Virus record (IMG/VR): IMGVR_UViG_3300034101_004157
Location: 1-52,116 of that record
Length of the DNA: 52,116 bases
Source: a virus
Direction: 5' to 3' (one strand)
The notes beneath the pieces are model-generated. The model was given only the letters and a program-made list of their open reading frames with translations. It had not been told where the DNA came from and did not search any database. Each line of letters begins with the position of its first letter. The first letter of the stretch is position 1. The translations under genes were made by a program, and so were the position numbers. Below, one piece after another: positions 1 to 52,116 of this stretch.

Positions 1-10
1 AGGGAAAGGG
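1..10. repeat. Terminal direct repeat, left copy (putative cos or circular overlap)
   Basis: The window begins with AGGGAAAGGG, and the same ten bases are its last ten (52107-52116). The right copy lies about 40 bases upstream of the small terminase gene, where cos sites usually are. A filled-in cohesive end or a circular-contig overlap would both give this. The sequence alone cannot separate them. Confidence 0.6.
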
Positions 11-32
11 CACCCCGGGGGGTGCGCCCTTT
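5..32. terminator. Strong terminal hairpin
   Basis: AAAGGGC (5-11) pairs with GCCCTTT (26-32) and ACCCC (12-16) with GGGGT (19-23), leaving a GG loop and a two-base bulge. The stem is A-rich on one side and T-rich on the other, so it could terminate in either direction. It lies between the proposed late promoter (38-66) and the joined genome ends, so leftward late transcripts would have to pass it. It could instead be part of a packaging site. Confidence 0.55.
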
Positions 33-37
33 GGCAC

Positions 38-66
38 ATGGTATCATGGATGATACGGCACGCAAA
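38..66 (-). promoter_or_regulatory. Putative late promoter reading leftwards across the genome ends
   Basis: On the minus strand TTTGCG (61-66) is 17 bases from TACCAT (38-43); read as TTGCGT (60-65) the gap is 16. The same -10, TACCAT, and a close -35, TTGCGC, occur at 17-base spacing at the capsid (46772-46800) and HNH (4133-4161) promoters. Once the ends are joined the first gene downstream is the small terminase subunit. Confidence 0.5.
41..56. promoter_or_regulatory. Perfect palindrome inside the late promoter spacer (operator candidate)
   Basis: GTATCATGGATGATAC is a perfect inverted repeat (7-base arms, 2-base centre). It fills most of the space between the proposed -35 and -10, where a bound repressor would block polymerase. 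The nearby HTH protein (555-953) is a candidate ligand, by position only. Confidence 0.5.
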
Positions 67-87
67 ACCGCGCATTGATCGGCCTTC

Positions 88-429
88 TCACGCGACCCGC
101 CCGCACTTGCGGCACGGGGCCGGCGCGCGCCACGGCGGACGCTGCCAAAGCACCTCGGGCGGGCCGCCGTCCACCGGCGTCGTGATCTTGCACACCAAGC
201 CTGCCGCCCGCAGGGTCGACGACACCTCGACGCGCAGGCCGTACTGCGGCCCGTCGTCGCGCGCACCGTCGATCGCCTCAACGATTGCCCGCTGCGTCAG
301 CGACGACCCGGGCGCCAGTGCATCAGCAAGGGCCCACGCCGCAATGGCAAGGGGCGGCGCGCCGGTGAGCCACGCGGGGCGCTGCGGGCCTTCCTCGGGT
401 GCGGCTGGCAGGGTCGGCGGCAGTGGCAC
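88..429 (-). CDS. Hypothetical protein with a C-terminal CxxC
   Basis: The product has 113 residues and no family I recognise. It is Pro/Ala-rich at the N-terminus, has a helical middle (about residues 25-60) that could be a winged-helix-like fold, and ends in a short zinc-ribbon-like CRKCGRVA. The start is a GTG just after an in-frame stop, without a clear Shine-Dalgarno, so it is uncertain. It is the last minus-strand gene before the proposed late promoter. A possible promoter lies at 504-533. Confidence 0.45.
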   Translation of the reverse strand: MPLPPTLPAAPEEGPQRPAWLTGAPPLAIAAWALADALAPGSSLTQRAIVEAIDGARDDGPQYGLRVEVSSTLRAAGLVCKITTPVDGGPPEVLWQRPPWRAPAPCRKCGRVA

Positions 430-503
430 GGGTCACCCGATGGAGGAGGCCGCCCGCGCCCTCCGTCCGGACCTTGTGCCCGGCACACGTCCGGGCGGCT
501 TGT

Positions 504-533
504 CGGGTAGGCGCGGGCGGCCTGCCCCGACAA
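504..533 (-). promoter_or_regulatory. Possible promoter for the 88-429 gene
   Basis: On the minus strand GCTATTGTCG precedes TACCCG, with 18 bases between TTGTCG and TACCCG. It resembles the GCTATTGACC core used elsewhere in the window but has a weaker -35. This is a low-confidence call by similarity only. Confidence 0.3.
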
Positions 534-554
534 TAGCGCGGGGAAAGGGTGGGG

Positions 555-953
555 TCAAGGGGCGGGCTTGAACACCCGCACGGTGATGACGTGGTCGGTG
601 TAGTCTGCCGACGTTTCAACCACGTCCGCCACCAACACGGCATTGGCGATCTGGTCCACGCCGACAAGGCGCAGCACGGCAGACAGCGCGCCGCCCTTGC
701 CCAAGGCGGCCGTCACCGCTGATCGCTGGCTGTCCGACAGGCGCCGAAGAGCCTTGGCGGGCGGCTTGATCCCGTTGTGGCGCGGGCGCGGCGGCAACGG
801 TCCAAAGTTGAAGTCGCCCCGCCGGATGCGGCACACCGTCGTGCGCCCAACCCCCGTCGCCTCCGCGACATCGCGGGCGGACCCGTCCATGCTGAGGATC
901 GCGTCCACTACGGCCTTTGGAACCTTGCGGCCCCTGTTCCTAATCGAGCTCAT
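555..953 (-). CDS. Small helix-turn-helix DNA-binding protein
   Basis: The protein has 132 residues. Residues about 22-47 (around ARDVAEATGVGRTTVCRIRR) have the spacing of a helix-turn-helix. A basic proline-rich linker and a C-terminal half of unknown function follow. I chose the ATG at 953 because AAGGAGGGAGCAC stands just before it; an upstream in-frame extension lacks such a site. A 9-bp inverted repeat at 1064-1087 lies upstream of the gene and could be its operator. A transcriptional regulator is likely, but its targets are unknown. The palindrome at 41-56 is another candidate site. Confidence 0.75.
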   Translation of the reverse strand: MSSIRNRGRKVPKAVVDAILSMDGSARDVAEATGVGRTTVCRIRRGDFNFGPLPPRPRHNGIKPPAKALRRLSDSQRSAVTAALGKGGALSAVLRLVGVDQIANAVLVADVVETSADYTDHVITVRVFKPAP

Positions 954-1063
954 GTGCTCCCTCCTTGTCCCAATCGTCCTAACCTGTCCCTTGTGCGGCG
1001 CAAGCTGGTAGGGACAACACCGGGCCCGCGCGTCGTTATGCGCTCCTCTGCATGAACCGGCCT

Positions 1064-1087
1064 GTTTATGCAGGATCGTGCATAAAC
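1064..1087. promoter_or_regulatory. Perfect 9-bp inverted repeat (operator candidate)
   Basis: GTTTATGCA (1064-1072) and TGCATAAAC (1079-1087) are exact inverse complements around a 6-base spacer. The site lies about 110 bases upstream of the HTH gene start and would suit a dimeric repressor. Confidence 0.5.
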
Positions 1088-1288
1088 GCCTCGACTGATA
1101 TTCCACGGTTCTTTGCAGCGGGACAGTGGGTGCACCGTCTGCGGTTGGTCCGTACGGAAACGAAAGATCAGCGGCTTACGCGGAGGCTGGCCCGACCTGG
1201 GCCCGACGCGGGGTGGAGGTTGGTCCAGGCCGTCCCAACAAGGCATCGTCTGGCTCGTCGTTTTGGTGGGACATTCTGACCCCGGGCA

Positions 1289-1306
1289 CACCTGAACAAA
1301 CAGGTG
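1289..1306. repeat. CACCTG/CAGGTG inverted repeat
   Basis: CACCTG (1289-1294), spacer AACAAA, CAGGTG (1301-1306). A third CACCTG follows at 1311-1316. It could be a protein-binding site or a short hairpin; nothing further can be said. Confidence 0.4.
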
Positions 1307-1469
1307 CGCCCACCTGAAAGCCCGCCGCGGAGGCCGACTATCGGACGATCTGAGCCCCAAAAACCTGTCCCCCCTTCAAACATCTTCTCTGCGTGTCTGC
1401 GCGCCGTATGCGCCGTCTATGCATACCGGCTCCTCTACTCCTACAACTATTCTCTACTTTTAGGGTATA

Positions 1470-1527
1470 GGTTAGGCCAGAGGACACCAGAAGGCCCACC
1501 AGCACGTCATCCTGAGCCGGCCTAACC
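1470..1527. repeat. Long inverted repeat enclosing a direct-repeat copy
   Basis: GGTTAGGCC (1470-1478) and GGCCTAACC (1519-1527) are exact inverse complements separated by 40 bases. The loop holds the first 21-bp direct-repeat copy (1493-1513). The AT-rich tract adjoins on the left. It could be an origin structure or an RNA structure. Confidence 0.45.
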
Positions 1528-1591
1528 ACCCCCAAAGGTCGGGCCAAGGATAGGCCGGCGCATCCGAAAGGGCCCACCAGCACGTCATCCT
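1493..1591. repeat. 21-bp direct repeats, 78 bases apart
   Basis: The 21 bases at 1493-1513 recur exactly at 1571-1591; both contain CCACCAGCACGTCATCC. A related GCGTCGTCCTGAG follows near 1638. With only two full copies this is a weak iteron case, but the repeats lie beside the replication genes. Confidence 0.5.
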
Positions 1592-1656
1592 CAGATCGGC
1601 ACCCCGGACCAACCCCGGGCCAACCTCCACGCCCACAGCGTCGTCCTGAGACAGCA

Positions 1657-1686
1657 GCGCCCCACCGGCGGCAACCGATGGGGCGC
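1657..1686 (-). terminator. Probable terminator of the primase-helicase operon
   Basis: GCGCCCCA (1657-1664) pairs with TGGGGCGC (1679-1686), with a further CGG/CCG pair inside around CGGCAA. It begins about 30 bases after the stop of the VirE-like gene. There is no T-run, so Rho-independent action is uncertain. Confidence 0.5.
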
Positions 1687-1714
1687 GGTATGCAATGCCC
1701 GAAAGCAGCGTGCC

Positions 1715-2998
1715 TTACGGTGACTTCGCCCCGACCGGCATCCAGACATGCGCCCGGCCGCCCTCGCCCCGGACCCGCCGCTTGCCCCATCCCATCGACC
1801 CCAAGATCCCCGCGACGCGCATCTCGTCACCCCGCGACAGGTCGCCGACGTCTTTGCCGAGGCAGTCGGTGAGCACATCCCGCACCGTCACGCCGTTCTT
1901 GTGGCGCGACAGGTCGTAGCACCAGGACTCCACCGCCGCCTCCCACGGGTCATCGTGCTGGTATGCGGCGCGCTCGTCCTCCACCGCGCTCTCCGTCGCC
2001 CGGTCCAGCCACCAAGGCTCGCCCGCCTTGAAGGCTGCGACGGCCTCCGCCCACACCTGATCGCGGTGCGCGGCCGTCCAGTCCAGGTCGACGGCGCCGA
2101 CCGTCACAGGCCAGAACCGCCGCGCGCCGGTCGGGTCGGCCAAGAACGTCGGTTGGTTCGTCGTTCCCACGAAGATCGTCGACCGCTTGTAGGTGATCAT
2201 CACCTTGCCGTAGGGCGGCCGGTAGCGGTCCTCTTGCGCCGACAGGAACGCCTTCACCTCCTCAGCGTCCTTCGCCCGCGTCGACGCCAGCTCGGCGAGC
2301 TCGTAGCACCACACGCCGCGGAGGCCCTGCAGCGCGTCCTTGTCGCCCAGCTTGAACCGCGTATCGCAGAAGAACGGCGCGCCGAAGAGCGTCCGGCACC
2401 ACGTCGACTTGCCCGCGCCCTGCTTGCCGGCGAGGATGAGGACGGTGTCGACCTTGCAGCCCGGCGCCATTCCGCGCGCCGCCGCGCTGATCGCCCACGC
2501 CCGGCTGACCTTCCGCCCGTGCGGGCTGTCCGGCACCCCGAGCGACCGGTGAAGCAGCGTGTCGAGGCGCTCCACGCCGTCCCACGTCAGCGCCGCGAGG
2601 TACTCCCGCAGCGGGTGCCGCGCCCACTTCCGCTCGGCCAAGTACGCCATCACCTCCGCGACCTGCGCCGACGGCACGCGCAGGTCGAAGGTCCGGCCGA
2701 TCCCGATTGTGATCTCCGTCACAACCGCATCGGTGACCTCCGTGCCGTCGTAGGCCAACCGCCCGGCGAAGGCATCGAAGTCGATCTTCTTCGCGAAGAC
2801 CGGATCGGTGCCCAGCGCGACCTCGATGTTCTCAAGGCACTTGATCGGCGCCTTGACCCACCTCATCACGCCGTTCTCGTCCGGCTGCAGCGCGTCGGGA
2901 GGGTGAACCATCCGCCCGCGGATCGTGTTGACCAGCCGTGCGCGGTCTTCGGTGCCCGCGCCCTTCGGCGGCCCCGGCGTCTTGATCTTGTCAGCCAT
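1715..2998 (-). CDS. VirE-family (superfamily 3-like) replicative helicase/ATPase
   Basis: The protein has 427 residues. It has a P-loop GKQGAGKST (about 191-199), an acidic strand around WCYELAEL that fits Walker B, and the sensor region FVGTTNQPTFLADPTGARRF that is typical of the phage virulence-associated E (VirE, PF05272) family. These are origin-melting or replicative helicases that often follow a primase. I chose the ATG at 2998 because GAGG stands 6 bases upstream. The start overlaps the end of the primase gene (stop at 2991-2993), so the two are translationally coupled. The N-terminal about 120 residues probably form a DNA-binding or oligomerisation part. Confidence 0.88.
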   Translation of the reverse strand: MADKIKTPGPPKGAGTEDRARLVNTIRGRMVHPPDALQPDENGVMRWVKAPIKCLENIEVALGTDPVFAKKIDFDAFAGRLAYDGTEVTDAVVTEITIGIGRTFDLRVPSAQVAEVMAYLAERKWARHPLREYLAALTWDGVERLDTLLHRSLGVPDSPHGRKVSRAWAISAAARGMAPGCKVDTVLILAGKQGAGKSTWCRTLFGAPFFCDTRFKLGDKDALQGLRGVWCYELAELASTRAKDAEEVKAFLSAQEDRYRPPYGKVMITYKRSTIFVGTTNQPTFLADPTGARRFWPVTVGAVDLDWTAAHRDQVWAEAVAAFKAGEPWWLDRATESAVEDERAAYQHDDPWEAAVESWCYDLSRHKNGVTVRDVLTDCLGKDVGDLSRGDEMRVAGILGSMGWGKRRVRGEGGRAHVWMPVGAKSP

Positions 2999-4013
2999 CA
3001 TCCACCTCAAGCTGTTCGGTGAGCCCCTTCGCGTGGCCCCGCTTCACGTTGTCCGCGCACCGCTTGCGCGGCAGGCCCGCGGCACACCCGGCGTCCTCAA
3101 TCGCGCGCAGCCACCCGGCCGGGTCCGCGCACACCCCGGCCGCCTCCGCCTGCCCCACGAGCCGCGCGTTGCCGAAGGCCGACATCGCCTGCCCCGCCCC
3201 GGGCGCCATCGTGGCCAGCCGCTGCACGCGGTACTCGAGGTAGCGATGGACGCGCAGGGCCAGCCGCTCGGCGGCCGGCAGGTCGTCCACCCCGAAGCGC
3301 GCCGGCGTGATCGGCCGGTTGACGTGCGCCGGCGGGGGCTCGGGGAACGCGCGCAGCAACCACGCCGGACAGAGCAGCGCGACATCGCCCGTGTCTGTCC
3401 CCGCCGCCGGCGCAGTCCCGCCCGCGACCCACGACGTGAAGTCAGCGCGCCCCGCAGCCGTGCACGCCGCGGTGAACCAGATGCGCGACGGATCTTTGGT
3501 CGCCTTGTCGATCACGACCCCGGCCGCCGCAGCCCAGCGCGCCGCCGCGCCCCAGACCGCTTCCCAGCGCGCCGCGGGGACAGGTTGCGCCAAGGGGAAT
3601 ACGATGCGCGCCTTCGGGTGCGCCGGCTTGTGCGAGAATGACGTGTGGCCGATGCGAAGGAGCGAGTAGCCGCCCGGCCCGTCAAGGTCGCCGACCCGCC
3701 GCAGAACATCGAGCGGCGCGCCGTCATCGCAGTCAAGGACCAACATCGACAGCGTGTCGACCGCCTCCTTACACCGCCGCAGGCGCCCGTCCGCGTCCGG
3801 CCGCAGGCGCCCGGCCAACCACACCGGCGCGGCATCCTTGCTGTCGACGACCAACGGCTGCGTCAGCCGGTCGACCAACTGCCACCCGTACAAGCGGCGT
3901 GGAACCATCCAGCGGCTCTTGACCCACCCGGCGCACACGTCCCACACGCCCGTCCCCGGGCGCGGATCGTCCGCCGGATGCGGGCCCGCCGCATCCCAAA
4001 GATCTTGCTGCAT
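2991..4013 (-). CDS. Primase (archaeo-eukaryotic primase-polymerase-like)
   Basis: The product has 340 residues. The strand LVLDCDDG (about 91-98) has the acidic hhDhD pattern of prim-pol active sites. HTSFSHKPAHPKARIVFPL and DPSRIWF downstream fit the basic and histidine elements of the fold. The C-terminal third is helical, as in primase C-terminal domains that dock to VirE-like helicases. The partner helicase overlaps its end. The ATG at 4013 has AGGTAGGGGTGAC upstream; an in-frame GTG at 4088 is possible but would lie inside the promoter. Catalysis is inferred from motifs, not shown. Confidence 0.8.
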   Translation of the reverse strand: MQQDLWDAAGPHPADDPRPGTGVWDVCAGWVKSRWMVPRRLYGWQLVDRLTQPLVVDSKDAAPVWLAGRLRPDADGRLRRCKEAVDTLSMLVLDCDDGAPLDVLRRVGDLDGPGGYSLLRIGHTSFSHKPAHPKARIVFPLAQPVPAARWEAVWGAAARWAAAAGVVIDKATKDPSRIWFTAACTAAGRADFTSWVAGGTAPAAGTDTGDVALLCPAWLLRAFPEPPPAHVNRPITPARFGVDDLPAAERLALRVHRYLEYRVQRLATMAPGAGQAMSAFGNARLVGQAEAAGVCADPAGWLRAIEDAGCAAGLPRKRCADNVKRGHAKGLTEQLEVDDG

Positions 4014-4078
4014 TGTCACCCCTACCTGCGCCTTCGGGACCATGCGGGCGGCCAAACCCGCGCCCGTAGCGCACCCAA

Positions 4079-4107
4079 GGGGTAGCACAGGCGCGCGCCG
4101 CAGTCAA
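4079..4107 (-). promoter_or_regulatory. Promoter of the primase-helicase operon
   Basis: On the minus strand TTGACT (4102-4107) is followed after exactly 17 bases by TACCCC (4079-4084), preceded by TGTGC (extended -10). It points to the primase start 66 bases away. Spacing and -35 match the other promoters in the window. Confidence 0.6.
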
Positions 4108-4132
4108 CCGCCGCCCTGCGCTCAGCCCAGAC

Positions 4133-4161
4133 TTGCGCCCCGCGCGGCCCCGGGCTACCAT
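4133..4161 (+). promoter_or_regulatory. Promoter of the HNH/SF2 helicase operon
   Basis: TTGCGC (4133-4138), 17 bases, TACCAT (4156-4161). The same two hexamers at the same spacing occur on the minus strand upstream of the capsid gene. It is back to back with the primase promoter, with 25 bases between their -35 elements. Confidence 0.6.
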
Positions 4162-4288
4162 CGCTGCGGCGTCACCCCGCCCGTGCCCCGTTGGGCACCC
4201 CGCCCCCGCGCCCATCGAGGCGCCCGCCCGCCGGCCAGCGGACGTGAAAGGGGGCGGGCCGGGCCGGTGGGGCGCCTTCGGGGTGACA

Positions 4289-5017
4289 ATGCAACGTGTG
4301 AAAGGCCCGCAAGGGTCGACGATTACGCCTGCCCAAGCGCAGGCCATCCTTGACGCCGCGCTCCCGTTCAAGGACCGGCAGGCCGACTTCGCGAACGGCA
4401 AGCGCTGCGAAGATCCGGAGCTGCTGGCCTACCAGGACACGCACCCGCTCGCGGTCCTCAGCGGCATGACCTGCGCCTTCTTCGCCTGGGCGCCCAACGA
4501 CGTCGACCCGACCGCGCGTGGCTTCGTCGACCCCCTGGCCCGGCAGGCATGGATCGGCGGCGTGATGCGCTCGCCACGCTTTGCCGACCGCACGCCGATG
4601 GCTGTCCTCAACGGCACCCTGCGCGACGCATGGTCGGCCGCGCGCCCCAGCATCTACAAGGACTTGGGCCGCCCGCGGACCTGTCAGGCGCCCGGCTGCG
4701 ATGCCCCGATCAACCGCAAACCCGGTGACTACGACATCGACCACATCGAGCCGCAGCACGTTGACATGGTCTCCGACGTGGTTGAGCTCTTGGGCGGACC
4801 CGACGCCGTGGCCGATTGGTGGGGCTACCGCTGGCGCCCCGGCGTGAACAACCGCCTGCGCGACCACCTGCTGACGCACCCCGCGGCGCCCCTGACCGTC
4901 TTCGGCCTGATGATCGCAGCGGCGCGCTACCAAGCACTGTGCAAGGCGTGCCACAAGGCGGCAACCAAGGCCCGCAAGGATGCCGCAAAGGCGGCCAAGG
5001 CCGGCGGTGACGCATGA
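4289..5017 (+). CDS. HNH endonuclease-like protein
   Basis: The protein has 242 residues. Its C-terminal half has a zinc-ribbon/HNH arrangement: CQAPGC (about 134-139), then the catalytic-looking DYDIDHIEPQH, then LCKACHK. HNH nucleases make nicks or double-strand breaks in DNA and are common near phage replication or packaging genes. The N-terminal half is unassigned. I chose the ATG at 4289, with GGGGTGAC just upstream, because the longer reading frame starts on the promoter -35 and lacks a ribosome site. The stop overlaps the helicase start (ATGA). Confidence 0.7.
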   Translation: MQRVKGPQGSTITPAQAQAILDAALPFKDRQADFANGKRCEDPELLAYQDTHPLAVLSGMTCAFFAWAPNDVDPTARGFVDPLARQAWIGGVMRSPRFADRTPMAVLNGTLRDAWSAARPSIYKDLGRPRTCQAPGCDAPINRKPGDYDIDHIEPQHVDMVSDVVELLGGPDAVADWWGYRWRPGVNNRLRDHLLTHPAAPLTVFGLMIAAARYQALCKACHKAATKARKDAAKAAKAGGDA

Positions 5018-6618
5018 ACGCCGCCGCATCCCCCGGCGCCGCCGTGCCGATCCCGGCCGCGCCGCCCTTCGCCCTGCGCGCATGGCAGACCGAGGCGCTG
5101 GACGCGATCCGCGGCGCCTTGGCCAAGCGCAAGCGGCCGGTGATCCATGCGTTCATGGGCGCCGGCAAGTCCGTCTTGCTCGCCGAGACCGCGCGCGCCG
5201 CCTGCGTCAAGGGCCTGCGCGTCGTCATCCTGACCCCGCGTCAGAACCTTGTGAAGCAGCTTGCGGCGACCATCGGCGCGTTCGTGCCCGGCACAGGCCA
5301 GTGGTACGGCGCGCGCAAGAAGATTGGCCGCGCGACGGTCGCCTGCTACGCCTCCCTCGACACGCTGATCGAAGCCTTCGCCGAGAAGGGTTTGACCTGC
5401 GACCTGCTGTTGGTCGACGAAGCCCACGGAAGCGAGGGCGAGGGGGTCAAGGAGGGCATCGAGCGCATCGGGGCGCGCTTCCGCGTGGCGGTGACCGCGA
5501 CCCCCTACCGCTCCCAGCGCGGCGAGTCGCTGACCTTGTGGGACGAGGTCGTGTATCGCTACGACTGGCGGCGGGGTGTGGCCGAAGGCGTGATCGTGCC
5601 GTGGCGCGTCATCGAATGGCCAGCCACCGACTGCCCCGACGTCGACGACGCGCTGATCGCGCTCTTCCGTACCCACAGCTTGCCCGGCCCGACGCTGACC
5701 AACGCCACGTCCATCGAAGACGCCGAAGCCTTTGCAGCGCGCCTGACCGAAGAAGGCTGGCCCGCCGCCGCGATCCACAGCCGCATCGGCGCCGCGGAGC
5801 AAGAGTGCCGGATCGAAGACCTGCGCGCCGGGCGATTGGCGGTCCTCGTCCACGTGTCCATGCTCAGCGAGGGCGCCGACTTCCCCTGGCTGCGCGGCCT
5901 CGCCCTGCGCCGCAACGTCGGCGCGAAGGTGCGGTTCGTGCAGGAAGTCGGCCGCGTGCTGCGCGCAGACCCGAAGTCCGGCAAGCGCGAGGGGGTCGTC
6001 TTCGACCCGCTCGCACTCATGAGCAAGTGGGGCCTCGATCATGCCGATGCACTCGGCGAGGTTGTCGAGGCGACCGACGACGACACCGACCGCCCGGCCC
6101 GCGAGCCCGGCGCAGGCGACGGCCCCAAGGGCAAGCGCGCCGTCAAGACGATGCCGGTCGGCGCATGGCTTGAGGCTGCCCTTGAAACGGCCCTGCCGGA
6201 CCTGCAGTCATCCCACACCCGCCGGCCCTACCTGACCGCTGCGCGTGCCGCCGTGGCGGCCGGCGACACGACCCCGGCGACCGGGCCGCAGTGGGGGCGC
6301 CTCGAACGCCTGACCGACGGCCGGCGCGGCAGCCTGTCATCGTTCCCGTGCAAGGAGACCCGCGAGCGCATCCGGGCGGCCGTCGCCCGCCGCGCCCTGT
6401 CCCGCCATGAGGCGTCCCTGCTGATCGACGTCCTGCAGTGGGCGCAGGACGCATCGGCATCGACCCGCGAGGCCGCCCGCGAGCACTTCCGCACCCGTGG
6501 CACCTGGGCCGGCGCCCCGCGCTGGGAATGGCCCGAGCCGCACCCGCCGCACCCGCCCGCCATCGACCCCTTGACCGCCGCCGAGCTGCGCGCCCGCAGC
6601 CAACAGGAGAGCGCATGA
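5014..6618 (+). CDS. SF2 DEAD/DEAH-box helicase
   Basis: This is a 534-residue superfamily 2 helicase. Motifs run in order: Q-like region FALRAWQ (19-25), motif I FMGAGKS (47-53), motif II VDEAH, motif III TATPY, and motif VI around VQEVGRVLR. The last 180 residues after the second RecA-like domain are extra and proline-rich. It resembles phage UvsW/RecG-type branch-migration helicases and restriction-type translocases, which help replication restart. It starts at an ATGA overlap with the HNH gene and ends in another ATGA overlap, so it is in one operon. Confidence 0.88.
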   Translation: MNAAASPGAAVPIPAAPPFALRAWQTEALDAIRGALAKRKRPVIHAFMGAGKSVLLAETARAACVKGLRVVILTPRQNLVKQLAATIGAFVPGTGQWYGARKKIGRATVACYASLDTLIEAFAEKGLTCDLLLVDEAHGSEGEGVKEGIERIGARFRVAVTATPYRSQRGESLTLWDEVVYRYDWRRGVAEGVIVPWRVIEWPATDCPDVDDALIALFRTHSLPGPTLTNATSIEDAEAFAARLTEEGWPAAAIHSRIGAAEQECRIEDLRAGRLAVLVHVSMLSEGADFPWLRGLALRRNVGAKVRFVQEVGRVLRADPKSGKREGVVFDPLALMSKWGLDHADALGEVVEATDDDTDRPAREPGAGDGPKGKRAVKTMPVGAWLEAALETALPDLQSSHTRRPYLTAARAAVAAGDTTPATGPQWGRLERLTDGRRGSLSSFPCKETRERIRAAVARRALSRHEASLLIDVLQWAQDASASTREAAREHFRTRGTWAGAPRWEWPEPHPPHPPAIDPLTAAELRARSQQESA

Positions 6619-6941
6619 GCCCCGAGACCAGCATCGACGACCTGCTTGTGACGATGGAACACCTGAACCTCGCATGGGACTTGTGCGGCCAGCCCCAAGG
6701 CCCGCTGCTTGACCTGCTTCTGCGCTGGGACGCCATCAGTGGCGCGGTCCTCGACGGCGCGCACGAAGCCGCCGATCTGTTCCGCCGAACTGCGGCGGCC
6801 GACGCGCCCGGCCTCCTCCCCGCCGCCGCCATCTACGCCAACCACGTCGAAGCCGGTTGGTGGTACTTCGACGAAGAGCCCCGCGTGCGCGCCCTCTTCG
6901 TCAAGGAGATGGGCCGCGACCCTTTCATCCCTGCCCGCTGA
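6615..6941 (+). CDS. Hypothetical acidic protein
   Basis: The product has 108 residues, is mainly helical and acidic, and belongs to no family I recognise. It starts with ATGA overlapping the helicase stop and has CAGGAGAGCGC as ribosome site. It is the last gene of the HNH-helicase operon, and a new promoter (6959-6987) starts right after it. Confidence 0.65.
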   Translation: MSPETSIDDLLVTMEHLNLAWDLCGQPQGPLLDLLLRWDAISGAVLDGAHEAADLFRRTAAADAPGLLPAAAIYANHVEAGWWYFDEEPRVRALFVKEMGRDPFIPAR

Positions 6942-6958
6942 ATACTTGCCCGCCGCTA

Positions 6959-6987
6959 TTGACCCCTTCACCCTCCCGCGCTACGCT
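6959..6987 (+). promoter_or_regulatory. Promoter of the ssb operon
   Basis: TTGACC (6959-6964), 17 bases, TACGCT (6982-6987). The -35 sits in GCTATTGACC, the core shared by most plus-strand promoters here. No upstream ACTTTCTT element is present. Confidence 0.65.
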
Positions 6988-7015
6988 CCCCCGGCCCACA
7001 CAGGAGCCCGCCACC

Positions 7016-7210
7016 ATGCGCACCCCCCTCGCCGTCGGCCAAGTCAGGGCCGACCCTGATCCGCGGCACACAGACCGGAGCATCACGGTGCTTTCGCTCA
7101 ACCTCGTCCACGCAAAGGTCAAGTCCAACCGCGGCCGCACCTCCTACATCTACTGCCACCGCCTCGAACTCTGGCCCCTCGTCACCACCGACCCCAAGGA
7201 CACCCAATGA
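7016..7210 (+). CDS. Small hypothetical protein upstream of ssb
   Basis: The protein has 64 residues and is basic; the segment SITVLSLNLVHAKVKSN looks like beta-strands. It starts at ATG 7016 behind AGGAGCCCGCC and its stop overlaps the ssb start (ATGA). I do not recognise it. Its place as leader gene of the ssb operon suggests co-expression with SSB. Confidence 0.65.
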   Translation: MRTPLAVGQVRADPDPRHTDRSITVLSLNLVHAKVKSNRGRTSYIYCHRLELWPLVTTDPKDTQ

Positions 7211-7686
7211 CCGTCAACAAAGTCATCCTCATCGGCAACCTCGGCCGCGACGCCGAGCTCCGCAACACCACCTCCGGCATGCAGATCGCCAGCCTTCGCC
7301 TCGCGACCACCGACCGCCGCAAGGACAGCGCCGGCCAGTGGACCGACCACACCGAGTGGCACAGCGTGGTCGCCTTCGACAAGCTCGCCACCCTGATGGA
7401 GCGCTTCGGCAAGAAGGGCAAGCCGCTCTATGTCGAGGGCCGCATCCAAACCCGCGAGTACACCGACAAGGACGGGCAGAAGCGCTGGTCGACCGAGATC
7501 ATCGCCGGCGAGATCCGCCTGCTCGGCGGCCGCGAAGACAGCGCCGGGGCCACGTCCGACCGCAGCGACCGCGACCGCTCCGAGGGGAACCGCAGCGCCG
7601 ACCGGCAGGCCGGCAAGCCGCCCGCCCGCGCCCCAGCGAAGGCGCCGGCCGATGACTACGGCGATGAGGACTCGATGCCCTTTTAG
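7207..7686 (+). CDS. ssb: Single-stranded DNA-binding protein
   Basis: This 159-residue protein has the bacterial SSB OB-fold over about residues 1-108, with the signature start VNKVILIGNLGRDAELR and WHSVVAF. A Ser/Asp/Arg-rich linker follows, then an acidic tail ending DEDSMPF, close to the canonical DDDIPF tip that binds host replication and recombination proteins. It coats ssDNA during phage replication and would work with RecT (19847) and the SF2 helicase. The length is normal for the family. Confidence 0.97.
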   Translation: MTVNKVILIGNLGRDAELRNTTSGMQIASLRLATTDRRKDSAGQWTDHTEWHSVVAFDKLATLMERFGKKGKPLYVEGRIQTREYTDKDGQKRWSTEIIAGEIRLLGGREDSAGATSDRSDRDRSEGNRSADRQAGKPPARAPAKAPADDYGDEDSMPF

Positions 7687-7715
7687 GCCACCGCCGCCCC
7701 AACGGGAGCCCGACC

Positions 7716-8216
7716 ATGCACAAGCGCTTTGTCTTCGACCACTACACCCTGACCGCGCTTGCCCTGCGCGGCAGGATGCCGGGCCGCTTCTTCGTCACGT
7801 CGTCAACTGAGCTGGCCGCGGTGTTTCAGGATGGCCAGCACAGCAAGATCACCGTCGACGGCCTCAGCGGCGAGGGGCTCTACCTTGATGGCGTGGACCT
7901 CTACGACGGCGACAAGTGCGTTGCGCGCGGCTCTTTCGGTATCGTCTACACCAAGCGCGCCGAGGGCGTGCACGAATGGATGACCATGCTCCCGCACATC
8001 GAAGACAACCCGACCGAGCGCGCACTGGTGATGGCCGAAGCCGTCATCGCCGCAATCCACGCCGCCCACCGCCGCACCGGCATCCGCATCCAAGTCGAGC
8101 GCGGCGTCGTCGCTGCCGCGGCCCGCCGCCTCATCGCCGAGGGCGCCAACCCCGCGCACGTCCGCGCCGATCTCGTGGCCGGCGCCCTGCGCTTCACCGC
8201 ACCGGAGCCCGCATGA
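7716..8216 (+). CDS. Hypothetical protein of the ssb operon
   Basis: The product has 166 residues. The N-terminal half is rich in beta-strands and the C-terminal half is helical (about 95-160, Ala/Arg-rich). I do not recognise a family. It starts behind GGGAGCCCGACC, a variant of the common start module, and its stop overlaps the next start (ATGA). Confidence 0.7.
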   Translation: MHKRFVFDHYTLTALALRGRMPGRFFVTSSTELAAVFQDGQHSKITVDGLSGEGLYLDGVDLYDGDKCVARGSFGIVYTKRAEGVHEWMTMLPHIEDNPTERALVMAEAVIAAIHAAHRRTGIRIQVERGVVAAAARRLIAEGANPAHVRADLVAGALRFTAPEPA

Positions 8217-8539
8217 GCACCGAAGATCTGAACCCGCAAGGCTACTGCCCCATCGAGACCTGCGGCACCCCCATCGTCATGCGCGACCGCAGCCCGTCCG
8301 GGGCGAGCGTGTGCGCACTGGGGCACTACTCGCCGACGCGCGACGTCCATGCTGAGCCCTTGGTGCGGCGGGCCCGCGCAGCCAAGATTGAGGCGGAGCG
8401 CCAAGCGTGGAGGGATGAGGGTGCGGCTGCCGAGCGGGCGGCCATCGCCGAGTTCCTGCTGCACCGCGGGCTGACCCGCGAGGCTGAGCTGGTCACCGAC
8501 AACGCTTACCGCAACATCCTCGACGGACATCCCGCATGA
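8213..8539 (+). CDS. Hypothetical protein with zinc-binding N-terminus
   Basis: The protein has 108 residues. Cysteines in CPIETCG and CALGHY (about 10-40) could bind one zinc ion. A charged helix rich in Ala, Glu and Arg follows (about 50-85). It is joined to both neighbours by ATGA overlaps. No function is clear. Confidence 0.65.
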   Translation: MSTEDLNPQGYCPIETCGTPIVMRDRSPSGASVCALGHYSPTRDVHAEPLVRRARAAKIEAERQAWRDEGAAAERAAIAEFLLHRGLTREAELVTDNAYRNILDGHPA

Positions 8540-8823
8540 CCATCCACCTCATCCGCGACCACGCCTATGACGCCCCCGACCCCATCAACCCGACCGCGGG
8601 CCTGCGCTGCCCGACCTGCGGCCGCACCCCGCGCCTGTCGGTGACCCCGCCCGAGACGCACCCGCCCATCGATGCGGAGGCGGAGCTGACGTGCTGCAGG
8701 CACTACGCCCACGCCGCGGGCGCCACCGCCGTCAGCGCCGCCGAGGACGCTGCGGGGCGGTGGCTGCGCCTGTTCCCGGTGGCCGATGCGGGCGGGGATG
8801 TTGATCCGGAGCCTGCCCCCTGA
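8536..8823 (+). CDS. Small cysteine-rich protein
   Basis: The product has 95 residues with CPTCG (25-29) and a later CC-H segment, so it could be a zinc ribbon. It closes the ssb operon and starts at an ATGA overlap. The next promoter begins 26 bases after its stop. Confidence 0.6.
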   Translation: MTIHLIRDHAYDAPDPINPTAGLRCPTCGRTPRLSVTPPETHPPIDAEAELTCCRHYAHAAGATAVSAAEDAAGRWLRLFPVADAGGDVDPEPAP

Positions 8824-8849
8824 TCGTCTGAATAACTATCGCGCGCCTA

Positions 8850-8878
8850 TTGACTACCAGAGGCCAGGGCAATAGGCT
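8850..8878 (+). promoter_or_regulatory. Promoter of the SNF2 helicase/methyltransferase operon
   Basis: TTGACT (8850-8855), 17 bases, TAGGCT (8873-8878), in a CCTATTGACT context. It lies 40 bases before the SNF2-like start at 8918. Confidence 0.65.
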
Positions 8879-8917
8879 CCGAGTGCGGCGCCGGTCCACG
8901 GGCCGCCACGGAGGACC

Positions 8918-10312
8918 ATGAACGACACCGACCTCTACCGCGCCTTTCTGGAGGCCAAGCGCACCGAAGCCCACCCCGCGGGCTTTGCGTGGGCGCCGCC
9001 CGAGGACTGCGCGCTCTTCCCTTTCCAGCGCGAGATCGTGCGCTGGGCCGTCCACCAAGGCCGCGCGGCGATCTTCGCCGACACCGGCCTCGGCAAGACC
9101 GGAATGCAACTTCACTGGGCCGCCGCAGTGCGCGCCCATACCGGCCGCCCGGTGCTGATCTTGACGCCGCTTGCGGTCGCCGCGCAGACGGTCCGCGAGG
9201 CGGCCAAGTTCGGCATCGCCGACGTCGCCCAGGTCAGGGACGCAACCGAAGTGCGCCCCGGCCTGATCGCGGTCTGCAACTACGACCGCCTCGACAAGCT
9301 GGACGCCGACGTCTTTGCCGGCGTTGTCCTTGACGAGTCGTCGATCTTGAAGAACTACACCGGGGCCATCAAGCGGGCCTTGATCCGGTCCTTCGCCGCG
9401 ACTGCCTACAAGCTGGCCTGCACAGCGACCCCGGCCCCAAACGACCACACCGAGCTCGGCAACCATTCCGAGTTCCTCGGCGTGATGGACTCACACCGGA
9501 TGCTGGCCCGCTGGTTCATCAGCGATCAGTCCGAGGCCGGCAAGTACAAGCTCAAAGGCCACGCCGTCCGGCCCTTCTGGGATTGGGTGACGTCCTGGGG
9601 CCGATGCATCGGCCGGCCGTCGGACATGGGGCCGTTCGAGGACTCCGGGTACGCGCTGCCCGACCTCAACCTCCACCGCCACACGGTCAAGGTCGACACG
9701 ACCACCGGCCGCGCCGACGGGATGCTCTTCCGGCAGGCTGACTTGTCCGCGACCGGACTGCACCGCGAGAAGCGCCAGACCACCGAGGACCGCGCCGCTG
9801 CCCTCGCCGCGTTGGTACGCGCTGAGCCTGACGAACCGTGGATCCTTTGGTGCGAGACCAACTACGAGGCCGACGCGCTGCGCGCTGTTCTGCCCGAAGC
9901 CGTCGACGTCCGGGGCAACGACACCCCGGAGGCCAAGGCCGACCGCTTGCTCGGCTTCACCGACCGCGGCGGCGTGCTGATCACCAAACCCGGCATCGCA
10001 GGCATGGGGCTCAACTGGCAACACTGCGCACGTGTGGGCTTCATCGGCCTGTCCTACAGCTATGAGCAGTTCTACCAAGCCGTCCGCCGTTGCTGGCGTT
10101 TCGGGCAGGCCCGCCCGGTCGACGTCCACGTCATGGCCGCCGAGACGGAGACGCCGATCTGGGCTGTCATCGAGCGCAAGGCCGACGACCACGAAGCGAT
10201 GAAAGTCGAGATGTTCGCGGCATCCCGCCGCGCCGTGGCCCGGTCCTACGACCGCGACCCGTACCACCCAACCCATCAGGCCCGCGTCCCCGCGTGGCTT
10301 GTCACCCGCTGA
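8918..10312 (+). CDS. SNF2-like DNA helicase/translocase
   Basis: The protein has 464 residues. Motif I is DTGLGKT (about 55-61), motif II is DESS in VVLDESSILKN instead of DEAH, motif III is TATPAPND, and motif VI is QAVRRCWRFGQ. This is the compact SNF2 form found in phages, often paired with a DNA methyltransferase, and that is the case here: the next gene starts 17 bases downstream. It is a dsDNA translocase rather than a strand-separating helicase. A role in DNA modification or anti-restriction is inferred from the pairing. Confidence 0.88.
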   Translation: MNDTDLYRAFLEAKRTEAHPAGFAWAPPEDCALFPFQREIVRWAVHQGRAAIFADTGLGKTGMQLHWAAAVRAHTGRPVLILTPLAVAAQTVREAAKFGIADVAQVRDATEVRPGLIAVCNYDRLDKLDADVFAGVVLDESSILKNYTGAIKRALIRSFAATAYKLACTATPAPNDHTELGNHSEFLGVMDSHRMLARWFISDQSEAGKYKLKGHAVRPFWDWVTSWGRCIGRPSDMGPFEDSGYALPDLNLHRHTVKVDTTTGRADGMLFRQADLSATGLHREKRQTTEDRAAALAALVRAEPDEPWILWCETNYEADALRAVLPEAVDVRGNDTPEAKADRLLGFTDRGGVLITKPGIAGMGLNWQHCARVGFIGLSYSYEQFYQAVRRCWRFGQARPVDVHVMAAETETPIWAVIERKADDHEAMKVEMFAASRRAVARSYDRDPYHPTHQARVPAWLVTR

Positions 10313-10328
10313 CCCAACGGAGCCGACC

Positions 10329-11267
10329 ATGACCACCGAACCCACCGACCGCACCAACCCCGCGCCCATCGCCTGCCTCGGGTCTGCCCACGGCGAAGAC
10401 TTCACCCTCTACAACGGCGATTGCGTCGAAGTCCTGCGCCAGCTTCCCGCGCACAGCGTCGACCTCGCGCTGTTCTCGCCGCCCTTCGCCAACGTCTACA
10501 CCTACAGCGACAGCGCCCGCGACTTGGGCAACGTCGACAGCGAAGACCACTTCATCGAGGGCTATCGCTTCGTCGCCCGCGAGCTCTACCGCCTGACCCG
10601 CCCCGGCCGGATCTGCGCGGTGCACTGCAAGCAGATCATCCGCTACAAGGGCAGCCACGGCCGCGCCGGTTGGCACGACTTCCGGGGCGACCTGATCCGG
10701 GTGCACGAAGAGGAAGGCTGGCAGTACGCCTGTGAGTACGTGCTCTGGACCGATCCCGTCGTTGAGCAGCGCAAGACCAACAACATGCGCCTGCTCTACA
10801 GCCAACTCCGCAAGGACAGCAGCTTCAGCGGCGCCGGGATGCCTGAGTACGTGCTGATCTTCCGCAAGTGGGCCGCCGAGGGCGAAGAGGACTTCGTCAA
10901 GCCGGTGCCGCACACGTCCGAGACCTTCCCGCTGGATCAGTGGCAGAAGTGGGCTAGCCCGGTCTGGATGGACGTCCAGCACACCAACACCCTGAACGTC
11001 GCCGCCGCCCGCGAGGACGCCGACGAAAAGCACATGTGCTCGCTGTCTCTGGACGTGATCCACCGCCTCTGCGTGCTCTACAGCAACCCAGGGGAAGTCT
11101 GCCTGTCCCCCTTCGCGGGCGTCGGTTCCGAGGGCGTGGGCTGCCTGCGCAATGACCGGCGCTTCGTGGGCATCGAGCTCAAAGAGTCCTACTTCAACCG
11201 CGCCGCCGAGAACCTGCGCGCACAGGAGGGCACCAAGCGCCAGCCGTCGCTCTTCACCCCGCGATAG
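10329..11267 (+). CDS. DNA methyltransferase, amino group, beta-type motif order
   Basis: The protein has 312 residues. SPPF (about 50-53) is catalytic motif IV and SPFAGVGSEG near the C-terminus is AdoMet-binding motif I. This order is typical of beta-class N6-adenine or N4-cytosine enzymes. A serine-first SPPF is more often seen in N4-cytosine enzymes, but the target base cannot be read from this. It starts behind CGGAGCCGACC. No nuclease is nearby, so it is an orphan enzyme, probably protecting phage DNA, perhaps together with the SNF2 protein. Confidence 0.88.
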   Translation: MTTEPTDRTNPAPIACLGSAHGEDFTLYNGDCVEVLRQLPAHSVDLALFSPPFANVYTYSDSARDLGNVDSEDHFIEGYRFVARELYRLTRPGRICAVHCKQIIRYKGSHGRAGWHDFRGDLIRVHEEEGWQYACEYVLWTDPVVEQRKTNNMRLLYSQLRKDSSFSGAGMPEYVLIFRKWAAEGEEDFVKPVPHTSETFPLDQWQKWASPVWMDVQHTNTLNVAAAREDADEKHMCSLSLDVIHRLCVLYSNPGEVCLSPFAGVGSEGVGCLRNDRRFVGIELKESYFNRAAENLRAQEGTKRQPSLFTPR

Positions 11268-11289
11268 CCCACCACGCCCATCCACCTCG

Positions 11290-11319
11290 AGCCCCGACGC
11301 CCCACCCGGCGCCGGGGCT
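11290..11319 (+). terminator. Hairpin after the methyltransferase gene
   Basis: AGCCCCGACGCC (11290-11301) pairs with the inverse stretch 11307-11319 ending GGGGCT, with one mismatch and a short loop. It is 23 bases past the methyltransferase stop, so it is probably the terminator of that operon. No T-run is present. Confidence 0.55.
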
Positions 11320-11444
11320 TCGTGCTGCCCGGCCCCAACGCAAGCGGCCGCCCGGACTACCCGAGCGGCCACCGCGCCCGGCCGAGGCCCCTCCCGGCCC
11401 GTGCGCCTGCCTGCGTACCACGCCGCGGGCTGCGCGCAAGCGAA

Positions 11445-11474
11445 GACGCCGCTCGGTGTGATCCGAGCGGCGTC
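11445..11474. terminator. Perfect 12-bp hairpin in the convergent junction
   Basis: GACGCCGCTCGG (11445-11456) and CCGAGCGGCGTC (11463-11474) pair perfectly around TGTGAT. It lies between two converging operons and could stop transcription from both sides. The whole gap 11268-11615 is non-coding and holds at least three such structures. Confidence 0.6.
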
Positions 11475-11475
11475 A

Positions 11476-11512
11476 GGGTGCAGGACCGAAGTCCCGTACG
11501 GCGGTTGCACCC
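11476..11512 (-). other. UUCG-tetraloop stem-loop on the minus-strand transcript
   Basis: Read on the minus strand, GGAC-UUCG-GUCC (11483-11494) is the classic very stable tetraloop hairpin. GGGTGCA/TGCACCC (11506-11512 with 11476-11482) forms an outer stem. It lies about 100 bases past the reductase stop and next to the perfect hairpin. It may be part of the RNA 3' end or a small structured RNA. Confidence 0.45.
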
Positions 11513-11615
11513 CAACCATACCCCACCACCGCCCCACGCGCAAGCAAGGGCCGCCGAGGTCACCCCCGACGGCCCCGTGACGCCTCCCACGCTTGGCGGG
11601 TGCGCTGGCGGCAGT

Positions 11616-13712
11616 CTACACGATGCTGCACGCCCCGGACGTGCAGGCGAAGGTCTGCGCGGCCTCACTGACGCCGTTCTCGTACAGGGCCAGCGCCGAC
11701 CAATCGACATCCGGCAGGGCAGCGACGCGCGCGGCGTACTCGCCATCCTCCAGGGTGGTCAGCGGCATGCCGTAGTACACCGCACCATCGTCCGGCAGGA
11801 ACGACACCCCGCCCAAGCGCCCGGCAGACCCGCGCTCCCACACCCGCTCCCGCACGCCGTCCCATTCGTGCGCCCGGACGCTGACGGTCACGGACTGGTT
11901 GTGGCCCTTCTCAGCCAACCACCCCGTATTGATCACGTCCAGCCGGTCAAGCAACCCAAGCGCGGTCTCCCCGGCGCGCACCAACGCGGACGCGCCGACC
12001 TCCATCGGCAGCTCGAAGAGCCACCCGCCGACGGCCTCGGGCGACTTAGTGCCCGCCGCCAGGGCCAGCGCGTCGCTCTCCCACTCCGGGATGCAAGGCA
12101 CGCCCGCCGCCCGCAGGACCGCGCAGATCGGCGACTTCGCGCTGACGGTGATGCGCCGCAGGTAGCGCCGGGCGTGGTGCGCGTGGATGCCGCTGGAACA
12201 CCCGAGGAACACGCTGCTGTTGCCGTCCGGCTTGCCGCAGGTCACCCCGGCCGCGACGTTGATCCCCAGCACGCCGGCCCACCACGCATTCGCGTCGACC
12301 GCGAGCCGGTTCAGGTCTTGCAGCTTCGCCACCGACGAGACCACCTGCGGGCAGTCCGCCTGCCCGGACAGACCCACCCCAAGCAGCGCGTCCCGCCGGG
12401 TCACCTCGCCCCAGCCCGCGCGCAGGCCCCGGAAGCGCGTGCACGAAGCCTGCAGCGTGCCGATGAACGCGGCCAAGGCCACCTTTCGCCGCGCGCTGTC
12501 AAGGTCATCCCAAGGCCGCAGGATGACGTTGCTGAGATTGCAGAACTGGCCTCCGCCGCTGCCGTCATCGGGCGCCGCGGCATCCTGCCACGCCAGACCA
12601 ATCTCCACACACGGGTTCGCGCGCAACTCAACGCCCCGGTACGCCATGCGCGCCGGCGAGAAGATGCCGCGCTCGCCTGCCTTCGACGTCTGGAGCACCT
12701 GCCACTCATAGTCGAAGCTCTCCCGGGTCAACCCATCGGGCCACACCCAAGAGTCGTTCGCCTGCCCGCGCTCGGCGGGGATGGCCACCCCCAGACCCAT
12801 CGCCGCCGGGTAGTGCTTCGCCCAGCGCATGGCGTTGTCGCCCCGCGAATCGTCCACGTCGCTGAAGCTGATCATCGCCGACCGCCGGACCCCGCCGACC
12901 TGCACGGCCCGCGCACCCAGACACAGCAGGTCATGGCCCTCGACAGGCCGCAGGCGCCGGCCCTCGCGCCCCGCACGCTGGATCGCCGTGCGCAGGCCGT
13001 CAAGGTAGCGCAGAAGCGGCTCCGGGCCGGATGCCTCGCCCCCCTTGGTCTTGAGCACAGAGCCGGCGCGCCGAACCCCGGAAGCGTCAAAGACAACGTC
13101 ATCGCCGACATACCACGCCGTCACGCCGACGCGCACGGCATCCATCCACCCCTCAGTGCTGTCCTCGACGACGTGCACAGACGGCGGCAAGCCGTTGGGG
13201 GCCTTCGGGATCGGCAGCTTGTCAATGAACCGCCGCTCGACGCTGAACCCGAAGCCGGTCCCGTGCATCAGCACATACAGGCACTCATGGAACACCGCGA
13301 GCGAGTCCGCCGGGGCGAAAGCGCAGTTGTAGAGCGCGATGTCGTTGTGGTCGAGCACGTCACCCGCCGCCCACAACCCGCGCATCGACGGCATCACCTC
13401 CCGCGCAAACACCGCCCGGACCGCCCGGCGCAGTTCGTCGGCCGCGCCCGCGTCCCCGGTCTGCGCCCGCAGGCGGTGGAGCATGTAGGCGCCCCAGCGG
13501 GTCACAGTCTGCCGCCACGTCTCGCGCTGCCCATCCGGCCGGATCTTCGCGTAGGTCCGCAGCCGCACGATCTCCGACGCCAGCCGCGCACCCGGCGACA
13601 GACCCACCAGCGCGTCGTCGTCGTTCAGGTCCGCGAGCCACCCCGCGACAACATCCTCAGCCGCGCCCTTATCATCGGCCCACACGGCACCGGTCACACC
13701 CTCCACACCCAT
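11616..13712 (-). CDS. nrdJ: Class II (adenosylcobalamin-dependent) ribonucleotide reductase
   Basis: The protein has 698 residues, close to monomeric ribonucleoside-triphosphate reductases of the Lactobacillus leichmannii type. Visible active-site parts are YNCAF (Cys about 130), NPCVE (Cys 368 as the thiyl residue, Glu 370) and FCNLS (Cys 391, pairing with Cys 130). The tail CTSGACSIV carries the C-x4-C that shuttles electrons. It makes deoxynucleotides without oxygen, using B12 from the host. The start at 13712 has GGGAGGTGTGTG upstream, better than the in-frame extension to 13772. It is the last gene of the MazG-clamp-methylase operon. Confidence 0.92.
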   Translation of the reverse strand: MGVEGVTGAVWADDKGAAEDVVAGWLADLNDDDALVGLSPGARLASEIVRLRTYAKIRPDGQRETWRQTVTRWGAYMLHRLRAQTGDAGAADELRRAVRAVFAREVMPSMRGLWAAGDVLDHNDIALYNCAFAPADSLAVFHECLYVLMHGTGFGFSVERRFIDKLPIPKAPNGLPPSVHVVEDSTEGWMDAVRVGVTAWYVGDDVVFDASGVRRAGSVLKTKGGEASGPEPLLRYLDGLRTAIQRAGREGRRLRPVEGHDLLCLGARAVQVGGVRRSAMISFSDVDDSRGDNAMRWAKHYPAAMGLGVAIPAERGQANDSWVWPDGLTRESFDYEWQVLQTSKAGERGIFSPARMAYRGVELRANPCVEIGLAWQDAAAPDDGSGGGQFCNLSNVILRPWDDLDSARRKVALAAFIGTLQASCTRFRGLRAGWGEVTRRDALLGVGLSGQADCPQVVSSVAKLQDLNRLAVDANAWWAGVLGINVAAGVTCGKPDGNSSVFLGCSSGIHAHHARRYLRRITVSAKSPICAVLRAAGVPCIPEWESDALALAAGTKSPEAVGGWLFELPMEVGASALVRAGETALGLLDRLDVINTGWLAEKGHNQSVTVSVRAHEWDGVRERVWERGSAGRLGGVSFLPDDGAVYYGMPLTTLEDGEYAARVAALPDVDWSALALYENGVSEAAQTFACTSGACSIV

Positions 13713-13775
13713 CACACACCTCCCAAAATCAAGAACAGACCCCCAGCGTACCACACGCCGGGGGGCGGTCAACGG

Positions 13776-14876
13776 TCAAGACAGACCCCGGACACCCTCA
13801 ATCGCCGTCATCAACGCCCGCCCCACCACCTCAGCAAGCCGCGGCGGCACGGCGTTCCCGACCTGCCGATACTGCGCGCCGACCCCGCCCTGCCACGGGT
13901 GCCCGGCGGGGAAGTCCTGCAGGCGCGCACACTCGGCGACCGTCAAGCGGCGGCGGCCGGTCGCCACCGCAGCGTCAACCCACGGCACCCCGCACGAGCC
14001 CGGATTGCAGCCGATGGCGTTGGCCGGGCTGTCCAGCGACACCTCCTCCCAGGCCAGCGCACCGTGCCGACCGCGGGGGTAGAAGGCCGACCCGACCCAC
14101 GGATGCCCCGCCAGCGTGCCGGTGTACTCCGCCCCGATGGTGGGACAGGGCCCATCGGACAGGCGGCGCACCCGCCGGTCTGCGACCCCCTCGGCGCCCT
14201 CGGGGTGGGTCGCAAAGCAGAACGCCTCGACACCCAACGCCTCCCGCATCGACACCCAACCCCGCGCCCGGCCGGGCCCATGCGTCGGCACAGGCGCGGT
14301 CAGCGGCGCGGGGCCCGCCCAGAGGATGACGCGGTATCGACGCTGCGGCACGCCGAAGTCTGCCGCATTGAGCAGCCACCACCCCGCAAAGGCAAAGCGG
14401 CGGCGCAGGTCCGGCAGGATGACCCTCTCGAAGTAGCACCCCGGGCAGTCCTCCGCCGGGGCCGTGCCGAAGAGCCCGCGCTGCCCACCCGCCGCGGTGC
14501 ACCCGCTGCGGTGAAGGAGCAGCCCACGCACGTTCTCGCCGAGGAACCACGCCGGCTTGAACCGGTCGACCGCTGCCATCGTCCAGGGCCAGCCATTGCG
14601 CTCATCGCGGGCCCCGAGGCGCTCGCCGATGATGGACCACGCTTGGCACGGGAACGACGACCAGAGCACGTCCACCGACTCGCCAGCGACCGCAGCGATG
14701 GCATCGAGCGCCCGCACGTCGCCCTCAACGACCGGACCCAAGCCCGCCGCGCGCAGGGTAGCGCAGGCGTGCCGGTCCCACTCGCAGAGGGCAGCGTGCT
14801 CAAGGCCCGCGGCGCCGAGGCCGAGGGCAGCACCCCCGGCACCGGCGAAGAGCTCCAGACAGCGCGGGGCGGTCAT
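13776..14876 (-). CDS. DNA (cytosine-5-)-methyltransferase
   Basis: The protein has 366 residues with the full set of C5-methylase motifs: motif I LELFAGAGGAALGLG (7-21), motif IV SSFPCQ with the catalytic Cys 77, motif VI GENV (113-116), motif VIII QRRYR, and motif X QVGNAVPP near the end. It has an unusually short target-recognition region, with a CPGC pair at the border. No restriction enzyme is nearby, so it probably shields phage DNA. The start lies just 2 bases after the clamp stop, so the two are coupled. Confidence 0.95.
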   Translation of the reverse strand: MTAPRCLELFAGAGGAALGLGAAGLEHAALCEWDRHACATLRAAGLGPVVEGDVRALDAIAAVAGESVDVLWSSFPCQAWSIIGERLGARDERNGWPWTMAAVDRFKPAWFLGENVRGLLLHRSGCTAAGGQRGLFGTAPAEDCPGCYFERVILPDLRRRFAFAGWWLLNAADFGVPQRRYRVILWAGPAPLTAPVPTHGPGRARGWVSMREALGVEAFCFATHPEGAEGVADRRVRRLSDGPCPTIGAEYTGTLAGHPWVGSAFYPRGRHGALAWEEVSLDSPANAIGCNPGSCGVPWVDAAVATGRRRLTVAECARLQDFPAGHPWQGGVGAQYRQVGNAVPPRLAEVVGRALMTAIEGVRGLS

Positions 14877-14878
14877 GG

Positions 14879-16015
14879 TCAGTCGAGCCGCATCGGCATG
14901 ACGACACCGCAGAAGTCCGCCCGGCCGTCGACCGTGATCACCACCGGATCAAGCGCCTCACCCATCCGCAGTGTCACCTCCGCCGACCCCGCCGCGCGCA
15001 GCAGGTCCAGCACATACCCGGCGTTGAAGCCGGTCGACAGCGGCGCGCCGGTCAGGTCCGCCGACACCTCTTCGCGCACCTCGCCGGCCTTGACGTCCGT
15101 GGCTTGCATCAAGATCCGGCCCTCCTCGAAGGCGCACCGCACCGAGTGGTTCCGGTCGTTCGCCATCAGTTGCGCCCGCTTCAGCGCCGCCGCCCACGCG
15201 GGCGCGCTGACCTTGACCTCGCGCTTGTGTGCCGGGGGCAGGACGTGCCGGTAGTCCGGGAACTCGCCCTCCAGCGTCCGGCCGTAGACCGTCCAGCCGT
15301 CGACCTCGGCCGCGACCGCCCGCTCCATCCACGTCAGGACCACCGGCCCCGACGCCGCGCCAGCGCGCTCCCGCACCAGTGCGCACCAGGGCGGGGCCAT
15401 CAACTGCGCCCGCGGCAGCTTCGGCAGGGTGCCGCTGTCCAGGCCGGCATCGGACCACGTCAAGCGGCTGCCGTCGGTCGACACGAGCCGCAGCACGTCA
15501 GGCTGGCCCGCCGCTTTCGACTCCTGCGCCTCGACGTGCACGCCGTTCAGGCCGTACCGGTTCGCGTCCGCCGAGACCGACGCTGCGACCTCGCCGAGCG
15601 CCCGCGTCAGTGCGGGGCCCTGGACCGACGCCGACGACCCCACACCACGCTCGGGCGCCGGCGGGTAGTCCGCAGGGTCCAGCGCCGACAGGCTGTACTC
15701 CGACTTGCCGCAGCGCAAGATCACGCGCTTGCGCTTGACGTCGTTGGTGAGCCGCACGCTGTCCCCATCGAGCCCGCCGAGGACCGCGACCAAGCGCGCC
15801 GCGTCAAGGCAGACGCCCCCGGGCAGGTCGCCATCACAGGGGGCTGCCGCCGACTCCACACGGATCACGCCGTCGCCCGCGGTGGCGCGCAGGCCGTCCG
15901 GGCCCACGGTGATCAGCACCGCGGCGTGCATGGGATTGTCCGCCCGCCGCGCCGCAGCCTTCGCCGCGCCACCGACCACGGCCTTCAACACCGCCAAGTC
16001 AATCGTCAGGACCAT
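14879..16015 (-). CDS. dnaN: DNA polymerase III beta subunit (sliding clamp)
   Basis: The 378-residue length and three-domain pattern fit a bacterial beta clamp, and the end GVVMPMRLD matches the conserved clamp C-terminus. It would encircle DNA and hold the host Pol III, since no phage polymerase is seen. A clamp in a phage without its own polymerase is uncommon. The start at 16015 has GGAGGTGTTTG upstream and overlaps the stop of the MazG-like gene (TGATG), so the two are coupled. Confidence 0.93.
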   Translation of the reverse strand: MVLTIDLAVLKAVVGGAAKAAARRADNPMHAAVLITVGPDGLRATAGDGVIRVESAAAPCDGDLPGGVCLDAARLVAVLGGLDGDSVRLTNDVKRKRVILRCGKSEYSLSALDPADYPPAPERGVGSSASVQGPALTRALGEVAASVSADANRYGLNGVHVEAQESKAAGQPDVLRLVSTDGSRLTWSDAGLDSGTLPKLPRAQLMAPPWCALVRERAGAASGPVVLTWMERAVAAEVDGWTVYGRTLEGEFPDYRHVLPPAHKREVKVSAPAWAAALKRAQLMANDRNHSVRCAFEEGRILMQATDVKAGEVREEVSADLTGAPLSTGFNAGYVLDLLRAAGSAEVTLRMGEALDPVVITVDGRADFCGVVMPMRLD

Positions 16016-16554
16016 CAAACACCTCCGCCCGGCACCCGGGCCTCGCGATCATGCAGCGTCCCGGCCTCGCGCCGGGCCCGCAGCTTCTCCAGGTTGAACC
16101 ATGCGACCTCTTGCGCCGAGAACCCCGCGGCACGGCACATGGACGTCGCAACCATCGCCAGCGGAAGACCACCGAGCACGTCCCCCATCGCCACGCCGAT
16201 CGCATGCGCGACGTGGTCGACCCGATCCGTGAGGGTCATCTCGTAGACGGGACGCACAGGGTCGGCGGTCCACAGCCCAACGCCGTCCCCCTCCGACTCA
16301 AGCGCCGCGTACCACAGCACGTCGCCCAGCTCGCCCCTCAGGTCGACGAAGACCTCGGCGCCCTTCTTGAGCACGCGCCGGTCATCCAGCGCCCCGAGCG
16401 CCTCGCCGAGCTCAGACAGCACGCCGCGCCGCGCCGCAGATGCCGCGCGGTCAGGCCGGTACGCGCTCAACCGCAGCACCTCGGCGCGGTAGTCCCGCCA
16501 CCGCAGGCTGCGCCACGGGTCGGCAAGGATGCCACCCACTTCATCACCACTCAT
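16015..16554 (-). CDS. MazG-like nucleotide pyrophosphohydrolase
   Basis: The product has 179 residues. Its helices contain SELGEALGALD and DLRGELGDVLWY, the ExxE...ExxD-like metal-binding pattern of the all-alpha NTP-PPase (MazG) superfamily, followed by NLEKLRARR. These enzymes hydrolyse dNTPs or (p)ppGpp-type nucleotides; in phages they adjust the nucleotide pool. The start at 16554 follows GGAGGTGGTG. It leads the clamp/methylase/reductase operon, which fits a nucleotide-metabolism role. Confidence 0.78.
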   Translation of the reverse strand: MSGDEVGGILADPWRSLRWRDYRAEVLRLSAYRPDRAASAARRGVLSELGEALGALDDRRVLKKGAEVFVDLRGELGDVLWYAALESEGDGVGLWTADPVRPVYEMTLTDRVDHVAHAIGVAMGDVLGGLPLAMVATSMCRAAGFSAQEVAWFNLEKLRARREAGTLHDREARVPGGGV

Positions 16555-16601
16555 CACCACCTCCATCCGCCCGCCGATCCACTCGGCACCGCGGCCCCGG
16601 C

Positions 16602-16631
16602 AGCCTATCCCCGCCGCCGCGCACCCGTCAA
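16602..16631 (-). promoter_or_regulatory. Promoter of the MazG-clamp-methylase-reductase operon
   Basis: On the minus strand GCTATTGACG (TTGACG at 16626-16631) is followed by TAGGCT (16602-16607) after 18 bases. CTTTGCGGTTCTTTGCG lies upstream and resembles the ACTTTCTT element of the plus-strand promoters. It is divergent to the promoter at 16690-16748. Confidence 0.6.
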
Positions 16632-16689
16632 TAGCGGCGCGCAAAGAACCGCAAAGACCGCGAGAACACCGCAGCCGTGCGCGTCATGG

Positions 16690-16748
16690 ACTTTCTTTGC
16701 AGATTGTAGCGACCTGCTATTGACCCTCGCTGCCCGATCCTATAAACC
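16690..16748 (+). promoter_or_regulatory. Module A promoter with upstream AT element
   Basis: ACTTTCTTTGCAGATTGTAG begins at 16690. TTGACC begins at 16720, exactly 30 bases later. TAAACC follows at 16743 after 17 bases, overlapping TATAAA (16741-16746). The same element-to-box distance occurs in five promoters. A leader hairpin CGGGG/CCCCG (16760-16764 with 16776-16780) follows. Confidence 0.75.
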
Positions 16749-16799
16749 TATGGGGCCAGCGGGGAACAGAACCAGCCCCGAGCCCACCCGGAGCCGACC

Positions 16800-17366
16800 A
16801 TGAACGCCAACGCCAAGATCACGAGCACCGAGGCAGTCGTTGCTGCCGCCTTCGCGCTCCACCAAGACCGTCTCGCTGACGAGGCTGTCGCCAGCCTCCA
16901 GCGCTCCCTGGAGCGGATCAAGTCGGCCTACTCCAACCTGTCGCAAGAGGTCTACTCCTGCCCGCGCTACGGCCAGCTCTGGCGGGCGACGCTCCGCGAT
17001 CTTTGTGTGCGGGCCGACGGCACCTATGAGATGGACATGGACAAGGCCCAGGCTTGGGCGAAGACCTGGGCCCAGAACGAGATCGCCGCCGCCGCCAAGA
17101 AGCTCAGCGCCAAGGTGGGCCGCTTGGTCCGGGCGAAGGTCACCGGCGCCCCCGAGCGCGGTTGCTTTACCCTGACCGGGGGCCACCCGAACGGCGCCTT
17201 CGTCCGGGTGGAGCAGGACCGGATCTTGAACGTCAGCGGCAAGGGCACCCTTTACAACCAGTGGCCCGCCCGGATCTACGTTGACAACCGCCTGATCAGC
17301 GAAGTCGCCTACAAGCGAATCAGCCCGCGCGCCGAGGATCGGATCCTGCCCGAGATCGGCGACTGA
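16800..17366 (+). CDS. Hypothetical protein, first gene of module A
   Basis: The product has 188 residues. It is helical in the N-terminal 110 residues (with a coiled-coil-like stretch about 25-60) and strand-rich at the end, with GGHPNGAFVRVEQDRIL. I do not recognise a family. It starts behind CGGAGCCGACC and is followed by a UUCG-loop hairpin (17383-17406). It is the longest first gene of the five modules. Expression should be early and strong, judging from its promoter. Confidence 0.75.
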   Translation: MNANAKITSTEAVVAAAFALHQDRLADEAVASLQRSLERIKSAYSNLSQEVYSCPRYGQLWRATLRDLCVRADGTYEMDMDKAQAWAKTWAQNEIAAAAKKLSAKVGRLVRAKVTGAPERGCFTLTGGHPNGAFVRVEQDRILNVSGKGTLYNQWPARIYVDNRLISEVAYKRISPRAEDRILPEIGD

Positions 17367-17382
17367 CCAGCCCGCCCGGCGG

Positions 17383-17406
17383 CCCCGGCGGCTTCGGTCG
17401 TCGGGG
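17383..17406 (+). terminator. UUCG-tetraloop hairpin after the module A gene
   Basis: CCCCGGCGGC (17383-17392) pairs with GTCGTCGGGG (17397-17406) over a TTCG loop, with two G-U pairs. It is 17 bases after the stop and ahead of the next promoter. It fits a terminator, although no T-run follows. Confidence 0.6.
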
Positions 17407-17445
17407 CGCCAGCGGCGCGCAAACGTCGACGTGATGCGGCTTCCC

Positions 17446-17504
17446 ACTTTCTTTCGTGTTTCTATCAGCCGGCTATTGACCCTTGCGGCTCCATCCTATA
17501 AACC
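17446..17504 (+). promoter_or_regulatory. Module B promoter with diverged AT element
   Basis: ACTTTCTTTCGTGTTTCTAT starts at 17446 and TTGACC at 17476, again 30 bases apart. TAAACC (17499-17504) follows after 17, overlapping TATAAA (17497-17502). Only the first nine bases of the element match the others. The leader hairpin is GGCGGGG (17514-17520) with CCCCGCC (17530-17536). Confidence 0.7.
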
Positions 17505-17552
17505 ATGGGGGCCGGCGGGGAGCAAACCACCCCGCCCCACCCGGAGCCGACC

Positions 17553-17756
17553 ATGACCACCGCTACCCCGCTGACCGCCGAGCTTCGCGCCGCCTTCCGC
17601 ACCAACACCTCGTGCAAGCACGCGCATCCGCTGGCCCGCGCCGTCGCCTGCGCCCGCCGCGATTACGTCGCGTCCTGGCGCATCGGTCCGGCCGCCGAGG
17701 CCGCCGCGCTTGCCCGCTACAACGCCGCTGTCGCCGCGGTTGACGCCGCGGCCTGA
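17553..17756 (+). CDS. Small hypothetical protein, module B
   Basis: The protein has 67 residues, is Ala-rich and helical, with three Cys/His residues around CKHAH and CARRDY. It starts behind CGGAGCCGACC. I do not recognise it. A perfect palindrome follows (17765-17780), as hairpins do after the other module genes. Confidence 0.65.
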   Translation: MTTATPLTAELRAAFRTNTSCKHAHPLARAVACARRDYVASWRIGPAAEAAALARYNAAVAAVDAAA

Positions 17757-17764
17757 TCCACTTC

Positions 17765-17780
17765 ACAGGGCGCGCCCTGT
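17765..17780. terminator. Perfect 16-bp palindrome after the module B gene
   Basis: ACAGGGCGCGCCCTGT reads the same on both strands and begins 9 bases after the stop. A second inverted repeat, GCCTGA-CGT-TCAGGC (17832-17846), follows. The gap 17757-17957 holds no gene. The palindrome could be a hairpin, or a protein-binding site. Confidence 0.5.
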
Positions 17781-17957
17781 CCATCACCGCCCCGCCGTGC
17801 GCGCCCTTCCATGGTCGGCCGGGGCGGCGCCGCCTGACGTTCAGGCCGGTCCGCAAGACGCCCGCGTGGACCGCCCGCCGGAACATCCTCCCCGGTGGGT
17901 CAAGCGCGCTGCCCCAAGCGTGCGACGCGGGCGTTCTTTTCACCGACAGGAGACAGC

Positions 17958-19217
17958 ATGACCACCTTCGCCAGCCGCACCGAATGGCTCGCCGCCCGCT
18001 CCCAACCCGCACCCGACGGCGGCCCGATGCTCGGCGCCAGCGACGTCGCGACCCCATTCGGCCTCGGCTTCACATCACCCGCCCGCTTCGCCGCCATCCT
18101 GCGCGGCGACCTGCCCCGCGACCCCGAGCCGGACGCGCCCAGCGACCCGCGTGCGGTCGGCACGCGCCTGGAGCACGTCGCGCTCGCCGAGTACGCTGTG
18201 CACCACCGCCCCGCCGGCGCGTGGCCCCTAGCAGACCAGATCACCCGGTGGGCGCACCCGGACCGGCCATGGCTCGCTGTCAGCCCGGACGCGCTGGTCC
18301 TTGAGTCGCTCGGCGCCGACGTGACCGGCTTGGTCGAGGTCAAGATCCCCCGGTCCGCCGGCGCGCTCGGCGAGTACGCGCCGGACAACGCCGACGGCTA
18401 CGGCATCGCCGCAACCCTCGCCGACCTGCGCGGCCCGGCGATCCCCCGGCGCTACGCCTTGCAAGTCCTCGCCCAGATGGCCACGATCCGGGCCTGCCAA
18501 GCGCACAACACCGGCCCCGGCTACCCGCCCGCGCTGACCTACTGCGACCTCTGGGCCTGGGCCGGCCCGCACGCGCACCGCCGGGTTCGGCTGACCTGGG
18601 ACGACGGCGCCGATGCCGCCGCCGATGCGCTGTTCGATGCCGTCGCCGCATGGCGCCAGCGGCACGTCCTTGACGGCGAGCCCGTGCCTGTGGGCTGCCC
18701 CGACGACGCGGCCATCGCCGTCCGCCTCTGGCGCGCCGAGGGCCAGCACAGCGCGCCGGGGCTGGCCCGGACGGCTGCAGAGTACGCCGCGGCGGCCGAG
18801 GACATGAAGCGCGCCGAGGCCCGCAAGGACCGCACCAAGGCCGCGCTGCTCGGGGCGCTCTACACTGCCGGGGCGTCCACCGCCCTGATCCCCGACCCGG
18901 CCGCCGACCCGGGCGCGAAGACCAAGGCCGCCCGCGAGGGCAAGCCCGCAAAGGTCAACATCACCGGCACCCCGGGCGGCGTCCGCTCGCTGCGCGTCAC
19001 CCCGGGATGGCTCACCGACGCAGGCTGTACCCCGCTCTCCGACGACATCGACGCCCCCATCGAGCCGATCACCATCCCGGGCATCACGACCGGCGAGCTC
19101 GCCGCGCGCTGGGCCGACGCCCCGGCCGCCCCGGCGACCGACACCCCGCAGGCCGCCGATCCGGTCCTCGCCGCGGCGCTCGCTGCGATGGCCAGCGACG
19201 ACGGGGCGGACTGGTAG
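17958..19217 (+). CDS. YqaJ-type viral recombinase/exonuclease
   Basis: The product has 419 residues. The first 240 form a lambda-exonuclease-like (YqaJ) nuclease core: GASDV (26-30), GTRLEH with Glu 72, VSPDALV with Asp 111, and LVEVKIP with Glu 127 and Lys 129, the D...ExK metal site. It would chew 5' ends to expose single strands for RecT, which follows at 19847. The C-terminal 180 residues, Ala-rich with coiled-coil character, are extra. The start at 17958 has CAGGAGACAGC upstream. Confidence 0.85.
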   Translation: MTTFASRTEWLAARSQPAPDGGPMLGASDVATPFGLGFTSPARFAAILRGDLPRDPEPDAPSDPRAVGTRLEHVALAEYAVHHRPAGAWPLADQITRWAHPDRPWLAVSPDALVLESLGADVTGLVEVKIPRSAGALGEYAPDNADGYGIAATLADLRGPAIPRRYALQVLAQMATIRACQAHNTGPGYPPALTYCDLWAWAGPHAHRRVRLTWDDGADAAADALFDAVAAWRQRHVLDGEPVPVGCPDDAAIAVRLWRAEGQHSAPGLARTAAEYAAAAEDMKRAEARKDRTKAALLGALYTAGASTALIPDPAADPGAKTKAAREGKPAKVNITGTPGGVRSLRVTPGWLTDAGCTPLSDDIDAPIEPITIPGITTGELAARWADAPAAPATDTPQAADPVLAAALAAMASDDGADW

Positions 19218-19246
19218 CCGGGAACACCGACAGGCGCGCGGCTCTC

Positions 19247-19305
19247 ACTTTCTTTGCTGAAAGTAGCCGCGGCCTATTGACCCTGCGCTGAGGGGTGGAT
19301 ACACT
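19247..19305 (+). promoter_or_regulatory. Module C promoter with AT element
   Basis: ACTTTCTTTGCTGAAAGTAG starts at 19247, TTGACC at 19277 (30 bases later) and TACACT at 19300 after 17. The leader hairpin is GCGGGG (19316-19321) with CCCCGC (19333-19338). Confidence 0.75.
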
Positions 19306-19354
19306 CATGGGGCCAGCGGGGAGCAAAACCAACCCCGCCGCGCCGGAGCCGACC

Positions 19355-19750
19355 ATGAACGCCAAGATGAACAAGACCGAAGCCGCCGCCCTCGCCTACG
19401 ACGACGCTTGCCGCGCCTACACCAAAGCGCAGCACGAGAGCATCCGCATCTGGAAGTCCATCCGCATCGTCCGCGACGGCGGCACGCTGACCTGGAGCCA
19501 GGAGGACGTGCTGGTCGACGTCTGCCGCACCAAGGTCGGCAACCTCGCCTACCACATGACCCACGCTGAGATGGCTGAGATGGCCGCCCAGATCAGCCGG
19601 GAGAGCATCGCCGCCGCCAGCGCGCTGTGCGACGAGCTCGGCGAGATCGCCGACAAGCTGGAGCAGGCCGCCGCCCGCCGCGAGGCCCGCAAGGCCGCCG
19701 CCAAGGCCGCCCAGATCGCCGCCGCCTTCGCCGCCGCGGTGGCTGCCTAA
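19355..19750 (+). CDS. Hypothetical coiled-coil protein, module C
   Basis: The protein has 131 residues and is almost wholly helical, with a heptad-like Ala/Glu/Arg/Lys-rich C-terminus (about 75-131). I do not recognise a family. It starts behind CGGAGCCGACC and is followed by two hairpins before recT. It sits between the exonuclease and RecT, so it could be a recombination accessory protein, but only by position. Confidence 0.7.
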   Translation: MNAKMNKTEAAALAYDDACRAYTKAQHESIRIWKSIRIVRDGGTLTWSQEDVLVDVCRTKVGNLAYHMTHAEMAEMAAQISRESIAAASALCDELGEIADKLEQAAARREARKAAAKAAQIAAAFAAAVAA

Positions 19751-19757
19751 GCCCCCC

Positions 19758-19818
19758 GGGGCCGGCCCGGCGGCCCCCAACCCCCGCCCCAAGCGCGCCG
19801 CCCGGGACCGCGGCGCGC
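19758..19818 (+). terminator. Two hairpins between the module C gene and recT
   Basis: GGGGCCG (19758-19764) pairs with CGGCCCC (19771-19777). GCGCGCCGC (19793-19801) pairs perfectly with GCGGCGCGC (19810-19818). They separate the small ORF from recT and could act as a terminator or attenuator, since no new promoter is seen before recT. Confidence 0.55.
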
Positions 19819-19846
19819 GCCCCTACGCGAAACAAGGACACCAACC

Positions 19847-20971
19847 ATGAGCGACATCCCCACCGATCCAGAGGGCCTTGCCCGCGCCTTCGGCCTCGGC
19901 ATCCTCGCCCTGTACGGCCACACCCCGAAGACTGCCCCGCCGCCGCTGTTGGGATGGGTCAAGGCATGGCGAAGCAACGCTGAGGCCATCCTGACCGCGA
20001 CCCCCGCGCTGTGCAAGGCCGCCCCGGCCGCCTTGGGCGCCGCGGTGATCAACCTTGCCAAGATGGGCCTGATGCCCGGTATCCCCGGCGATGCGAGCGC
20101 GACCGGCTACCTGTACCCCGGGCAGGGCGGCCCGATGGGCGTGCCCTCGGCGCGCGGCCGGATCGCCCTGGCGCGCGCGGCCGGCGTCGCGGTGGAGACC
20201 TACCCGGTCGGCGTCAAGGACGAGATCACGCTCGACGTCGACGGCGATGTCGCCGAGGTCAAGCCGAACCCGGACGAGCGCCCGACCAAGTGGGAGCACC
20301 TGCGCGGCGTCATCGTGCGCACCGAGGACGGGACCGGTGCGGTCCGGCGGCACTGGGTGTCGGCCGGCGAGATCGAGGTCCGCAAGGTCCGCAGCAAGGG
20401 TGGCGGCCCGTGGCAGTCCGACCCGGTGGGCATGGCGCGCGGCAAGGCCGTCAAGATCCTTGTGGATCGCGGCATCCTGCCCCAAGCGCCGATCCCCATC
20501 CCCGGCCTGCGCGAGTGGCACGCCGCTGCCCCGGCGCCCGCCCTGCAGGTCATCGACGCCCCCGCCGCCCGCGCCCTGCCCGCGCCCATCGAGCCCGAGC
20601 CCGCCGACACCCCGCCTGCCGCGCCCACGGCCCCTGAGACCGCGCCCGCCGCGCCGGACGTGTCAGCGCCCGCCGAGGCGGAGCAAGCGGCCACGGAGGC
20701 TCCTGCGACGGCTGGGGAGGGTGCTGTGGTCACGCTCCCGTCTGGCGACCTGCTGGACCTGTGCGATGAACTGATCGCGGCTGCTTTCGACGACCGCATG
20801 ATCAGCGACGACGACGCGCAGGTCGCTGCGTATGCGACCATCGAGGCGTGGACCGCCGGCATGGCCAAGGCCGGCCGCGCGCCGACCATCGAGGCGGCCC
20901 GCGTCGCGATGCCCCGCTTGATCGCCAAGGCCCGCGACCTCGCAGGCAACCCGCCGGCCCGCGAAGTCTGA
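19847..20971 (+). CDS. RecT-family single-strand annealing protein
   Basis: The protein has 374 residues. Residues about 25-225 match RecT: ATGYLYP, GRIALARAAG, and WVSAGEIE followed by DPVGMARGKAVKILVDRG. It anneals complementary single strands made by the exonuclease encoded upstream and probably binds SSB. The last 150 residues, a Pro/Ala/Glu-rich linker plus a small acidic helical end, are longer than usual. The ribosome site is ACAAGGACACCAACC, weaker than the module start. Confidence 0.85.
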   Translation: MSDIPTDPEGLARAFGLGILALYGHTPKTAPPPLLGWVKAWRSNAEAILTATPALCKAAPAALGAAVINLAKMGLMPGIPGDASATGYLYPGQGGPMGVPSARGRIALARAAGVAVETYPVGVKDEITLDVDGDVAEVKPNPDERPTKWEHLRGVIVRTEDGTGAVRRHWVSAGEIEVRKVRSKGGGPWQSDPVGMARGKAVKILVDRGILPQAPIPIPGLREWHAAAPAPALQVIDAPAARALPAPIEPEPADTPPAAPTAPETAPAAPDVSAPAEAEQAATEAPATAGEGAVVTLPSGDLLDLCDELIAAAFDDRMISDDDAQVAAYATIEAWTAGMAKAGRAPTIEAARVAMPRLIAKARDLAGNPPAREV

Positions 20972-21046
20972 CACCCCGCGCCCCGGCGCATCCCAAACAC
21001 GCCGCGCCGTCCGGGGACGGCCGGCAATGTGCCAACGGAGTCCGAC

Positions 21047-21148
21047 ATGACCTGTGCCCTCTACGCCGCTGCCTTCGCCCTCGCCGCTGCCCTCGGCATC
21101 ACCCCGCCCGCCAAGCCCCAGGGCTGCAACGGCGGATGGATGGACTGA
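21047..21148 (+). CDS. Mini-ORF of 33 residues
   Basis: The ORF starts behind ACGGAGTCCGAC at ATG 21047. Its product has a short hydrophobic Ala/Leu stretch (4-18) and then a Gly/Cys end. It is too short to judge by homology. The start module and its placement between recT and the next gene support translation. Confidence 0.4.
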   Translation: MTCALYAAAFALAAALGITPPAKPQGCNGGWMD

Positions 21149-21234
21149 CCTGCCCCGGCCGCCCGTGGCCCCATCCCCGCGCGCCGACCGGGCCAACGGC
21201 GCGCTGCTTCCGCACACACCGACAGGAGCCGATC

Positions 21235-21867
21235 ATGACGACTGAGACCCTGACCAACGAAATGCGCGCGCTGCTCGCGCTGATCACCAACGAATGGCGC
21301 CCGCTGCCCCTCGCCGAGATCGCCTCGATCACCGGCTGCGCCGCTGTGCAGGGTGGCAACGTCCTTCGCCACCGCTTGAACCTGTGGACGCCGCCCGGCG
21401 GCGCCGACACCGAGCCGGGGCGTGTCTACATTCACGACCGCTTCGGGCTGCGGCTGGCGCGCTGCTACCGCGCCACCAACGAGGGCACGCGGTACTGGTG
21501 GCGCCGCTTCCCCGCGGAGGCAAGCGATGCCGACATCGTTGCTGAGGCTATGGCCCTCAGCCACAACGCGCACCTGTTCGGCTCCAAGCCGCCCAAGATG
21601 CGGAAACAGCCTGCGCGCAGCCTCTTCGCCCCAATCGGTGACGCACCCGCACCGGCTTCCGCCGAGGTTGCCGTGACCGCTCCGCCGGTCGCGCCGGTCG
21701 TCGTCATGGACGACATCGCGGGCCAGATCGCAAAGGCCCGCGCTGCGACCGAGCAGGCTGAGGCGGCGTGGCTGCAGTGTGCCACCGAGCTCGAGCAGCT
21801 CGAAGCGGTCCGGCGGGCGCGCATCGAAGCGCTGCAGGCTGAAATCGCCCGGCTGTCTTCCGTCTGA
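21235..21867 (+). CDS. Hypothetical protein with coiled-coil C-terminus
   Basis: The product has 210 residues. The first 85 could form a winged-helix-like domain (LLALITNEWRPLPLAEIAS, then GCAAVQGGNVLRHRL). The linker is Pro/Ala-rich and the end (about 155-210) is a clear Ala/Glu/Leu coiled coil. It starts behind AGGAGCCGATC. DNA binding is possible but not shown. Confidence 0.7.
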   Translation: MTTETLTNEMRALLALITNEWRPLPLAEIASITGCAAVQGGNVLRHRLNLWTPPGGADTEPGRVYIHDRFGLRLARCYRATNEGTRYWWRRFPAEASDADIVAEAMALSHNAHLFGSKPPKMRKQPARSLFAPIGDAPAPASAEVAVTAPPVAPVVVMDDIAGQIAKARAATEQAEAAWLQCATELEQLEAVRRARIEALQAEIARLSSV

Positions 21868-21890
21868 CCGAGCGCGCTTCCCCGCTGCTA

Positions 21891-21919
21891 TTGACGGCAT
21901 GACGCACGGCGGATAGCCT
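21891..21919 (+). promoter_or_regulatory. Promoter D
   Basis: TTGACG (21891-21896), 17 bases, TAGCCT (21914-21919), in a GCTATTGACG context. There is no ACTTTCTT element upstream. It serves a run of four coupled genes starting at 21951. Confidence 0.65.
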
Positions 21920-21950
21920 GCGGACAGACCCGCACCCCTTCGGACCGCCC

Positions 21951-22253
21951 ATGACCCGCCGTGCCGTCATCCCCCAACACCCCGCCGCCGACCTGATCGG
22001 CCGCGTGCCTGACGGCCTGCTGGCCTGCCTGATCGGCGTCACCCGGCCGGCCATCGGGCACCACCGCACGGCGCGGGGCATCCCGGCGGTCGACCCGCGG
22101 GCCTTCGTCGACGACGTGGGCGTGCAGGCCACGTTCAGGGCCGAAGCCATCGCCGAGGTCGCTGCGCGCCCCGACCGCGCCGACGCGCTCAACGCTGCGG
22201 CCGCGGCGTGGATCCCGGGGTGGGTGCCGGTCGCGCCAGAGGACCAGCCATGA
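21951..22253 (+). CDS. Small protein with possible helix-turn-helix
   Basis: The protein has 100 residues. LLACLIGVTRPAIGHHRTAR (about 23-42) resembles a helix-turn-helix. It starts only 32 bases after the promoter, without a clear ribosome site. The stop overlaps the next start. A regulator is possible. Confidence 0.6.
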   Translation: MTRRAVIPQHPAADLIGRVPDGLLACLIGVTRPAIGHHRTARGIPAVDPRAFVDDVGVQATFRAEAIAEVAARPDRADALNAAAAAWIPGWVPVAPEDQP

Positions 22254-22471
22254 CCAGCCTGCATCACCCAACCGCCCGCACCGTCATCGCCGAGATCGCC
22301 GGGGCCCTGCGCGAGCGTGCCGAGGCCCGACGGGCGCAGATCCCGGCGTGCACCGAGGCCGGCGGCAACATCGACGCGCTCACGGCGAAGGCGAGCGAGT
22401 GCGATGCGATGGCCGCCTTCGTGGCCGCCTACGCGCGCTTCTACCCGGACAGCAGCGAGGGCCAGCCATGA
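22250..22471 (+). CDS. Small hypothetical protein
   Basis: The product has 73 residues, is helical and Ala/Glu-rich. It is joined to both neighbours by ATGA overlaps. I do not recognise a family. Confidence 0.6.
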   Translation: MTSLHHPTARTVIAEIAGALRERAEARRAQIPACTEAGGNIDALTAKASECDAMAAFVAAYARFYPDSSEGQP

Positions 22472-22857
22472 CCACCGCCCCGCGCAACGCCCGCGCCTGC
22501 CTGTCCCGGCAGACGTCCGCCCACCTTGGCCCCGAGCGCGTCGCTTGGGTCACGTCGCGCGCCGATGCCGCCGGGCTGCCCCGCGCTGCCTTCGTGGCCT
22601 CGATCTGGCCCCGCGACGCGGACGGGGCGCTGGCGCTGGTTCAACCCCGTCATCCCCGCGCGCCGATGCCCTTGGGCCTGCGTGGCTACACCGCCGCAAG
22701 CGCCGGCGGGCTGGCCATCCTGACGTTGCACGGCCCGGCGTGGACCGATGCCGGCGGCCCTGACCTGCGCGGGCGCCTCGCAGCGCACGGCCGCGGTTGG
22801 TCGCTGTCGTCGGTGGTCCGGGCCGTGATCGATGCTGCGGTCGAGGCCGGGGCATGA
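22468..22857 (+). CDS. Hypothetical protein
   Basis: The protein has 129 residues with mixed strands and helices (GGLAILTLHGPAW near the middle). It is joined to both neighbours by ATGA overlaps and precedes the RuvC-like gene. I do not recognise a family. Confidence 0.6.
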   Translation: MTTAPRNARACLSRQTSAHLGPERVAWVTSRADAAGLPRAAFVASIWPRDADGALALVQPRHPRAPMPLGLRGYTAASAGGLAILTLHGPAWTDAGGPDLRGRLAAHGRGWSLSSVVRAVIDAAVEAGA

Positions 22858-23519
22858 CCACCCGCAAGCGCGCCCCGAAGCCCGCCGCCCCCATCCAGCC
22901 CCGCCTACCCGGCCCCCGCGTGGTCTTGGGCATCGACCCCGGCCAGACCGGCGGCGCGGTGGCGCTCTGGACGGCGCCCGGCGCGCTGCCGCAGGTTCTG
23001 GGGGCGTGGTCGTGGGCGCCTGTGGTGCGGCAGAAGCTGCCGTGCCTGCGCGTGCTCGGGGTCACTGTGGACGGCGCACAGGTCGAACGCATCGCGTCCT
23101 CGCTCGGCGCCGCAGGCTTTGCGGTCGGCGCATGGGTGCGCGCCGAGTGCATCGACCGCCTCGACGCCGTGGCCATCGAAGCCGCCCAGGCCCGCCCCGG
23201 AATGCCCGGCGCTGGTCTCGCCGTCGCCCGCGCCGCTGGTGAGCTCGCCGGGGGCGTCTGCGCAGCGTGGCACGGGCGCGTCCTGTGGCCTACCCCGTCC
23301 GCATGGCGCGCGGCAGCCTACCCCGGACGCACCCGCGCCGCCGGCAAGCCTGACCCGTCCGGCCTGATCGCCCAGACCGAAGGCTGGCCCGAAGGCGCCG
23401 CCGACGTCTGGCCCGGGGGCGTACCCGAGCACACGGCCGAAGCCCTCGGCGTCGCGCTCTGGGCCGCGGCGCAGGGCGAAGGCGCGGACGTGCGGGCCGG
23501 GGCGAAGGCGAAAGCGTAG
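22854..23519 (+). CDS. RuvC-like Holliday junction resolvase
   Basis: The protein has 221 residues with an RNase H fold. VLGIDPGQTG (24-33) carries the first catalytic Asp (28). VAIEAAQ carries Glu 109. EHTAEALGVAL near the end resembles the last RuvC motif, though the usual Asp is less clear. It would cut recombination junctions before packaging, downstream of the RecT/exonuclease pathway. It ends operon D; module E follows. Confidence 0.78.
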   Translation: MTTRKRAPKPAAPIQPRLPGPRVVLGIDPGQTGGAVALWTAPGALPQVLGAWSWAPVVRQKLPCLRVLGVTVDGAQVERIASSLGAAGFAVGAWVRAECIDRLDAVAIEAAQARPGMPGAGLAVARAAGELAGGVCAAWHGRVLWPTPSAWRAAAYPGRTRAAGKPDPSGLIAQTEGWPEGAADVWPGGVPEHTAEALGVALWAAAQGEGADVRAGAKAKA

Positions 23520-23537
23520 CACTGGCGCGGCTTCTGC

Positions 23538-23596
23538 ACTTTCTTTGCAGATTGTAGCGAAAGGCTATTGACCTGTGAGCGGCGGTCCGATAGGGT
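23538..23596 (+). promoter_or_regulatory. Module E promoter with AT element
   Basis: ACTTTCTTTGCAGATTGTAG starts at 23538, TTGACC at 23568 (30 bases later) and TAGGGT at 23591 after 17. From the element through TTGACC it is nearly identical to modules A and F. The leader hairpin at 23603-23627 has a GTCC...GGAC outer stem and a GCGGC/GCCGC inner stem with one bulged G. Confidence 0.78.
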
Positions 23597-23643
23597 GAAG
23601 GAGTCCGGCGGCGGTGGAGCCGCGGACGAACCTGGAGCCGACC

Positions 23644-23814
23644 ATGACCAGCCACGACCGCCTCTTCTCCGACGTCCTCTCCAAGCTCAGCGCCACGGTG
23701 GACTTCTGGATGGCGAACGGCCTGAGCGCCGCCGATGCAGTCCAGCGCGCGCTGGCGAACAGCTCCGCCGGACCGCGGGCCCGCGCTGCCCTGGCGGCGA
23801 AGTACACGGCCTGA
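23644..23814 (+). CDS. Small hypothetical protein, module E
   Basis: The protein has 56 residues and is helical. It starts behind TGGAGCCGACC. I do not recognise it. A GCGCGC/GCGCGC hairpin (23847-23870) separates it from the next gene. Confidence 0.6.
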   Translation: MTSHDRLFSDVLSKLSATVDFWMANGLSAADAVQRALANSSAGPRARAALAAKYTA

Positions 23815-23846
23815 CCCCTCCCGCCCGCCGCGGACGGGCACCCCTT

Positions 23847-23870
23847 CGCGCGCTGCCCGGCACCGGCGCG
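23847..23870 (+). terminator. GC-rich hairpin after the module E gene
   Basis: GCGCGC (23847-23852) pairs with GCGCGC (23865-23870). It lies just before the start module of the next gene, so it could be an attenuator rather than a full terminator. Confidence 0.45.
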
Positions 23871-23886
23871 CACTTTGGAGCCGACC

Positions 23887-24549
23887 ATGACCAAACCCCT
23901 GAACTCCACCCAGATCACGCACCGCGCCCGCAACGTTGCCCAGGTGATCATGGGCTACATCTCCACCGACGCCGACGGCGGCGAGACCATCCACAGCGAT
24001 GACCTCGCACTGGCCCTGCGCGAGTGCGCCGACACCGGCCTGCTTCCGGGCGGCGCCGACGGCGTGCTCGTGTGGGAGACCGCGCGGGCCCTGATCCCCG
24101 CGTCCGTCGCTGTCGAGGGTCTGTCGCCCGAGGACCACCCCGCCGCGCAGCGCAGCGCCGAGCCGACCTTCCCCGGTGAGGACTTCCCCGAACCGGCGTG
24201 CGGCGAAGGCCCCCGCGTGGCGCGCGAAGAAGCGGCGTGGGAAGCGCAGATCAAGGCCGCGCCGATGCCTGCGATCCCCGTTCGCGAGCCCGACCGCGTG
24301 CCGGAGTGGCTGACCGAGCGCTACCCCCTCGGCTCCGTCTGGCACGTCGACGACGAAGCTGGCGCGCCCTACGGGCTCTGCGCGCTGCGGTCCGGGGGCG
24401 TCAAAGCGACGATCATCGGCCACATCCTGATCGCTGAGCACGGCGAGGCGTTCACCTCCTTGTCCGGGCTGCTGATCACGATCGGCGCCGCCCGGATCGC
24501 GATCCATGCGCGGGCTTGGGTGTGGATCGCGAAGCGGGTGGACGCATGA
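23887..24549 (+). CDS. Hypothetical protein upstream of thyX
   Basis: The protein has 220 residues. A helical N-terminus (1-75), an acidic proline-rich linker and a mixed C-terminal domain with RYPLGSVWHVDDEAG can be seen. It starts behind TGGAGCCGACC, and its stop lies 23 bases before the preferred thyX start. I do not recognise it. Confidence 0.7.
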   Translation: MTKPLNSTQITHRARNVAQVIMGYISTDADGGETIHSDDLALALRECADTGLLPGGADGVLVWETARALIPASVAVEGLSPEDHPAAQRSAEPTFPGEDFPEPACGEGPRVAREEAAWEAQIKAAPMPAIPVREPDRVPEWLTERYPLGSVWHVDDEAGAPYGLCALRSGGVKATIIGHILIAEHGEAFTSLSGLLITIGAARIAIHARAWVWIAKRVDA

Positions 24550-24572
24550 GCCTTTCAACCAATGGAGTCAAC

Positions 24573-25424
24573 ATGACCCTCCGCCCCCAGAACCTCGCCG
24601 CCGACGGCCTCATCGGCGTGCGCATCCCAATCGGCCCTGCCGGGTTCATCGCCCTGCAGGACTACCACGGCACGGATGCCGCCATCGCCCGCGCCGCCCG
24701 GGTCAGCTACGGCCGGCATGACGCCGACCGCGGGCCCGACGCCGACGCGCGCCTGATCGGCTTCCTTGTCCGGCACCGGCACACAACGCCGATGGAGATG
24801 GGCCGGTTGGTCTTCCACGTCCGGCTGCCGATCTTCGTCGCGCGGCAGTGGATGCGGCATCGGACGTGGTCGTTCAACGAGATCAGCGGCCGATACACCG
24901 ACCTGCCCGCCGACTGCTACCGCCCGCCCGCGCTGCACGCCGAGCCCGCGCCGGGCGCCAACCAACAGGGCCACGGCGGGCGGCTTGACCCGGACACGCT
25001 GGCCAACGCCTGCGCAACGCTCATCGGCGCCGAGCACGCCGCGGTGTATGGCTACCGCGCCCTGCGCGATCTCGGCGTCGCCAAGGAGCAGGCCCGCATG
25101 GTCCTGCCCGTCGCCGTTTACACCGAGGTGACCGCCGCGGCCGACCTGCACAACCTGCTCCACTTCTTGAAGCTGCGCACCGCCGGCAACGCGCAGGACG
25201 AAATCCGGACCTACGCCAACGCCATCGAAGGCATCGTGTCCGCAGCCTTCCCGCTGACCCACGCCGCTTGGGTCGAGCACGTCCGCGACGCCGTCACCCT
25301 GTCCGCGTCCGCCCAGCGCGCCATCGCCGCCGCCCTGCGCACCGGCACCGCGCCGGACCTGTCGGCGCTGCCACCCCGGGAGCGGGCCGACGTCGAGGCG
25401 TGGATCGCGGGGGGTGGCCGATGA
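24573..25424 (+). CDS. thyX: Flavin-dependent thymidylate synthase
   Basis: The protein has 283 residues. The ThyX signature RHRTWSFNEISGRY is at about 95-108. It converts dUMP to dTMP using methylene-tetrahydrofolate and FAD, feeding phage DNA synthesis with the ribonucleotide reductase. I prefer the ATG at 24573 behind AATGGAGTCAAC; an in-frame ATG at 24546 overlaps the previous stop and would add nine residues. The last 60 residues, Ala-rich, extend a bit past the usual family end. Confidence 0.95.
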   Translation: MTLRPQNLAADGLIGVRIPIGPAGFIALQDYHGTDAAIARAARVSYGRHDADRGPDADARLIGFLVRHRHTTPMEMGRLVFHVRLPIFVARQWMRHRTWSFNEISGRYTDLPADCYRPPALHAEPAPGANQQGHGGRLDPDTLANACATLIGAEHAAVYGYRALRDLGVAKEQARMVLPVAVYTEVTAAADLHNLLHFLKLRTAGNAQDEIRTYANAIEGIVSAAFPLTHAAWVEHVRDAVTLSASAQRAIAAALRTGTAPDLSALPPRERADVEAWIAGGGR

Positions 25425-25750
25425 GCGCGACCGACTTGAAACCCTGCCCGTTCTGCGGCGAGTCTGCCGCGTGGGAGCCCACGAGCGAATGGACTGAGTG
25501 CGGCCATTGCGCCGCCACTGGGTCGTTCCGGGATCTGTGGAAAGGTGACTGGAACACGCGCCCCATCGAGGACTCTCTGCGCGCCCGCGCTGAGGCCGCC
25601 GAGGCTGCTGCTGCCCGCTGGCGCATCGTGCGCGACCTTGTGCACAAGATCGACGCGGAAGCGCGCCCCGGCGGGGTGATGGCTGACGACGACGTGCTCG
25701 ACATCGTGTACCGCGTGCTGCGTCACACCGGTCCGATCGGTGCCCCGTGA
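25421..25750 (+). CDS. Lar-like zinc-ribbon protein (first copy)
   Basis: The product has 109 residues. LKPCPFCG (6-13), then CGHC, then WNTRP near 45 form the zinc ribbon of the Lar (restriction alleviation) family. In Rac prophage, Lar modulates type I restriction/modification. A helical C-terminus (50-109) is added. The start overlaps the thyX stop. A second Lar-like protein is at 28131. Restriction alleviation is inferred from family only. Confidence 0.75.
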   Translation: MSATDLKPCPFCGESAAWEPTSEWTECGHCAATGSFRDLWKGDWNTRPIEDSLRARAEAAEAAAARWRIVRDLVHKIDAEARPGGVMADDDVLDIVYRVLRHTGPIGAP

Positions 25751-26325
25751 GCACCGCCCGCGTCGTGTACCCCCGCCTCCCCGTGCCTGCCTACGTCCCG
25801 CCCTCGCCCGCCGCCGCGGCTGCCCTCGCCGCGCTGTTGACCGGCGGGCCGTGGCTCACCCCGCACGGGCGGGAGGTGGTCGCCGAGGACATCGAGCGCG
25901 TCTACGCCCTGGTCTGCAGGCGCCAGCGATGGCCCGGCAGCGGCGTCACGATCCGGGCCGTGGCGGTCTTGCGGGACGCGGGCCTGATCGTCCGGCCGCG
26001 GCCGCCTGCGCGCCCTGGCGCGTGGGTGCCTGCCGTCGATCCGGTGCCTGTGCCCCGGCGCCCGGTGGTGCGGGTGCGCGCGCCGAAGGCCGACCCGTCG
26101 GAGCGCGGGGCGAACCCGGCATGCGTGCGGCCTGCCGATCCGGCGAAGGTCGCGCGGTTCTGGCACCGGTCCGGCTGCGACGCGGAGGGCATCGCCGCCG
26201 AGCTCGACAGGGCGTGCCCCCGCGACGGGCGGCCCTGGACGGCAGGCGAAGTCGGGGCGCTGTTGGGCGGGCTTGCTGTGATCGACGTGCGCAAGCGGCT
26301 TCCGGCGGGGTACAAACTTTCTTAG
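25747..26325 (+). CDS. Hypothetical protein, possible winged helix
   Basis: The protein has 192 residues. Residues about 38-80 (around VVAEDIERVYALVCRRQRW and VTIRAVAVLRDAGL) could be a winged-helix fold. The C-terminal part (about 130-175) is helical. The start is a GTG overlapping the previous stop (GTGA). Its own stop codon TAG (26323-26325) lies inside the AT element of the next promoter. Confidence 0.65.
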   Translation: MSTARVVYPRLPVPAYVPPSPAAAAALAALLTGGPWLTPHGREVVAEDIERVYALVCRRQRWPGSGVTIRAVAVLRDAGLIVRPRPPARPGAWVPAVDPVPVPRRPVVRVRAPKADPSERGANPACVRPADPAKVARFWHRSGCDAEGIAAELDRACPRDGRPWTAGEVGALLGGLAVIDVRKRLPAGYKLS

Positions 26326-26374
26326 CAGATTGTAGCGACAGGCTATTGACCGCTGACGAGGGCAGCGATAAGGT
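26316..26374 (+). promoter_or_regulatory. Module F promoter with AT element
   Basis: ACTTTCTTAGCAGATTGTAG starts at 26316, TTGACC at 26346 (30 bases later) and TAAGGT at 26369 after 17. The element differs from modules A and E by one base, which makes the TAG stop of the gene before it. The leader hairpin is CGGGG (26383-26387) with CCCCG (26396-26400). Confidence 0.78.
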
Positions 26375-26423
26375 TTGGGGGCCGGGGTGCTGGAGCCCCG
26401 AGCCCGCCACACCGGAGCCGACC

Positions 26424-26618
26424 ATGACCGCTACCAAGACCGCCGCCGCACGCCTCACCAACGCCGCTGGCCAGAAGCTCGACGGGGCCCAGGCCATCTA
26501 CAGCGCCAAGAACGACCCGAACCACGGCCGCGGCTGGTTCCTGCGCTTCCCGTCCGGCCGCACCCAGTGGATCGGCCGCAACGCTGCCGAAGCCGCCGAG
26601 TGGATCGAGAACCGCTGA
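26424..26618 (+). CDS. Small hypothetical protein, module F
   Basis: The protein has 64 residues, with a basic N-terminus and GRGWFLRFPSGRTQWIGRN (36-54), which looks like a small beta-rich domain. It starts behind CGGAGCCGACC. The first 73-bp direct-repeat copy begins 6 bases after its stop. Confidence 0.65.
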   Translation: MTATKTAAARLTNAAGQKLDGAQAIYSAKNDPNHGRGWFLRFPSGRTQWIGRNAAEAAEWIENR

Positions 26619-26623
26619 GGCCA

Positions 26624-26696
26624 CCCGGCCACGGGGCCGCCGCAAGGCCCCGGCACCGCCGCGCACACCGCGCGCCGGCCCGCCCGCTGCCGATGC
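26624..26696. repeat. 73-bp direct repeat, left copy
   Basis: These 73 bases recur at 27658-27730 with one difference (C at 26683, T at 27717). The distance is 1034 bases and encloses one gene. The repeat contains a hairpin, CGGGGCC (26632-26638) with GGCCCCG (26646-26652), which may end the module F transcript. The start region after each copy is also related (GATGGGGCG). Confidence 0.85.
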
Positions 26697-26730
26697 GGGG
26701 TGCCCCTGGGGATGGGGCGTGGAGATGACC

Positions 26731-27651
26731 ATGATCAAGCGTATCATAGTGCTCTCGCTGTCCGGCGGCAAAGATAGTGCCGCTGCCGCCCTGTTTTTGC
26801 GTGAGCAGGGCATCGAGCATACCCGCGTCTGGATGGATACGGGATGGGAGCATCCCGATCTATACGCGCATGTGGACTATCTGGAGGCCGAGCTTGGTCC
26901 AATCGTCCGGCTCTCGCCAAGGATGCCAGTACTGCCCCACGAATTGCTCCCGCGCGTGGAGGAGATCGAGGCGCTGGTTGGCCGGGCGCCGTCCGGCTTT
27001 GTCCGCTGGGCTGCCTATAAGGCAATGTTCCCGAGCCGGATGCGGCGGTACTGCACGCAGGAGTTGAAGATCCGCCCATTCCTCCGGTGGGTTGAGGAAC
27101 AAGACGACGACATCGTGAACGTCGTCGGGATCCGAGCAGCCGAAAGCGCCGCCCGCGCCAACCTCCCCGAGCGCGAAGCCATGCCCGGCGCGGAGCATGT
27201 CGAAGTCTGGCGCCCTATTATTAGCTGGACGGAGGCGGACGTAATCGCCATCCACCAGCGCCACGGGCTTCGGCCGTGTCCCCTGTACCTGCGCGGGTCC
27301 ACCCGCGTAGGATGCTGGCCGTGCATCATGGCGAACAAGGGGGAGCTTGCCCTGCTCGCTAAGGATGACCGCCGCGTGCAGGCAATCCGGGCCTTGGAGG
27401 CACTGGTAGGCGACATGGCGGCGACCCGAGCGACACGCGGCCATGGTCGCCCGGGTCTGTTCCAGTCAGCCGCTCCGGTGCAGACGCCGGACGGGCCGAA
27501 GTGGCCATGCCTGCCCATCGACGAGGTGCTGACCTGGGCTCACACCGAGCGTGGCGGAAGGCAGCTGCGGCTCGGCGATTGGGGCCGTGAGGACGGCTGC
27601 GTCCGGTGGGGCATGTGTGACACGGAGCTGACCAGCCCGGCGCGGGCCTGA
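26731..27651 (+). CDS. PAPS-reductase-family ATPase (DndC-like)
   Basis: The product has 306 residues. SLSGGKDS (9-16) is the PP-loop of adenylating ATPases, and the order of later motifs (RYCTQELKIRPF, VGIRAAES, CPLYLRGSTRVGCWPC) fits the phosphoadenosine-phosphosulfate reductase superfamily. The GCWPC cysteines could bind Fe-S or zinc, as in DndC-type sulphur-transfer enzymes. Its substrate is unknown; nucleobase or tRNA thiolation and DNA phosphorothioation are candidates, but no Dnd partner is present. The start at 26731 follows GTGGAGATGACC, similar to the common module. It lies alone inside a repeat-flanked cassette with different codon use. Confidence 0.8.
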   Translation: MIKRIIVLSLSGGKDSAAAALFLREQGIEHTRVWMDTGWEHPDLYAHVDYLEAELGPIVRLSPRMPVLPHELLPRVEEIEALVGRAPSGFVRWAAYKAMFPSRMRRYCTQELKIRPFLRWVEEQDDDIVNVVGIRAAESAARANLPEREAMPGAEHVEVWRPIISWTEADVIAIHQRHGLRPCPLYLRGSTRVGCWPCIMANKGELALLAKDDRRVQAIRALEALVGDMAATRATRGHGRPGLFQSAAPVQTPDGPKWPCLPIDEVLTWAHTERGGRQLRLGDWGREDGCVRWGMCDTELTSPARA

Positions 27652-27657
27652 CCTGCC

Positions 27658-27730
27658 CCCGGCCACGGGGCCGCCGCAAGGCCCCGGCACCGCCGCGCAC
27701 ACCGCGCGCCGGCCCGTCCGCTGCCGATGC
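27658..27730. repeat. 73-bp direct repeat, right copy
   Basis: This is the right partner of 26624-26696 (72 of 73 bases identical). It begins 6 bases after the stop of the PAPS-reductase-like gene, the same distance as the left copy after its gene, and carries the same terminator-like hairpin. Confidence 0.85.
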
Positions 27731-27769
27731 ACAAAGCGCCCCCGAAGATGGGGCGACAGGAGACCGACC

Positions 27770-27931
27770 ATGACCGACTACAGCGACTACGACGGCCCTC
27801 CCGCGTGGTGGACCGCCCGGCAGGCCCGGCGGATGGCGCGCCGGCCGCTCTGCGACGAGTACGGCACGCCCCGCGACGAGGACGAGAGCAGCGACGAGGA
27901 CACCGACACCGAAGAGGAGGGCGAGGAATGA
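27770..27931 (+). CDS. Small very acidic protein
   Basis: The protein has 53 residues: a basic middle (ARQARRMARR) and a tail of Asp/Glu/Ser/Thr. It starts behind AGGAGACCGACC. Acidic small proteins of this kind are sometimes DNA mimics, but nothing here proves this. Confidence 0.6.
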   Translation: MTDYSDYDGPPAWWTARQARRMARRPLCDEYGTPRDEDESSDEDTDTEEEGEE

Positions 27932-28134
27932 CCCCCGACTGGCCCGCCCTCTGGGCCGCCGAGAACGCCGCGCGCAAAGCCGCCGAGGCCCGCCTGCGCG
28001 CGCTGCACGCCGTGATGTGGCTGGCCCTCGCCGGCGTACTCGCCATCGCCGCCCTGTGCGGCACCCTTCACGCTGCTGAGGCCGCGTCGCACGCGGTGGC
28101 GCGGCACCACACCCGACAGGAGACGAACCGATGA
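27928..28134 (+). CDS. Small membrane protein, one TM helix
   Basis: The product has 68 residues: a charged helix (1-26), one hydrophobic segment around AVMWLALAGVLAIAALCG (28-45) and a His/Arg-rich end. It is joined to both neighbours by ATGA overlaps. It is outside the late lysis block, so a role in superinfection or host takeover is as likely as lysis. Confidence 0.65.
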   Translation: MTPDWPALWAAENAARKAAEARLRALHAVMWLALAGVLAIAALCGTLHAAEAASHAVARHHTRQETNR

Positions 28135-28499
28135 GCACGCCCGACCTGAAGCCCTGCCCGTTCTGCGGCAACGACGAGATCAAAGTGGACCTCACCGCCG
28201 GAGGCATGAAGGCGTGGTGCACCAACTGCGCCGCGGAGGGCCCGACGACGCACTTCGGCGCTGACGGCACGGCGCAGGGCGCGTGGAATGACACGCGCTG
28301 CGGCGAAGAGAACGCCGTGGAGGCTGCGCACTTGGCGATGTTGCTTGACCTTGAGCAGACACTTGATGCCGGGATGGCGGGCGTGGGCAGGCTCAAAGCC
28401 GAGGACCGTCACGAGGACTTCATCGAGGGCCTGCAGTGCGCGGATGCGGCGCTCAGGCTGTGGATCGCCAAGTGGCGTGCGGCGCTGGAGGGCGCATGA
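28131..28499 (+). CDS. Lar-like zinc-ribbon protein (second copy)
   Basis: The protein has 122 residues. LKPCPFCGND (6-15), then CTNC and GAWNDTRC form the Lar-type zinc ribbon. The C-terminal helical part (60-122) differs from the first copy at 25421. The two zinc ribbons are clearly related, so this is a paralogous pair. The restriction-alleviation role is family inference. Confidence 0.75.
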   Translation: MSTPDLKPCPFCGNDEIKVDLTAGGMKAWCTNCAAEGPTTHFGADGTAQGAWNDTRCGEENAVEAAHLAMLLDLEQTLDAGMAGVGRLKAEDRHEDFIEGLQCADAALRLWIAKWRAALEGA

Positions 28500-28897
28500 T
28501 GACGCCCATCCCTGACGACACCAACCCCGCGGTCGCCGCCGCGCAGGTGCTCGCCGAGGCCCGCCGCACCCGGGCGCCGGCCTCGGCGCTCTTCCACGGC
28601 TGCCGCATGATCGCCGAGGCGCACTGGACCGAGGCCCGCGTGCTTGAAGTGTGGCAGTACACCGCGACGCACCCTTGGGTGCTGCTCGGGCGGCACCTTG
28701 AGCGCTTCCACGCGCGCGGCATCCACGCTGCCGTCGGCACCCGCGAGGGCCAGTGGTTCGCCGAGATCGACCGGCTCGGGCGCGTGGTCGACGCCGAAGA
28801 GGCCGCGGCCGCTGATCTGCCGCTCCTGTCGGCGTTGATCAAGGAGTTCGACGGGCTGCGGTCGCTGCTGCGGCTCAAAGAGGAGGGCCAGCCATGA
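28496..28897 (+). CDS. Hypothetical helical protein
   Basis: The protein has 133 residues, helical and acidic at the end. Two ATG codons in tandem (28496, 28499) overlap the previous stop; either may be used. I do not recognise a family. Confidence 0.6.
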   Translation: MMTPIPDDTNPAVAAAQVLAEARRTRAPASALFHGCRMIAEAHWTEARVLEVWQYTATHPWVLLGRHLERFHARGIHAAVGTREGQWFAEIDRLGRVVDAEEAAAADLPLLSALIKEFDGLRSLLRLKEEGQP

Positions 28898-29145
28898 CCC
28901 GCCCCTGGCACCACCGCCGCCTGCGGGTCCGCCCCGGCGGGCGGCGCACGTCGGCGGCCGCGCGGCTGCGGGCGTACTTCCTGGTGTCGAAGGGGTGGGT
29001 TTGGGCCGATGCGGAGGCGGAGGTCTGCGGGTACTGCGCCGACCCGGCGACTCGGTCAGGGCGCGCGGCATGGGCGCTGAAGATGGAGGCCGACGCCATC
29101 GCTTGGGCCGACGGCTGGGCGCGCGCGGCGCGGAGGTGGGCATGA
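28894..29145 (+). CDS. Small basic protein with CxxC
   Basis: The product has 83 residues. The N-terminus is strongly basic (Arg/His) and CGYC follows at about 45-48. It could bind nucleic acid. It is joined by ATGA overlaps to both neighbours. Confidence 0.6.
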   Translation: MTRPWHHRRLRVRPGGRRTSAAARLRAYFLVSKGWVWADAEAEVCGYCADPATRSGRAAWALKMEADAIAWADGWARAARRWA

Positions 29146-29339
29146 AGGCGCCCATCACGGCCACCTGCCCCGTCTGCGGCCGCCGCTACCGCAGCCCCGG
29201 GCCCGCCCCGTGGTGCACGGTCCGGTGCATGGGCGCGGCCTACAGCGAGCCCGAGCCCGGCCCGGTGCCCGACGTTGGGCGCGGGCGGGCGGCGAGGACA
29301 CACAGGAGCGCTGCCGAGAGCGGCAAGGAGGACCGATGA
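29142..29339 (+). CDS. Small zinc-finger protein
   Basis: The protein has 65 residues. CPVCGRRY (9-16) and CTVRC (25-29) form a likely single zinc site. The rest is polar and disordered. It overlaps both neighbours by ATGA. Confidence 0.65.
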   Translation: MKAPITATCPVCGRRYRSPGPAPWCTVRCMGAAYSEPEPGPVPDVGRGRAARTHRSAAESGKEDR

Positions 29340-29668
29340 CCCCAACCGAAGACCGCTGGCCGACCCTCGCCGAGTGCGCCTCGCTCATTTTCGCGTGGCT
29401 GCCCGAGCTTGAAGCCCTGCACATCGCCCTCGACAACGACGGCATCCCTGCCGCGGTCATCGATCTGCCGGGCCTGCCGCACGGAGTCGTGTGGCAGGCG
29501 GCGGCGCACACCACCGTGTACCCGGACCCCATCGACGACGCAAAGGCGAGCGAGGGCACCCGCGCGATGTGGGACAAGGTCTGGGCCAGCCGCTACGCCG
29601 GGCGCCCGACCCGGCCTGCGGCCGTGTGGTGCTGGCGGTGGAAGTTGGCCACCCCTGTCACCGCGTGA
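29336..29668 (+). CDS. Hypothetical protein
   Basis: The protein has 110 residues with a hydrophobic helix near CASLIFAWLPELEALHIAL (14-32) and a Trp-rich end (WCWRW). It is the last gene of the coupled run 27770-29668. The ribosome site is AAGGAGGACCG. I do not recognise a family. Confidence 0.6.
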   Translation: MTPTEDRWPTLAECASLIFAWLPELEALHIALDNDGIPAAVIDLPGLPHGVVWQAAAHTTVYPDPIDDAKASEGTRAMWDKVWASRYAGRPTRPAAVWCWRWKLATPVTA

Positions 29669-29752
29669 AATCCCGGCCACCCCGCCCGCGCGGTAGACTC
29701 CGGGCAGGCTCGCCCCACCCCTCCCGGCGGTCGCGGCGTGCCCGGGGGGAGC

Positions 29753-30064
29753 GTGACCGACACCCGCAGGCAGGCCCGCCCGAAGCCCAGCGCCACACCC
29801 GAGGGCCAGCCCGCGCCGGTCCTCGCGCCGCGCCCTGCCGTGGTTGAGGCGTGCCTGGGCGTCCGGGCCGACATCACCGCGGCCGTGCGCACGGACCGGG
29901 CCCATGCGGACCTGTGGGCGGTCCACGCGGCCGTCGGCGGGTTGCTCGCTGCGGAGCTCGCCGGGGCGGGGCGGCTGCCGCTGGCGGTGGCGTGGGCCCG
30001 GCTGGTCTGGCGGTGCGCTGTCGTCGTTGCGCGCTGGCGCGGGCCGGTGCCGCCTACGACTTGA
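29753..30064 (+). CDS. Hypothetical protein at the end of the early block
   Basis: The product has 103 residues, Ala/Arg-rich, with a hydrophobic helix around LAVAWARLVWRCAVVVA. I chose the GTG at 29753 after GGGGGGAGC; a GTG at 29738 is also in frame. The last 11 bases overlap the converging gene at 30054. The start is uncertain. Confidence 0.45.
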   Translation: MTDTRRQARPKPSATPEGQPAPVLAPRPAVVEACLGVRADITAAVRTDRAHADLWAVHAAVGGLLAAELAGAGRLPLAVAWARLVWRCAVVVARWRGPVPPTT

Positions 30065-30368
30065 AGGCGCGCCGGGCGGCCGCCTTGACCGCGGCAGCAG
30101 TCATGCCGCGGGCGGTCGCGGCAGCCATGAGGCGCCCGGTCCACGCGGGCAGCTTGACGGCGCAGTCGTCGTACCAGTCCGACAGGCTGACGTTGGCATC
30201 GTCGGCGCTGGCCTGCAGCGTGGCGAACTGCGCGTTGGTGGGGCTGTCCCCGGTGCCGGTCGCGACGTGGAGCATCCGGCCGTCGGGGCACTCTTCCATG
30301 CCGACCCAGACCTCGCGGTGGGTGGCGCTGAACGTGTCGTTGCCGCTGTTGGTTTCGATCTTGCCCAT
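30054..30368 (-). CDS. Hypothetical protein, last gene of the late operon
   Basis: The protein has 104 residues: strand-rich N-terminus (about 10-45), then a helical end rich in Ala/Arg. It is separated from the upstream gene by a single base. It is the most distal gene of the leftward late operon. Its end overlaps a plus-strand gene by 11 bases. Function unknown. Confidence 0.65.
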   Translation of the reverse strand: MGKIETNSGNDTFSATHREVWVGMEECPDGRMLHVATGTGDSPTNAQFATLQASADDANVSLSDWYDDCAVKLPAWTGRLMAAATARGMTAAAVKAAARRAFKS

Positions 30369-30369
30369 G

Positions 30370-30600
30370 TCAGGACTCCAAGGGGCCGCGGGGCACCGAG
30401 GCGGGGCCGGGCGCGGCGGTGGACGTGTGGAGGTCGGCGATCAGGTTGTCAGCGACCGACAAGGCCATCCCGAGGACCATCGCGGTGATTGACAGGCCGG
30501 GCTCTGTCGCGGGGGCCGGTTCGGGCAGTGCGGGTGCGACAGGGGGTCGGCGCGACGGCATCGGCGCCGGGGCGGCGGGCTGGACGAGGGCGAGGTTCAT
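30370..30600 (-). CDS. Small protein with hydrophobic segment, possible lysis accessory
   Basis: The protein has 76 residues: a proline-rich N-terminus, a hydrophobic stretch LSITAMVLGMALSVADNLI (36-54) and a short polar end. It overlaps the holin-like gene by four bases. Holin accessory or antiholin is possible by position only. Confidence 0.55.
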   Translation of the reverse strand: MNLALVQPAAPAPMPSRRPPVAPALPEPAPATEPGLSITAMVLGMALSVADNLIADLHTSTAAPGPASVPRGPLES

Positions 30601-31010
30601 TGACGACTCCGGGCGGCCGCTTCAGCCACGGCGATCAGGTCGCGGATTCGCTCAAGCGCCGCGGCAGTCTTCGCGGCCTCAAGGTCGACGCGGTGTTCAA
30701 GCGCGGCCATCGCCTCCCGCATCCGGGCGCGCTCTTCGGCGTGCCGTCCGGCCTCATCCCGCCACTGCTTCCACGCCGCGGCGAGGGCGGCGAGGATCAC
30801 GCCGGACGGGCCCGCGCCCTGTAGCAGCGGGGCGAGCGCGCCGAGGTCACCGGCGGGCGCAGCGCCCGGCACAGGCGCGCCGTCGACCTGCGCGCCGGCC
30901 GTGGCTGCGAAGGCGGCGATGGCGAAGGCGGCGACGCCCGCGACGACGACGAGGGCGGGGCCGCGGAGGTGGGCGGGGATGCGGGGGAGGCTGTGCATGG
31001 ACGGCATCAT
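30597..31010 (-). CDS. Putative holin
   Basis: The product has 137 residues. One clear TM segment LVVVAGVAAFAIAAFAATAG (about 21-40) and a second hydrophobic stretch GVILAALAAAWKQW (about 70-83) are followed by a charged coiled coil (85-137). Size, topology and position directly after the peptidase fit a holin that lets the endolysin reach the wall. The ATG at 31010 overlaps the peptidase stop (ATGA), supporting a lysis cassette. A spanin-like role is the alternative. Confidence 0.6.
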   Translation of the reverse strand: MMPSMHSLPRIPAHLRGPALVVVAGVAAFAIAAFAATAGAQVDGAPVPGAAPAGDLGALAPLLQGAGPSGVILAALAAAWKQWRDEAGRHAEERARMREAMAALEHRVDLEAAKTAAALERIRDLIAVAEAAARSRQ

Positions 31011-31447
31011 ACCCCGCGGACCTCCCAATGGGGGCCGTCCTTCGTGCGCTCCCAATCGCCGCCCCACGACAGGGTGACCCCGTGCGTCAGGCCCTCGGCG
31101 GCCATCTTCGTCCACTCCGCCTTGATGATAGGCGCAACCGCATGGTAGGCCGTCCAATCCCAAGACACCGAACCCTTGACGATGGGTGCGACGTCGACGG
31201 CGTGCGAGGGCGAGGCGTTGTGCTTTGACTGCCCCGGCTTTGCGTTCGTGACGGTCTTCTCACCCGGGATGCCGCGCCGGCCCTTGGCGTAGAGTTCGGC
31301 CTGCTCTGCGTTGGTCCGATGGCCGTAGAGCACAGTCAGATCGTGCGGCAGGTCCGGCCGCTTGATCACGCGGACGAAGAGCTCCCGCAGAAGCTCGTGA
31401 CAGGTCTGCAGGCGCGCGGTGGACGTGGGGCCGAAGGCGTAGGGCAT
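31007..31447 (-). CDS. M15-family peptidase endolysin
   Basis: The product has 146 residues. The zinc site is visible: QSKHN (His 76), HAVDVA (Asp 85) and GPHWE (His 140), as in VanY/L-alanyl-D-glutamate peptidases of phage endolysins. YGHRTNAEQAELY is the conserved region before it. It cuts peptide cross-links of peptidoglycan. There is no signal peptide, so it needs the holin. The start at 31447 follows GAGGCCCTG and overlaps the HNH-like stop. Confidence 0.88.
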   Translation of the reverse strand: MPYAFGPTSTARLQTCHELLRELFVRVIKRPDLPHDLTVLYGHRTNAEQAELYAKGRRGIPGEKTVTNAKPGQSKHNASPSHAVDVAPIVKGSVSWDWTAYHAVAPIIKAEWTKMAAEGLTHGVTLSWGGDWERTKDGPHWEVRGV

Positions 31448-31818
31448 CAGGGCCTCTTGCACATGTTGGGGGTCACGAGGTCATGCCATCGCCGATGGCA
31501 CGGGCCGCAGATGCGCGCGGTTGGCCATCGGTCGGCGTCGCTGCCGAACAGGTGCCGCGGGGCGAAGTGATGCGTCTCAAGGTGGGCCACGGTCCCGCAC
31601 ACGGCGCACGGCGCGGCATCCGCTGCGGCCTGCGGCCATTCCGGAAGGGCAGCGAGTGCGTCAGCCGGGATCGACTTGACCGCGACGAATGGGGGCGACC
31701 CGGGCGGGGTGTGCTGACAGCGCATGCACCAAGACCGGACCTTGACGCCGTTGGCGGTCCGGTCGCGGTAGAGCATCGCTTGGCAGTTGTCGCTGCCGCA
31801 CCCCTTGGGCATCCCCAT
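31447..31818 (-). CDS. HNH-like zinc protein in the late operon
   Basis: The protein has 123 residues. N-terminal cysteines (CGSDNC, CMRC) could hold one zinc, and CAVCG...ETHHFAPRHL...CGPCHRRWHD is an HNH-like unit with HH as catalytic pair. HNH proteins next to lysis genes or terminase can help packaging. The start (ATG 31818 or 31812) has no strong ribosome site, so coupling with the previous gene is likely. Confidence 0.7.
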   Translation of the reverse strand: MGMPKGCGSDNCQAMLYRDRTANGVKVRSWCMRCQHTPPGSPPFVAVKSIPADALAALPEWPQAAADAAPCAVCGTVAHLETHHFAPRHLFGSDADRWPTARICGPCHRRWHDLVTPNMCKRP

Positions 31819-31822
31819 CGGT

Positions 31823-31978
31823 TCAGTCCTTGTCCGCGAGGTCCGCGATCAGGTCGGCGGCGAGCTCGGCCAAGTCGGCCGCCAAGCGCCGGATCTCGGC
31901 GGGGGTGAAGCCTCCGGCCGATGCAATGGTGACGCGGGCGGCGAGGCGCAGAAGGCGGGCGATCAAGGCCGGTTTCAT
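31823..31978 (-). CDS. Small hypothetical amphipathic protein
   Basis: The protein has 51 residues and is a run of amphipathic helix rich in Ala, Leu, Arg and Asp. It starts behind CGGAGTGCTGAC at 31978. Its stop is four bases before the HNH-like start. Function unknown. Confidence 0.55.
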   Translation of the reverse strand: MKPALIARLLRLAARVTIASAGGFTPAEIRRLAADLAELAADLIADLADKD

Positions 31979-31979
31979 G

Positions 31980-32096
31980 TCAGCACTCCGGGATGGGCGC
32001 GCGGGCTGCGCGACGGGTGGCGTAGGCGCAGAGGTCGGCGGCGGTCAGGCGGTGGACGTGCGGCGCGGCGCCGGATCGGCGGACGATGATCGTCAT
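31980..32096 (-). CDS. Mini-protein of 38 residues
   Basis: The ORF begins with MTIIVRRSG behind GGGAGCCGTG and ends 1 base before the next gene. It overlaps the stop of the upstream gene. It is short and basic, with no known family. The dense operon packing supports it. Confidence 0.5.
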   Translation of the reverse strand: MTIIVRRSGAAPHVHRLTAADLCAYATRRAARAPIPEC

Positions 32097-32323
32097 CACG
32101 GCTCCCGCATGCGGCAGGCAAGGTCGAAGGCTGCAAACCCGAGCTGATGCAGGTTGCCGCTGGCGCCCAACTCCCACGCGGTCGACGCGCTCCGATCCGG
32201 GCCAAGGAGCGCAACCGCAACACCCTGCACATCGCCGGACTCGGCGCGCGCAAGGAGGTCTTGCAGGAAGGCGATCACGGCGGGGTCGGGTTGCACGGTC
32301 GCCAGTCGGATTGGTGGAGTCAT
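32096..32323 (-). CDS. Small hypothetical protein
   Basis: The protein has 75 residues, of mixed fold, beginning MTPPIRLATVQ. It overlaps both neighbours by one to four bases. No family recognised. Confidence 0.6.
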   Translation of the reverse strand: MTPPIRLATVQPDPAVIAFLQDLLARAESGDVQGVAVALLGPDRSASTAWELGASGNLHQLGFAAFDLACRMREP

Positions 32324-32631
32324 CGGGCCCCCTGTGCCCAGCGGACCACGTCGTTGTGCAGCGCGACGGCGCGGTCGATCAGTCCCTGCGGGGCGTTGGC
32401 AGCGCGCAGGTAGACCGTCAGGTCGGCGGACTCTTGCGGGGACTCGATGATCGCGCCGGGCCAGCCGACCCGCAGCGGCGCGCCGTAGTGCGCTTCGCCG
32501 TGGTCAAGCCGGGTCAGGATGAAGGCGCGGGCCTCGGGGGTGAGACCGTCCGGCAGGTGGTCGCGGACGGCGGGGCCGTCGGTGTCGCACGGGCCGCAGT
32601 CGTGGAGGGCGAGGTCGACGGCGGGGGTCAC
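32320..32631 (-). CDS. Small hypothetical protein
   Basis: The product has 103 residues, with a CGPC in the first 15 and mixed fold after it. It overlaps the genes on both sides by four bases, so it is in the same late transcript. No family recognised. Confidence 0.6.
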   Translation of the reverse strand: MTPAVDLALHDCGPCDTDGPAVRDHLPDGLTPEARAFILTRLDHGEAHYGAPLRVGWPGAIIESPQESADLTVYLRAANAPQGLIDRAVALHNDVVRWAQGAR

Positions 32632-32834
32632 GATGGCAGGACCAGCCGCCCGGCGGCAACCTCAGCGCGGAGGAAGTCCTGCGCGGCGGCGGCCAGCGGG
32701 TCGGTCGCGTCGGCGGCGGCGATGAGCTCCGCGGCCTCGGGGTCGGGAAGGGACAGCCGCAGGACCACGGAGCCGACGTCGGCGCCGGTGTCGGCGGTGG
32801 CGCTGGCGCGCTCGGCGGAGAGAGCTTGGGGCAT
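32628..32834 (-). CDS. Small hypothetical protein
   Basis: The protein has 68 residues, acidic and helical. The ATG at 32834 is chosen since the longer frame runs into the tail gene above. The stop of that gene is two bases upstream. No family recognised. Confidence 0.55.
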   Translation of the reverse strand: MPQALSAERASATADTGADVGSVVLRLSLPDPEAAELIAAADATDPLAAAAQDFLRAEVAAGRLVLPS

Positions 32835-32836
32835 GG

Positions 32837-33940
32837 TCAGCGCACCTCGATGGCGATGGACTCGATCACGACCTTGGGGGTGCCGACGCCGCTCCCACCG
32901 TTGCCGAGGCCGAGCAGCAGCTTGATGGAGCTGAGCCCCTCCGCCCACGCCGTTGCGGTGGTGGTGGGCGCGGCGGCGGCCGACTGTGACCGCCCGCGTT
33001 GGTCCGGGGTCGGGTTCTGAAACTGCGTGTCGTCAACGCGCATCACAGCGTCGTTGCCGTAGCCGGGGACGATGACCTCGAAGAAGAGGCGCGTCCCGTT
33101 CGCCCAGCCCGCAGGCACGGTCACCCCAGACGAGGCCGAGGCCCCGCGGCGGTAGGTAAGGCTGGCGGTCTGGCCGGTGACGCGGATACCAGCCACGTCG
33201 GACGCGCTCGACACGTCCAGGGTAGGGGTCACGGCGCTATCGGCGATGTAGAGCCACGCGCTGTCGTTGCTGTCCTCGTTGAAGACCTTCACCTTCATCG
33301 AGACGCGCAGCGCGTGGTCGGCGCTCAGTGTCTCACCAAGCGGCAGGGTGAGGGTCAGCTCCGGGAGCATCGAGGCGGTGGTGGTGCACTCAAGCACCAA
33401 GCCTTCGCCGCTGACGACGTTGCAGGTGTTGTTGGTGCCGAAGGTGCCGGCGCCAGCGGTCGCCCCGCGCGTCGCAATGGTGTCGCCCGAGAGGGTGATG
33501 CTCGACGTGCCATTGGGGATGGGCCCGATGTTGCCGCTGGTCCGCAGGTCGCACGTCCAAACCTCGCGCCACCCGGCCGAGCCCTCCACTGGGTAGGCGT
33601 CGGCGACGTCTTGCTCGACGGTGATGATGCCGACGTCGCTGCGGCTGGTCTGCCCGCCCGCCGACGCGACCATCCGGTGCACGGCCCGCAGGCCGTCGCT
33701 GGTCGGGATGACGTAGGGGCCGAGGCCGCTTCCGCTCGACGGCGTGATGGCGCTTCCGGTCGACTGGTCGGTGATGCTGAGGGCGTAGGTCGTCCCCGCA
33801 GGCGCGCCCGGGTGCGTGTAGGTGAGGGAGACGGACGTGGTGCCGACCGGCTCGGGGGGGCCCTGCGCCGGGGGCGTTGGGGCGGTGAGGTCGGTGACCC
33901 CGCCGGGACGCGGTACGATGCGGGTGCGCAGGCGGGGCAT
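32837..33940 (-). CDS. Tail-associated protein with lectin/jelly-roll-like domain
   Basis: The product has 367 residues. Residues about 30-110 resemble a fibronectin-type domain. Residues about 125-365 have the alternating strands of a concanavalin-like fold (SITLSGDTIATRG, LRVSMKVKVFNEDSNDSAW, LFFEVIVPGYG). Such domains are common in receptor-binding and decoration proteins. It lies directly after the other tail-tip genes. It may contact the host surface. Confidence 0.6.
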   Translation of the reverse strand: MPRLRTRIVPRPGGVTDLTAPTPPAQGPPEPVGTTSVSLTYTHPGAPAGTTYALSITDQSTGSAITPSSGSGLGPYVIPTSDGLRAVHRMVASAGGQTSRSDVGIITVEQDVADAYPVEGSAGWREVWTCDLRTSGNIGPIPNGTSSITLSGDTIATRGATAGAGTFGTNNTCNVVSGEGLVLECTTTASMLPELTLTLPLGETLSADHALRVSMKVKVFNEDSNDSAWLYIADSAVTPTLDVSSASDVAGIRVTGQTASLTYRRGASASSGVTVPAGWANGTRLFFEVIVPGYGNDAVMRVDDTQFQNPTPDQRGRSQSAAAAPTTTATAWAEGLSSIKLLLGLGNGGSGVGTPKVVIESIAIEVR

Positions 33941-33942
33941 GG

Positions 33943-34272
33943 TCAGGCGCCCACGGTGACGTGGGCCACGTCGTTCGCGTTGTCGCCGGCGATGTACAGG
34001 ACCACCGCATGCGCGCCGGGTGAAGAGTTGACCATGAAGGGCACCGACTCCTCAATCCGCACGGCATCAGCGTTGTAGGCCGCACCGTCGGTGCCGCTGT
34101 GCGAGACGAAGCCGGCGGAGGGGGTCGTGTTGTCCGACGCGAAGATCCTGACGCTGATCTCGCGCGCCCACCGTGGGAATGCGATCTGCGTCACGTTGCC
34201 GGCCGTGCCCCCGAGGGCGATACGGTCGGTGATGGGGCCGGGGCTGCCGGCTTTGGTGACTGTGGCGGCCAT
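33943..34272 (-). CDS. Small structural protein, strand-rich
   Basis: The protein has 109 residues and is nearly all beta-strand and Gly/Thr-rich, with a hydrophobic end AHAVVLYIAGDNANDVAHV. It starts behind GAGGTGCCCG. It sits between two tail proteins, so it is likely a tail or fibre accessory. Confidence 0.6.
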   Translation of the reverse strand: MAATVTKAGSPGPITDRIALGGTAGNVTQIAFPRWAREISVRIFASDNTTPSAGFVSHSGTDGAAYNADAVRIEESVPFMVNSSPGAHAVVLYIAGDNANDVAHVTVGA

Positions 34273-34335
34273 CGGGCACCTCGCGGGGGTAGGGTATCAC
34301 AGGGCGCGGCGGGCGGCTATCGCGGCGCGGCGGGC

Positions 34336-35931
34336 TTAGGTGCGCTCCACCGACCACAGACCAAGCAACCACCGGCCGCCCTGCCACCGCTTCGACCGGA
34401 CCCACAGGACGCGGTCTGTCCAGCCCAGCGCAGGGTCGGTGACTGCGACGGCATCGCCGGGGGACAGGTGCGACACCGACAGGGGCGCGCTGTAGGTGAC
34501 GGTGTAGGGCCGGCCGGCACGCAGGGCCAGCCAAGACAGCCCGAGCGCGTACAGGGTGCGCTCTTCTTGGGCCCACGGCAGGGTCAGCGTCTGGTCTTCG
34601 GGTGCCTGTGCCTCGGCGGGGACTTCGCGGGTACGGGAGGTGAAGCCCGCGCGGCGGCCGATTGTGCCGGCCGTGCTGCCGACCGTGTCCGCTTGGCTGT
34701 CGAGGATGACGGTGCGGGCCGATCCGCCGGTGAGCATGTTTTGCCCGCCTTGGATCGTCAGGCGCACAGGCGCGGGGCCGTCGTCGTAGACCACAGCGTC
34801 AAGGCGCACCCATCCGGCCTCGGGGCTGCCGTCGGCCGCGGCCTGCGCGGCGGTGGCGTTGGGGTCGAGGTAGCCAAGGATTAGGCCGTCGGGGCCGGCG
34901 CGAAGGGTCACGGGTAGGTAGGGCAAGACCTGCGTCGACAGGTACTCCCACGCGGTGACTTCGGGGTCGTTCAGGTACAGGTCGAAGCGGTAGCCGCGCA
35001 GGTTGTCGATAGCCGGGGCGCTACGGCCGGTGTCGAACGGCAAGCCGGCGCGGGCCAACAGGTAGCGGATCGCCTCGCCGGCCGTCGACGGGCGGCCGGG
35101 CCGGGAGGCGCCGCCCGCACCGGACGCCTCGGACCACGCGACGGCGAAGACGTCGGCCGTGTCGCTGATGGTTGCGGCCGCGGTGATGTCCACGTAATGG
35201 TAAGCTTGCCCGCTGTCTGTCAGCGACGACTTCAGCGGGAAGGATTCGGACGCGCTGCCGTCGCTGATTGTGACGTCGTCGCCCGTGGTGGTGACGCTGT
35301 CGCCTGCGACCAAGAGCAGCGACACAGGGCCGCCCAGCGTTGCAATCGGGTAGGCGGGCGTGCTGAACAGGCCGATCAGGGACGCGCCGGGCTGCCCGAT
35401 CACGAGCGGGAAGGGATAGCCGGCGGCATCCTCGCGGACGGTGGGGAAGTCGCCCTCGGTGATCACGGCCTGCGGGGAGAGGAGCGGGACGCGGGACGTC
35501 CACGGGGTGGCCTCAAGCGATGCGGCGAACCAAGACGCCGGACGCTGCGGGTCACCCCACGCGGGCTGCGCGAGTCGGCCGCGGGCCACGAAGACGCGCG
35601 CGCCGTAGGTGCCGGTCAGCGGGGCGCCGATGCGGGGCGGGGTGACCAGCACGTAGGACAGGACCGCTTCGGCTTCTCTCAGGTCGATCCCGCGGGCGGC
35701 GAGGTAGACGGGGGTCGGCGTGATGTGTGCCTCAAGCGCGACGGTCTGCGACGCGGGGCGCACGGTCAGCAGGTCGATCTCTTCGGCGAAGTCGACGTCA
35801 GACAGACCGCCCGCGTACTCGACAGGCGCGCCGTCGTCGTCAAGCACGATTGGCTGCGTCGACAGGCGGAAGGTCACGCCCGGCAGGTCAAGGTCCAAGA
35901 GCCAAACCATCTCGGCGTCGGCGCGGGGCAT
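34336..35931 (-). CDS. Tail tip/baseplate hub-like protein
   Basis: The protein has 531 residues. It is strand-rich with repeats of Val/Thr-rich segments (about 200-260) and a C-terminal domain that ends WLLGLWSVERT. Position between the fibre gene and the smaller tail genes suggests a baseplate or hub component. The start overlaps the stop of the 1114-residue gene (TGATG), so it is coupled. Exact family not recognised. Confidence 0.6.
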   Translation of the reverse strand: MPRADAEMVWLLDLDLPGVTFRLSTQPIVLDDDGAPVEYAGGLSDVDFAEEIDLLTVRPASQTVALEAHITPTPVYLAARGIDLREAEAVLSYVLVTPPRIGAPLTGTYGARVFVARGRLAQPAWGDPQRPASWFAASLEATPWTSRVPLLSPQAVITEGDFPTVREDAAGYPFPLVIGQPGASLIGLFSTPAYPIATLGGPVSLLLVAGDSVTTTGDDVTISDGSASESFPLKSSLTDSGQAYHYVDITAAATISDTADVFAVAWSEASGAGGASRPGRPSTAGEAIRYLLARAGLPFDTGRSAPAIDNLRGYRFDLYLNDPEVTAWEYLSTQVLPYLPVTLRAGPDGLILGYLDPNATAAQAAADGSPEAGWVRLDAVVYDDGPAPVRLTIQGGQNMLTGGSARTVILDSQADTVGSTAGTIGRRAGFTSRTREVPAEAQAPEDQTLTLPWAQEERTLYALGLSWLALRAGRPYTVTYSAPLSVSHLSPGDAVAVTDPALGWTDRVLWVRSKRWQGGRWLLGLWSVERT

Positions 35932-38900
35932 CAGACCTCCTCAGTGATGACGAGGTTTCCGGACCGGTGGACTTCGTCGGTGAGTTCTTCGCCTTGGATT
36001 GTGTCGAGGCTGTCCGTTGCCGAGGCAGTACCGACGATCAGGCCGGCGCGGCGGTGGATCGTCTGCGTCGTCGTGATCGGCAGGGTCACCTTGGGGAGCA
36101 AGGCAACCATGCGCCCGTCCGCCTCGTTGAGTAGGCCGGTGAGGCTGTGCAGCGTGGCGGCGTTGGCGTTGGATGCGTCGGCGCTGTCGTAGTCCGGGTA
36201 GTCCGGTTCGGGGCTCGCGGCCCAAAGCTGCGTCTCGTCCACGCCATCCGCCCAAGTCATCTGGATGACGCGGCGCGCGGGGGCGGGGCGGGCGAGGTAG
36301 GTGCTGCGGTCCGGCTGGACTTCGACGATAGACCCGCGCTCGGTGGTCTGTGTGCGGCCCCAGGAGTACGGCTGCGCGAAGAGGTGGAGCGGGCCAAGGA
36401 CCATCTGCCCGATGGTGTAGAAGTCGTCGGCGGTTTGCTGCGCGTCGATCAGGATGCGCCAGCCGTCGGCGCTTGCGGTGAACGGGAAGACGACCGCGAC
36501 ATCGGGGGACCACAGGCGCATCGTGCCGCTGGTCTGCTCTGTGCCTGCAACGCCGGTCAGGGTCAGGCGGCAGACCGGGCCGCCGTAGGTGCCGGTCGAC
36601 AGCTTGCCCTCGGTGTTGTGCCGGATCTTGCGCTGCGCGATCAGGATGCCGCCGCTGATGTTGCCGAACTGCGCGGTCCAGCCGGTGAGCTCGCCGGTCG
36701 CGAAGTAGGGCCGGGCGGCGTCGTAGGTCGACGGGGTGAGCACGTCACCGGTACGGGTGAAGCCGATAGCGGTGGACGAGATTGCCGCGTCGATGGTCGC
36801 TTGCGTCGTCCATGTCCCGCCGACGCGGGCTTGGATGGCCCCGGTGCGCCAGTTGATCCCCCGCAGGATCAGGGCCATCACGGGGGCGGTCGGGGCGCTG
36901 TCGGCGCCGGTCGACTGCAGTTGGATGGCGATGGTCTGCTGGACGTTGTCGCCGGTGGAACGCCAGCCCAGGCGGGGGGACCGGGCGATCTGCGGCAGGA
37001 TGCGGGCGGCGCTGAAGACGGCGTCCGGGGTGACGGTCCACGTCTGACCGGTCAGGTAGGGCCCGCGCAGGCCGGACAGGGCGGCGCCGCTGCGGGCGTA
37101 GGCGAAGCGCGGGGCGGCGGGGATCTGCCGGCCCTTGAGGATGTCCGGCAGGTATGCGGGATCGAACGCGTCCCAATGGGCCTGCGTACCGACGTTGCTG
37201 TAGCCGGCGCGGTCGCCGAAGGACACCGCGACGAAGAACCAGCGCGAGGTCACAGCGCCGACCACGCCCGAGAAGGAGCCGAACTGGATTCGGTGGTTCC
37301 CGACCGTCCCGCCGTCGTCGGTCAGGGTTGCCGTGTCGAGCAACGTCCACTCGCGGATCTCAGCGTCGGCCCACCCGCGGACCCATACCGCGACCGCCCC
37401 GGTCGACCCGTCAAGACCCACGCGGACGTGCTTCGGGCCGGTGGCGAGGGTCGCCGAGGCCATGATCTGCGTGTTGCTGACGTTGTCGTAAACGACGACG
37501 GCCACGGTGTTGACGCGGACGCTGACCTCGTAGCCGTACACGCCATCGTCCACGCGGCAGCGCAGGGCGACGCGCTCGGTGGTCGTGTCCGGGTTGGTGA
37601 CCGCCTCGATGGCGGCCTCACAGATCAGCGTGTCGCCGGTGGTGTCGCGGGCGGACGGCTCGGCGACGATGGGGTCGTTGAACGTTCCATAGGCGGTGGA
37701 GGCCAAGGGCGCGCTTAGGTTCAGGCGGCCGGGGGCGGAGAGGGTCGAGGATGCGGTGCCGGTCTCGGTCCACGTCACGCTGTTCGGGATCGCGGACGGC
37801 TCTTCGTAGGGCAACCACGTCCAGTCCCAGGACGCTTGGTCTTGGTAGCGGGCCCCGCGGTTGATTGGGGGCAGGCATTGGGTGGTCAGGCCGCCCAGGT
37901 AGGCAAAGCCCAAGCTGTTGCCGTAGGTGGCGGTCGGGGCGTTCCAGTTGTGGGCGATGACGAAGCGGCCGCGGTGGGCGCAGGCGGCGAGGCTGTGGGC
38001 GAACACCGCCTCGGGAGTGACGCCGGTATCGCCATTGTTGGGGCTGACCCACCGTGCGCTGTAGCTGTAGCCGGACGGGTCGTTGGCGCTTTGCACGTCC
38101 TGACCCCAGGGGATCCACGTCACGCCGAGGTCTTCGGTCACGAAGACCTGCCCGCGGTAGATCTTCGTGTCCGGGTCGGGGCTGTACTGCGAGGCGAAGG
38201 CGTACACGGTGCCGACTTCGTCGACGGCGAGGCCAAAGCCGTTGTGCCGGCTGACGGTGCCTGCGCCGGTGTCGGTGAGGTAGGCGGAGCCCAAGCCGGT
38301 CGAAGAGCCCAGCGTGGCGATCACCGACGATGCGGAGGACTGGAACGCGGACCCGTAGCGCCGGACCTTCGTGCTGTAGGCGCCCGCTGCGAAGGCCCCG
38401 AAGATGGCCAAGAACTGGCCGCCGACTGCGACGACGTCGACGCCGCCCTCGCCGGACAGGGTGCTGACGCGCGAGAAGGAGCACCCCAAGTCGTCGGATG
38501 CCCACTGATAGACTGTGTTCGTGGTGCCCGACCGCGTGTGCAGGAAGAGGATGATCTGCCCGTTGGCGTAGGCCGCGCGCAGGCGCCGGACGGTGTTGGC
38601 TGTCACGCCCTGAACGGTGGTGCTGTCCACGCCGGCGGGCGCGGCGGCCTCGGTCCACGTCGCGCCGTCATCGTCGCTGTAGAGGGACCACACGTAGGCG
38701 ACGCTGCCGGTCGGGGACTCCACCGCGACGAAGAGCATGGCCCGGTCGCCAACCATCACGAGGCAGGGGCCGTAGGGGGCGAGGCCGCGGGTGCTGACGC
38801 TGATCTCGCTGCCCCAAGACGCGGCGCCGGCGGCCTTGCGGTACACCACAAGCGAGCCGGTGCCAGTGCCTTTGCGGGCGCAGGCCAGGAGCGTCCCGGT

Positions 38901-39275
38901 GGGGGTGGCGCAGACGTGCGGCTGCGTCAGGTAGTCCGACGTGCTGGCGCTGTAGGACGCGGCGTCCCAGAAGGCCACGCTGCCGGGGCCCTCCCATCCC
39001 GCCCATCCGGTCGACCCGTCCGGGGACGTGGCGAAGGTCGCCGCGGTGGACTGCGACGACGGCAGGCCGGCGGACTGGACGCGGGTGGTGAAGGCGGCCG
39101 TCTGTTCGCCCTTGGCCCGTAGGCTGCCCTGGTAGGCGCCTGCGGGCTCAGGGATGCCCGCCCGGGGTGATGCCTCGGTGTAGCTGCTGTGCGCGGCCCA
39201 CGGGGCCGTGGCGGCGTCCAGGCGGGGGTCCATGACCACGAGGGCGGGATGCTGTGCGCGGGTCGTCGTGGCCAT
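35931..39275 (-). CDS. Large tail protein with sialidase-like beta-propeller
   Basis: The protein has 1114 residues. SDDDGATWTE and TEDLGVTWIPWG are Asp-box (BNR) motifs of sialidase-type beta-propellers, over about residues 60-450. The middle (about 480-690) is strand-rich and could be a jelly-roll. The rest is a tail-protein region of unclear fold. It could bind or hydrolyse host surface glycans. Catalytic arginines cannot be confirmed by eye, so enzyme activity is not claimed. Its start overlaps the tape-measure stop (TAATG). Confidence 0.65.
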   Translation of the reverse strand: MATTTRAQHPALVVMDPRLDAATAPWAAHSSYTEASPRAGIPEPAGAYQGSLRAKGEQTAAFTTRVQSAGLPSSQSTAATFATSPDGSTGWAGWEGPGSVAFWDAASYSASTSDYLTQPHVCATPTGTLLACARKGTGTGSLVVYRKAAGAASWGSEISVSTRGLAPYGPCLVMVGDRAMLFVAVESPTGSVAYVWSLYSDDDGATWTEAAAPAGVDSTTVQGVTANTVRRLRAAYANGQIILFLHTRSGTTNTVYQWASDDLGCSFSRVSTLSGEGGVDVVAVGGQFLAIFGAFAAGAYSTKVRRYGSAFQSSASSVIATLGSSTGLGSAYLTDTGAGTVSRHNGFGLAVDEVGTVYAFASQYSPDPDTKIYRGQVFVTEDLGVTWIPWGQDVQSANDPSGYSYSARWVSPNNGDTGVTPEAVFAHSLAACAHRGRFVIAHNWNAPTATYGNSLGFAYLGGLTTQCLPPINRGARYQDQASWDWTWLPYEEPSAIPNSVTWTETGTASSTLSAPGRLNLSAPLASTAYGTFNDPIVAEPSARDTTGDTLICEAAIEAVTNPDTTTERVALRCRVDDGVYGYEVSVRVNTVAVVVYDNVSNTQIMASATLATGPKHVRVGLDGSTGAVAVWVRGWADAEIREWTLLDTATLTDDGGTVGNHRIQFGSFSGVVGAVTSRWFFVAVSFGDRAGYSNVGTQAHWDAFDPAYLPDILKGRQIPAAPRFAYARSGAALSGLRGPYLTGQTWTVTPDAVFSAARILPQIARSPRLGWRSTGDNVQQTIAIQLQSTGADSAPTAPVMALILRGINWRTGAIQARVGGTWTTQATIDAAISSTAIGFTRTGDVLTPSTYDAARPYFATGELTGWTAQFGNISGGILIAQRKIRHNTEGKLSTGTYGGPVCRLTLTGVAGTEQTSGTMRLWSPDVAVVFPFTASADGWRILIDAQQTADDFYTIGQMVLGPLHLFAQPYSWGRTQTTERGSIVEVQPDRSTYLARPAPARRVIQMTWADGVDETQLWAASPEPDYPDYDSADASNANAATLHSLTGLLNEADGRMVALLPKVTLPITTTQTIHRRAGLIVGTASATDSLDTIQGEELTDEVHRSGNLVITEEV

Positions 39276-41437
39276 TAGTACCCCAGCGCGCCGACGGGGC
39301 GCCCGCGGAAGGTAGCACGTTGCAGGGCGCCGCTGCGCTCCAACTCGTCCCGCACGAAGCGGCCGAAGTGCTTGTAGACGGGGAGCACGATGGGGGCGCT
39401 GTTCTGTCCCTCGCCGCGGTTGAGCGCGTCGACGCCGGTCTGCCCGCCGACGGCGCGCACGGCTTGACGGGACAGGACCGCTTCACCGGGCAGGGCGTTG
39501 ATGGGGACTTGGTCGGCCATGCGGCCGCCTTGGATCATGCCGCCGCGGTCGAATGCGGGCTTTTGGCCTGCGATCACGCCGACCTGCGCGGCCGTGGCGG
39601 CGCTGATGCCGGCGGTGGCCAGCGCCCCGGCGACGGGCCCCAACGTTGCGAGGGCGCGGGTAATGGCCACCGCGCCGTTGATCGTGGCCTCGGCGATGGC
39701 CGCGGCCTTCGACGCCTTGAACTGCCGCAGGGCCAGCGCGCGGTCGCGCTTTGCGTTGGCCTCGGACTGCTGCGCGAGAAGGTCGCTGATGCCGCTGGCG
39801 AAGGTGGACGATGCGTTGGCAAAGTCCGTCGCGTTCTTCATCCGCAGGTCGTGGCGCGCCTTCTCGGCCTTGGCGAAGGCTTCGGTCTCGGCGGCGATGA
39901 CCTTGTGGCGCGCCTCCAGGTATTCGGCGTCTTGCTTCTCGCGGAGAGCCACGGTGTCAGCGTAAAGCTGTTCGCGGACGGCGCTCTCGGCGTTAGCTGC
40001 CTTCAGCACAAGGTCCGGCTGATCTGCGTACTTGTCTTGGATCTCGGTCAGAACCTTGATGCGCGCGGCGGCCTCGATGCCCAACTTGCGCTCGGCGTCG
40101 GCGCCCGCGGCGGCCAACTCGTCGACCACGCCTTGGATTGCGTCGTAGGCGGATGCGATGTCGCGCTCCGCTTTGGCGGCGTCCTTGGTCGCGGCGGTGC
40201 GGTCTTTGCGGGCGCTGGTGGCGTTGCGCTCGGATGCGGTCGCTTCATCCTGTGCCTGCCGGAAGATGCGCGTGCTATCGATCAGGTCGACTTGCTCGTT
40301 GTAGAGCGCCTGCGCCTGCGAGATCTTCTCGTCTTCGACGCGGATGGCCTCTTGGGTGGCCTTCAGCATCTTCTGCGCTTCAACGCGCTGCGTCACGCTT
40401 GCGTCCGTGTTCTTATACACGGCCTTGTAGGTCTCTTGGTCGACGACCAACTTGGCCTTGGTGGCCGTGATCGCCAGCATCTTCTCTCGGGTCTCTTCGG
40501 CCAGCGCTTCGCGGTCGCGCTTGGCGGCGACCTCGTGTTTGTCCAGCGCGCCGATCTCGACAAGCAAGTCCTCGCGGCGCTTTTCGGCCGACACCTTCAG
40601 CGCGGCGAGTGCCGCGGTCTGCTTGTTGATCGCATCGGATGACGTGTTGACCGACTCGGTGAGCCGGTCGAACGTGGCCATCAGCCTGTTGTTACCGTCG
40701 GCGTTGTCGTCGGTGGCGTTGGCAAGCGCGCTGTAGGCGGTGACCGCTGCGGCGACCGCGACGGCGGCGACGGCGAGCACGGCGCCCGCGGCCTTGGCTT
40801 TGGTGATCAGGCCGCCGAAGCTGTTCTGCAGGAGTTCGGTCGCGTCCTCCGCTTCGCCGAAGATTTCGGCCAACTGCGGGCCCTGCTGCAGTAGGACCGT
40901 GAACGGGGATTGGCCGGCCAGAAGGCTGTTGGCGAAGTCGCCCACGTTCTTGCGCAGGCTCATCGTCTGCTGCTGCAGCTTCCATGTCGACCCAGCGGCC
41001 TTGGTCGCGCCCTCTTCGACGGCATCGAGGGTCTGCTTTGCCGGGGCGGTCATGGCGGACAGGGACGCGCTGTAGTCCGCCGATGCGTTGGCGAGGGCCT
41101 TCTGCGCCTGCGCGGTGTTGCCGGTCAGCTTGCCAAGCCGCTCAATCTCGGCGGCCTGCCGCTGGAACTTGAGGGTAAGCTGTTCGACAGGGTCGCCGGC
41201 CGCGGCGTACTCGGCCAGCTTCGCCACGGCGCGCTCGGTCTCGCGGGCGGCCGATGCCTGCGCGGCGCCGGATGCTTTGGCGGCGGCGACGGACGCGGCG
41301 GTGGCCTGCTTGAAGCTGCGCTCGAGCGCGACGGCCATCTGCTTTGCGGAGCCCGATGCGTCGTCGGGGATAGACCGCAGCTTGCGCTGCAGCTCGCTGA
41401 TGTCGGCCCGCAGGGTCAGTGTCGCTACGTCGGCCAC
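39275..41437 (-). CDS. Tape measure protein
   Basis: The product has 720 residues, helical and Ala-rich. It starts with ADVATLTLRADISELQRKL, typical of tape measures, has a hydrophobic stretch AGAVLAVAAVAVAAAVTAY (about 228-246) and long coiled coils after it. It sets tail length and is ejected with the DNA. This is short for a siphovirus, so a short tail is expected. The GTG start at 41437 sits in GGAGGGTAGCCCGTG, the same leader as 44304. Confidence 0.85.
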   Translation of the reverse strand: MADVATLTLRADISELQRKLRSIPDDASGSAKQMAVALERSFKQATAASVAAAKASGAAQASAARETERAVAKLAEYAAAGDPVEQLTLKFQRQAAEIERLGKLTGNTAQAQKALANASADYSASLSAMTAPAKQTLDAVEEGATKAAGSTWKLQQQTMSLRKNVGDFANSLLAGQSPFTVLLQQGPQLAEIFGEAEDATELLQNSFGGLITKAKAAGAVLAVAAVAVAAAVTAYSALANATDDNADGNNRLMATFDRLTESVNTSSDAINKQTAALAALKVSAEKRREDLLVEIGALDKHEVAAKRDREALAEETREKMLAITATKAKLVVDQETYKAVYKNTDASVTQRVEAQKMLKATQEAIRVEDEKISQAQALYNEQVDLIDSTRIFRQAQDEATASERNATSARKDRTAATKDAAKAERDIASAYDAIQGVVDELAAAGADAERKLGIEAAARIKVLTEIQDKYADQPDLVLKAANAESAVREQLYADTVALREKQDAEYLEARHKVIAAETEAFAKAEKARHDLRMKNATDFANASSTFASGISDLLAQQSEANAKRDRALALRQFKASKAAAIAEATINGAVAITRALATLGPVAGALATAGISAATAAQVGVIAGQKPAFDRGGMIQGGRMADQVPINALPGEAVLSRQAVRAVGGQTGVDALNRGEGQNSAPIVLPVYKHFGRFVRDELERSGALQRATFRGRPVGALGY

Positions 41438-41440
41438 GGG

Positions 41441-42001
41441 CTACCCTCCGGCGAGCCGGCGCAGCTCTGCGGCGGCTTGTGAGACTATAGCCCGCTCGGC
41501 GTCCTTGCGCATACGGCGGATGGTCTGCCAGTAGTGCCCGCGGTGGACGAAGACGACGTAGGGCACAAGTCCCTTGCGGCCGGTCTGCCGTTCGAGCGCT
41601 TCGATGACCCGCAGCTCGCGGAGCTCTTCGGGGGTCAGGCTGTCGCCGCGGTCAAGGGCGGCCTGCAGCTCCACCCGGCGGCTGCGCAGGCGGCTGATCT
41701 TGCCGTAGTTGGATGCGTCGTTCTCCACGCTGGCGCTGAGGATGGTGCCGCCGGCGCGCTCTTCGACGGTGCGCAGGAAGTCGAACGCATCGCGGCTGTT
41801 GCCCGTGGCGGTTGGGAAGCGGCTGTCACCCGGGCGGGGGTACTCCCGGGCGACGTATGCCTCGGCGGCGTTCAGGTAGTCATCCAGCGCGCCGGACACA
41901 GCGGGGGCCATGCCCTTGATCATCGCGTCGATCTGCGCTGACAGGGCGGCGTCGATCTCGACGGTCACCTTGCCGGCGCGGGCTTTGATCGGGCGGGCCA
42001 C
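41441..42001 (-). CDS. Tail/assembly protein of unknown family
   Basis: The protein has 186 residues, basic at both ends and helical with a central coiled region (about 95-150). It starts with GTG at 42001 behind GAGGTGACC; this GAGGTGACC contains the stop of the chaperone extension (42004-42006). It lies between the chaperone and the tape measure. Function is unknown; a minor tail protein is likely. Confidence 0.65.
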   Translation of the reverse strand: MARPIKARAGKVTVEIDAALSAQIDAMIKGMAPAVSGALDDYLNAAEAYVAREYPRPGDSRFPTATGNSRDAFDFLRTVEERAGGTILSASVENDASNYGKISRLRSRRVELQAALDRGDSLTPEELRELRVIEALERQTGRKGLVPYVVFVHRGHYWQTIRRMRKDAERAIVSQAAAELRRLAGG

Positions 42002-42003
42002 GG

Positions 42004-42207
42004 TCACCTCTTGCGCGCGGGGGGTGTGTGGTGCGGGATCTTCTGCGCGGTCGGGGGCTGCGGTTGGCAGTGGACCCGATACCACGCGGTCAGACTGACC
42101 CGGTCCTCGCGGGACAGGGTGCCCCACCACGCGGGCGGCTGGCCCCATAGGCGGCAGATCTCAAGGGTCTGCCAGTCGATCCGGCCTACGGGGCTGCGGT
42201 AAAACCC
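42004..42207 (-). CDS. -1 frameshift extension of the tail assembly chaperone (GT-like)
   Basis: After the slippery heptamer GGGTTTT (42201-42207) a -1 shift opens a frame of 65 codons ending in TGA at 42004-42006. It reads on with IDWQTLEICRLWGQPPAWW and SREDRVSLTAWYRVHC, which is gene-like and has no start of its own. Phage lambda G/GT-type chaperones use the same arrangement. The predicted fusion has 174 residues and links tape measure and tail tube during assembly. Confidence 0.75.
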   Translation of the reverse strand, partial: GFYRSPVGRIDWQTLEICRLWGQPPAWWGTLSREDRVSLTAWYRVHCQPQPPTAQKIPHHTPPARKR

Positions 42208-42527
42208 TCCTCGGCGGCCACTTCATCCTCGAAGAGCACGGCGGCGGCCAGCGCCTCCATGCACGTCCCGCCGGCCTGACAGATCGCGGTGAAGCCAACG
42301 CGCTTGGCCTGCAGCGCATCGAAGACGGCTTCGCCGAACGCGGCCGGGTTGCCCTTCCACACGACCCCGTGGGCATCCACACAGAGGCCAAGGGCGGCGG
42401 CGAGGGAGACGTGGGCGGGGGTGTCCTTGCCACCCAACTGCAGGACCGCCGCGGCGCGCGCGGGGCTCTTCGGTGGGTGGACGGCGTAGGACGCGCCGCC
42501 GAGCGTGATCGTGGCAGGGAGGGACAT
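42186..42527 (-). CDS. Tail assembly chaperone (G-like)
   Basis: The protein has 113 residues and is small, mixed-fold and acidic at the end (DEVAAEEGFTAAP). It lies between tail tube and tape measure genes, the usual chaperone position. Near its 3' end the heptamer G-GGT-TTT is in the correct phase for a -1 shift. The start codon lies in the 18-base palindromic leader that is also used at 45656 and 47453. Confidence 0.78.
   Translation of the reverse strand: MSLPATITLGGASYAVHPPKSPARAAAVLQLGGKDTPAHVSLAAALGLCVDAHGVVWKGNPAAFGEAVFDALQAKRVGFTAICQAGGTCMEALAAAVLFEDEVAAEEGFTAAP
42201..42207 (-). promoter_or_regulatory. Slippery heptamer for -1 ribosomal frameshift
   Basis: On the mRNA GGGTTTT reads G-GGT-TTT in the chaperone frame, the X-XXY-YYZ form. 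The zero frame stops 13 bases later (TAG, 42186-42188). The -1 frame is open to 42004. Confidence 0.75.
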
Positions 42528-42542
42528 CGGGGCTCTCCGATG
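42525..42542 (-). promoter_or_regulatory. Palindromic leader at the chaperone start
   Basis: On the mRNA CATCGGAGAGCCCCGATG: the last ATG is the start codon, CATCGG/CCGATG pair as a 6-bp stem, and the ribosome site GGAG lies in the stem and loop. Exact copies stand at 45654-45671 and 47451-47468. Confidence 0.7.
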
Positions 42543-42595
42543 GGTGTGGGATGCCGGGCCGCGGGCGCCCGGCGGGGTGGGTGCGCTGCGGGCGA

Positions 42596-43096
42596 TCAGG
42601 CCGGGGTGATCGTGCCGTAGACCGTGCCGTTGATGGTGAAGGTGTTCGGCTCGCCCTCGGCGAAGTCGATCCGGCAGTCCACGTCCTCCATCGTGATCGT
42701 GTGGTCGGCGGAGTCGCCCAGGTCGGTGCCCTCGACGGTCAGCACGATGTCCACGGTGTAGACGTCGCCGGTCGACGCGGTGGTCGAGATGTTCGCGCTG
42801 TAGCTGTTCTTCTTGCGCAGGAAGTCGACGATGGTGCGGTCGGACGCGTCGGACAGGTCGGCCATGTGCGCAGAGAACGAGACGGTGGGGTACTCGCGAG
42901 CGCCGCGGCGCAGGCTGTTGAGCGTGCCACGGGACTCGTAGGCGTTGGTCGCCCGGCCAAGCGCGTCCTGCGCCAGCCCGGACAGGGACAGGTCACCCGC
43001 GCTGAACGGGACGGTCAGGGTCACCGGGGTTCCGGTGCCGTCCTTCAGGGTGATCGATCCGTCGGTGAAGTGCTTGATGACGACGCTTGCAGCCAT
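42596..43096 (-). CDS. Major tail tube protein
   Basis: The protein has 166 residues and is strand-rich, with SITLKDGTGTPVTLTVPFSAGD at the start and VYTVDIVLTVEGTDLGDSADH later, as in tail tube proteins. It precedes the chaperone and tape measure, as expected. It forms the hexameric rings of the tail. Confidence 0.78.
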   Translation of the reverse strand: MAASVVIKHFTDGSITLKDGTGTPVTLTVPFSAGDLSLSGLAQDALGRATNAYESRGTLNSLRRGAREYPTVSFSAHMADLSDASDRTIVDFLRKKNSYSANISTTASTGDVYTVDIVLTVEGTDLGDSADHTITMEDVDCRIDFAEGEPNTFTINGTVYGTITPA

Positions 43097-43105
43097 GACG
43101 GCCTC

Positions 43106-43564
43106 CTACTGGAGCGGGATTGTGTGGGCGGCCGTCCACGTCAGGACGGTGATCAGGGTCCGGTTGTCGCCGCTCACGGTGCGGGTCGAGCCGGTCAGGG
43201 TGAAGCGGGGGAGGCTGGTCCGGGTGATGCCCGCGCAGGCCAATCGTAGCACGTCCTCTTCGGCGAGGGCGGCTTGAAAGTCAGCGGCGGTGCCGTCGGC
43301 GCGTAGGGGGCGGCTGAAGCCGACCTCGACGGTGGTCTCGACGTGCGTCCCCTCGGTCAGCTTCTGGCGCTCGGCGGGCGGGATGCGCGCGCTTGCCGGG
43401 GCCCACACGGACCACGCGCGGGCCATCTTGGCCTCGGTGTCCTGCCCCAACTGCGGGGGCAGGAAGCGGCTACGGGTCCACCGCGCGCTGTCCGGGGACG
43501 TGGGCAGGGTAGCGGTCAGGTGGTCGCCGATCCGGTCGATCAGGGCCGCGACGGTCAGGGACAT
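43106..43564 (-). CDS. Tail terminator/head-tail joining-like protein
   Basis: The product has 152 residues. MSLTVAALIDRIGDHL and the end NRTLITVLTWTAAHTIPLQ recall tail terminators, and the place just before the tail tube fits. Family assignment by position and size only. Confidence 0.55.
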   Translation of the reverse strand: MSLTVAALIDRIGDHLTATLPTSPDSARWTRSRFLPPQLGQDTEAKMARAWSVWAPASARIPPAERQKLTEGTHVETTVEVGFSRPLRADGTAADFQAALAEEDVLRLACAGITRTSLPRFTLTGSTRTVSGDNRTLITVLTWTAAHTIPLQ

Positions 43565-44304
43565 TAGAAGGCCCTCCGCTTCGGCTGGCCAAGGAAGAAC
43601 ACCGGCATCGCCGCAACCTTCTGCGACGTGACGCTGGGCTGGTCAGGGTCGATCACTTCGCTGTAGCGGATGCTCCGGTACGCCTCGTGATAGTCCCGAC
43701 GGTAGGCGTCGGCGGTCTTGCCGTAGGCGTCGTTCAGGCCCGTCGTGAAGGACTGATAGACCCGGTGAAGGGTCAGGGCCAACATCGTCTCGCGGAGGAC
43801 CGCGGCCGATGGCATCTTCCACGGGTACTGCCCATCGGTGAGGAGCCGGTTCAGGAGCGTCTTCCACGCGTCGTCAAGGAACGTCTGGAAGTTGCTGAGG
43901 CTGTGGATCGGCGCCGACCCATTGGGGTCAAGGGCGGGCTCACGGGCGTACAGGTCGACGTCGGTGACCGGGTTGCGGATGGCGTTGCGGACCAGCGCGG
44001 CGTCGGTCTGGATGACCTCGGCGACGCTGGACAGGGTCAGCGTCCATTCGATGCGCCAGTCCGCACCGTAGGGCAGGCCCGAGGTGGACGCGGCCGGGAC
44101 CGTGTAGGTGGCGACTGAGCCCACCACCGACCCCGACGCGGCCGCGACCACAGGGGCAGAGGCGGCGGTCCAGATTGACACGACGACAGCGGACGGGGCG
44201 ACAAGCGCGCCGGACAGGTAGACCGGGCAGGTGATCACCGTGTCCCGGCCCTTCTCGATCAGGGTCGGGCCGGCGAACCGGGCCTGATAGGCTGTGCTGC
44301 TCAC
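43564..44304 (-). CDS. Head-tail connector-like protein
   Basis: The protein has 246 residues: a strand-rich N-terminal domain (1-115) and a helical C-terminal domain (about 130-230) with YGKTADAYRRDYHEAYRSIRYS. It is between capsid and tail genes. The GTG at 44304 is in the 19-base leader shared with the tape-measure gene. Its stop abuts the tail-terminator-like gene. Confidence 0.55.
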   Translation of the reverse strand: MSSTAYQARFAGPTLIEKGRDTVITCPVYLSGALVAPSAVVVSIWTAASAPVVAAASGSVVGSVATYTVPAASTSGLPYGADWRIEWTLTLSSVAEVIQTDAALVRNAIRNPVTDVDLYAREPALDPNGSAPIHSLSNFQTFLDDAWKTLLNRLLTDGQYPWKMPSAAVLRETMLALTLHRVYQSFTTGLNDAYGKTADAYRRDYHEAYRSIRYSEVIDPDQPSVTSQKVAAMPVFFLGQPKRRAF

Positions 44305-44326
44305 GGGCTACCCTCCGGCGTGCGGG

Positions 44327-44779
44327 TCACTTGAAGGCGACGACGCGGTACTTCTCGCCGGTCGTGACGGTCACGATGGCATTGGTCGAGGTGTGGGTGC
44401 CGTAGGTGACGACGCACGGCCCGCCGGTCAGGTTCGACGGGATCGCGAAGACCAGGGCGGGGGTGGTGCCCAGGCCGTGCGCGGTGTTCTGCGCGGACCC
44501 GTTTCCGGTGACCTCATCGCTGAGGAAGACCGACGCGGACGGCATGACCGACGCGCCGACCGCGACCCACGCGCCGCTGACGCGCAGGTAGAGGGTCGTC
44601 GCCGCGGCGCCGCCGGTGCGCATGTACACCGACCCGTTCGGCTCCGACGCCGACGGGGCGCCGCTGCCGCTGGTGACGGTGGGGGACGTGGCGATCAGCG
44701 CTTGGGTGGCGCCGGTCCACACGACGAACTTGCGGTAAGCGACGCCGGCGGCATCGCGGAAGCGGAGGGGTCCGGACAT
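44327..44779 (-). CDS. Structural protein, strand-rich (decoration-like)
   Basis: The product has 150 residues with Ser/Thr/Val-rich strands, starting with MSGPLRFRDAAGVAYRKF. Two stable hairpins and the ribosome site GGGAGACACACA precede it, which suggests separately controlled high translation. A capsid decoration or fibre-like protein would fit, but no family is recognised. Confidence 0.6.
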   Translation of the reverse strand: MSGPLRFRDAAGVAYRKFVVWTGATQALIATSPTVTSGSGAPSASEPNGSVYMRTGGAAATTLYLRVSGAWVAVGASVMPSASVFLSDEVTGNGSAQNTAHGLGTTPALVFAIPSNLTGGPCVVTYGTHTSTNAIVTVTTGEKYRVVAFK

Positions 44780-44790
44780 TGTGTGTCTCC

Positions 44791-44824
44791 CGCCCGGACT
44801 CTGCCGGGCGCGGCGCTAGCGCCG
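44791..44824 (-). terminator. Two perfect hairpins upstream of the 44327-44779 gene
   Basis: CGCCCGG (44791-44797) pairs with CCGGGCG (44804-44810), and CGGCGCTAGCGCCG (44811-44824) is a perfect palindrome that contains the stop codon of the 61-residue gene. They could terminate partially, protect mRNA or mark a processing site. Confidence 0.5.
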
Positions 44825-45001
44825 CGGGGTGTTGCCGGCGTCCGGCCGGCGCGGGGGCGGCTTCCCGCCCTGTTCGCGGATGTCGATCCGGATCATCGAG
44901 TCGCGGGCGATTTCGCGGGCGCGATCTGGGCGCACGCCGGTCTCCACAAGCTGCGCGGTGGTGCGGTCGATGACCTCGCGGGCCTTGACGGACTCACCCA
45001 T
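44816..45001 (-). CDS. Small hypothetical protein
   Basis: The protein has 61 residues, basic and helical. It starts behind GGAGGTGTCCG and overlaps the previous gene by eight bases. Its stop codon lies in a palindrome. No family recognised. Confidence 0.6.
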   Translation of the reverse strand: MGESVKAREVIDRTTAQLVETGVRPDRAREIARDSMIRIDIREQGGKPPPRRPDAGNTPRR

Positions 45002-45656
45002 CGGACACCTCCGGCACGTTCGCGCGGGCCTTGCGGCTCTTCTTGGCGATGTCGGCGGCCTTCTCGGCGGCGGCGATGCGCGGCTCCGGCATCGAAGCCA
45101 AGACGGCGCGGCGGCGCAGGCTCTCGGCCTTGGACTCCTCGAAGCGCTCGACCCAGTCCTCGGACGGGAAGGGCACGATCCCGGACTCCATGAGCCACAG
45201 GCGCCAGCGGTTGTAGAGCTCTTGGCCCTGCTTGGTGGCCTGCGCGACGTGGCCGCGGCTGCCGGGGGCCTTGACGACGGTCAGCCACGCCTCAAGGTGC
45301 ACAGGGCCGCTGACCCCTTCGTAGCGGCGCAGGTAGCCCGGGGCGTGGTCGGGGGTCATCTCAGCGGGGCACTGGTCAGGGTTGATCCAGATCGACCCCT
45401 TGCCCTCGACGTTGGCCTTACAGAACTGTTGATCGCCGTCCTTGCCCACGCCGTTCACGCCGGGGGAGAGGATGTGCTTGGCGATGGCTGGCAGGTACAT
45501 CGGCTCCCCGTTGACCTCGCCCAAGGCGTAGCTGTCCGGGTTCGCGCTGAACGCGAAGCGGGGCGACGGCTCAAGGAACACAGCCTCGGCGACGGTGTTG
45601 GACAGGACAGGGCGACCGGCGACGGCCTGGGCCTGTGGGCGGGACGGAAGGGGCAT
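44994..45656 (-). CDS. Hypothetical protein between capsid and connector genes
   Basis: The protein has 220 residues. Residues 1-150 are mixed with SYALGEVNGEPMYLPAIAKH, and the end is a Lys/Arg/Ala-rich helix. The start codon lies in a copy of the CATCGGAGAGCCCCGATG leader. Its place fits a head-completion or minor capsid protein. No family recognised. Confidence 0.6.
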   Translation of the reverse strand: MPLPSRPQAQAVAGRPVLSNTVAEAVFLEPSPRFAFSANPDSYALGEVNGEPMYLPAIAKHILSPGVNGVGKDGDQQFCKANVEGKGSIWINPDQCPAEMTPDHAPGYLRRYEGVSGPVHLEAWLTVVKAPGSRGHVAQATKQGQELYNRWRLWLMESGIVPFPSEDWVERFEESKAESLRRRAVLASMPEPRIAAAEKAADIAKKSRKARANVPEVSDG

Positions 45657-45671
45657 CGGGGCTCTCCGATG
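45654..45671 (-). promoter_or_regulatory. Palindromic leader, second copy
   Basis: The same 18 bases as at 42525-42542, with ATG as the start codon of the 220-residue gene. The flank CCCACAC just upstream is also partly shared. Confidence 0.7.
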
Positions 45672-45757
45672 TGTGGGTGGACAAACGGGGGCGGGTTCAG
45701 CCGGACCCGCGGCCGGCCCGGCGGACGGGGTGAACCGCCCGCCGGGTGGCGCGCCGA

Positions 45758-46678
45758 TCAGGCGTCGGTGGTGATCGCGACGGCGCGGGCGTCCTCAAGC
45801 TCCACGAAGCCCACGAACGCGGCGCCGACGGTCGTGTTGGTGCCGCTGGACGCGGACCGCTCGAACTCGACGACGACGGGGTTGCGGAGCTCGGGGTTGA
45901 CGCTGCCGCGGAGGGCCTGCTGGGGGTGCTGGGCCTCGGCGAAACCGAAGGCGCCGCGCGCCCACATGCAGCCTTTGCGGTCGGCGCCGGCGTTCGCGGT
46001 GGGGACGCGGGGGTTGAGCCAGATGTCCGTGTTCAGGAACCGGCCAACGTAGCCCTTGCCCTTCAGTGCGATCATCTCGGCGGTGGCCTGCGAGAAGGAC
46101 AGCGCGCCGCCCTCGCCGCGGAGGCTGTTCTGCAGGTCGCCGATCTGGCGGCCGTGCAGCATCGCGTAGGTCTCATCGGTGTTGTCGGCGATCATCAGGG
46201 TCTGCTGCGCGTCGATGTAGTCGTCGAGCGTCATGTCGCTGCCAGAGGTGCCGACGTTCGAGGACACGGACGCGAAGAGCGCGCACAGCATGTCGTTGAA
46301 GCGGTTCTCGTAGGCGGTGACGACCGACATCGCCACGCGCTCCATCAGCGCCGTCGAGGACAGCGACCCGGTCAGGATCTCGTCGCTGAGCTGGAGCTGG
46401 ATGACCTGCCGGGCGATGGTCAGGGTCTTCTGCGCCGTGGTCAGCGCGCTGTTGCTCACGCCGGTGATCTCACCGGGGGCGGACATGGTCAGGCCCTCCC
46501 AGCCGGCGAGGGGGATCGCCAGGGTGAGGCTGCCCATCGCCGCCATCGGAGACAGGTCGATCAGCGCCCGGCTCCCGCGGAGCGGGATGTAGGTGCTGAG
46601 CAGGGTGCCGACCTCGCGATCCAAGAGGACCGAGGCGGCAAGGAAGTGGCTGCCAGATGCGACGATTTCGTCAGCCAT
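45758..46678 (-). CDS. Major capsid protein (HK97-fold-like)
   Basis: The product has 306 residues. The pattern of an extended N-terminus, P-domain helices (SALTTAQKTLTIARQVIQLQ), Asn/Asp-rich E-loop and strand-rich C-terminus fits HK97-type capsids. It follows the scaffold gene and has its own promoter (46772-46800) and a structured leader (46684-46748). The start at 46678 follows GGAGCCCCCA. No maturation protease is seen. Confidence 0.8.
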   Translation of the reverse strand: MADEIVASGSHFLAASVLLDREVGTLLSTYIPLRGSRALIDLSPMAAMGSLTLAIPLAGWEGLTMSAPGEITGVSNSALTTAQKTLTIARQVIQLQLSDEILTGSLSSTALMERVAMSVVTAYENRFNDMLCALFASVSSNVGTSGSDMTLDDYIDAQQTLMIADNTDETYAMLHGRQIGDLQNSLRGEGGALSFSQATAEMIALKGKGYVGRFLNTDIWLNPRVPTANAGADRKGCMWARGAFGFAEAQHPQQALRGSVNPELRNPVVVEFERSASSGTNTTVGAAFVGFVELEDARAVAITTDA

Positions 46679-46683
46679 TGGGG

Positions 46684-46748
46684 GCTCCGTGTACGAAGGG
46701 GGTGGAAGGTGCTTTCACCTGCCGGCCTACGCATTTGTTACACGGAGC
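46684..46748 (-). promoter_or_regulatory. Structured leader of the capsid gene
   Basis: GCTCCGTGTA (46739-46748 on the minus strand) and TACACGGAGC (46684-46693) pair perfectly. Inside, AGGTG/CACCT (46707-46720) forms a smaller hairpin. The ribosome site GGAG is part of the outer stem, 6 bases before ATG. This could tune or delay capsid translation. Confidence 0.65.
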
Positions 46749-46771
46749 GACCGTGAGCCGTTGGTATGGCG

Positions 46772-46800
46772 ATGGTAGCACAGTGCCGCTTGACGCGCAA
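46772..46800 (-). promoter_or_regulatory. Promoter of the capsid gene
   Basis: On the minus strand TTGCGC (46795-46800), 17 bases, TACCAT (46772-46777), with TGTGC before the -10. It matches the HNH promoter hexamers at 4133-4161. It lies just after the scaffold stop. Confidence 0.6.
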
Positions 46801-46802
46801 GA

Positions 46803-47453
46803 TCACCGCTGGCCAGCAATCATGCGCAACAGGGTGGCTCCGTGCTCCTTGGCGATCTCGGCCTTGTGCGCCTCATACTGCGCCTTGGGCAGCCGGGAAA
46901 TCGCCTCGGCAGTCCAGCCCGCGGGCGTGGGGGCCGGCGTGGCCGGCGGGGTGGCCCCGGTGTTGGCGGCGGGCAGGGGCGCGGCGCTGCGCGGCGCGGC
47001 GGGCTTGGGGGCGGCCTGCGCGGGCGTGGCGGGGGTCTGCCCGGCCGGCGGGGCGGCAGGGGTGCCGGCGGGCGCGGGGGCTGCCGTGGGGGCGTCGGTG
47101 AAGTAGCCGGTCAGGGCCTTGGGGCGCGCGGCCGGGTCGGACTTCAGCCCGCCGAGGTAGGCAGCGAAGGTCGGACGGGTGCCGTCCTCGGCGGCCGGGA
47201 TCTTGTCGTAGAGCCAGCGGGCGAGTTCGAGGCCCTCTGGGTCGGTGATGCCCGCGTCGACGCCGGCCTTGAAGGTCTCGTGCTCGCCCTGGACTTTGGC
47301 CAGCGTGGCGCGCAGGGTCTCTGCCTCGGCGGCGGCGGCCTGCGCGGTGGTCAGGTCGACCTTGAACTTGGCCAGATCGGCCTCAAGCTCTTTGCGCTTG
47401 GCGATCTCTTCGTTCAGGCGGCTGCGCGGGATCATGTCTGCGGCGTCGGACAT
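46803..47453 (-). CDS. Capsid scaffolding protein
   Basis: The protein has 216 residues: a long coiled coil in the first 70 residues (NEEIAKRKELEADLAKF), a Pro/Ala-rich disordered middle (about 120-175) and a short helical end. This is typical of scaffolds encoded just before the capsid. The start codon lies in a copy of the CATCGGAGAGCCCCGATG leader. Confidence 0.78.
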   Translation of the reverse strand: MSDAADMIPRSRLNEEIAKRKELEADLAKFKVDLTTAQAAAAEAETLRATLAKVQGEHETFKAGVDAGITDPEGLELARWLYDKIPAAEDGTRPTFAAYLGGLKSDPAARPKALTGYFTDAPTAAPAPAGTPAAPPAGQTPATPAQAAPKPAAPRSAAPLPAANTGATPPATPAPTPAGWTAEAISRLPKAQYEAHKAEIAKEHGATLLRMIAGQR

Positions 47454-47468
47454 CGGGGCTCTCCGATG
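47451..47468 (-). promoter_or_regulatory. Palindromic leader, third copy
   Basis: The same 18 bases as at 42525-42542 and 45654-45671, here at the scaffold start. Confidence 0.7.
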
Positions 47469-47477
47469 GTGGGTGGG

Positions 47478-47807
47478 TCAGGAAGTGCGGGGCTTGCTGG
47501 TCAAGCGGGCGATCTGCCGGGTAGCCCAGGCGCGGCCATCGTCGCCGCCCCAAAGCAGCCACGCCTGATAGCCCTTGCTGTCGACGCCCCAGCCTTCGCC
47601 CTTCTTGTCGACCTCGTGGCGGGCGAAGAAGCTGACCATCCGGCGCAGTGTGGACAGGCTGACGGGCTGCCCGTTGGCAAGCTGCCGGGCGCGAGCGAGG
47701 CCGATCTTGGTCCCGCCGCGGTTGGACGGGGTCTGCTTTGCGCGCAGGTCAAGGCCCCGCCGGGCGGCGGCCTGGACGTCGGCGGGAGGGGTGGCGGTCT
47801 TAGGCAC
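47478..47807 (-). CDS. Small head-region phage protein
   Basis: The product has 109 residues. AARRGLDLRAKQTPSNRGGT followed by GLARARQLANGQPVS is a pattern I recall from small proteins or domains near the portal/protease of many phages, of unknown role. The GTG at 47807 follows AGAGGACGCCG and overlaps the portal stop. Confidence 0.65.
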   Translation of the reverse strand: MPKTATPPADVQAAARRGLDLRAKQTPSNRGGTKIGLARARQLANGQPVSLSTLRRMVSFFARHEVDKKGEGWGVDSKGYQAWLLWGGDDGRAWATRQIARLTSKPRTS

Positions 47808-49674
47808 CGGCGTCCTCTGGGGGATTGGTGGCCGGGTCGTCGGTCTCTTCGTCCTCTGCGTCGTCTTCGGCTTCGTCGATCAGGTCGGCCAGGATTGCGC
47901 GGATCTCGGCGGGGCTGGCCCCATCGTCGATCTCGTCAAGCGCGTCCTCGATTGCGTCCCGCAGGCTGTCGCGCTCGGGCATGGCCGGCGCGGCGGCCGG
48001 TGCGGACGCGGCGGCGCGACGGGTGGGGGCGGTCTGCGCGGGCGCCGGGGCGGCCGGCATGGGCGGCGGCGAGGCGGCCTCGGCGGCGATCTCGCGGACG
48101 CGGCGCTCGGCGACGTCAAGCGGCACGTCATGCAGGGCGGCGTAGGCTTCGGCCTTGTCGTAGAAGCCCACCGACAGGAGCGACATGACGTGCTCGCGGT
48201 GGGCCTTGAGCTCGTCCGGGCTGCGCGGGATGCGCGGGTAGGTCAACGCGTAGCCGCCTTCGGGGTAGCGGTAGCGGGGCGGGATCGGCGCGCCTTCAGC
48301 CTCGGCGGCGAGTTCGACAGCGTCGCTGTAGCGGTTGAGCAGGATGGTGGCCAAGCGGACGAGGCGCTGGTCTGCGGCCTCGAAGATTGCCTGATAGCGG
48401 CGCTGCAACTCGCGCTTGCCCTCGTTTGTCAGCGCGATGGCGGCGCCGCTGCGTGCGTTGCCGGACAGGCGTTGCACGTCGGACGGACTGATGCCGGCGC
48501 TCTCCATGAGTGCGCTGATCAGGTTGCCCAAGACTTGCTCTTGGGCGAGGATGTCACCGCCGGGCTGCCATTGGCCGTGCGTAGGCTGCCCTTCGAAGCC
48601 GGGGAGCCGGTCGACGATCAGGACCGACGTGGGGTCGGCGGCGACGTAGCTCCGGCGGTGGCCCTCTTGGTCGGCCGTTGTCACGGCGGCGCCGGCAGGG
48701 ACGCCGCCGATCAGCACCTTCTGTGGCCATGAGCCATCGGCGAAGGTGTGCAGAAGGAAGCCGTGGAGCACGCCGCAGGTCAGGGTGCCGTCGACGATCT
48801 CTTGCCAGTCGAAGGGGTCGAAGAGACGGTCCCCGTTCGGGGCGGCGTGGTAGATCACATAGGGCAGGACCGGCGTGCCTTCCGGGGTCTGCCCGGTGCG
48901 CTCGGCCTGCGCGATCTGCCGGACGGTGGGGGTCGCGCGCCACGGGTAGTCCGCGCCGGTCATCGTGCGGCCGTAGATCGCCGCGGTGATGTCACCGCCC
49001 AAACCCCACGATCCGGGGACTGGGCTGGACGCGTAGACGTAGACGGCGTGGTACGGCTGCGGGCCGGTCAGGTCGTAGACGTCGACGGTCCACGTCTGGT
49101 CACCGACCGTCACCCCGCCGATCACGCCGCGCTCGCGGAGGTAGGCGGTGGAGCGCAGGCGGAGCTCTTCGATGCGCGCGGGCTGATCCGGGGTGCCCTC
49201 GGCGGCGCGGGCCAGCACGAGGTCCGGGTAGACGGCGCGCACCCGCAGGCGGCCCGACTCGGGGTCGACGGCGGCGTGGACGAACATCTCGCGGAGGCCA
49301 AGGGTGTACTGCTGAACCCTTTGCATCATCGGCCACAGGCCGCTATCGGCGAGGGCGCGGGTCAGGTTGCGCAGGTCGTCGGCAGTCGCGGTGGCGTGCT
49401 GCACGACCGGCGGGGTGTCGTACAGGACGGACAGGGCGCGGCAGACGCTCTTGAAGGGGTTGATGGACAGGCTGGGGTCAGCCTGCATCGACGCGCGGGC
49501 GGTGCCCAAGACAGCGTCGGTGCGCTCGGCGAGCAGGCGCGCCCAGGTGCCCTCCAGCATGGAGCGGCGAGCGCGGGTCGCGCGGACGCGCTGGTACTCC
49601 ACGTCGCCTGCGGGGAGCGGAATGCTGCGCTGGGCGGCATCGGCGGCGAGTGCGGCGTTGGTGACAGCGTCCAC
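47800..49674 (-). CDS. Portal protein
   Basis: The product has 624 residues. The core (about 60-470) has the helical stem and wing pattern of portals, with SINPFKSVCRALSVLYDTPP and QRLVRLATILLNRYSD. A Pro/Ala-rich linker and an acidic end (EAEDDAEDEETDD) follow. It forms the dodecameric DNA channel at the capsid vertex. The GTG start at 49674 follows GAGGGCTACCC. It is slightly longer than usual because of the acidic tail. Confidence 0.85.
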   Translation of the reverse strand: MDAVTNAALAADAAQRSIPLPAGDVEYQRVRATRARRSMLEGTWARLLAERTDAVLGTARASMQADPSLSINPFKSVCRALSVLYDTPPVVQHATATADDLRNLTRALADSGLWPMMQRVQQYTLGLREMFVHAAVDPESGRLRVRAVYPDLVLARAAEGTPDQPARIEELRLRSTAYLRERGVIGGVTVGDQTWTVDVYDLTGPQPYHAVYVYASSPVPGSWGLGGDITAAIYGRTMTGADYPWRATPTVRQIAQAERTGQTPEGTPVLPYVIYHAAPNGDRLFDPFDWQEIVDGTLTCGVLHGFLLHTFADGSWPQKVLIGGVPAGAAVTTADQEGHRRSYVAADPTSVLIVDRLPGFEGQPTHGQWQPGGDILAQEQVLGNLISALMESAGISPSDVQRLSGNARSGAAIALTNEGKRELQRRYQAIFEAADQRLVRLATILLNRYSDAVELAAEAEGAPIPPRYRYPEGGYALTYPRIPRSPDELKAHREHVMSLLSVGFYDKAEAYAALHDVPLDVAERRVREIAAEAASPPPMPAAPAPAQTAPTRRAAASAPAAAPAMPERDSLRDAIEDALDEIDDGASPAEIRAILADLIDEAEDDAEDEETDDPATNPPEDAGA

Positions 49675-49691
49675 GGGTAGCCCTCGGCGTC

Positions 49692-49720
49692 AGTGTAGCA
49701 CGGCGGCGCGGTCAGCGCAG
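49692..49720 (-). promoter_or_regulatory. Possible promoter of the portal gene
   Basis: On the minus strand CTGCGC (49715-49720), 17 bases, TACACT (49692-49697), with GTGC before the -10. It is 18 bases before the portal start and overlaps the end of the lipoprotein gene. Confidence 0.45.
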
Positions 49721-50056
49721 GTAGGCGATCCGATAGCTATCCGCAAGCGGGCCGGACGGGTACAGCGTCGCGCCGTCGGGGCTGACGAACCAGTCGTTGG
49801 CTTCGCACAGGTCCGGGGTGTCGTCGTCGCTGTCGGTGTCGCGGCAGCCGTACAGGCTGACCAGCGGGCCCGGCAGGGGCAGCGCTGGGGGCTCGGGGCT
49901 GATGACGGGCACCTCGAGGATCGCGACCGTGCCCTCGGTCGGGGCCACGGCGGGGGCTGTGTCGCCGGCGCGGTCGGTGTCGTCGGGGCCGCAGGCGGGC
50001 AGGGCAAGGGCGAAGAAGGCGGCGCGGCGGGCGCGGGCGGTGAAGCGGCGGGGCAT
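49712..50056 (-). CDS. Putative lipoprotein
   Basis: The protein has 114 residues. The signal peptide is clear: Arg-rich n-region, hydrophobic RRAAFFALALPAC with a lipobox LPAC and Cys 22 as lipidated residue. The mature part is acidic and proline-rich with two further cysteines. It would sit at the cell envelope. Lipoproteins in phage genomes can block superinfection or act as outer spanins, but the site between terminase and portal is unusual. Confidence 0.75.
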   Translation of the reverse strand: MPRRFTARARRAAFFALALPACGPDDTDRAGDTAPAVAPTEGTVAILEVPVISPEPPALPLPGPLVSLYGCRDTDSDDDTPDLCEANDWFVSPDGATLYPSGPLADSYRIAYLR

Positions 50057-50058
50057 GG

Positions 50059-51612
50059 CTACCTCGGGGTGGCGTCAAGGCGGGGGACGTGGACGATTCG
50101 GCGGCCTTCAAAGACGCTATCGTTCAGACTGTAGCGCAGCGCGTCGATCACGTCCTTGCCCGGGTGCTTTGAGTGGCCGTCGAACTCTTGCAGGGCCTTG
50201 ATCAGCGTGCGGCAGGACTCGTGAACGGTGAACTGCCCGCGGTGGAGCAGGCGCTGGTTCAGGTACTTATAGCCCAGGTCGACGCTGCCTTGTGCGCGGC
50301 CTTGGCCGGTCTTGACCTGTTGGAACTCGTTGCGCTTGGTGACGACGCGGGAGGCGCCGCGCTTCTTGCGCTCCAGAACCTTGCGGATCGCGGCGATCAA
50401 GTCGGTGTTTCCCTTCGCGCGGTACACGCTGTCCGTGGTCGTCTTGTCGCCCCACGCGCTGTCAACGTGCGACCAATCGAGCGACCAGCGGGCCAGCATG
50501 GCCAAGATGCCCTCGGCGTCGGCCTCGACGGTTTGGTCGGCGCCGCCGATGTACTCGCCGGCGACGAAGACGCGGTCTTGGCCGTCCGGTTGCTTTAGGA
50601 CGAAGGACAGCACGGCGCACTCTTTGCCGACCAGCTCGCCGTGGTCGACGCCGACGCATACGCGCCAGTCCTCACCGGGGCCCGATGCGAAGGTGCCGGC
50701 GACGTGCTCCATTGGACTGAAGCGCTCGAAGACTTGGCCGGTGGTGCGAGGGTTCCATTCGCCGTGGATTGTGACCGGGTTCTCGAAGGGGTCGCCCTCT
50801 TCCTCCAACTGCTTGATGAACGCGCCGTCCAGCACGGTCCCGTCGTCAAGCCGCAGGGGCTCGCGCGCGCCGACGGGGATGAAGGACTCGGGCCGCAGGG
50901 GTTCCCAGATGTCTTGGATCACGGGCGGGGACTTCTCGGTCAGCGCTTGCAACCAATCCATCGGGCCCGCGTTGATCGGCGTCAGGGACATCAGCATCAC
51001 GCCGCCGCGGCGCATCAGGCGCTTGTTGGCCTCGTGAAAGACGCGCTGTGGCGGCGGTTCGTCGAAGAGCACAAGGTCAAGGGTTGCGCCCGCGAAGGCG
51101 ATGGGGTCTTGGCCCGTGGTCATGAACTTGACGCGCGACCCGTTCTTGAAGACGGCCTCGCGGGCCTCGTTTCGGAAGCCGGCGCCCGGGTCAAAGCGGT
51201 CAAGGTTGGTCAGCACGCCGTCGGGGAGCAGGTCGACGAACTTCTGTTGGATCGGGATGGACTGGTCAACGCGGGCGCAGACGACCCAGCATCGGATCGG
51301 CGGGCGCCGAACGGCAAGGTGCGGGTGCCGCCCGAGGCAGCGGCAGATGACCTCGTAGAGCGCGACGGTCGTCTTTCCGCTGTGCTGGTTGCCGGCCCTG
51401 ATCAACTTGCGTCGGGTGCGGTCCCGCAGGAACCGGTCTTGCCGGGGGAGCCATCGGATGTAGCCGCCGGGGTTTCGGCGGACCTTGGCGGCGACGCGCT
51501 CTGTGGCGGCCGCTGTGGCCTCAAGGGCCGCGAGCAGCGCTGTGCGCGTGTGTGGAGCCGTCGGCGGCGCGGGCGCGGCTGTGGGGCCCTGTGGTGCGGC
51601 AGGCGGGGTCAT
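50059..51612 (-). CDS. terL: Terminase large subunit
   Basis: The protein has 517 residues. The ATPase has Walker A AGNQHSGKTT (73-82) and Walker B LDLVLFDEP (Asp 184, Glu 185). The C-terminal nuclease domain includes VCVGVDHGE and a later Asp in DVIDALRYS, as in the RNase H-like terminase nuclease. It pumps DNA into the capsid and cuts it. The start overlaps the small subunit stop by four bases (ATGA). Confidence 0.93.
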   Translation of the reverse strand: MTPPAAPQGPTAAPAPPTAPHTRTALLAALEATAAATERVAAKVRRNPGGYIRWLPRQDRFLRDRTRRKLIRAGNQHSGKTTVALYEVICRCLGRHPHLAVRRPPIRCWVVCARVDQSIPIQQKFVDLLPDGVLTNLDRFDPGAGFRNEAREAVFKNGSRVKFMTTGQDPIAFAGATLDLVLFDEPPPQRVFHEANKRLMRRGGVMLMSLTPINAGPMDWLQALTEKSPPVIQDIWEPLRPESFIPVGAREPLRLDDGTVLDGAFIKQLEEEGDPFENPVTIHGEWNPRTTGQVFERFSPMEHVAGTFASGPGEDWRVCVGVDHGELVGKECAVLSFVLKQPDGQDRVFVAGEYIGGADQTVEADAEGILAMLARWSLDWSHVDSAWGDKTTTDSVYRAKGNTDLIAAIRKVLERKKRGASRVVTKRNEFQQVKTGQGRAQGSVDLGYKYLNQRLLHRGQFTVHESCRTLIKALQEFDGHSKHPGKDVIDALRYSLNDSVFEGRRIVHVPRLDATPR

Positions 51613-52067
51613 TCGCCGCCCAGGGGTTCGATGGGGGCGCCGTCCGCGTAGGTGGCCGGCAGGTGGAGGCGCGCCGCAAGCTGCCGCAGGGCCTCGACGG
51701 CCAAGGCGCGCGGCAGGGCGGCCAGTGGGTCGACCGCAGCGGCGATCAGGTGCGCGTCCGGGGTGCTCTCGTCTGCCTCGCGCTCGGCGGCCGTAGCGGC
51801 GCCGCGCTCCTCCTCTTCAGCGCGCTCTTGCTCTTTCAGGAGGCGCTCGGCGGCGATGAAACTGCCCTTGGCGATGGCCAAGCCCACCATGCGCTTAAGT
51901 TGTTCGGACTTCGGGCGGCTGGCCCACGTCTCCGCCTCGGCGGCCAGGGTGGCCTCCGCCTCAAGCGCCTGCGCGGCCTTCAGCGCCGCAACCGCCGGAC
52001 CGAAGTCAGCGGACGCGCGCGCCTCATCGGCGACCTCTTGCAGTTGGGCGTGGCGGGAGAGAGTCAG
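51609..52067 (-). CDS. terS: Terminase small subunit, apparent CTG start
   Basis: The frame is open from 52083 down to 51609. An internal ATG at 51890 would give only 93 residues, but the coding frame continues upstream with ALKAAQALEAEA and SRPKSEQLKRMVGLA, helical and typical of small terminase N-terminal domains. There is no ATG, GTG or TTG in this part. CAGGATCGACC followed by CTG (52065-52067) matches the common module GGAGCCGACC-ATG base for base in spacing, so a CTG start with 152 residues is proposed. It recognises the packaging site and recruits TerL. Confidence 0.7.
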   Translation of the reverse strand: MTLSRHAQLQEVADEARASADFGPAVAALKAAQALEAEATLAAEAETWASRPKSEQLKRMVGLAIAKGSFIAAERLLKEQERAEEEERGAATAAEREADESTPDAHLIAAAVDPLAALPRALAVEALRQLAARLHLPATYADGAPIEPLGGE

Positions 52068-52072
52068 GGTCG

Positions 52073-52090
52073 ATCCTGGTTTTTTTCAGG
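52073..52090. other. T7 tract with CCTG/CAGG arms upstream of terS
   Basis: CCTGG-T7-CAGG stands just before the terS start, with the genome end 26 bases further. A homopolymer flanked by short inverted arms beside cos is compatible with a bent packaging site. It also contains the in-frame stop before terS. Confidence 0.35.
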
Positions 52091-52106
52091 GGGTGCGGAA
52101 GCGGAC

Positions 52107-52116
52107 AGGGAAAGGG
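52107..52116. repeat. Terminal direct repeat, right copy
   Basis: AGGGAAAGGG, identical to bases 1-10. It is upstream of terS on the same transcript once the ends are joined. Confidence 0.6.

Follow-up and report, generated by a model that had tools for sequence, protein, structure and literature searches.

Phages change small accessory genes fast, and the instant supply of expression signals to a new gene is rarely visible. A 52,116-nt stretch of viral DNA (IMG/VR record IMGVR_UViG_3300034101_004157; hereafter the window, to which all module coordinates refer) raises the question of how such a supply could work. Here a promoter, a leader hairpin and a start module had been read as a repeated arrangement around five small ORFs, and the original prediction took it for an expression cassette that takes up different genes, possibly an undescribed plug-in system for early host-takeover proteins. 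We asked whether the modules keep their places while the genes behind them change, and how the exchange might occur. Related phage contigs are labelled G001-G004, G019, G021, G022 and L017.

Module structure

The five modules lie where they had been placed and form a single 79-nt direct-repeat family with copies at 16690, 17446, 19247, 23538 and 26316. Each repeat runs from a box (ACTTTCTTTGCAGATTGTAGC) through a -35 element (CTATTGACC), a -10 element (mostly at 17 nt) and a leader hairpin to the start module GGAGCCGACCATGA, a conserved sequence at the start codon that reaches past the ribosome-binding site. In the window the start module is found nine times at two or fewer mismatches (0.6 expected), and the upstream box, at 0-1 mismatch, in the five modules only. 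Some of the boxes, not all, have an ACTTTC...GAAAGT symmetry. As read from the sequence, the predicted promoters are of the sigma70 type (-35 TTGACC or TTGCAC, mostly 17 nt, -10 TANNNT). Identical stretches shared by modules of the window are short, about 23 nt between A and E. The elements are as follows.

16690-16710 (+), module A box (ACTTTCTTTGCAGATTGTAGC), repeat family
16720-16746 (+), module A promoter, TTGACC ... TATAAA
16760-16780 (+), module A leader hairpin, CGGGG...CCCCG
16790-16803 (+), module A start module GGAGCCGACCATGA
17446-17466 (+), module B box, repeat family
17476-17502 (+), module B promoter, TTGACC ... TATAAA
17514-17536 (+), module B leader hairpin
17543-17556 (+), module B start module
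19247-19267 (+), module C box, repeat family
19277-19305 (+), module C promoter, TTGACC-17-TACACT
19316-19338 (+), module C leader hairpin
19345-19358 (+), module C start module
23538-23558 (+), module E box, repeat family
23568-23596 (+), module E promoter, TTGACC-17-TAGGGT
23603-23627 (+), module E leader hairpin, stem sequence differs
23634-23647 (+), module E start module, 5' limit of the exchanged segment
26316-26336 (+), module F box, repeat family
26346-26374 (+), module F promoter, TTGACC-17-TAAGGT
26383-26400 (+), module F leader hairpin
26414-26427 (+), module F start module

The pairing CGGGG...CCCCG, proposed for four leaders, was seen in A, B, C and F, and E has another stem at the same place. 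Leader stems were scored sequence by sequence; consensus folding was unsuited, as loop lengths vary and MAFFT misaligned the leaders. Over 28 leaders of the family, the longest perfect stem has a mean of 5.7 bp against 4.44 +/- 0.18 (maximum 4.96) in 300 dinucleotide shuffles, a statistic that overstates independence because the leaders are partly related. The stems have no U-tract in the sequence. The second hairpin expected 3' of each ORF can be drawn, but its stability does not go beyond chance: the folding energies of the 3' flanks in the window (z between -1.9 and +1.0) are those that 71% G+C predicts, and a terminator at this place is not supported by the sequence. An Rfam search gave no match above chance.

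Cargo genes

The ORFs of 188, 67, 131, 56 and 64 residues are indeed mutually unrelated (best cross-hit E = 0.007).

16800-17366 (+), cargo A, 188 aa; a module of L017 carries a homologue (46%), and proteobacterial phages have distant ones
17553-17756 (+), cargo B, 67 aa; 98.5% identical ORF behind the slot A promoter of G003
19355-19750 (+), cargo C, 131 aa; also in slot C of G002 and G003, distant homologue in slot A of G004
23644-23814 (+), cargo E, 56 aa; its place is taken by 126 aa in G002 and by 68 aa in G001
26424-26618 (+), cargo F, 64 aa; G002 has 58 aa here instead, and G001 has 70 aa together with a pentapeptide-repeat protein

Cargo E has, in addition, a 59% identical homologue in slot E of the distant phage G021. 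Pfam, PHROG and PADLOC assigned no confident function to the module ORFs of the window, and none of these ORFs had a confident family match to a host-takeover protein; PADLOC, which covers defence and not anti-defence proteins, gave no match to them. A resemblance of cargo C to T7 gp1.2 (E = 0.008) was below the cut-off and was rejected. AlphaFold models reached a pLDDT of 83 for cargo A and 79 for cargo C, the latter all-helical, and a structure search with the cargo A model retrieved uncharacterised phage proteins only, with no solved structure matched. The cargo genes probably encode non-essential host-interaction proteins. We discounted a tRNA-Arg call at 26589-26680 (-) as probably false, since its span overlaps both the end of cargo F and a GC-rich repeat.

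Slots and gene turnover in related phages

The surroundings of the modules comprise conserved slot flanks and core genes, with RecE/RecT genes beside the slots.

17390-17445 (+), spacer of tandem modules A/B, common to the C1-C2 spacer of G003
17765-17780 (+), palindrome ACAGGGCGCGCCCTGT, conserved 3' flank of slot A/B
17958-19217 (+), RecE-like exonuclease, core gene, candidate recombination enzyme
19847-20971 (+), RecT-like annealing protein, core gene
21891-22253 (+), HTH-like protein (ORF 21951-22253); its promoter shares the core type but lacks a box
23812-23839 (+), slot E 3' flank; the window, G001 and G002 are identical here, starting with the stop codon
26624-26696 (+), slot F 3' flank, with a second copy at 27658-27730 (99%)
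26731-27651 (+), PAPS-reductase-like gene between the two slot F flank copies, not at this place in G001 and G002

The relatives G001-G003, with 81-98% identity in most of the flanking core proteins, retain the sockets and change the ORFs, as a modular cassette would. Fixed ORFs in one constant order would have spoken against such a cassette; unrelated ORFs occupy the same socket in 8 of 12 pairwise slot comparisons, while the cargo of slot C is stable in the window, G002 and G003. The slot joins sit at the start codon, and slot E has a further join that coincides exactly with the stop codon: in three phages (the window, G001 and G002) identity stops at the former and returns at the latter. 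The same cargo is also found in different slots, since a 126-aa Zn-finger protein occupies slot E in G002 and slot C in G003, and leader and cargo combine independently. Slot A of G003 consists of a flank of the window's A type joined to a leader and ORF of its B type, the join lying inside the repeat. Tandem modules occur in the window, G003 and G021. In phages whose core genes have diverged, unrelated cargo can follow leaders that are nearly identical, and the independent close pair G019/G022 shows the same pattern. Gene turnover occurs outside the modules of these genomes as well.

The wider phage family

Pattern searches raised the tally to 33 modules across 10 phage contigs, their cargo falling into 22 families. 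The distance from box to promoter is fixed, and all 22 forward copies of ACTTTCTT fall inside modules, with 0.86 expected by chance (323 kb); some sockets of G004 are without a box. The genomes are about 50 kb, with 62-74% G+C and a tape measure gene. Near and distant DNA searches found no relative among annotated phages, and none of T4 type. The terminase is only 27-29% identical to those of Arthrobacter and Microbacterium phages, and matches of RNR, ThyX and terminase leave the host unfixed. Protein baits (RecT, ThyX and the 126-aa cargo) gave no additional close phages, the pattern searches doing better. Seven contigs from a pattern scan of genome contigs were unrelated and, from their organisms, were judged chance matches.

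Proposed mechanism and alternative explanations

We suggest, with a probability of roughly 0.7, that this family of uncultured tailed phages carries fixed, co-regulated sockets with early-type promoters, whose mostly single-gene cargo would be exchanged by homologous recombination through the leader/start repeats. A socket comprises five parts: a slot-specific 5' flank, the box with its sigma70-type promoter, a short leader hairpin, the Shine-Dalgarno/start module GGAGCCGACCATGA and, starting at the stop codon or just past it, a 3' flank that is again specific to the slot. The box is an 18-21 nt element made up of ACTTTCTT and a right half that varies, and its distance to the promoter downstream is fixed. 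Recombination would use the leader/start repeat together with the slot flanks both to swap cargo and to gain or lose tandem sockets, most likely in mixed infections and with help from the phage's own RecE/RecT pair; recombinases of this type work on short diverged homology (PMC3945230). The box is probably bound by one regulator, for which the conserved HTH-like protein (21951-22253) is a candidate, so that any incoming gene would enter the same early-type programme. Judged from the DNA, recombination appears to be the agent of exchange, the box a putative operator and the timing of the modules presumably early. Start-to-stop swapping of small genes looks like a way to change quickly the small proteins made during infection. 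A plug-in system of a new phage family, in which one box-binding regulator and fixed sockets would serve a shared pool of single-ORF anti-host or anti-defence cargoes exchanged from start to stop, is a tentative reading that we consider doubtful.

Ordinary mosaicism would produce the pattern by random illegitimate recombination, with selection keeping promoter, ribosome-binding site and frame, and the modules would then be duplicated early promoters conserved for regulation and not recombination sites. Turnover outside the modules fits this view, and joins close to start and stop codons are what selection by itself would favour; however, the joins recur precisely at the start module, and those of slot E also at the stop codon in three phages, the slot A join of G003 lies inside the repeat, and unrelated cargo stands behind near-identical leaders in phages whose core genes have diverged. 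We regard mosaicism as unlikely, yet as the most serious of the alternatives.

A site-specific cassette system of integron- or transposon-like kind, built on a dedicated recombinase specific for the box, leader or start module, would account for the precise single-ORF exchange, the short conserved sequence at the 5' border and the tandem modules of the window, G003 and G021. The border comparison, however, found no 3' border common to different slots, no integrase or transposase appeared among the gene products scanned in the window (a subset of its ORFs), and the flanks are slot-specific, which fits the prediction of homologous recombination. We consider a dedicated recombinase very improbable. 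Equally slight is the chance of a metagenome assembly artefact, in which the repetition of the modules led the assembler to connect the wrong genes: the relatives are all assembled contigs carrying within-genome repeats, but the identical module stretches within a genome are short (about 23 nt between A and E of the window), and the pattern repeats in contigs of several samples and in the independent G019/G022 pair.

Significance and comparison with known systems

Under the socket reading, sockets, cargo pool and joins can be read directly in these phages. If the cargo is anti-defence, the ACTTTCTT box and leader could serve as a search key or bait for new anti-defence genes in bacteriophages, as an early promoter did in archaeal viruses (PMC11065993). 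The role of RecE/RecT in phage gene shuffling also becomes testable at defined sites.

Lambdoid morons are extra genes between core genes, with their own promoter and stem-loop. They bring both promoter and terminator, whereas here promoter and leader are mostly owned by the slot, and several sockets share one box. The term "undescribed" was too strong, since two known kinds come close, the PeSL cassettes of T4-type phages and the SAS/ESAS elements of actinobacteriophages. The former were reportedly described by Arbiol in 2010 and Comeau in 2014. These promoter-early stem-loops (cited through PMC4503421) likewise combine a repeated sigma70-type promoter with a stem-loop in a variable region, and adjacent small genes are shuffled among close relatives by recombination at the cassettes. 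The modules differ in belonging to phages of about 50 kb and high G+C and not to a T4-type myovirus, in having the stem-loop, a transcription terminator in PeSL cassettes, in the leader and not demonstrably as a terminator, in adding the box at fixed distance and the conserved start module, and in confining exchange to the ORF while the promoter remains in the slot.

Early regulatory sequences of archaeal viruses, which mark anti-defence genes expressed immediately after infection and whose role was tested, also place one conserved promoter region before many unrelated small genes; they are, however, archaeal promoter elements, and the passages of PMC11065993 drawn on here describe no start-to-stop exchange in fixed slots for them. 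The SAS/ESAS elements known from cluster K mycobacteriophages and from Microbacterium phages of cluster EF (PMC3203893, PMC11373665, PMC7302621) share with the modules a short conserved stretch where some genes start, a repeated promoter linked to it upstream and carriage by genes of different families. In SAS/ESAS a 17-bp inverted repeat is linked to that promoter, to which the symmetry of some module boxes may correspond. In contrast, the box is unrelated in sequence, the SAS consensus GGGATAGGAGCCC having only GGAGCC in common, and ESAS stay with gene families across genomes whereas module cargo changes behind a fixed module. Overall, the modules work like PeSL cassettes and resemble SAS/ESAS, a likeness short of demonstrated membership in either.

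Genome of the window and its relatives

The window, an IMG/VR virus record of 52,116 bases with 71% G+C, encodes a terminase, a tape measure protein, DNA helicases, RNR, the DNA polymerase III beta clamp, SSB, a ThyX-type thymidylate synthase, a RecE-like exonuclease, a RecT-like annealing protein and a RuvC-like resolvase. No close relative was found among annotated phages; its near relatives are three IMG/VR contigs (G001, G002 and G003), whose flanking core proteins mostly share 81-98% identity with their window counterparts; in G002, RecT drops to 62% and a neighbouring 220-aa protein to 40%. G002 starts at window position 7051 and its final stretch aligns to 5019-5357, a pattern consistent with genomes that are circular or circularly permuted. 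Each relative is a contig assembled from metagenome data, and assembly error is unlikely.

Anatomy of the modules

The five modules of the original prediction (A, B, C, E and F) are present as one repeat family of 79 nt, set before five ORFs with no relation to one another. Each box starts with ACTTTCTT, and its first base lies 30 nt from the TTG of the -35 (CTATTGACC); the -10 is TANNNT after 17 nt, except in A and B (TATAAA at 15 nt). Immediately 3' of the expected transcription start comes a GC-rich leader hairpin, and the start codon carries GGAGCCGACCATGA. In 323 kb, each of the 22 forward ACTTTCTT octamers falls inside a module (0.86 expected), and the stem length of family leaders is 5.7 versus 4.44 +/- 0.18 in shuffled leaders; leaders and boxes share descent, and statistics on them overstate independence. 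The single reverse match is a palindromic copy of a module box. A second hairpin after each ORF had also been predicted, but its role as terminator is without support, because the 3' hairpins are ordinary by folding energy.

Other repeats and signals in the window

10319 and 23877: GGAGCCGACCATGA preceding the genes for a DNA methylase and a 220-aa protein; box promoter absent
16597-16640 (-): divergent promoter CTATTGACG ... GATAGG opposite module A, with a box-like TTCTTTGCGGTTCTTTGCG element; conserved in G002 and G003
1469-1594: 48-nt repeat, two copies, 79%, 78 nt apart
42517, 45646 and 47443: 30-nt repeat (n=3) in the leftward structural region, containing palindrome CATCGGGGCTCTCCGATG; may be a late-gene terminator or operator

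The same start module also occurs once per contig in four other phage contigs (L032, L038, L043 and L044), where the promoter ahead of it contains a TAAAATTAGG-type palindrome and a leader hairpin is present; there the start signal may be put to a separate use.

Cargo turnover

That the cassette accepts different small genes is borne out by the near relatives, where cargo was unrelated in 8 of 12 pairwise slot comparisons (window and G001-G003).

Slots and their cargo

Slot A/B, 5' of the RecE-like gene: window, tandem modules, 188- and 67-aa ORFs; G003, single module, 67-aa ORF; G002, single module, unrelated 99-aa ORF
Slot C, between the RecE-like gene and RecT: window and G002, 131-aa ORF; G003, extra module with a 126-aa CxxC Zn-finger-like protein, then the 131-aa ORF
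Slot E, 3' of the RuvC-like gene: window, 56 aa; G002, 126 aa, the Zn-finger-like protein of G003 slot C; G001, 68 aa
Slot F: window, 64 aa; G002, 58 aa; G001, 70 aa plus a pentapeptide-repeat-like protein as second cargo gene (L022, G001r 7587-8273, 228 aa)

Genes turn over outside the modules too in this group. In slot E the window, G001 and G002 match as far as the start module but not within the ORF, and identity is again 100% for the 30 nt that begin at the stop codon. The 3' limit of slot A/B is the palindrome ACAGGGCGCGCCCTGT, right after the stop, and that of slot F is a GGGGCC...GGCCCC flank, doubled in the window.

Slot F flank in the window

26624-26696 and 27658-27730: flank copies, a 73-nt direct repeat (99%)
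26731-27651: PAPS-reductase-like gene between them; best PADLOC match SspD, 3e-26
26589-26680 (-): ARAGORN call of a tRNA-Arg (gcg), probably false; overlaps the cargo F end and the 3' flank repeat

G001 and G002 have a single flank copy, and the PAPS-reductase-like gene is absent there. In slot A of G003 the upstream flank of window module A is combined with the module B leader and ORF, the arrangement that a crossover within the repeat would give, and one spacer is common to the tandem modules A/B of the window and C1/C2 of G003.

Two pattern scans of viral contigs and one protein search added G004, G019, G020, G021, G022 and the L017 contig, giving 22 cargo families in 33 modules on 10 contigs. 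The same core genes again surround slots A, C, E and F, the slots of distant phages being named by core-gene order. The box to -35 distance is unchanged even though core proteins are only about 40-60% identical to those of the window; in G004 no recognisable box was found. Families also move between slots. For instance, the Zn-finger-like family occupies slot E in G002 and slot C in G003, G020 and G021, the 131-aa family of slot C in the window group has a distant homologue in slot A of G004, and the 188-aa family has a further member 5' of the terminase genes in the L017 contig, a position assigned by judgement. The 56-aa family recurs in slot E of the distant G021 and is absent from slot E of the close G001 and G002. 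Leader and cargo are freely combined: ORFs of 124 aa (G004) and 76 aa (G020) share a 43-44-nt leader at 95% identity, and the 79-aa ORF common to G004 and G019 is preceded by a different leader in each. In an independent close pair (G019 and G022, ThyX 97% identical), both compared slots differ.

Mechanism and regulation

The simplest agent of exchange would be homologous recombination, with homology supplied at one end by the leader/start repeat and at the other by the slot flank. RecE-like and RecT-like proteins are encoded between the slots, and recombinases of this kind work on short, diverged homologies (PMC3945230). Because the box is constant and its spacing to the promoter fixed, a single DNA-binding regulator is suggested. 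The box is also AT-rich and lies at roughly -65 to -45, and may instead act as an UP element. For a regulator, the candidate by position and by eye is a conserved HTH-like protein (21951-22253), which had no match in Pfam and whose own promoter is of the same core type without the box.

Comparison with known systems

The PeSL cassettes of T4-type phages are the closest known system in mode of action, and SAS/ESAS elements are the closest in anatomy. The modules are assigned to neither: they sit in a different phage type from PeSL and a terminator is not demonstrable, whereas ESAS remain with their own genes and behind these modules genes leave. Judging by promoter type, size, patchiness and analogy, the cargo may be early-timed and host-directed, as the original prediction had proposed, and the best functional analogy is with archaeal early-promoter arrays, a route to anti-defence genes.
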